The position numbers and the translations under genes are program-made. From positions 1 to 21,504 of the IMG/VR virus record IMGVR_UViG_3300030333_005575: DNA of 21,504 nt; one strand, given 5' to 3'. Each line of letters begins with the position of its first letter. Position 1 is the first letter of the stretch. Of this stretch, positions 1 through 21,504 are shown piece after piece. The notes under the pieces are model-generated. The model worked only from the letters and a program-made list of their open reading frames with translations. It made no database searches and had not been told where the DNA came from. This stretch comes from a virus.

Positions 1-132
1 ACCCTCTAAACCTTCCCAGTCGGTCACGGTCTCACCGTTGTGGTATTGGTCAAGCCAGGGGGCACGTTCTGCCATAGTCTGACAAATTGCTTTCACTCGT
101 CGCGCTGTCATTTTATAAAGTACCTTAAACAT
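1..132 (-). CDS. Hypothetical protein, N-terminal 44 residues (cut by window edge)
   Basis: An open frame runs leftward from an ATG at 132 to the window edge without a stop, giving 44 residues. It begins MFKVLYKMTARRVKA, so the N-terminus is basic, and later becomes acidic and Trp-containing (APWLDQYHNG). A purine-rich ribosome site (AGGGAAAGGA) lies about 8 nt upstream, in a leader nearly identical to that of the ArdA-like gene behind it. The gene is the third of the leftward cluster and is separated from the ArdA-like stop by 89 bp that contain a strong stem-loop. I do not recognise the family; the fragment is too short. Being a real gene is supported by the leader, the lack of stops and its position. 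Confidence 0.6.
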   Translation of the reverse strand, partial: MFKVLYKMTARRVKAICQTMAERAPWLDQYHNGETVTDWEGLEG

Positions 133-162
133 GGGTTCTATCCTTTCCCTGTCGGGTGTTAT
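133..162 (-). promoter_or_regulatory. Translation leader, copy 1 (shared with the ArdA-like gene)
   Basis: Read on the minus strand, the bases before the ATG at 132 are AACACCCG, two bases, then AGGGAAAGGATAGAAC. The same arrangement, with few differences, precedes the ArdA-like ATG at 848. The AGGGAAAGG stretch is the likely ribosome site. The similarity reaches well beyond a Shine-Dalgarno core, which suggests either duplication of a leader or a shared control element. Confidence 0.55.
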
Positions 163-183
163 GGTTCAGTCCTTCCATAGTGC

Positions 184-201
184 CCCCGTCCGAAGACGGA
201 G
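184..201 (-). other. Stem-loop with UUCG tetraloop between leftward genes
   Basis: On the minus strand CTCCGTC and GACGGGG pair through seven base pairs (one G-U) around a TTCG loop closed by C and G, the exceptionally stable C(UUCG)G class. There is no T-run after it, so it is not a standard intrinsic terminator. It sits between the ArdA-like stop and the next gene, where such hairpins often act as mRNA stabilisers or processing sites. The function is inferred; the structure is visible. Confidence 0.6.
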
Positions 202-221
202 ACACGAGCAAGGATTGACGC

Positions 222-848
222 CTAGTCGGTGCGCCACAAGTACACACCGTCTTCATAAAGGTCGTCGAGGTAGTCGCGGGCGTATTGATTCCAGTCGAGC
301 ATATTGATGATTCGGTCAGGTATCGGTGTGCCGTCGTCATTGGTTAATCCGGGCATTATGTCGCACCCGTAGTCGTTCCACTTTTGTTGTGCGTACTCTC
401 CAAGGGGTTGATCCTTGTGATCCTTCACCCCGTCGAGACGGTCGGAGATCTCCGCGGACACGTCACGCCAATCGTCAAGGTGGTCAAACCCACTAGACCA
501 GCCAAACAAAGAATGCGCCTTCTCGACGCCATCGCCGCCATGGTCTGTGTTGAGATCGTCAAGGTCGGAGAGATTGCCCTCAGTTACCCAGGAGTCCTCC
601 ACGTCAATACTCCAAGCAACGCAGAACTTGGCGAAGTCTAAAGATCCGAAGCCCTCCTGGTCGACGATCTCGCGCCAATGGGTCTTCGTGTCATGGATAG
701 CATGGAGGAGTGCGGCCAAGTCGTCGTAGTCTGTCAGTGAAATCCAGCCATGATCTATCTTGTCACCGGATGGGGTGGCTTCGATAAGATGGAGTGCAGG
801 TCCTTCTGGTCGCTCGGTTGTCTCTTGTTGGTGTTGTTCGTTGCTCAT
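222..848 (-). CDS. ArdA-like antirestriction protein
   Basis: This 208-aa, very acidic protein looks like the ArdA family, DNA mimics that bind type I restriction-modification enzymes and protect incoming DNA. Visible family-like landmarks are HGWISL at residues 33-38, QEGFGSL at 64-70, an acidic helical middle, LGEYAQQKWNDYG at 149-161, and the C-terminal pattern DWNQYARDYLDDL followed by GVYLWR (about 185-206). This end resembles the ArdA IDYEAFARDL and VYVF ending. It is longer than typical ArdA (about 165-170 residues), with an extra 20 or so residues at the N-terminus. The start at 848 is preceded by AGGGAAAGGG. It lies 32 bp after the Cys-rich gene, so the two are probably co-transcribed. 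The family call rests on remembered motif patterns, not a search. Confidence 0.75.
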   Translation of the reverse strand: MSNEQHQQETTERPEGPALHLIEATPSGDKIDHGWISLTDYDDLAALLHAIHDTKTHWREIVDQEGFGSLDFAKFCVAWSIDVEDSWVTEGNLSDLDDLNTDHGGDGVEKAHSLFGWSSGFDHLDDWRDVSAEISDRLDGVKDHKDQPLGEYAQQKWNDYGCDIMPGLTNDDGTPIPDRIINMLDWNQYARDYLDDLYEDGVYLWRTD

Positions 849-880
849 TGTTCTAGCCCTTTCCCTTGCGGGTGTTGTGT
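849..880 (-). promoter_or_regulatory. Translation leader, copy 2 (ArdA-like gene)
   Basis: On the minus strand this reads AACACCCG, then CAAGGGAAAGGGCTAGAAC, just before the ATG at 848. It matches the leader at 133-162 over most of its length. It fills nearly the whole gap between the Cys-rich gene's stop and the ArdA-like start, so it serves the ArdA-like gene specifically. Confidence 0.55.
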
Positions 881-1135
881 CTATTGAAAATAGTCCGATG
901 GTAGATTCTCGAGAGTCATCTCGTGCTTGCAGTCGTCACACAGGCAATCGTCTCCACATAAAATTTCCGCTCCGTAGAATTCGGCCGCGTCGTTGATATC
1001 GTCAACCGTTGCGACCACTCCACCAAGAGAAGCTTCTGGAATGCCTAGTACCTGGGAGGCGACTGTGTGCGCCTCGTCTGGGCATGTGGTGCCGACTGCT
1101 ACCCGGCCCCTGTGTGTGCTAATGATGATTCCCAT
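881..1135 (-). CDS. Small Cys-rich hypothetical protein upstream of the ArdA-like gene
   Basis: This 84-aa protein starts at an ATG at 1135 with a textbook AGGAGG seven bases upstream. Residues 1-58 look like a small alpha/beta fold (MGIIISTHRGRVAVGTTCPD, then a helix and a short strand). Residues 60-71 carry a dense cysteine cluster, CGDDCLCDDCKH, with Cys60, Cys64, Cys66, Cys69 and His71, a plausible metal site; Cys18 is separate. It is the promoter-proximal gene of the leftward cluster and is followed 32 bp later by the ArdA-like gene. I do not recognise the family. Location suggests an early host-takeover or anti-defence role, but that is inference only. Confidence 0.7.
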   Translation of the reverse strand: MGIIISTHRGRVAVGTTCPDEAHTVASQVLGIPEASLGGVVATVDDINDAAEFYGAEILCGDDCLCDDCKHEMTLENLPSDYFQ

Positions 1136-1173
1136 GGTGTTTCCTCCTGTTGTATGGGTTCGCTATCTGTGAA

Positions 1174-1205
1174 CATTTAGCACATACCGTTTCTATGCCT
1201 GTCAA
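1174..1205 (-). promoter_or_regulatory. Candidate sigma70-type promoter for the leftward cluster
   Basis: On the minus strand a perfect TTGACA (1205-1200) is followed 17-18 bp later by TGTGCTAAAT, which offers a TG extension and an imperfect -10. The gene start at 1135 is about 40 bp further on. The -35 is exact and the spacing right; the -10 is poor, so activation by a phage factor is possible. Confidence 0.5.
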
Positions 1206-1231
1206 CAATAAAAACGCATAAAAAATAAAAT

Positions 1232-1260
1232 AAAAAAAAATCCCCAAAAAAAAACGGGGG
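1232..1260 (-). terminator. Terminator-like hairpin reading leftward
   Basis: On the minus strand CCCC (with one more C before it), a loop of G and nine T, then GGGG, is followed by A and nine T and further T-rich sequence. The stem is only 4-5 bp, so strength is uncertain. It lies upstream of the candidate leftward promoter, so it would stop transcripts coming from within the control region rather than those of the ArdA-like operon. Confidence 0.45.
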
Positions 1261-1470
1261 ACTGCAAGGCCTTTTTCTCTGTGTGGGCTTTGTTACCAGT
1301 ACCCACCCCAACGGGTAGGGCATAGGGGTGCTATGCGCTTAGAATTGAAATATGGGCTTCTCAGAGGGTATCGTTTTTGTGGGTGGGGTAAATTTTTTTT
1401 AGGTTACAGGATGCACCGAAAAAAAGTGTTGACGTTTGGGGATTTGTGTGAGTGGGAAATTTTTAAGGGT

Positions 1471-1488
1471 TGCGCGCGTACGCGTGCG
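1471..1488. other. Alternating pyrimidine-purine (Z-DNA-prone) tract with 10-bp palindrome
   Basis: Eighteen consecutive bases alternate pyrimidine and purine (TGCGCGCGTACGCGTGCG). They include the perfect palindrome CGCGTACGCG at 1475-1484. Such tracts can adopt Z-form under negative supercoiling, and the palindrome could also be a protein site. Confidence 0.5.
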
Positions 1489-1520
1489 AAGGGATAGAGT
1501 GGGGGGGGATACCCACTCAC

Positions 1521-1559
1521 AATTAATTGAGCCCCGTTACCCCTGCGGAAATTAATTGA
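1521..1559. repeat. Direct repeat AATTAATTGA, two copies
   Basis: AATTAATTGA occurs at 1521-1530 and 1550-1559, starts 29 bp apart. The 8-mer ATTAATTG recurs at 1949-1956. The two flank the TACCC at 1538. This may be a second binding site type in the control region. Confidence 0.35.
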
Positions 1560-1621
1560 CCCGCTAAAGTTTGCGGTATGCCTGCAATCTTTTCCACTCT
1601 GCAGATGTTGCGTGGTGTATA

Positions 1622-1640
1622 TCTCTACTATGCGTAGAGA
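1622..1640. other. Perfect 7-bp inverted repeat
   Basis: TCTCTAC and GTAGAGA flank the 5-base loop TATGC. No T-run follows on either strand, so it is more likely an operator or RNA hairpin than a terminator. Confidence 0.4.
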
Positions 1641-1871
1641 ATTTGCACATAGGTCTAGCATGGCACAGGTATTGCATGCCCCTGATCCTCACTACCCCCG
1701 AGGGTAAGGGTGTGACCTAGAATTCGAGTGTCCCCCCCGCTTCTACTTGACTCCCCTATACACAATTCCCCTATTAACTGCATAATTAAGCATAACACAC
1801 CGTAATCATTAGACATAACATTAAAAACCACCGTTCGAGCATGGAGCTTTGTATGTAAGAGTATATATGTA

Positions 1872-1905
1872 TAGTACTAGAACATAGTTAGTACTAGAGA
1901 ATAAG
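1872..1905. repeat. Tandem 17-bp repeat, two units (iteron-like)
   Basis: Units at 1872-1888 and 1889-1905 both start TAGTACTAGA and agree at 13 of 17 positions. The first eight bases, TAGTACTA, are themselves palindromic. The repeat abuts an inverted repeat and a pure A/T tract, an arrangement seen at replication origins and at multi-operator promoters. Confidence 0.5.
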
Positions 1906-1927
1906 AACTACTATTACACTAGTAGTT
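1906..1927. other. Perfect 8-bp inverted repeat
   Basis: AACTACTA and TAGTAGTT pair perfectly around the loop TTACAC. It directly follows the 17-bp tandem repeat and overlaps by two bases the start of a 30-bp A/T-only tract. It could be an operator, an origin hairpin or an RNA stem. Confidence 0.5.
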
Positions 1928-1955
1928 ATATATTATTATATATATATTATTAATT
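1926..1955. other. 30-bp pure A/T tract
   Basis: All 30 bases are A or T, mostly alternating TA steps, which makes this the easiest place in the window to melt. It could be a DNA-unwinding element of an origin or the melting or UP region of the rightward late promoter. Confidence 0.5.
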
Positions 1956-1985
1956 GCAGGAAGTGTGCCAGAAATTAGCCACTTT

Positions 1986-2015
1986 AAAGAAATTAATTAT
2001 ATGTTAATGTTCTTT
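1986..2015 (+). other. A/T-rich hairpin in the late leader
   Basis: AAAGAAATTAA (1986-1996) pairs with TTAATGTTCTTT (2004-2015) over 11 bp with a single bulged G. The loop is seven bases and T's continue to 2017. It resembles a weak terminator or leader hairpin just before the first rightward gene. Confidence 0.35.
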
Positions 2016-2039
2016 TTGAATGGGCCTGTGATGGGCTCT

Positions 2040-2055
2040 ATGCCAAGGAGGGCAT
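2040..2055 (+). promoter_or_regulatory. Shine-Dalgarno in a hairpin loop before the first late gene
   Basis: ATGCC (2040-2044) and GGCAT (2051-2055) form a 5-bp stem whose six-base loop is AAGGAG, the core of the ribosome site for the ATG at 2057. The hairpin ends one base before the start codon. Showing or hiding the site in this way could tune translation of the first late gene. Confidence 0.5.
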
Positions 2056-2056
2056 T

Positions 2057-2512
2057 ATGGCGGTAACCCCGATTCAAAAGTATCTTAATATGGCTTTGTC
2101 TTTGACAGCCAGTAATAAAAGCAAAACAGACATCCAGTATTCTTTGCCTGACGACTTGCGTAGGTATGAGAATTTAAAAATAAAGCATTTTTCTGTGAGT
2201 AGGTTAGAGCAAGCTGGTATGAACACTGGCGATACGCCTATAAGCGTCTTTCGCATGGATGGTAACGACAGCCTTACTCTTATGATTGCTTCTCACCCCA
2301 TTTCTATTAATCAAATTAACGGAAGTGCAATTAGTAATACTTTGCGTACAAGTTTTTTTGTTATTGGCCGTGATCGATCTGGTGCATACGGGGCTACGTC
2401 TACAGCGTTTCAATACAGAAACAACTTGCACGGGCCAGACTATACAAGCGATAGTGGAGGCACTACCGCACCAGTCGAAATACTTATTGTTCAGATAACG
2501 CTCGAGGCGTAA
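2057..2512 (+). CDS. Hypothetical protein, first gene of the rightward late operon
   Basis: The product is 151 aa, with a strong AAGGAGG ribosome site before the ATG. I do not recognise it. After a polar, helical N-terminus (residues 1-55), the rest alternates short hydrophobic strands with turns (VFRMDGNDSLTLMIAS, SFFVIGRDRSGAYG) and ends in VEILIVQITLEA. This pattern suggests a beta-rich fold as in small virion or decoration proteins. Its stop TAA overlaps the next ATG by one base, so translation is coupled to the putative small terminase. A small DNA-binding or packaging role is an alternative given its place. Confidence 0.7.
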   Translation: MAVTPIQKYLNMALSLTASNKSKTDIQYSLPDDLRRYENLKIKHFSVSRLEQAGMNTGDTPISVFRMDGNDSLTLMIASHPISINQINGSAISNTLRTSFFVIGRDRSGAYGATSTAFQYRNNLHGPDYTSDSGGTTAPVEILIVQITLEA

Positions 2513-2895
2513 TGGCTAAAAAGAAAGACGACGACAGTTTGGATAAGGTTACCCTAGGCATTCGTCTGGGGTCCTTGCCGGAGTCTACGGTAGATGCTAT
2601 GTTCGCTGGACTCGCTTGGCAGGCGGAACGTGATCATGGGGCTGCAACTCGTGCCCTGGTAGCTGCCACATTTGCGGCGGCGCGTATTGAAGCTGAGATC
2701 ATGTCTGACAACAACCATCTGACCAAAGACCGGCTAACGGCTGCCAAGCAGTTCAAAGAAGGGTTTCGGGAGGCATGTAGCTTGGTCAACAAAGAACCCA
2801 TTAACCGCAAGAGAGCTTCCATTGTGGTTGGTGAAGACGAAGCAGACCCTTCCGTGCCGTCTGCGTTAGAGCGTATGTATGGTAATCAAGAATGA
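2512..2895 (+). CDS. Possible small terminase subunit
   Basis: The 127-aa product starts within the preceding stop codon and ends 17 nt inside the large terminase gene, so the three genes are translationally coupled. It has a charged start (MAKKKDDDSLDK), then mainly helix-forming sequence (about residues 20-95), and an acidic C-terminus. Small terminase subunits recognise the packaging site, form rings and are usually encoded directly before the large subunit with this size and helical content. The sequence itself shows no helix-turn-helix I can point to with confidence, so the assignment rests mostly on position and composition. Confidence 0.5.
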   Translation: MAKKKDDDSLDKVTLGIRLGSLPESTVDAMFAGLAWQAERDHGAATRALVAATFAAARIEAEIMSDNNHLTKDRLTAAKQFKEGFREACSLVNKEPINRKRASIVVGEDEADPSVPSALERMYGNQE

Positions 2896-4966
2896 TCATA
2901 TTGAAGCTTTTAGGGCTGATTGCCTCGCAGACATTTCGTTCTATGCCGAAAATGATATTGCTCCACTCCATATCGCTCCTGAAGATGGTCCTATCGCAAG
3001 GGTCAAACTACGGCGCGTACAAAAGAGATTAGCCGAAGTAGTCAACCGCCACTGGTTCAACAGGGGCTTTCTGCGCGTTGTGGTGTGCAAGGCTCGCCGT
3101 ATTGGGTCTACCACGTTCTTTTGTATGGATGCATACCGACAAGCGTCTCTACGGCCAAATATGAACGTCGTCATCGGTGCCCAGTTAGATGACATGGCGG
3201 CAGAGATTCACAGACGTAATCACATATTCCATACTAATTATCCGTCTTCTTTGCGCCCTGAGCGGTGGGGAAGAACCCGTTCTTTTAAAGAACCCATGGA
3301 ATTTAGGCGTGATATACCCCAAGAAGAGCTTTTAGAGTGGGAAAACGGGGGACCAAAGCCCGATAGTGGGCTTAATTCTACCCTCTCAATTTTCACTGAA
3401 AGGACCCCGCTTGCACGTACTGGGGCTACAATTCAGTACCTTTTGCTCTCTGAGTTCGCCAAATACCGCAATCAAAGCACGATTATTAAGGAAATGTTCC
3501 CTACTGTGCGTAAAAACACTGGGGCTATCGTCATTGATACGACTGCGGAGAGCCGGGGGGATTCGTATTCTCGTTTGTGGGAAGAGGCCGTTGCCGGTCG
3601 CTCCGAGTTTGAGCCTGTGTTTATCTCCTGGCTCGATGATGAACAGCAATGCCACCAAACGCCGTCCCAAGAAAATGAAGCGTTGTTCTATGACTGGCTT
3701 CAATGCTTTAAAAGAAACGATGGAACTGGACTCGAGAAATACTCCTCTCTTTTAAATCTTGATGATGATGAGTTTGACTTATTGCAAAACCACATCGTTC
3801 CAAGATGGACAAAAAACGAAGACGAGAGAATCTACCACCCAATGGGGTGGATTGAGTGGAGACGCTGGGCTATCCAAGACCGTTGTGACGGTAAAGCCAA
3901 GATATTTAAAAACCAGTACCCCACTCACTGGCGCGAAGCGTTTATGTCTTCGACGCTTACCATCTTTGATATGAGCCAGGTGTCTAACCAGGCAGAGCGA
4001 ATTAAAGAAGAAGACCCTGCGGTAAGGGGTGAGTTAATTACAAAGAGTGGGCGTAGAGGGTTAGATCCTGATCCAGAAGCTATGATGTCCCAAGTAAATC
4101 AAACACATCATATGGTAACTCCAAATATGTTTGAGTTTGTACCAGAAAGCTTCGGACCCATTAAAATATACGAACCGCCCATTCCAGGCGAAGAATATAT
4201 TATTTCCTCAGATTATGCAGAAGGACAAAGCGCCCAATGCGACTACAACGTCATCCATGTGTATAAACGAGGGGATACACTAGAGCAGGTAGCGCATTTC
4301 CGTGAAAAGTGTTACCCTGAAGAATCCGCGTCAGAAGCTATTGCCCTTGGAGCCTACTACAATATGGCTTGGCAAATGCCTGAAGTTAATTCTTGTGGGG
4401 CTGCCGCACTGGCAATGTTTAGGTCCTGCTATCCCATGGACCGCATCTTCCGTAGAAAAACAGCCGATAACATCGAAGGAAGCAATCCATCAAAACTCCT
4501 GGGCTGGAGAATGACGGGTCGAAGTAAGTCAGAGGCAGTAAGTGCTGCGACGGCTTATTTTAAAAAAGGACTATGCATAATTAAAAATTCCAATACACTG
4601 CGAGAGTTGGAAGTTTTTGTTAAGAAAAGCTCCCGTATGCTACCTGAAGCTATGGATGGGACAGATCCTATTACAGGCGAAAGGTATCACGATGACGAAG
4701 TGACATGCATGGTGTTGGGAATTTATGGCAATCGCCAACTCCCATACCGTGGCAGAATAATGGTAGACGATAACTCGACTGCCACAAAAGAATGCTCCCA
4801 CTTAGTTGTTGCAGGTGGAGTGTGTTTAAAGTGCCGTAAAAAGATACCTATGGCCGAACCCAAACCCTTGACTTTTGACCAGCTTAGGGCGACGGTTAAA
4901 GCAAATACGAAGAATAATAATGTGCGCGGCTCTAATGCGATGTTAAATTTCTGGATTCAAAGATAA
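2879..4966 (+). CDS. terL: Terminase large subunit (DNA-packaging ATPase/nuclease)
   Basis: This is the motor that pumps DNA into the procapsid and cuts concatemers. The ATPase part shows a terminase-type Walker A, KARRIGSTT (residues 71-79), a Walker B ending in Ser-Glu (LLLSE, 188-192) and a coupling motif IDTTAES (219-225). NQYPTHWREAFMSS (345-358) is the usual linker motif before the nuclease. The nuclease has Asp445 and Asp455 (SSDYAEG and CDYN), Glu502, and Asp605 and Asp606 in HDDEVT. At 695 residues it is long for the family. The extra C-terminus carries a Cys-X-His...Cys-X2-Cys cluster at 639-652, a possible zinc site. The ATG at 2879 overlaps the previous gene; a later ATG at 2892 is out of frame. 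Confidence 0.95.
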   Translation: MVIKNDHIEAFRADCLADISFYAENDIAPLHIAPEDGPIARVKLRRVQKRLAEVVNRHWFNRGFLRVVVCKARRIGSTTFFCMDAYRQASLRPNMNVVIGAQLDDMAAEIHRRNHIFHTNYPSSLRPERWGRTRSFKEPMEFRRDIPQEELLEWENGGPKPDSGLNSTLSIFTERTPLARTGATIQYLLLSEFAKYRNQSTIIKEMFPTVRKNTGAIVIDTTAESRGDSYSRLWEEAVAGRSEFEPVFISWLDDEQQCHQTPSQENEALFYDWLQCFKRNDGTGLEKYSSLLNLDDDEFDLLQNHIVPRWTKNEDERIYHPMGWIEWRRWAIQDRCDGKAKIFKNQYPTHWREAFMSSTLTIFDMSQVSNQAERIKEEDPAVRGELITKSGRRGLDPDPEAMMSQVNQTHHMVTPNMFEFVPESFGPIKIYEPPIPGEEYIISSDYAEGQSAQCDYNVIHVYKRGDTLEQVAHFREKCYPEESASEAIALGAYYNMAWQMPEVNSCGAAALAMFRSCYPMDRIFRRKTADNIEGSNPSKLLGWRMTGRSKSEAVSAATAYFKKGLCIIKNSNTLRELEVFVKKSSRMLPEAMDGTDPITGERYHDDEVTCMVLGIYGNRQLPYRGRIMVDDNSTATKECSHLVVAGGVCLKCRKKIPMAEPKPLTFDQLRATVKANTKNNNVRGSNAMLNFWIQR

Positions 4967-4975
4967 GAGGTTAAA

Positions 4976-6418
4976 ATGCCGGTTAGGGATATTTATGATT
5001 TGCCTCCTGTTCCCGTTGAAGGCCAGTCCCCCATGGAGTTTTTTGGGGTTGATCAAATGGTTCCTCGCCTTGGAGCATACGATCCAGAAGCAGACCTAGT
5101 TAACACGTATGGCACCCTGCCTCGACTGCCAGGAAATATCGAATCCACACCATTTGGATTAAATGCACCCGCTGGTCGAGAAATGACTGGGACACAGCCT
5201 GGATGGGCAGTGGCAAGCCAATACCCCGGCACACCCGTTATTGCACCGCAAGAATCTCTACGAAGACAGTCCTACGAAAACGTAGACCCCACATCATTCC
5301 AAAGAATCCCTGGCACAGCACTTACAGAAGAACGAGTTCCTAGCATGATGGAGCCAGGGATGGCTGTAGGCGGATTGGCGGGAGGCGGCGGCTCGGCAGG
5401 ACTTGGAGCAGGAATACGAGTAGCGGGACAACAAGGGGCTGCTCGAGTAGGAGGGCCTGCTAGCCGAGCAGCACAAAACCTGTTTGATGCTAGAGCAGGA
5501 AGGGATGTAAGTGGTCCATCTTTGCGACCACCGAAAAAACCTTTTCCTGAGCCTGGGCAATTGTTTGACGATTATGGCTACCGTATGGTGCCAGACGAGG
5601 TGTATCTCCAGCGGGCTCGAGACGCGGGGTGGCCGCTAGAAGGCCGCGCACTTTTAAAGAACGAAAGGGGGATGTTTGCCAATACAGGAATCCGGCAGAT
5701 GACTCCTGAGCAGTTGGCGGCTCAAAGAAGTGGGACTCTTCCATACACAGAGGCTGTGACTTATTCAGAGCCCTGGTCTACTAAATACATCCCTACTAGC
5801 TACAAGCAAGCGCCTGGAGTTCGAGATGCTCGCTTTCAAGAAAGGGTTATCCAAGAAGCCCCTTTCAATCCAAAACCTCGTGGTCGAGTTCCTGAAGCGT
5901 ATGAGATGACAATTCAGCGAGCGGGAGGTCATACAGACGAAGCCATGGAGCGACTAGCTGCAAGAAATCAAGCTTTGCAGGCTGAAATGGCCAGGAACCA
6001 AGCATTGATTGGAACTGGTAAACAATTGGGAGGACCCCTTCTTCCGTTTTCTGGCCTTGCTGGCACAGTTGGCGGTGGGGTTGCAGGCCTTGCTTATGAT
6101 GAAGTGTTTGGTGAAAGCGGAACGACGTATCAAGATCCTTCAGGTAAAGAACGAGAAGGCCAACGCGCCCGCATTTTTGCTGAAATGACCCCAGAACAAC
6201 GAAAAGGACTTGGCGCATCTTTGCATGGGCAGGTCCTCCAAGGTTATGGACTCCCAGCAGATACCCCAACAGAAAGCACTGCAAAGATGCTGGAGCTACA
6301 GGGAAAGCACGCCGCTAATGCAATTCGTAGCTTAAGTGCAGAAGAGTTTCTCAAAGAAGGGGCTCGTCGAGTTCGTAATTTTGAAACCACAGGCGAGTTT
6401 TACCCAGGAGGTGAGTGA
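4976..6418 (+). CDS. Hypothetical Gly/Ala-rich protein between terminase and portal
   Basis: The product is 480 aa and is unrecognised. The first 125 residues are Pro-rich and polar. Residues 128-160 are a Gly/Ala run (VGGLAGGGGSAGLGAGIRVA), and 351-376 are a second Gly-rich hydrophobic stretch ending in VAGLAY. Between them lie charged helices (about 300-345). Such glycine-zipper-like segments occur in proteins that insert in membranes during phage DNA ejection, so a minor virion protein is a reasonable guess. The start is set by AAGAGG followed by TTAAAATG, a 14-mer repeated exactly before the fibre-like gene at 16556. The gene's stop overlaps the region just before the next start. Confidence 0.65.
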   Translation: MPVRDIYDLPPVPVEGQSPMEFFGVDQMVPRLGAYDPEADLVNTYGTLPRLPGNIESTPFGLNAPAGREMTGTQPGWAVASQYPGTPVIAPQESLRRQSYENVDPTSFQRIPGTALTEERVPSMMEPGMAVGGLAGGGGSAGLGAGIRVAGQQGAARVGGPASRAAQNLFDARAGRDVSGPSLRPPKKPFPEPGQLFDDYGYRMVPDEVYLQRARDAGWPLEGRALLKNERGMFANTGIRQMTPEQLAAQRSGTLPYTEAVTYSEPWSTKYIPTSYKQAPGVRDARFQERVIQEAPFNPKPRGRVPEAYEMTIQRAGGHTDEAMERLAARNQALQAEMARNQALIGTGKQLGGPLLPFSGLAGTVGGGVAGLAYDEVFGESGTTYQDPSGKEREGQRARIFAEMTPEQRKGLGASLHGQVLQGYGLPADTPTESTAKMLELQGKHAANAIRSLSAEEFLKEGARRVRNFETTGEFYPGGE

Positions 6419-6420
6419 TC

Positions 6421-6996
6421 ATGGTTGATCGAGCAGAAGGCGTATTGCCAGCAGAAGTAGATGTCACCGACATGGAGGCATATTACGAAGAAATGGGAGC
6501 GCCTCTTCTAATAGAATTGCTGCAATCTAAAGCGCGTGGCGCGCAATCGTTTTCTGGGTATACACAGACCATGCCTCAAGGGCCTACCGCGACTACGCCA
6601 GGAGCTTTGGCAAGAGAAATGCAAGCTCGAGCAGCAGAAATTGCAGACCCGACAACTGGACCAAGCACTCGCCTGTCCGCCGCTCACAAACTCAGGTCTG
6701 CCAAACACTCCAGGGTGCAAAACCCAGGATTCCCAAATATGCCTGCAGTAAAACAACTCGTAGATTCTAGGATGTCTGGCCAGGGAGCGCCCATGCAGCA
6801 GCCAGCGGCACAACAGCCCGTTCAGCAACAGCCCGTTCAGCAACAGCCTATGCAGCAACAGCCTATGCAGCAACAGGCTGAAAGTCCGTTTTCTCAAGCC
6901 AGGAAGCCAGAAGTTTACAAGCCTTTAAACGCGCAACCAGCAGCAGAAAGGCCTCGGCCAATGCAAGCAATTCCTAACCAAATGATGGGGCAATAA
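6421..6996 (+). CDS. Hypothetical Gln/Pro-rich protein with QQP repeats
   Basis: The product is 191 aa from the ATG at 6421. I chose this over the GTG at 6415 because AGGAGG at 6406-6411 lies nine bases from the ATG but only three from the GTG. Residues 12-35 form a likely helix, and the middle holds basic helical sequence (STRLSAAHKLRSAKHSR). Residues 131-150 are four five-residue QQPVQ or QQPMQ units encoded by a 15-bp tandem repeat. The C-terminus is Pro/Gln-rich and disordered-looking. I know of no function; the composition suggests a flexible minor virion or assembly protein acting with its two neighbours. Confidence 0.65.
   Translation: MVDRAEGVLPAEVDVTDMEAYYEEMGAPLLIELLQSKARGAQSFSGYTQTMPQGPTATTPGALAREMQARAAEIADPTTGPSTRLSAAHKLRSAKHSRVQNPGFPNMPAVKQLVDSRMSGQGAPMQQPAAQQPVQQQPVQQQPMQQQPMQQQAESPFSQARKPEVYKPLNAQPAAERPRPMQAIPNQMMGQ
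6811..6870 (+). repeat. 15-bp coding tandem repeat, four units
   Basis: Two identical units CAACAGCCCGTTCAG (6811-6840) are followed by two identical units CAACAGCCTATGCAG (6841-6870), and a partial fifth begins CAACAG. The pairwise identity shows stepwise duplication, first of a unit and then of its variant. Copy number can be expected to vary between relatives. Confidence 0.9.
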
Positions 6997-6997
6997 C

Positions 6998-7570
6998 ATG
7001 GACTTCAGGAGCGGAAGCAAAGGAGCAGGGTCGGCTGGCAAATTCAGGGTGTACAAAGCTCCGTATAAGCCAACATACGAAGAGACTCACAGTTGGTGGG
7101 AGAACAATCTGCCAACGATACTAAAAACGGCAACACAAATAGCTGCGTCACCACTTGATTTGCTTTTGCCTGGTGCCGGAGTGGCTACAGGTGCTGTTGT
7201 TGGCGAAGGGGTTTCTCTCGCCACAAGAAAGGCTCAAGGTCGAGCAGTGGGAGACGAGGAGCTTCAGCAGGCCGGAGTGGGCGCTACAACTGGAGTTGCG
7301 TCAGGTGCTGCAAAATGGGGAACTTCAGAGCTTGGAGAAGCCCTAAAAGCGCAACGGAAAGCGGAGGCTCTGGAAAAAGCACGGCAAGGTTATGGCTCTA
7401 TAGACAATGCCACGAAAGGCCTTAGTGCTGGAGGGGAGCAAGTGAGCAGTTATCAAAATCGGTTTTCGGTGCCTGGAGTAAATAATCAAATGCTTCCTCC
7501 TCCAAGTAGGTTTGAGTTTGAAGAAGGATTTGATGACGAACTTAACAGTGCTCCCTTTCGGATGGGTTAG
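6998..7570 (+). CDS. Hypothetical protein with hydrophobic Gly/Ala segment, before portal
   Basis: The product is 190 aa and is unrecognised. After a basic N-terminus (residues 1-25) comes a Trp-containing stretch. A hydrophobic segment at about 48-77 (SPLDLLLPGAGVATGAVVGE) is followed by a second small-residue run near 92-106, and the C-terminus is acidic (EFEEGFDDE). The hydrophobic segments are Gly/Ala-spaced, like glycine-zipper membrane-active helices, and resemble those of the 480-aa protein two genes upstream. It starts two bases after the previous stop and ends three bases before the portal start. Its ribosome site is poor, so translation is probably coupled. Confidence 0.65.
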   Translation: MDFRSGSKGAGSAGKFRVYKAPYKPTYEETHSWWENNLPTILKTATQIAASPLDLLLPGAGVATGAVVGEGVSLATRKAQGRAVGDEELQQAGVGATTGVASGAAKWGTSELGEALKAQRKAEALEKARQGYGSIDNATKGLSAGGEQVSSYQNRFSVPGVNNQMLPPPSRFEFEEGFDDELNSAPFRMG

Positions 7571-7572
7571 AA

Positions 7573-9672
7573 ATGCCTAAGTATAATGAGCAACAAAAAG
7601 TCCTAGATTACGTTAAAAAATGCGTAAAAAGGAATAAAGACGCACGAAAGCCACTGGAGTATCGTTGGTATGAAAATGCTGCTTTTGCCGCTGGTTATAC
7701 TAGTATCGAGTATGATCCTCGCACTCAACGTCCTGTTACTCTTGGGGGGGGAGCTACTGAGTCTAGCAATCCACAAGTTCAGGACAAATTAAGAAAATAT
7801 CACGCAAAGCTTGTGTCCCCTCGAATGATGCCTGAATGCATTCCCGGCTCAAACGAACGTGACGCAAGAAAAAGAGCAGATGTAGCAAACTCTATTATTC
7901 TGCACTTTTGGGAAAAACGTGAAACGGTATACGCCAAACACTCTAGCATGATGAATATGATGGTGTTTGGTAATGGCATTTGGGCAACTCAGTGGGATCC
8001 AAATGCTGGTGAATGGGCAGAAGACGTTTTATACAACGAAGGACAGCCTGAGTACGCCCAATACCCTATGCCAGAGTTAAATGAATTTAATGAGCCAATG
8101 CTAGTAGATATGCCCTTGGAAGAAGAGCGGCTACTAAAAACTGTTCGTTATCAATCTGGCCTCCCAAAGATTCGCTCAATTCACCCATTTAATTTCTTTC
8201 CAGATCCTCACTGGCGTCACTTAACAATTGACCAGTGTATGAATTATGCAGAAAGAAAATTAGTTCCAATTGACCTGGTAAAGCTTTATTTTCCTGATTT
8301 GGATATTGATACGGTCCAAAGAATTGAGGAGCCAGAAGATGCGTTTTTGTTCCGAGAGGCAAATGCGACTTTTGGTATGCGAGACCCAAGCCTTTCTGCT
8401 CCTCAAGAAATGGTAGAGGTGTGGGATTTTTATCACGCGCCAGTTCTTTCTGAGAAAAACGGATTGGATTACCAGAGTGGATTTCGTTGTATCTATGCTG
8501 GTGACCAGATAATTAAGTTGGTTAATGGCCTTCCTTACAACGATTACCCGCACGCAACATTCCGAGATCGACAATTCTCCGACAGGGGTTGGGGTCTTTG
8601 TGTTGTTGATGTGCTCCGCCAAGCGCAAAAGCGTTTGGACTTAGTGGAACGCATTGAGATCCGGGCGGCAGAGAGGACGGCAGATCCTCCCATGCTAAAG
8701 CCTCAAGGGTCTAACGATGTAAACTTTCAGGGTTTGCCTGGTGAGATCTATGAATACATTCCCTATGGGGAAGAGAAGCCCACATTCATGGTCCCGCCTC
8801 AGTTGCCGCAACACGTATTTCAAATGCGTTCAGATGCGATGGCTGACTTAGAGGCGTTGAGTTTGACTGCTTCTCCTGTTGGGGGTTCGACGCCTGCTCG
8901 AGGGGATAGTGCTGCGTACTTGGATCGTCTTCTTGAAGAGAACCAGGTTGCGATGGCTCCTACGGTACAAGAAATTGAAGCGGCTCAAGCTCACCAGGCA
9001 ACCCAACTCGTCCGACTTTGCCAAGACCATCTACCCATCGGGTATCGCTTTGCATTAATGGGTAAAAGTGAACAGCCTTCAGTATATGAATTTGATGGGC
9101 TGCCATTTAATTTAATTGATGTGCGTATGGTTCCTGGCTCTGCCGCTGTTTCATACCCTAATCAAATACGAAGTTCTATTATGCAGCTTGCTGCAAATGG
9201 AATGCTTCAAGAAAGTACTCCTCGGACAGACGCAATTGTTGAGCTATTATTAGGTGCTCCAGTTGCAAATAAACTGACCGATATTGAAGAACCTGGCGAT
9301 AAAGCTGTTGCAGAATTAAATGTTTTAAGAATTCAAGATGGGCAAGAGCCCTTTTTTAAACCTTGGATGAATCACGAGAAGCATATCTCGGTTTTGTTGG
9401 AAAATATGCGTGACCCTAAATTCTTTTTAGAGTTTACTGTTGACCAACAATCTAAATTAGAACAATTATTGCAAAGACACCAGTCGGCAATTGCTCCAAA
9501 TCAGGCACCTATGCAGCCTGGTATGGAACAACCTGGTGGGGGCGTTAATCCTCTTGAACTCCTACAGGGCGGAGGGCAGGAGGGCGCACCCCCATCAGGG
9601 CCAGCAATGGCACCGGCTATAGCGTCAGGTTTCGCAGGGGATCTTGGAGGTGGGGGGCCACCACAAGTTTAA
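7573..9672 (+). CDS. Portal (head-tail connector) protein
   Basis: Portal proteins form the twelve-subunit ring at one capsid vertex through which DNA enters and leaves. The 699-aa product has the order typical of large podovirus portals: a charged helical start with YRWYENAAFAAGYTSIEY (30-47), a conserved MMVFGNGIWATQWDP (129-143), a wing region, the long helix QAQKRLDLVERIEIRAAERT (about 350-370) and SPVGGSTPARGDSAA near 433-447. The last 60 or so residues are Gly, Pro and Gln-rich. It is followed by the scaffold and capsid genes, the expected order. Assignment is by overall pattern and context. There is only a weak ribosome site, so coupling to the previous gene is likely. Confidence 0.88.
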   Translation: MPKYNEQQKVLDYVKKCVKRNKDARKPLEYRWYENAAFAAGYTSIEYDPRTQRPVTLGGGATESSNPQVQDKLRKYHAKLVSPRMMPECIPGSNERDARKRADVANSIILHFWEKRETVYAKHSSMMNMMVFGNGIWATQWDPNAGEWAEDVLYNEGQPEYAQYPMPELNEFNEPMLVDMPLEEERLLKTVRYQSGLPKIRSIHPFNFFPDPHWRHLTIDQCMNYAERKLVPIDLVKLYFPDLDIDTVQRIEEPEDAFLFREANATFGMRDPSLSAPQEMVEVWDFYHAPVLSEKNGLDYQSGFRCIYAGDQIIKLVNGLPYNDYPHATFRDRQFSDRGWGLCVVDVLRQAQKRLDLVERIEIRAAERTADPPMLKPQGSNDVNFQGLPGEIYEYIPYGEEKPTFMVPPQLPQHVFQMRSDAMADLEALSLTASPVGGSTPARGDSAAYLDRLLEENQVAMAPTVQEIEAAQAHQATQLVRLCQDHLPIGYRFALMGKSEQPSVYEFDGLPFNLIDVRMVPGSAAVSYPNQIRSSIMQLAANGMLQESTPRTDAIVELLLGAPVANKLTDIEEPGDKAVAELNVLRIQDGQEPFFKPWMNHEKHISVLLENMRDPKFFLEFTVDQQSKLEQLLQRHQSAIAPNQAPMQPGMEQPGGGVNPLELLQGGGQEGAPPSGPAMAPAIASGFAGDLGGGGPPQV

Positions 9673-9694
9673 CTTTTGATAAAGGGATCAGGGA

Positions 9695-10405
9695 ATGAGT
9701 AAATCAGCAGAAGAGCGTATTGCAGAATTGGAAAACCGATTGAAGTCTGTTCAAAATGATAAAAATCAATTGCAGCAGCACTACAATCAAGCTTATCGCG
9801 CAATGGAACAGGCGCAGCAAAATGAAGCTTTTTATCGAGGACAAGTTGAATCTGCCTCTATGCAGCAACACACGCAGTCTACAGGAGAATACTCCGGGTA
9901 TGACTCAGTGGATGTTGGTGACCAGGCAAGTGTTCAGGGACTCGTTGAGCAGATGATTGCACAGCGACTCGAGCCGCGTATGCAAGCAGTTGAACAATAT
10001 GCATCAGACGCTCTTCAGCAGACTGCTGGTCGAGAGATAGATCGTGCTTTGGAGGCGTTTAAAAAATCGCACCCAGAGTCAAAAACGATTATGGATTTTG
10101 ATCGGCTAATTATGCTTGATGCTTCGGAAGAAGTTAAGCGACGACAAACTGTTGGACAACCTGTCGGAGATGTCAAAGACATTGCTCTCCAGGTAGCCCA
10201 AAATCGGGTCAAGAAGTTTAACGACATGACCTCGAAAATGGCAGAAGAGAATCGGCGTCGGCGTGAAGCCGCTGAAAGCAAAGCAATGCTTCCCGATATG
10301 TTTTCTGCCGCCGGATTTGAAGAAATGCCAAAATCTCCCGGCACTCCCGAGGAGGCTGGCAACTTGCTTGAAGATTTAGTGCGCCGAAAAAAAGCGCGTA
10401 AATAA
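9695..10405 (+). CDS. Capsid scaffolding protein
   Basis: The 236-aa product is strongly charged and helical. Residues 5-50 form a heptad-like coiled coil (ERIAELENRLKSVQ), followed by a Gln-rich stretch. The C-terminus is basic and ends RRKKARK, as in scaffolds that contact the acidic inner face of the capsid protein through a C-terminal helix. It lies directly between portal and major capsid genes, the normal place for scaffolds. The start has AGGGA six or so bases upstream. Scaffolds are poorly conserved, so composition and position carry the call. Confidence 0.82.
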   Translation: MSKSAEERIAELENRLKSVQNDKNQLQQHYNQAYRAMEQAQQNEAFYRGQVESASMQQHTQSTGEYSGYDSVDVGDQASVQGLVEQMIAQRLEPRMQAVEQYASDALQQTAGREIDRALEAFKKSHPESKTIMDFDRLIMLDASEEVKRRQTVGQPVGDVKDIALQVAQNRVKKFNDMTSKMAEENRRRREAAESKAMLPDMFSAAGFEEMPKSPGTPEEAGNLLEDLVRRKKARK

Positions 10406-10416
10406 GGAGACACACA

Positions 10417-11799
10417 ATGGCCTTTAATAAGACCAGCCAAACGTCCGTAGGAGCGTTTAGTGAACTATTCCAGTACACTTACGCTGATGTAATTATCAAG
10501 CTTCTTGACTCTGTTGATGATGTTGAGAAGTGGATTGACTCCATTAACCAGGAAGACTGGAATGGTGGAGACTCAATGTACCAACTGTACAAGACCTCTG
10601 AAGGAAGTGGAAGTCGTTTTGTTTCTGGTGGACCGGGCGCTGCTGCACCTGTTCTTCCTGCTTACAACCCACCTTCTTACAGTGAGTCCATGGTTCGATT
10701 GTACCCCCACATGGATATTGTGGAGATTACTGGACCAAAGCTCATGCGAGCACATGACAAGCCTGGTATGTACCGGCAGATCATGGATGAGTTGGTTTCT
10801 GATGTGAAGAACTCACACAAAAACCGAGTTGGACCTAAGTACTGGGGTGGAACGCATGGTGCTGCACTTCCTGGTGCTGCTGGATTTGCAAACTCTGGTG
10901 TGATTGGTGTTATTCCGGCTGGGTCTGGTAACTTTACTGATTCTACTGGGGCTACTCCAAATATTCCTTCTCGTCAGCGTGAAACAGATACCACTTTGAC
11001 AAACACTAAAGCATACATGGCAACTTATGCTGGTTGTCGATACCTTCGTCCTGGTATGCAAGTTCAAATTGGTACTCCTGTTCAGTTGCAAGGTAATACT
11101 GGAACGAGCGGTATTATTCAGACCGTAAACCAAGCAGCACAAACATTCACATTGGATGTTGCGCTGGGCAACAATGCGGCTCAGATGTTCATTGTTGAAG
11201 GTGACGCAAACGGAAACGAGTGGGGCAACTCGATTACTGGTCTTGCTGATGCGATTGAAGACATCGGTACATACCACGGAATTGATCGTGCCACAGCAGC
11301 GCCTTGGCAGTCTTTTATTGTCCGAAACGGCAATACCCTTCGTGACTTCAACCACTGGCGAATCACTAGCTTGTTGATGCGAATGGCAGATCTTGGGCCT
11401 AAAGATGTTGATGAGATGGATCCTGTTATCTTCTCACACAACTCTTTGCTTCAGGTTTACCTCCAAGAGATTGACCCTGTCTACATGCAGACAGACCTCA
11501 AAGCTCTTAAAGGTCACAAAACGATTGCATACCAGTACGGTGCGCGTCAGATTCCATGGGAGACTGCACGGTCTGCTCCATTGAACAGCTACACCATCAT
11601 GGATCGTTCTGCGATGAAGCGAGTGAAGCTTGGTGATTACGGTTGGGACACCTCAACTGGAGCCATCTTCAAGCAGATTCCTGGCACGTTTGCCTTCCAA
11701 GCGTATGCTTACAACGAGTTTGAACTTGTTTGTGAGAACCCACGCTGCCAAGGCCGTGAAGAGGACATCCGAGTACCAACTGGGTTGATTAGCACCTAA
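10417..11799 (+). CDS. Major capsid protein, HK97-fold type
   Basis: The 460-aa product has the features of HK97-fold capsid proteins. Its helical N-terminus is followed by YPHMDIVEITGP (96-107), a Gly/Thr-rich region, then a small beta barrel-like insertion with RPGMQVQIGTPVQLQ (211-225). NSITGLADAIEDIGTYHGIDRA with a following Trp (271-297) recalls the conserved GL..AI..GT..GI.R pattern. Two cysteines near the C-terminus (439 and 444) could form a local disulfide or metal contact. It has one of the best ribosome sites (AAGGAGA), a tandem stop (TAA TGA) and a terminator directly behind, all fitting a very highly expressed gene. Assignment is by pattern, size and its place after the scaffold. 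Confidence 0.9.
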   Translation: MAFNKTSQTSVGAFSELFQYTYADVIIKLLDSVDDVEKWIDSINQEDWNGGDSMYQLYKTSEGSGSRFVSGGPGAAAPVLPAYNPPSYSESMVRLYPHMDIVEITGPKLMRAHDKPGMYRQIMDELVSDVKNSHKNRVGPKYWGGTHGAALPGAAGFANSGVIGVIPAGSGNFTDSTGATPNIPSRQRETDTTLTNTKAYMATYAGCRYLRPGMQVQIGTPVQLQGNTGTSGIIQTVNQAAQTFTLDVALGNNAAQMFIVEGDANGNEWGNSITGLADAIEDIGTYHGIDRATAAPWQSFIVRNGNTLRDFNHWRITSLLMRMADLGPKDVDEMDPVIFSHNSLLQVYLQEIDPVYMQTDLKALKGHKTIAYQYGARQIPWETARSAPLNSYTIMDRSAMKRVKLGDYGWDTSTGAIFKQIPGTFAFQAYAYNEFELVCENPRCQGREEDIRVPTGLIST

Positions 11800-11808
11800 T
11801 GACTGACT

Positions 11809-11833
11809 GGGGGGCTTTTGCCCCCTAGCTTTT
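11809..11833 (+). terminator. Intrinsic terminator after the capsid gene
   Basis: GGGGGGC and GCCCCC (plus a G-T pair) close a TTTT loop, then TAGCTTTT follows. The stem is all G-C and strong; the T tract is short and interrupted, so read-through is likely. It resembles the leaky terminator found after the T7 capsid gene in purpose: high capsid output, lower output for the genes beyond. Confidence 0.75.
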
Positions 11834-11845
11834 AAGGAGGATGAT

Positions 11846-12298
11846 ATGAGCTTTCAAAAAGCACATAACGTATCAAACGAGCTTGGAGAGGTGATTGTAC
11901 AAACAGTTGAAGACGATCTGAGTGGAACAGGGCAACTTGCTTTGACTTTGCCACCGCAGTTTAAAAGCTATCGAGTGCTTGAGTTGGGAATTGTCACAAC
12001 AAATGCAACTGGATCATCAGGAGTAGACATTACTTTTGGAAATGCTGCTGGAGGTGCTCAGTTTGTTGGAGACCCGACTCCTGCAACTTTTACAATTGCG
12101 GCTGAAAAAGGGGTTACTTATAGCACTGCTGGGGCGTTTGATTTTAACGCTGCTGGTACAGGGTCTGTTGATTCTGGTGGTGTCCCTGTTTTGGAAAAGG
12201 GTGAAGGTGTTCACTTTACTGTTACTGGGGTTGCCGACGCGGGGACAACCGCCGTGGCTTTTGCGCGACTTGCGCCAAACATTGAATACAAAGGATAA
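11846..12298 (+). CDS. Probable virion protein (capsid decoration or head-fibre candidate)
   Basis: The 150-aa product lies just behind the capsid terminator with a perfect AGGAGG five bases from the ATG. Its sequence is beta-rich, full of Gly, Thr and Val, with few charges: GQLALTLPPQFKSYRVLELG, VDITFGNAAGG, GVHFTVTG, VAFARLAP. This fits an immunoglobulin- or jelly-roll-like shell that binds the capsid surface. Small beta proteins right after the capsid gene are commonly decoration proteins in phages. I do not recognise the family, and a trimeric cement protein, head fibre or tail-side protein are all possible. Confidence 0.55.
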   Translation: MSFQKAHNVSNELGEVIVQTVEDDLSGTGQLALTLPPQFKSYRVLELGIVTTNATGSSGVDITFGNAAGGAQFVGDPTPATFTIAAEKGVTYSTAGAFDFNAAGTGSVDSGGVPVLEKGEGVHFTVTGVADAGTTAVAFARLAPNIEYKG

Positions 12299-12309
12299 GG
12301 TGAAATAAA

Positions 12310-12972
12310 ATGGCGAATGATAATTTAAGAAGTGGTCCTGCGGGAGCCACAGACCAGGCCCCGGCGCTTGGGCCGCGTGTTGAGTCTTTTGTAATTGCTG
12401 CTGACGCAAATGTTCATACAGCTGGTAATGATGCATTTGTGGACTTGATGCAAAACAATAACGTAGTCACAGAAGCAGACTTTACTGCAGTAAACACCAA
12501 AGGTTTTCTTTTTGCCGGAACAGGCGCTCAGGATACTTGGGGTGGCGAGTGGGTTATTGAAAAGATTTGGCTTGTTTGCAGTACTCCACACTCTGGAACA
12601 GACATGCAATTTAAGCTCGGTCTTTATGCATGCCAAAGCTTTAACAATACAGCAGGGCATTGGACGCTTGTAGATGATGATGCAATCATTAAGACGTATA
12701 CAGTAGCGTCTTCAAGTCAATCTTTTGCAGGGCAAATTTATGAGATTTACCCTGATGGAGATCTCGCTGGCGTGTCTGTTGGGACTGTGGGCGGAAACTC
12801 TGTTGTTGGTGCTCTTGGTAGCGGAAACGCAACAAATACAGCAGGAGGGGCAAGCGTTGCTGGCCAGTCTACTGTTGCATTGTTTGACCTTACTGTGGCA
12901 GCAGGAACAACGGGTAAAAGCCGGATCTTTTGCCAGCTAAAGCCTGTTGGCGGAAAGGCTTTCAAAAAGTAA
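12310..12972 (+). CDS. Probable beta-rich virion protein
   Basis: The 220-aa product starts nine bases after AAGGTG, and eleven bases after the previous stop. It is low in charge, with alternating strands (VESFVIAADANVHT, WVIEKIWLVCS, MQFKLGLYACQSF) and a Gly/Ser/Ala-rich loop around 150-190, ending in a basic GGKAFKK. The pattern fits a virion surface or tail-associated protein. With its neighbour it forms a pair of small beta-rich genes between capsid and neck. Three cysteines are unusual for a low-Cys gene set. I do not recognise the family, so head decoration and tail attachment cannot be told apart. Confidence 0.55.
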   Translation: MANDNLRSGPAGATDQAPALGPRVESFVIAADANVHTAGNDAFVDLMQNNNVVTEADFTAVNTKGFLFAGTGAQDTWGGEWVIEKIWLVCSTPHSGTDMQFKLGLYACQSFNNTAGHWTLVDDDAIIKTYTVASSSQSFAGQIYEIYPDGDLAGVSVGTVGGNSVVGALGSGNATNTAGGASVAGQSTVALFDLTVAAGTTGKSRIFCQLKPVGGKAFKK

Positions 12973-12981
12973 AGGGTAGCT

Positions 12982-13587
12982 ATGCTTCCAATGATGGAAA
13001 ACCGGGATGATCTAATTCGTCAAGAGTTAGATTTTTTCCGGCACCTTGTAGAAACTAGCGATGCCGGACCCCACAAAGAATGGGAGACACGCGCTAATGG
13101 GTTAGATGGCTTATTGCCTGACGAAAAGTTTTATCTACGTTTTGTAGAAAAGAACTTTGACGGAGTTCAGTTAAATCGTTGGGTTGTATTCGGGCAAAAG
13201 CCAAATAACGAAAGGTACCGGGGAAAGAAACCCATCTTCACTATTATGACCATTGAGGTCCCTGGTGAAGCTGGGTCTTTCGGGACTCCTTCGGAAGTCC
13301 ATTTGGATTCGTTGCGTGTACTGGTTCTCGACTGGCGCGAGGGCCGTCACGCAGCTATTCAAAGGATGCAAGATCTAAAAGATAAAGCTCAGGAAACTCA
13401 ACTCAAAGATGCTATTAATGAAGCAAATGGTCGAGTAGACGATATTTTTTGGATTTGGAAACGTGCCACTGGAGAAGACATGAACTTCTGCCTTGGCGAA
13501 GATGGTTCAGGACCAAACTACGGTAGTAAATACTTTGGGTCAGCGTTTGACCGAAATAAAACTACCTCTAGCATTATTATACCGTAA
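12982..13587 (+). CDS. Hypothetical protein, probable neck-region component
   Basis: The product is 201 aa from the ATG at 12982; ATGs at 12991 and 12994 are possible alternatives, but AAAGGG at 12970-12975 suits the first. Sequence: charged helix (RDDLIRQELDFFRHLVE), a middle with strands (RWVVFGQKPNNERYRGKKP, FTIMTIEVPGEAG), then a long charged helix (RHAAIQRMQDLKDKAQE) and an amphipathic one with Trp (DDIFWIWKRAT). It ends inside the adaptor start (one-base overlap), indicating coupled expression with the neck. I do not recognise the fold; a neck or connector-associated role is inferred from position only. Confidence 0.6.
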   Translation: MLPMMENRDDLIRQELDFFRHLVETSDAGPHKEWETRANGLDGLLPDEKFYLRFVEKNFDGVQLNRWVVFGQKPNNERYRGKKPIFTIMTIEVPGEAGSFGTPSEVHLDSLRVLVLDWREGRHAAIQRMQDLKDKAQETQLKDAINEANGRVDDIFWIWKRATGEDMNFCLGEDGSGPNYGSKYFGSAFDRNKTTSSIIIP

Positions 13588-14360
13588 TGAATGTAGAAAA
13601 CGCTGTACGCCGACTCAATGGATATTTGCAACGCCGTGGGAAGGTGGACGGCTCTGGTGGTTGGACTGAACAATACCTACTAGACCTTCTTTCTGATGCA
13701 AACCTAGATATGTACCACCGGGTAGTAAACTACGGCCCGGAGATATTTCAGATTACAGACAGGTTCACTTACGAAGCAAATGCAAATGAAGTAGACCTAA
13801 ACGTAAAACTGTCTGGTTTGCCTATGGCAATTTGGTACGCGGGTCTTCTAAATAAAGATGAAGACATTAGCGTAAACAATACTCCTGCACAGCTTAATAT
13901 GCCCCGTAGAACGAATATGGAGTCTACTGGGTTTACAAGCGCCGTTAATTCAAGCACGAGCCTACAAGGAGCAACCTCCATAGATTCGTTGATTGACATC
14001 CCTAGCTTTAGTTTTGGCGGTGGTGGTACCGTGCAGGCGTTCTTTATGGGCAAGAAGTTCTCTATTCGACCCATACCAAAGAAAGAAGTTTATGTTTATA
14101 TGCGGTGGACTCCCGATCAGCTTCCTGACCTAATAGATAAGGACCAGGAGCTATTGGGTGGGTTTTTGCCCCAGTTCCATTCTGCAATTGTGTACAAGGC
14201 TGCAATCCAAGCTAAAAGCGCAAAGGGTGAAGACATTTCACAATTATCTGCGCTGTATCAAGAAGTGCTTGGGGAGTACGACTCAAATCTAAAGATGGGT
14301 TGTCGTCAGCGTCAGCGCCAGCAGCCACAACAAAGAGATTCAATGCGATGGGAGTACTAA
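13587..14360 (+). CDS. Probable head-tail adaptor (neck) protein
   Basis: The 257-aa product follows the layout of podovirus adaptor proteins that dock under the portal: an N-terminal helix plus WTEQYLLDLLSDANLDMY (about 26-43), the strand region FQITDRFTYEANANEVDLN, a plastic Gly/Ser loop, a basic strand patch KKFSIRPIPKKEVYVYMRW and the helical end LLGGFLPQFHSAIVYKAAI with an Asp-Ile-Ser-Gln-Leu helix. The Arg/Gln-rich tail (CRQRQRQQPQQRD) is unusual. There is no clear ribosome site. The ATG overlaps the previous TAA by one base, so it depends on coupled translation. Its stop touches the next ATG. Pattern recall only; the family name is not certain. Confidence 0.7.
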   Translation: MNVENAVRRLNGYLQRRGKVDGSGGWTEQYLLDLLSDANLDMYHRVVNYGPEIFQITDRFTYEANANEVDLNVKLSGLPMAIWYAGLLNKDEDISVNNTPAQLNMPRRTNMESTGFTSAVNSSTSLQGATSIDSLIDIPSFSFGGGGTVQAFFMGKKFSIRPIPKKEVYVYMRWTPDQLPDLIDKDQELLGGFLPQFHSAIVYKAAIQAKSAKGEDISQLSALYQEVLGEYDSNLKMGCRQRQRQQPQQRDSMRWEY

Positions 14361-16526
14361 ATGAGGCCATCATCGCCAGTTATCGCGGAGTACAAGCCTC
14401 CCTTTAAAGGGATGGATACGCGGGAAGTTACTGCCCCAGATGCTCCAGATCTTCTTCTTAATGTAGACATCTCAGACCGGGGAATGTATCGAGAGCGCCC
14501 AGGCGTTCGCCCGTTTGCAGACCCTGCAAGCTCTTTGTCTGGGTCCCCTGCAGCGACTGATTTTCGGTGCCAGGGGCTATTTACATACATGCTAGAAGAT
14601 GAGTTATTTTTATTTTCTATACTTGGCAGTAAATCTGAAAACCGTGTTTATTTAATTGTATTTGGAGAAGGTGGAGAAGCTCGAGCTTGGTATCAATTAA
14701 CTGGACCGTACTCTGAGACTCGAAGTCCGCACCCAACGGTTGTTGATGGTGTGTCGATTCCTCCCTTTTCTGAAGGCTATTTCCCAAAATCTCAGTACAA
14801 CTTTGTTGCAGCAGGTCGGTTTGTTTATTTCTGCAATGGAATTGGGGCTTTGTGGGAAGTGGAGATATTGAAGCCTAGCAATCAGGTGGTCACCCATTTG
14901 TTAAATCGAGGTGATAACTTTAGGGTTCGTTCCAATGTGTTGGAGAGCGGGAACTTTCCTTTAGTTATGTCGTACATACTTAGCGATTTAAAGCCGACTA
15001 CGTTTTCCTACTTTTTTGATCAAATTGTCATTTCAGGCTTTAAGAGAACTTACAGTTGCGCGTTAAGCTTTGATGTTCCTTCTCAGTCTGACAAGGTTCA
15101 TATTTCAAATCCCCCGGAAGAGACTCTTAACTTGCAGAGAAACCGAGTGAATATTGACGCTAGTTCAATTTTGGTTTCTGAGCCTGCTCTTTGGAGAAGT
15201 TTTCCTGTTACGGACCCCGGTGGTTTTTACTGGGTCTTTAATGAGGATGTTACTGCCACGGTGGGGGTTGGGACAAACCTGGTGGTCTTTGGAGATCAAA
15301 ATGTTTATAAAATAATTAATCACGGTAGCAACAGTCCAAAACGAGTACGCATTGCAGAGCTTTCATTAGTGGGCTCTCGAGCGTTTTGCTACTTTAAAGA
15401 TTATTTGTTTTTTGTGGCAACTGATGGCTGCTACATGACAGACGGAAATACGATAAATAAAATATCGTATGAAATGGATGGGCTTTGGTTTAGCAGAACT
15501 CGTCCAAGCATTACTCGAGCTAACGAAAAGAAGCTCCAGGCTAGCAACATTGGGTATCCATTTTTTGTGAATCCAAATGCAATGGATCGAGCCATTTGCA
15601 TTAACGACAAACGAAAGCAACAGATTATGCTTAGTTTGCCAGCAAATGATTCTCCTAAAAACAATATGGTCTGGATATTTAATTATGCAGACATGCTTGA
15701 AGGAGCGGGACCTGGCAAATGGTCTATTTGGTGCTCTGGTGCCCAACCGGAATACAGCGCAACTTCCCTTACTCCAGGGGCTTCTTTTGGTCCTTCTCCT
15801 CCGTCTAAACCAGCGGCTCCGACCAGCACAGGAACTAAGTATAATCTTCTTAACTGGACTAATATGACGGAGTATACCTACAAGGGAAAACAGCGTGTTT
15901 TCTTTTCAAGCAGTCCGAGTGATGACGCAAGTGGGAATACAAAGCCAGATAAGATTTATGAACTTGGCGGAAGAGAGGATGTGATTACTGCGGGGACTTA
16001 CGAGGCAGACGGGTCTGAAGACGTAGTTGAGGTAAAGGGAGATGCGTTTCCTGTTTTAATTGGATTGGGCCGAGTTGGTCGAGTAGATTCAGACGGGAGA
16101 ATTATTTGCACAGATATCGCTGTGCGGAGAAAGCAGCTTGGCTTAAATGTAGAAGATAACCCAAACGCTTCTTCCCTGTTGGCCACTGTTAGGTCTGAGG
16201 GAGAGGGTTTAAAGTTATTTGATGCCACTGAAACTGATGTAGAGTTTACAGACACAATAATTAACTCGCAGCAAGGGTTTAGTGAAAACACGAAGTCTGT
16301 GCTTAACGAAATGGTTTTAGGCGAGTCTCCTGCTGGCAGCAGCGCCCCTCTCCTTAGTTCTGAGTACGTTGAGGCGTATGCAAGGGTAAATGCCCCAGAC
16401 GAAGACGGCAGGGCCGCTTATGTGGACTTGTATTCTATTAATACATCTGAGCCACACCGATTGGAGATTTCTGAGATTCGCGTACTTGGGAATGTAAAAG
16501 GTGGTTCCCAAAGAGAGCAATCATAA
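14361..16526 (+). CDS. Probable tail nozzle (tubular B or P22 gp10-like) protein
   Basis: The 721-aa product starts MRPSSPVIAEYKPPFKGMD, then LLLNVDISDRGMYRERPGVRPF (about 31-52). This recalls the conserved opening of short-tail nozzle/stabilisation proteins, in which an Asn-containing strand and an RERPG-like turn begin a beta-propeller core. Repeated propeller-like blades follow (GRFVYFCNGIGALWEVE, TNLVVFGDQNVYKII, KDYLFFVATDGCYM). A Pro/Ser linker sits near 477-488 (PSPPSKPAAPTST), before a distinct acidic C-terminal part. P22 gp10 is 472 residues and T7 gp12 about 794, so the size is in the range. It directly abuts the adaptor (stop then start), the expected neighbour. Confidence 0.75.
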   Translation: MRPSSPVIAEYKPPFKGMDTREVTAPDAPDLLLNVDISDRGMYRERPGVRPFADPASSLSGSPAATDFRCQGLFTYMLEDELFLFSILGSKSENRVYLIVFGEGGEARAWYQLTGPYSETRSPHPTVVDGVSIPPFSEGYFPKSQYNFVAAGRFVYFCNGIGALWEVEILKPSNQVVTHLLNRGDNFRVRSNVLESGNFPLVMSYILSDLKPTTFSYFFDQIVISGFKRTYSCALSFDVPSQSDKVHISNPPEETLNLQRNRVNIDASSILVSEPALWRSFPVTDPGGFYWVFNEDVTATVGVGTNLVVFGDQNVYKIINHGSNSPKRVRIAELSLVGSRAFCYFKDYLFFVATDGCYMTDGNTINKISYEMDGLWFSRTRPSITRANEKKLQASNIGYPFFVNPNAMDRAICINDKRKQQIMLSLPANDSPKNNMVWIFNYADMLEGAGPGKWSIWCSGAQPEYSATSLTPGASFGPSPPSKPAAPTSTGTKYNLLNWTNMTEYTYKGKQRVFFSSSPSDDASGNTKPDKIYELGGREDVITAGTYEADGSEDVVEVKGDAFPVLIGLGRVGRVDSDGRIICTDIAVRRKQLGLNVEDNPNASSLLATVRSEGEGLKLFDATETDVEFTDTIINSQQGFSENTKSVLNEMVLGESPAGSSAPLLSSEYVEAYARVNAPDEDGRAAYVDLYSINTSEPHRLEISEIRVLGNVKGGSQREQS
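16486..16511 (+). other. Inverted repeat near the 3' end of the nozzle gene
   Basis: TTGGGAA and TTCCCAA are perfectly complementary across 12 bases, in coding sequence 15 bp before the stop. There is no following T-run. It could be an mRNA processing or weak pausing hairpin, or chance. Confidence 0.3.
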
Positions 16527-16555
16527 TCTATACTGCGTAGGAACAAGAGGTTAAA

Positions 16556-17224
16556 ATGGGATACATCACGATTACCGGGGATAGCGACGGAGATCTGCAT
16601 AACGCAGCGATGCACAATTCCAAGTTTGGTGCAATTGCTAGCGTTTTAAATGGGAACGTTGACCACGATAACCTAGCGTATCCAAATTCAGAGTTGGTAA
16701 TTACTGCCACTGGGAAACACATAGACACAGCCATGTTTAGTGGAGGCTCTCCGGTAACTGGTCTCACGGCAACATACGCGGGCCTGTTGACTGGCTATCA
16801 ATCTGTTGGAGCAACCGCTTCTTCCGGGGCAGCTTCTGCTGGAGCAGTCCGGGACGCAGATCATTACAATGTTTTGACAGGGAGCGTGGTTAAAATACCC
16901 GCTACGATGACCTTTAAGTCAAATCCAGTTATTGTGGTGGACAATGATCCTGATTATGACGCAGCCAAGAATTTAACCTTTATTCTTCAGAGAACAGATG
17001 CTGCGGATAATATTTCTGCGTGGACAAATGTTGCTGCCGGGGTAACTCATTCGTGTCACCACGCCTCGTACTCTCAGACGATTTTGACGCTTTCCAATGT
17101 CGCCAATGCGACTGTTAATGCAAATCATTACATTCGGCTGATTGTTCAAAACAATGACGCTGGGACTGCGCTGCCGCCAACTGTTTCTCTTACCGTTCGA
17201 CTTAGCACGCCGCACATTACTTAG
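16556..17224 (+). CDS. Probable tail fibre or receptor-associated virion protein
   Basis: The product is 222 aa. The first 45 residues contain HNAAMHNSKFGAIASVLNGNVDHDNLA, close to a motif common in phage fibre and head-spike proteins (small-helix N.LN.KF..I..VINGNID..NL). It probably makes an oligomerisation or attachment coiled region. The rest is Gly, Thr and Val-rich and strand-like (GSVVKIPATMTF, PVIVVDNDPDY, HYIRLIVQNNDAG). A beta-rich C-terminal knob binding the host or a partner fibre is plausible. The ribosome site sits in AAGAGGTTAAAATG, an exact 14-mer also used at 4976. It is the first gene after the nozzle, in the place of a fibre. Receptor function is inference. Confidence 0.6.
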   Translation: MGYITITGDSDGDLHNAAMHNSKFGAIASVLNGNVDHDNLAYPNSELVITATGKHIDTAMFSGGSPVTGLTATYAGLLTGYQSVGATASSGAASAGAVRDADHYNVLTGSVVKIPATMTFKSNPVIVVDNDPDYDAAKNLTFILQRTDAADNISAWTNVAAGVTHSCHHASYSQTILTLSNVANATVNANHYIRLIVQNNDAGTALPPTVSLTVRLSTPHIT

Positions 17225-17232
17225 GAGTTATT

Positions 17233-18837
17233 ATGGTAACCAAACTACCACTTCCAAAAGGACCCAGCAATCAGACTGGAATGGGCGCAACTCCTGGCAC
17301 TCAGCAGCGAGCAAAAAGAAACCTTGCTTCTGGCGGTGGGTATAACCCAAACATGCCTGTAGGCAAACAAATTGCCCAGCAAGCTGCAAGCAGCTACCAG
17401 CAAAGCAAAACGCCTGTTGGGATCCCAGGAATGACTCCTACGGCACCTTCTGTGCGAAAGCTTACGCCAGCCATGAAGCAGCCACCGCAGGTCACTAGCG
17501 GACAAGCTGCCACAGGGCGGCCTGTTGTTACCAGCGGACAAGCTGCCACAGGGCGGCCTGCTGTTACTCAGGGAGCGTTCGATCCCACAAGAGGATACAA
17601 TGTGCTCGCAACTATGACGCCGCAGGAAATCCTAGAAACAAACAAAGCTCTTGGAATGTCCAACCTCACAGAGCTAGGACGCCCGAAATCTTTGCAATTC
17701 TACCAAGATTGGGAAGACGAAAAGGCAGAGGAGGAGGAATACGATCCAAATGCGCCAAAAAAAGGAGTGGAAGAGGCTGCTAAGCAAGTGTCTGAGGCAT
17801 TAAAAGAGCTAGATGAGCTAGAAGTTAGTAGTGACGCAGGCTATCAGGCAAAAAGCGCAGAAGAAATGCAGGCTTCGCTTGATGATGAAACATCTGGGCT
17901 TCCTGGTGCGCCTGCGTCTCCAACGCTTAAAAAGCCGGAAGTCCCTGAAACTCCAGATCCTTACGATGGCGTAGACCCTACACTTGGGACAGAGAACGTA
18001 CAGGCGATTGAGGATTTTGTTGAAAAGTATCTTGAAAAAAGTGGTGACAATGCCATTGGCCTCGACCCGGAGAAAAAGAAACAAGCCATAGAACTTCTTG
18101 ACCAAAAGTACGCAACGCACTTGCAGCAAGTTCTTATGGGGTTAGATCGACAAGCTGCGATGGCAGGGACCTTTGGCTCTTCCGCCCACACCATGAACAT
18201 CAATGCTGCGATTTCGGGCTCTTTGCAGCAGATGGCTTCTGAGTACATGGGCTTAGAAGTAAAAGACATGGAGGCCGTTGAGGCTGATTACGCTCAAATG
18301 TTTGAAGAAATGAAGGGCGTAACTCAACAGTTCAAAGATCTTGAAACAATGGCCATGGATTTGGAAAAGCTAAACCAAATGGCTGCAGACTTAGGCATTA
18401 AAAATTTCACAGCGGCAATCCAGAAATATATTGCTGAAGGGGATATTGCTGCCCTAGACCTTGAGAAATATGGCCTTGACCTGCAAAAATTCCAGGCACT
18501 AATTAACAAATGGGGGCTTGAAGCCGATACCTATACGAAACTTTTAGACCTAGAGCAAGAGTCGGAAAAACTTGCAGCCGAATTGGAGCAAGCGGGTCTA
18601 GGCGTTGCCACTATGTTTGGTGAAGATGTGGCTAATTACGTTAGCGGCCTTTTAGGAATGATTGAGACCCAGTACGAAGGGGCAGACGATGAGGGATACG
18701 GGGCTTCTATTTTTGTGGCTCTTGGGCAGGCGATGTCAGATGTAGCAGAAGGAAAAGATTCGGATGAAGTTGCAGCGTGGCTTCTAGATACTCTTTCTAA
18801 AATTGCGGCGGCCCTGGATGAAGACGCATACGGTTAA
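17233..18837 (+). CDS. Probable internal (ejection) virion protein, helical
   Basis: The product is 534 aa and is unrecognised. Residues 1-130 are low-complexity and basic (KLPLPKGPSNQTGMGATPG) with a 12-residue duplication, VTSGQAATGRPV then VTSGQAATGRPA. About 160-240 is very acidic (EDEKAEEEEYDP). The remainder is helix-rich with Leu/Ala/Gln heptad-like runs (DLEKYGLDLQKFQALINKW; EQESEKLAAELEQAGLG), which suits a coiled or ring-stacked internal protein. The stop of the fibre-like gene overlaps the ribosome site (TTAGGAG). With two large neighbours it forms a 3' set that resembles the internal core/ejection protein genes of podoviruses in order and size. No catalytic motif is visible. Confidence 0.6.
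   Translation: MVTKLPLPKGPSNQTGMGATPGTQQRAKRNLASGGGYNPNMPVGKQIAQQAASSYQQSKTPVGIPGMTPTAPSVRKLTPAMKQPPQVTSGQAATGRPVVTSGQAATGRPAVTQGAFDPTRGYNVLATMTPQEILETNKALGMSNLTELGRPKSLQFYQDWEDEKAEEEEYDPNAPKKGVEEAAKQVSEALKELDELEVSSDAGYQAKSAEEMQASLDDETSGLPGAPASPTLKKPEVPETPDPYDGVDPTLGTENVQAIEDFVEKYLEKSGDNAIGLDPEKKKQAIELLDQKYATHLQQVLMGLDRQAAMAGTFGSSAHTMNINAAISGSLQQMASEYMGLEVKDMEAVEADYAQMFEEMKGVTQQFKDLETMAMDLEKLNQMAADLGIKNFTAAIQKYIAEGDIAALDLEKYGLDLQKFQALINKWGLEADTYTKLLDLEQESEKLAAELEQAGLGVATMFGEDVANYVSGLLGMIETQYEGADDEGYGASIFVALGQAMSDVAEGKDSDEVAAWLLDTLSKIAAALDEDAYG
17491..17562 (+). repeat. 36-bp coding tandem duplication
   Basis: Units at 17491-17526 and 17527-17562 differ at only three positions, and a 28-bp core is identical (17497-17524 and 17533-17560). 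The synonymous sites are mostly unchanged too, so the duplication looks recent. It adds 12 residues, VTSGQAATGRPV/A, to a disordered N-terminal region. Confidence 0.9.
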
Positions 18838-18855
18838 TAGCATTGGAGGTTTAAA

Positions 18856-20475
18856 ATGGCCCGTTTTAGGGATCCAGGGGGAGACCCCAATGAAATTCGC
18901 GCTAGAGAGTTGGCCCACCAAAGAAGGCTGGCAAACCCTGGCTATCAACTGTTAAATGCAGGCCTTAGCACAATGGCTAAAACATTAGGCGCTTTGGCCG
19001 TAAATGCGGCAAGTTATGAGTGGTTTGGTGGCAAAGAAAAGACAGAGCTAGAGGCGAAGAAATTTGTAGAGTCAAATCGGCAATTTCAGAAGACGCATGA
19101 CTTGGGCGTAAAGCAACACGAACATAATGTAAAAAAACAGCAGTACGCAAACGCAGCAGCCGCTGCGGAAATAGGGTCTAATGCTCTTACTAGAAATCTT
19201 TCCAACGTAGACCCCAGTGTAAGAAAAGCTGCGATGAGTTCTCACTTTGGCCCAAAAACAAAAATGGTAGACTACGAAGTTGGAGTAAAAGACCCTTCAA
19301 CGGAATTTCCATCTGCACAAACAGAGCATTACTTCAAAGGCTATAAAGAGCCTATAATGGCCCAAAGAGAAGAGGCCATTGACTATTTTAAAGACCTGTC
19401 CCAAGAGCAGCGGCAGCAAGCAACGGCTCTTAGAGACCAGCTTAGTAATTTTGAGAAAGCCCTTGCTGCTCTTCCCCAAAGCCCTGCTCGAGATGCTTTA
19501 ATTGCAGCCCATGCTTTAAAGCTTGGAATGGACGCTGCTGCTGCAGATCAACTGCGGGCTAGGCTTGATGAAGGCAGATCTCTCGCCATTTCTGAGACAT
19601 CTACTGCGATAGGAAAAGCGCCTACACCAACTAAAACGGGAGGCGGCTCTGGAGGTCGCGGAGCAGGAGGCAGAGTCGTTGATGCAAAGAATGCCGCTGC
19701 AGCCTATTTGCTTTATAAAGAAGCCATGGACAATCCAAATGTTGGTAGTTCACCGGGCATTATTGGCAACGCAACACCCGAGCAGCAACAAAAAAAGCTT
19801 GAAGGGCTAAAAAAACGGGCCATAGATAGTGCAGCGGCTGCCAACCAAGGGAAAGGTAATCTTAAGATAGACCCAACAAGCAATATGGCAGCCCTTAGCG
19901 GATCTGAGCTAGATACTTACAGAGTAACTCACGGTAGGGATTCTGAAGCAAATAAAGCAGATTACATGAATAAGCTTGGGGACCCCGCTACTGCAGACAC
20001 CATACTCCCGAGAGTAATTAACAGGCTTAAGGGCTCGTATCTCAGTGCGGTACCTAATCAAGAAGACGTACAAATCATGCGAGATACTACGCAGCCTCTT
20101 AACAAAAGAATTGCCGCCAGAGGCAAAGTCTATAATCAACTTAAAAAGAGTCCCACGGCGATGATGGCGTTAAGAAATCAGGCGTGGGCGGTGCGGCAAT
20201 CAACGAACAGAGATGCCGCTGAATGGGCAGCACCAAAAGCCAAAGCGGAAACAGGTTATTGGAAAACGCCGGAAGGAAAAACGACATGGAATCGGCTCGG
20301 AACCGTAAAAGCCGGGGTTATGCCAGATGGCAGGGACTCATCCGGCTTAATGACTGACATCAAAAAAGCACTAAATGAGGGTAAAATAAACAGTGCTCAA
20401 ATAAGCGCAGCTTTGGACAGAGGCGACTCGCTAGCGCAAATTCATGCAGAGTTGGTCCCCAAACCCGTGCGCTAA
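18856..20475 (+). CDS. Probable internal (ejection) virion protein
   Basis: The product is 539 aa and is unrecognised. The N-terminus has a basic helix then an amphipathic, small-residue segment (about 30-56, AGLSTMAKTLGALAVNAAS), which could be membrane-active. Charged helices follow. A Gly linker (TGGGSGGRGAGG, about 261-272) divides the protein into two halves. The C-terminal half is helical and basic, ending DSLAQIHAELVPKPVR. GGAGGT lies five bases before the ATG, so the start is well supported. It sits between two other large orphans. Position after the tail genes, Ala/Gln-rich helices and the amphipathic segment fit the internal proteins that podoviruses send into the cell envelope, but no enzyme domain is visible. 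Confidence 0.6.
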   Translation: MARFRDPGGDPNEIRARELAHQRRLANPGYQLLNAGLSTMAKTLGALAVNAASYEWFGGKEKTELEAKKFVESNRQFQKTHDLGVKQHEHNVKKQQYANAAAAAEIGSNALTRNLSNVDPSVRKAAMSSHFGPKTKMVDYEVGVKDPSTEFPSAQTEHYFKGYKEPIMAQREEAIDYFKDLSQEQRQQATALRDQLSNFEKALAALPQSPARDALIAAHALKLGMDAAAADQLRARLDEGRSLAISETSTAIGKAPTPTKTGGGSGGRGAGGRVVDAKNAAAAYLLYKEAMDNPNVGSSPGIIGNATPEQQQKKLEGLKKRAIDSAAAANQGKGNLKIDPTSNMAALSGSELDTYRVTHGRDSEANKADYMNKLGDPATADTILPRVINRLKGSYLSAVPNQEDVQIMRDTTQPLNKRIAARGKVYNQLKKSPTAMMALRNQAWAVRQSTNRDAAEWAAPKAKAETGYWKTPEGKTTWNRLGTVKAGVMPDGRDSSGLMTDIKKALNEGKINSAQISAALDRGDSLAQIHAELVPKPVR

Positions 20476-20489
20476 GGAGTTAAATAGCA

Positions 20490-21504
20490 ATGGTTCAATT
20501 TAACGAAACCCCCCTCACGGAAGAGGAAGAGGAGGAGTTGCGATTAATTAGAGCAGAGATGGCTGCACACCAGGCTGCTCAAGATTTGCCTGAGCCACAG
20601 CCTGTGGAGTATGTGCCAGAAAGCCCTCCAGTGGAAATGCCGGGTCCTGTTTCTATTATAAACGCCTTTATTGAAGGGCCTGCCGAAAACCCTTATGAAG
20701 ACACTCCAGAGTACCAATACCAAGCTGCCCCTTTACACGCATTCCAGGCTGAGCCAGAGCCGCTTCCAGAGCCCATACAGGCCCAGACCGGCGAGACATT
20801 AGATGTAGTTCCCATTGACCAGGGTCCATCCATTTCGTATTCCCCGGACGGGACTAGTGAAGTAGACGAGTTTGTGAAAGCGGTTGAGGCCGGTCCAGTT
20901 GTCTTTAACCCAGATGTTCACATTCAAAAAAACAGCAATATTCCGTTTGTGCGGAGAATTGTAGATCCCAAGAAGTATCCTAAGAAATTTATTAACCCAG
21001 AAGGGGAGTGGACAGACCATAGAACTTCAGATGAGGACTTAGAGTTTACACACCGATTGATGTACACGTCGCCAGAAAAGCCGATACACATTAACGGCAA
21101 AGAGGCGCATATTGTTTACCCTTCAATGCGGTATAATAATTCAACGAAAGGTTTGTATGAGGACAGAGATCCTTACACCGCAGTAGCTGAAGGGAATTAC
21201 ATTGAATTTGATTCAGCGGAAGATGCCAAGAAATTTGCGTCCACATGGAAGTCATCGTTTGCATGGCAGGCTGGGCAAAGCCGTGAGTTTGGGCCAACTC
21301 CAGTCCAAGAAGACCCCATATACCCAGGACCATTTACGTCTCCTGATGCCGGGGCAGGATACTCAGACCCTTTCTTTGAAGATGATGTTAAGTCAGATCG
21401 CCCCTCTACTGTAGTCAATAAAAGGCGCTTTTATTTAGATGCGGGAGAAAGCCCAAACCCAAAGCTGAACTTAGCAAGACAAGTTATTGAGACTGTTTCA
21501 TACG
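20490..21504 (+). CDS. Probable internal virion protein, N-terminal part (cut by window edge)
   Basis: The frame opens at the ATG at 20490, with AAGGAG ten bases upstream, and stays open through the window edge: 338 residues visible and no stop. Residues 1-120 are acidic and Pro/Glu/Gln-rich with low complexity (LTEEEEEELRLIRAEM, QPVEYVPESPPVEMP). About 130-250 form a more ordered part: NPEGEWTDHRTSDEDLEF, then INGKEAHIVYPSM, a helix with AVAEGNYIEFDSAEDAKKF. This matches the layout of a domain I have seen in phage internal and peptidoglycan-hydrolase-containing virion proteins, where a strand, YPT-like turn and a GE.I.FDS..EA..FA helix recur. Its role is unknown to me. A catalytic domain may lie beyond the edge. 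Confidence 0.7.
   Translation, partial: MVQFNETPLTEEEEEELRLIRAEMAAHQAAQDLPEPQPVEYVPESPPVEMPGPVSIINAFIEGPAENPYEDTPEYQYQAAPLHAFQAEPEPLPEPIQAQTGETLDVVPIDQGPSISYSPDGTSEVDEFVKAVEAGPVVFNPDVHIQKNSNIPFVRRIVDPKKYPKKFINPEGEWTDHRTSDEDLEFTHRLMYTSPEKPIHINGKEAHIVYPSMRYNNSTKGLYEDRDPYTAVAEGNYIEFDSAEDAKKFASTWKSSFAWQAGQSREFGPTPVQEDPIYPGPFTSPDAGAGYSDPFFEDDVKSDRPSTVVNKRRFYLDAGESPNPKLNLARQVIETVSY

Follow-up and report, generated by a model that had tools for sequence, protein, structure and literature searches.

The stretch of DNA analyzed here, hereafter the window, comprises the first 21,504 nucleotides of a virus record of 44,615 bases (IMGVR_UViG_3300030333_005575). It contains three genes, g1, g2 and g3, between the gene of the large terminase (TerL, 2879-4966, +), identified by a PHROG terminase match (E 1e-13), and the portal gene (7573-9672, +). 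The portal matched a PHROG head-tail adaptor (E 3.9e-12) and a PHROG portal (E 1.1e-10), and weakly resembles T7-type and P22-type portals in Pfam and PHROGs. A 257-aa product at 13587-14360 gave a weak match to the SU10 adaptor (E 5.4e-5, 24.2 bits against a cut-off of 27), and on account of these weak portal and adaptor matches a short-tailed particle is likely for this uncultured phage group. A preliminary description had placed three unrecognised genes at 4976-7570, and the ORFs at 4976-6418, 6415-6996 and 6998-7570 do form a tight run on one strand, with g1 starting 9 bases past the TerL stop, g3 starting 1 base past the g2 stop and the portal starting 2 bases past the g3 stop. The premise that TerL and portal are normally adjacent held for four of six named records (P22, phiEco32, phi296 and MW202692) and not for MW202622 and Shocker. 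The search for tRNAs returned none, no Rfam family was found at the gathering threshold, and promoter-like sites occurred at chance level (11 observed versus 10.8). Terminator-like sites were above chance over 2000-12000 (19 versus 10.2, sd 3.2).

The first gene, g1 (4976-6418, +), encodes 480 aa, with an N-terminus carrying PRLGAYDPEADL, two Gly-rich hydrophobic segments and a diverged middle. Its first, Gly/Ala-rich segment (residues 128-160; 5357-5455, +) opens with a run of 20 residues free of charged residues, Asn, Gln and Pro, equalled in length by 5 of 500 shuffles, and its second, Gly-rich one (residues 351-376; 6026-6103, +) holds the hydropathy maximum at residue 355, which 93 of 500 shuffles matched. 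The third gene, g3 (6998-7570, +), encodes a glycine-zipper protein of 190 aa immediately before the portal; its hydrophobic zipper segment (residues 48-77; 7139-7228, +), located by hydropathy, peaks at residue 50 (39 of 500 shuffles as high). All these segments lie where they had originally been placed. Neither g1 nor g3 had a match in Pfam or PHROGs at E<=1, and their AlphaFold models (pLDDT 40.0 for g1 and 41.3 for g3, both from shallow alignments) are too poor for fold assignment.

The middle gene, g2, encodes a Gln/Pro/Met-rich protein of 191 aa if it starts at an ATG (6421-6996, +) or of 193 aa if it starts at a GTG (6415-6996, +). The ATG is more likely to be the true start, because it is preceded by the Shine-Dalgarno-like AGGAGGTG (6406-6413, +), read from the sequence within the 3' end of g1; the GTG would make g2 overlap the end of g1. 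Four weak matches were obtained for g2 in Pfam and PHROGs, the best being Extensin_1 (E 0.0018, 18.5 bits against a cut-off of 105), all with the appearance of low complexity, so that the three products are unrecognised, as had been proposed. A DNA-binding label drawn from a single PHROG match (E 0.48) is at chance level.

Searches with TerL and portal retrieved IMG/VR loci at 63-98% portal identity. The comparison covers 25 distinct loci, the window included, in which the gap between TerL and portal is complete; a 33% partial portal match (L061) was left out, duplicates (refetched contigs and L031) were removed, one-sided loci were uncounted, and two near-identical pairs (L014/L015 and L037/L059) are still among the 25. 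All 25 gaps hold two or three main ORFs, including a protein A followed by a protein B, which in the window are g2 and g3, respectively; in L013, L014, L015, L016, L017, L033, L037 and L059 the two names reflect position and composition rather than established homology. An extra first gene stands before A in the window, L019, L002, L014, L015 and L045. Throughout the 25 loci the spacing is -29 to +11 bases from A to B and -10 to +18 bases from B to the portal, with long overlaps possibly overstated because start codons were picked mechanically, and in 11 loci one base is common to the B stop and the portal start. The position of the B end relative to the portal start suits translational coupling.

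The A proteins share a layout that could be followed in an alignment of g2 with 11 others (A4): an N-terminal IGAxLL-type stretch, Gln/Pro/Met-rich linkers and an IYxPL or IYxNL motif. Several also have a basic V(K/R)Q-type motif, and most finish with one of the A(I/F/M)xPN type. In g2 the corresponding elements are MGAPLL (6493-6510, +), where the rest of the family is IGAxLL-like, PAVKQLVDSR in the middle (6742-6771, +), VYKPL (6913-6927, +), and MQAIPNQMMGQ at the C-terminus (6961-6993, +). Comparison by hhalign of window-type A with the eight nearer A proteins, the long ones of L003, L004, L005, L011 and L024 being left out, gave a score of 37.2 (probability 71.6, E 3.5e-5), whereas the best of 60 column shuffles scored 17.4; with the wider A set the probability was 33.5. 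By its ordered motifs and this profile match g2 fits the protein A family. The homology rests on the shuffle-controlled hhalign and not on plain HMMs: an HMM of sister A ranked g2 first in six frames (E 1e-5) with heavy composition bias, placed it second at E 0.35 once the same five long proteins were removed, and missed it when trimmed to the last 70 residues.

The N-terminus of g1 (P-R-x-GAYDPEADL) was found again in L003, L004 and L005, joined within one ORF to an A-type C-terminus; the fused ORF of L005 contains, in addition, a segment rich in Gly and an A-like TPEQ..IGAxL stretch. The existence of such fusions suggests that g1 and A may work together.

The B proteins are 100-227 aa long, except for the longer B of L002, L021 and L022. 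In the sister B proteins a Gly-rich hydrophobic part is mostly followed by an FFE-type acidic stretch, a Pro-rich sequence and a YGVxNPxGF-like end. The B of the window, L019, L002, L021 and L022 is another version, called here the window subclade, which joins sister B mainly via a PGxG-containing stretch (probability 49.6, 36 columns) that the g3 zipper segment overlaps; over the whole profile hhalign gave a score of 21.8 (probability 2.3) versus a maximum of 18.5 in 60 shuffles. An HMM of sister B found g3 at E 0.014, and one from a closer subset found it at E 3.1, ranked below g1. By these comparisons window g3 is only weakly linked to the sister B proteins. A profile search of solved structures returned nothing convincing for sister B (TraT, E 0.22) and no match for window B.

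The cassette is real, conserved and fast-turning. Mean column identity, over sequence sets that differ, is 74% among 10 portal sequences, 29% among 13 sister B proteins and 26% among 12 A proteins. Between the window and L002, TerL DNA is 97-100% identical, g1 is 94-100% identical at its start, 59-84% in its middle and then back to 95-98%, most of g2 and g3 (6503-7552) is 42-59% identical, and the portal is 91-100% identical, bar one 150-base bin at 83%. The corresponding amino acid identities are 99.7% for TerL, 98.0% for the portal, 49% for g2 and 31% for g3; in L002, then, g2 and g3 are both replaced between near-identical flanks. Relative to the window, the portal is 91% and B 28% identical in L022, and the portal 94% and B 26% in L021. 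In L019 g2 is 93-98%, g3 80-91% and mid-g1 75-89% identical to the window at the DNA level, and because this locus keeps g2 while g3 and mid-g1 differ, parts of the cassette can change separately. The idea of a functional set that travels together thus stands for g2 and g3, which are paired in 25/25 loci and replaced together in L002, with the qualification from L019 that the two need not change together. It does not extend to g1, which is a lineage-specific addition to the conserved g2+g3 set.

This turnover bears on the suggestion that the cassette is a packaging accessory, modulating terminase-portal docking or DNA cutting. The location between TerL and portal is the one point in its favor. 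Pfam and PHROGs gave no family of nucleases, ATPases or DNA-binding proteins, and the suggestion is weakened by the conservation of both would-be partners, TerL and portal, next to a changing cassette, so that we regard it as very improbable. The values of dN/dS between the window and L019 (0.62 for g1, 0.09 for g2 and 0.33 for g3, with 0.06 for the portal as comparison) indicate that all three genes evolve as proteins. Low-complexity filler, that is, disordered proteins under weak constraint and without any single function, would account for the pLDDT of about 40 obtained for g1 and g3 from shallow alignments and for the high ratio of g1, but it is extremely improbable in view of the ratios of g2 and g3, the ordered motifs of A and the A-B pair in 25/25 loci.

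Glycine-zipper segments are of the kind used for membrane entry, and they are found outside phages too. Zipper spacing occurs in five heptads of g1, equalled by 0/1000 shuffles, and in two of g3, equalled by 4/1000 shuffles and by 10/1000 on repeat, which bears out the zipper-like character first read from the two proteins. Across the record, heptads were counted in 17 ORFs of the window and in 36 rows outside it, the first part of ORF 20490 and minor ORFs before 2057 being excluded; of all these, only g1 and g3 had at least two. Of 26 B proteins, 21 had more zipper heptads than shuffles at the 5% level; those of L007 and L022 were not significant, and L005, L012 and L017 had zero. Among 25 controls (13 T7 proteins, 11 P22 proteins and one gap ORF) at least two heptads were present only in P22 gp7 and T7 gp16, both ejection proteins; the ejection proteins T7 gp14, T7 gp15, P22 gp20 and P22 gp16 had zero.

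The relation to known ejection proteins was screened by hhalign with seven proteins against four profiles, and the most conspicuous of these 28 comparisons was that of P22 gp7 with sister B (probability 48.8). With the gp7 family (8 sequences) the probability rose to 81.9 (E 1.1e-5), a score reached by 0/25 shuffles and 0/25 controls keeping small-residue positions. With just the last 60 residues it was 20.3 (E 0.0011), and the zipper end is missing in 3/8 gp7 relatives. For the window subclade of B against gp7 the probability was 0.2, with 3/25 shuffles as good. Neither PF25688 nor phrog_598 matched window g3 at E<=1; PF25688 against sister B gave at best 15.3 bits (L004), under its cut-off of 28, and phrog_598 had no match in the 11 sister B proteins scanned. 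P22 gp7 and B are alike in size, the eight gp7 relatives being 209-230 aa long; the Gly-rich C-terminal zipper of gp7 is where sister B aligns. They differ in that B usually has a Pro-rich tail past the zipper and diverges fast, whereas gp7 is, in a passage of one study, the most conserved P22 ejection protein (PMC10883804). They differ in gene order as well: the gp7 gene lies after the tail genes, beside gp20, and the B gene before the portal. A section of a review has a gp7-type ejection gene adjoining a gp20/gp15-type one (PMC8954989), whereas g3 adjoins the portal.

Zipper families gave a similar picture. Gly-zipper_Omp (PF13488) scored above its cut-off of 25 in the B of L003 (32.0) and L004 (31.2) and matched at E<=0.05 in 5 of 13 sister B proteins, with none at E<=0.5 in L010 and L014 and none at E<=1 in window g1 and g3. 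At E<=1e-3, zipper parts of 4 of the 11 sister B proteins scanned (3/8 + 1/3) matched tape-measure PHROGs, and further matches were to endolysin-type and unknown families. Such likeness, found in several sister B zippers and not in window g1 or g3, is at motif level, common to varied membrane-associated proteins, and says nothing firm on descent. Because zipper similarity may be convergent, the claim made here is that B would work like these proteins, not that it belongs to their families. The earlier proposal of a membrane channel accordingly draws on the zipper spacing, on PF13488 in two sister B proteins and on the likeness of sister B to gp7, and does not extend to a gp7 or PF13488 match for window g3; as judged from these sequences, it is favored over the packaging accessory.

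Fast turnover and membrane-like segments would also suit a role in host takeover or exclusion, with B an infected-cell membrane protein, for example holin-like or for superinfection exclusion. A hydropathy of 1.6 is reached by 10 of 23 B proteins, in line with such a role, the maximum of window g3 being just 1.35. Yet B lies within the virion gene block, against the portal in 25/25 loci, the C-terminal tails of the sister clade are Pro-rich and share an end motif, and the zippers match tape-measure and ejection proteins, besides the endolysin-type and unknown families, so this role is quite unlikely.

By position, the nearest known proteins are T7 gp6.7 and gp7.3, which parts of a structural report describe as small virion proteins ejected on infection and mostly unresolved in the T7 structure (PMC11784390). 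Their genes lie a few genes upstream of the portal, and g2 and g3 too are found shortly before it; in T7, unlike here, gene 7.7 stands between 7.3 and the portal, and TerL is not beside the gp6.7/gp7.3 genes. The Pfam families of gp7.3 and gp6.7 (PF11653 and PF17570) had no match in g1-g3, and gp7.3 contains one zipper heptad (18/500 shuffles). In the eight hhalign comparisons with gp6.7 and gp7.3 the probability was <=0.7 throughout, with gp7.3 slightly above all 30 shuffles for 3/4 profiles. Taking gp6.7, gp7.3, gp13 and gp14 of T7 with gp20 and gp16 of P22 (24 profile comparisons), it was never >0.7, and gp7.3 and gp20 were slightly above all 30 shuffles in 4/24. A similar positional argument for small ORFs upstream of the portal appears in part of the Peru-2 preprint (PMC13320782).

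The same T7 report, in the part that concerns gp7.3, has its C-terminal loop binding the nozzle and proposes that it helps assembly (PMC11784390). A and B might likewise be portal assembly factors, with B chaperoning or plugging the portal ring, A tethering the scaffold or core, and no membrane entry. This would agree with B adjoining the portal in 25/25 loci and with the short shared motifs that end most close A and B proteins behind Pro/Gln-rich stretches, which are somewhat like the gp7.3 loop. However, zipper spacing and Gly-zipper_Omp matches are unexpected for a soluble chaperone, and a portal-binding factor should co-vary with the portal, whereas A and B change while the portal is 98% identical; assembly factors are therefore an unlikely reading.

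The TerL-portal interval probably (roughly 0.55) holds a cassette of genes for minor virion proteins that form part of the DNA-delivery, or ejection, machinery. The best reading is that A and B would be portal-coupled ejection (pilot) proteins, positionally like T7 gp6.7/gp7.3. B would be made together with the portal, packed near the portal channel and released ahead of the DNA, whereupon its zipper helices would insert into the host envelope. A would be a largely disordered adaptor, whose short end motifs may dock to a conserved portal or tail partner, and g1 a helper particular to its lineage, combining zipper and A-like elements. Through turnover, entry would then be adjusted to differing host envelopes or exclusion systems.

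A more specific version, doubtful at present, is that an outer-membrane ejectosome component with the role of T7 gp14 or P22 gp7 has been relocated from the ejection operon to a translationally coupled place directly before the portal, together with a disordered adaptor, the two turning over as a cassette. If B played a gp14-like role, this would amount to relocation because the gp14-like gene adjoins gp15, as stated in a section of the review (PMC8954989). Further downstream, a block of ORFs (17233-18837, 18856-20475, one at 20490 and one of 2431 aa beyond the window) has a size that plausibly fits tunnel proteins, and showed no family match and no zipper in its counted parts. Elsewhere, an ORF at record positions 30860-31423 (+, 188 aa, hydropathy 2.16) could be a late-region membrane protein, which would speak against relocation.

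No close named relative emerged: searches of 50,697 phage records returned no match for the portal at E<=1e-5 and none for g3 at E<=1, just seven records at E 3-7 for g1, and 691 records for TerL, every one below 60% identity and at 20.7-27% among the 40 matches listed. The MCP query matched, in named phage records, Microbacterium phage Shocker only (two records, E 4e-4), and a pattern-based scan with the portal, able to pick up close relatives only, had no match among 84,980 species genomes. A literature search, weak in subscription journals, recognised no paper on a cassette between TerL and portal.

The part of the review that treats ejection proteins describes them as diverging fast and as often identified from size and synteny, not from sequence (PMC8954989). 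A position fixed between TerL and the start of the portal, zipper spacing and turnover amid conserved flanks would together flag candidate entry-channel proteins in uncultured phages. The window and L002, whose backbones differ mainly in the cassette, would let the role of the cassette be compared. If the relocation is true, near-identical phages with a swapped delivery tip would constitute a natural swap experiment for host-entry specificity.

Midway through the major capsid gene (window 10900-11199) lies a second mosaic stretch, in which DNA identity to the IMG/VR relative L019 is only 57-59%, with the bins on either side at 81-82%. Directly past this gene lies a GC-rich stem-loop with a T-containing tail (window 11809-11825), which is a plausible candidate for a terminator.

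The ORF at the end of the window (20490-21503) is broken by a gap in the record, as ten Ns lie immediately past the window, at record positions 21505-21514. The next ORF is large, encoding 2431 aa (record 21521-28813), and pairwise comparison revealed that a domain roughly 50 residues long occurs in both (48% identity across 48 residues, E 2.7e-16). The copy of this domain in the 2431-aa ORF was also matched in seven phage records, including gp26 (147 aa) of Pseudomonas phage Littlefix, itself a member of the Schitoviridae. Further on in the record, a small plus-strand ORF of 188 aa (record 30860-31423) has a single strongly hydrophobic segment, with a hydropathy of 2.16, and possibly encodes a lysis or membrane protein.

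The interval between TerL and portal is also occupied in named phages: MW202622 has a 92-aa ORF there (10057-10335 of the compared locus), the N-terminus of which is strongly hydrophobic (hydropathy 2.66), and in Microbacterium phage Shocker two small ORFs fill this position. L045, an IMG/VR relative of a separate lineage, carries an additional ORF at 467-1000, ahead of the gene for the Gln/Pro/Met-rich protein A, and its Pro-rich product of 177 aa looks different from that of g1, the lineage-specific first gene of the cassette in the window. Thus, the cassette may accept different genes in its first slot.
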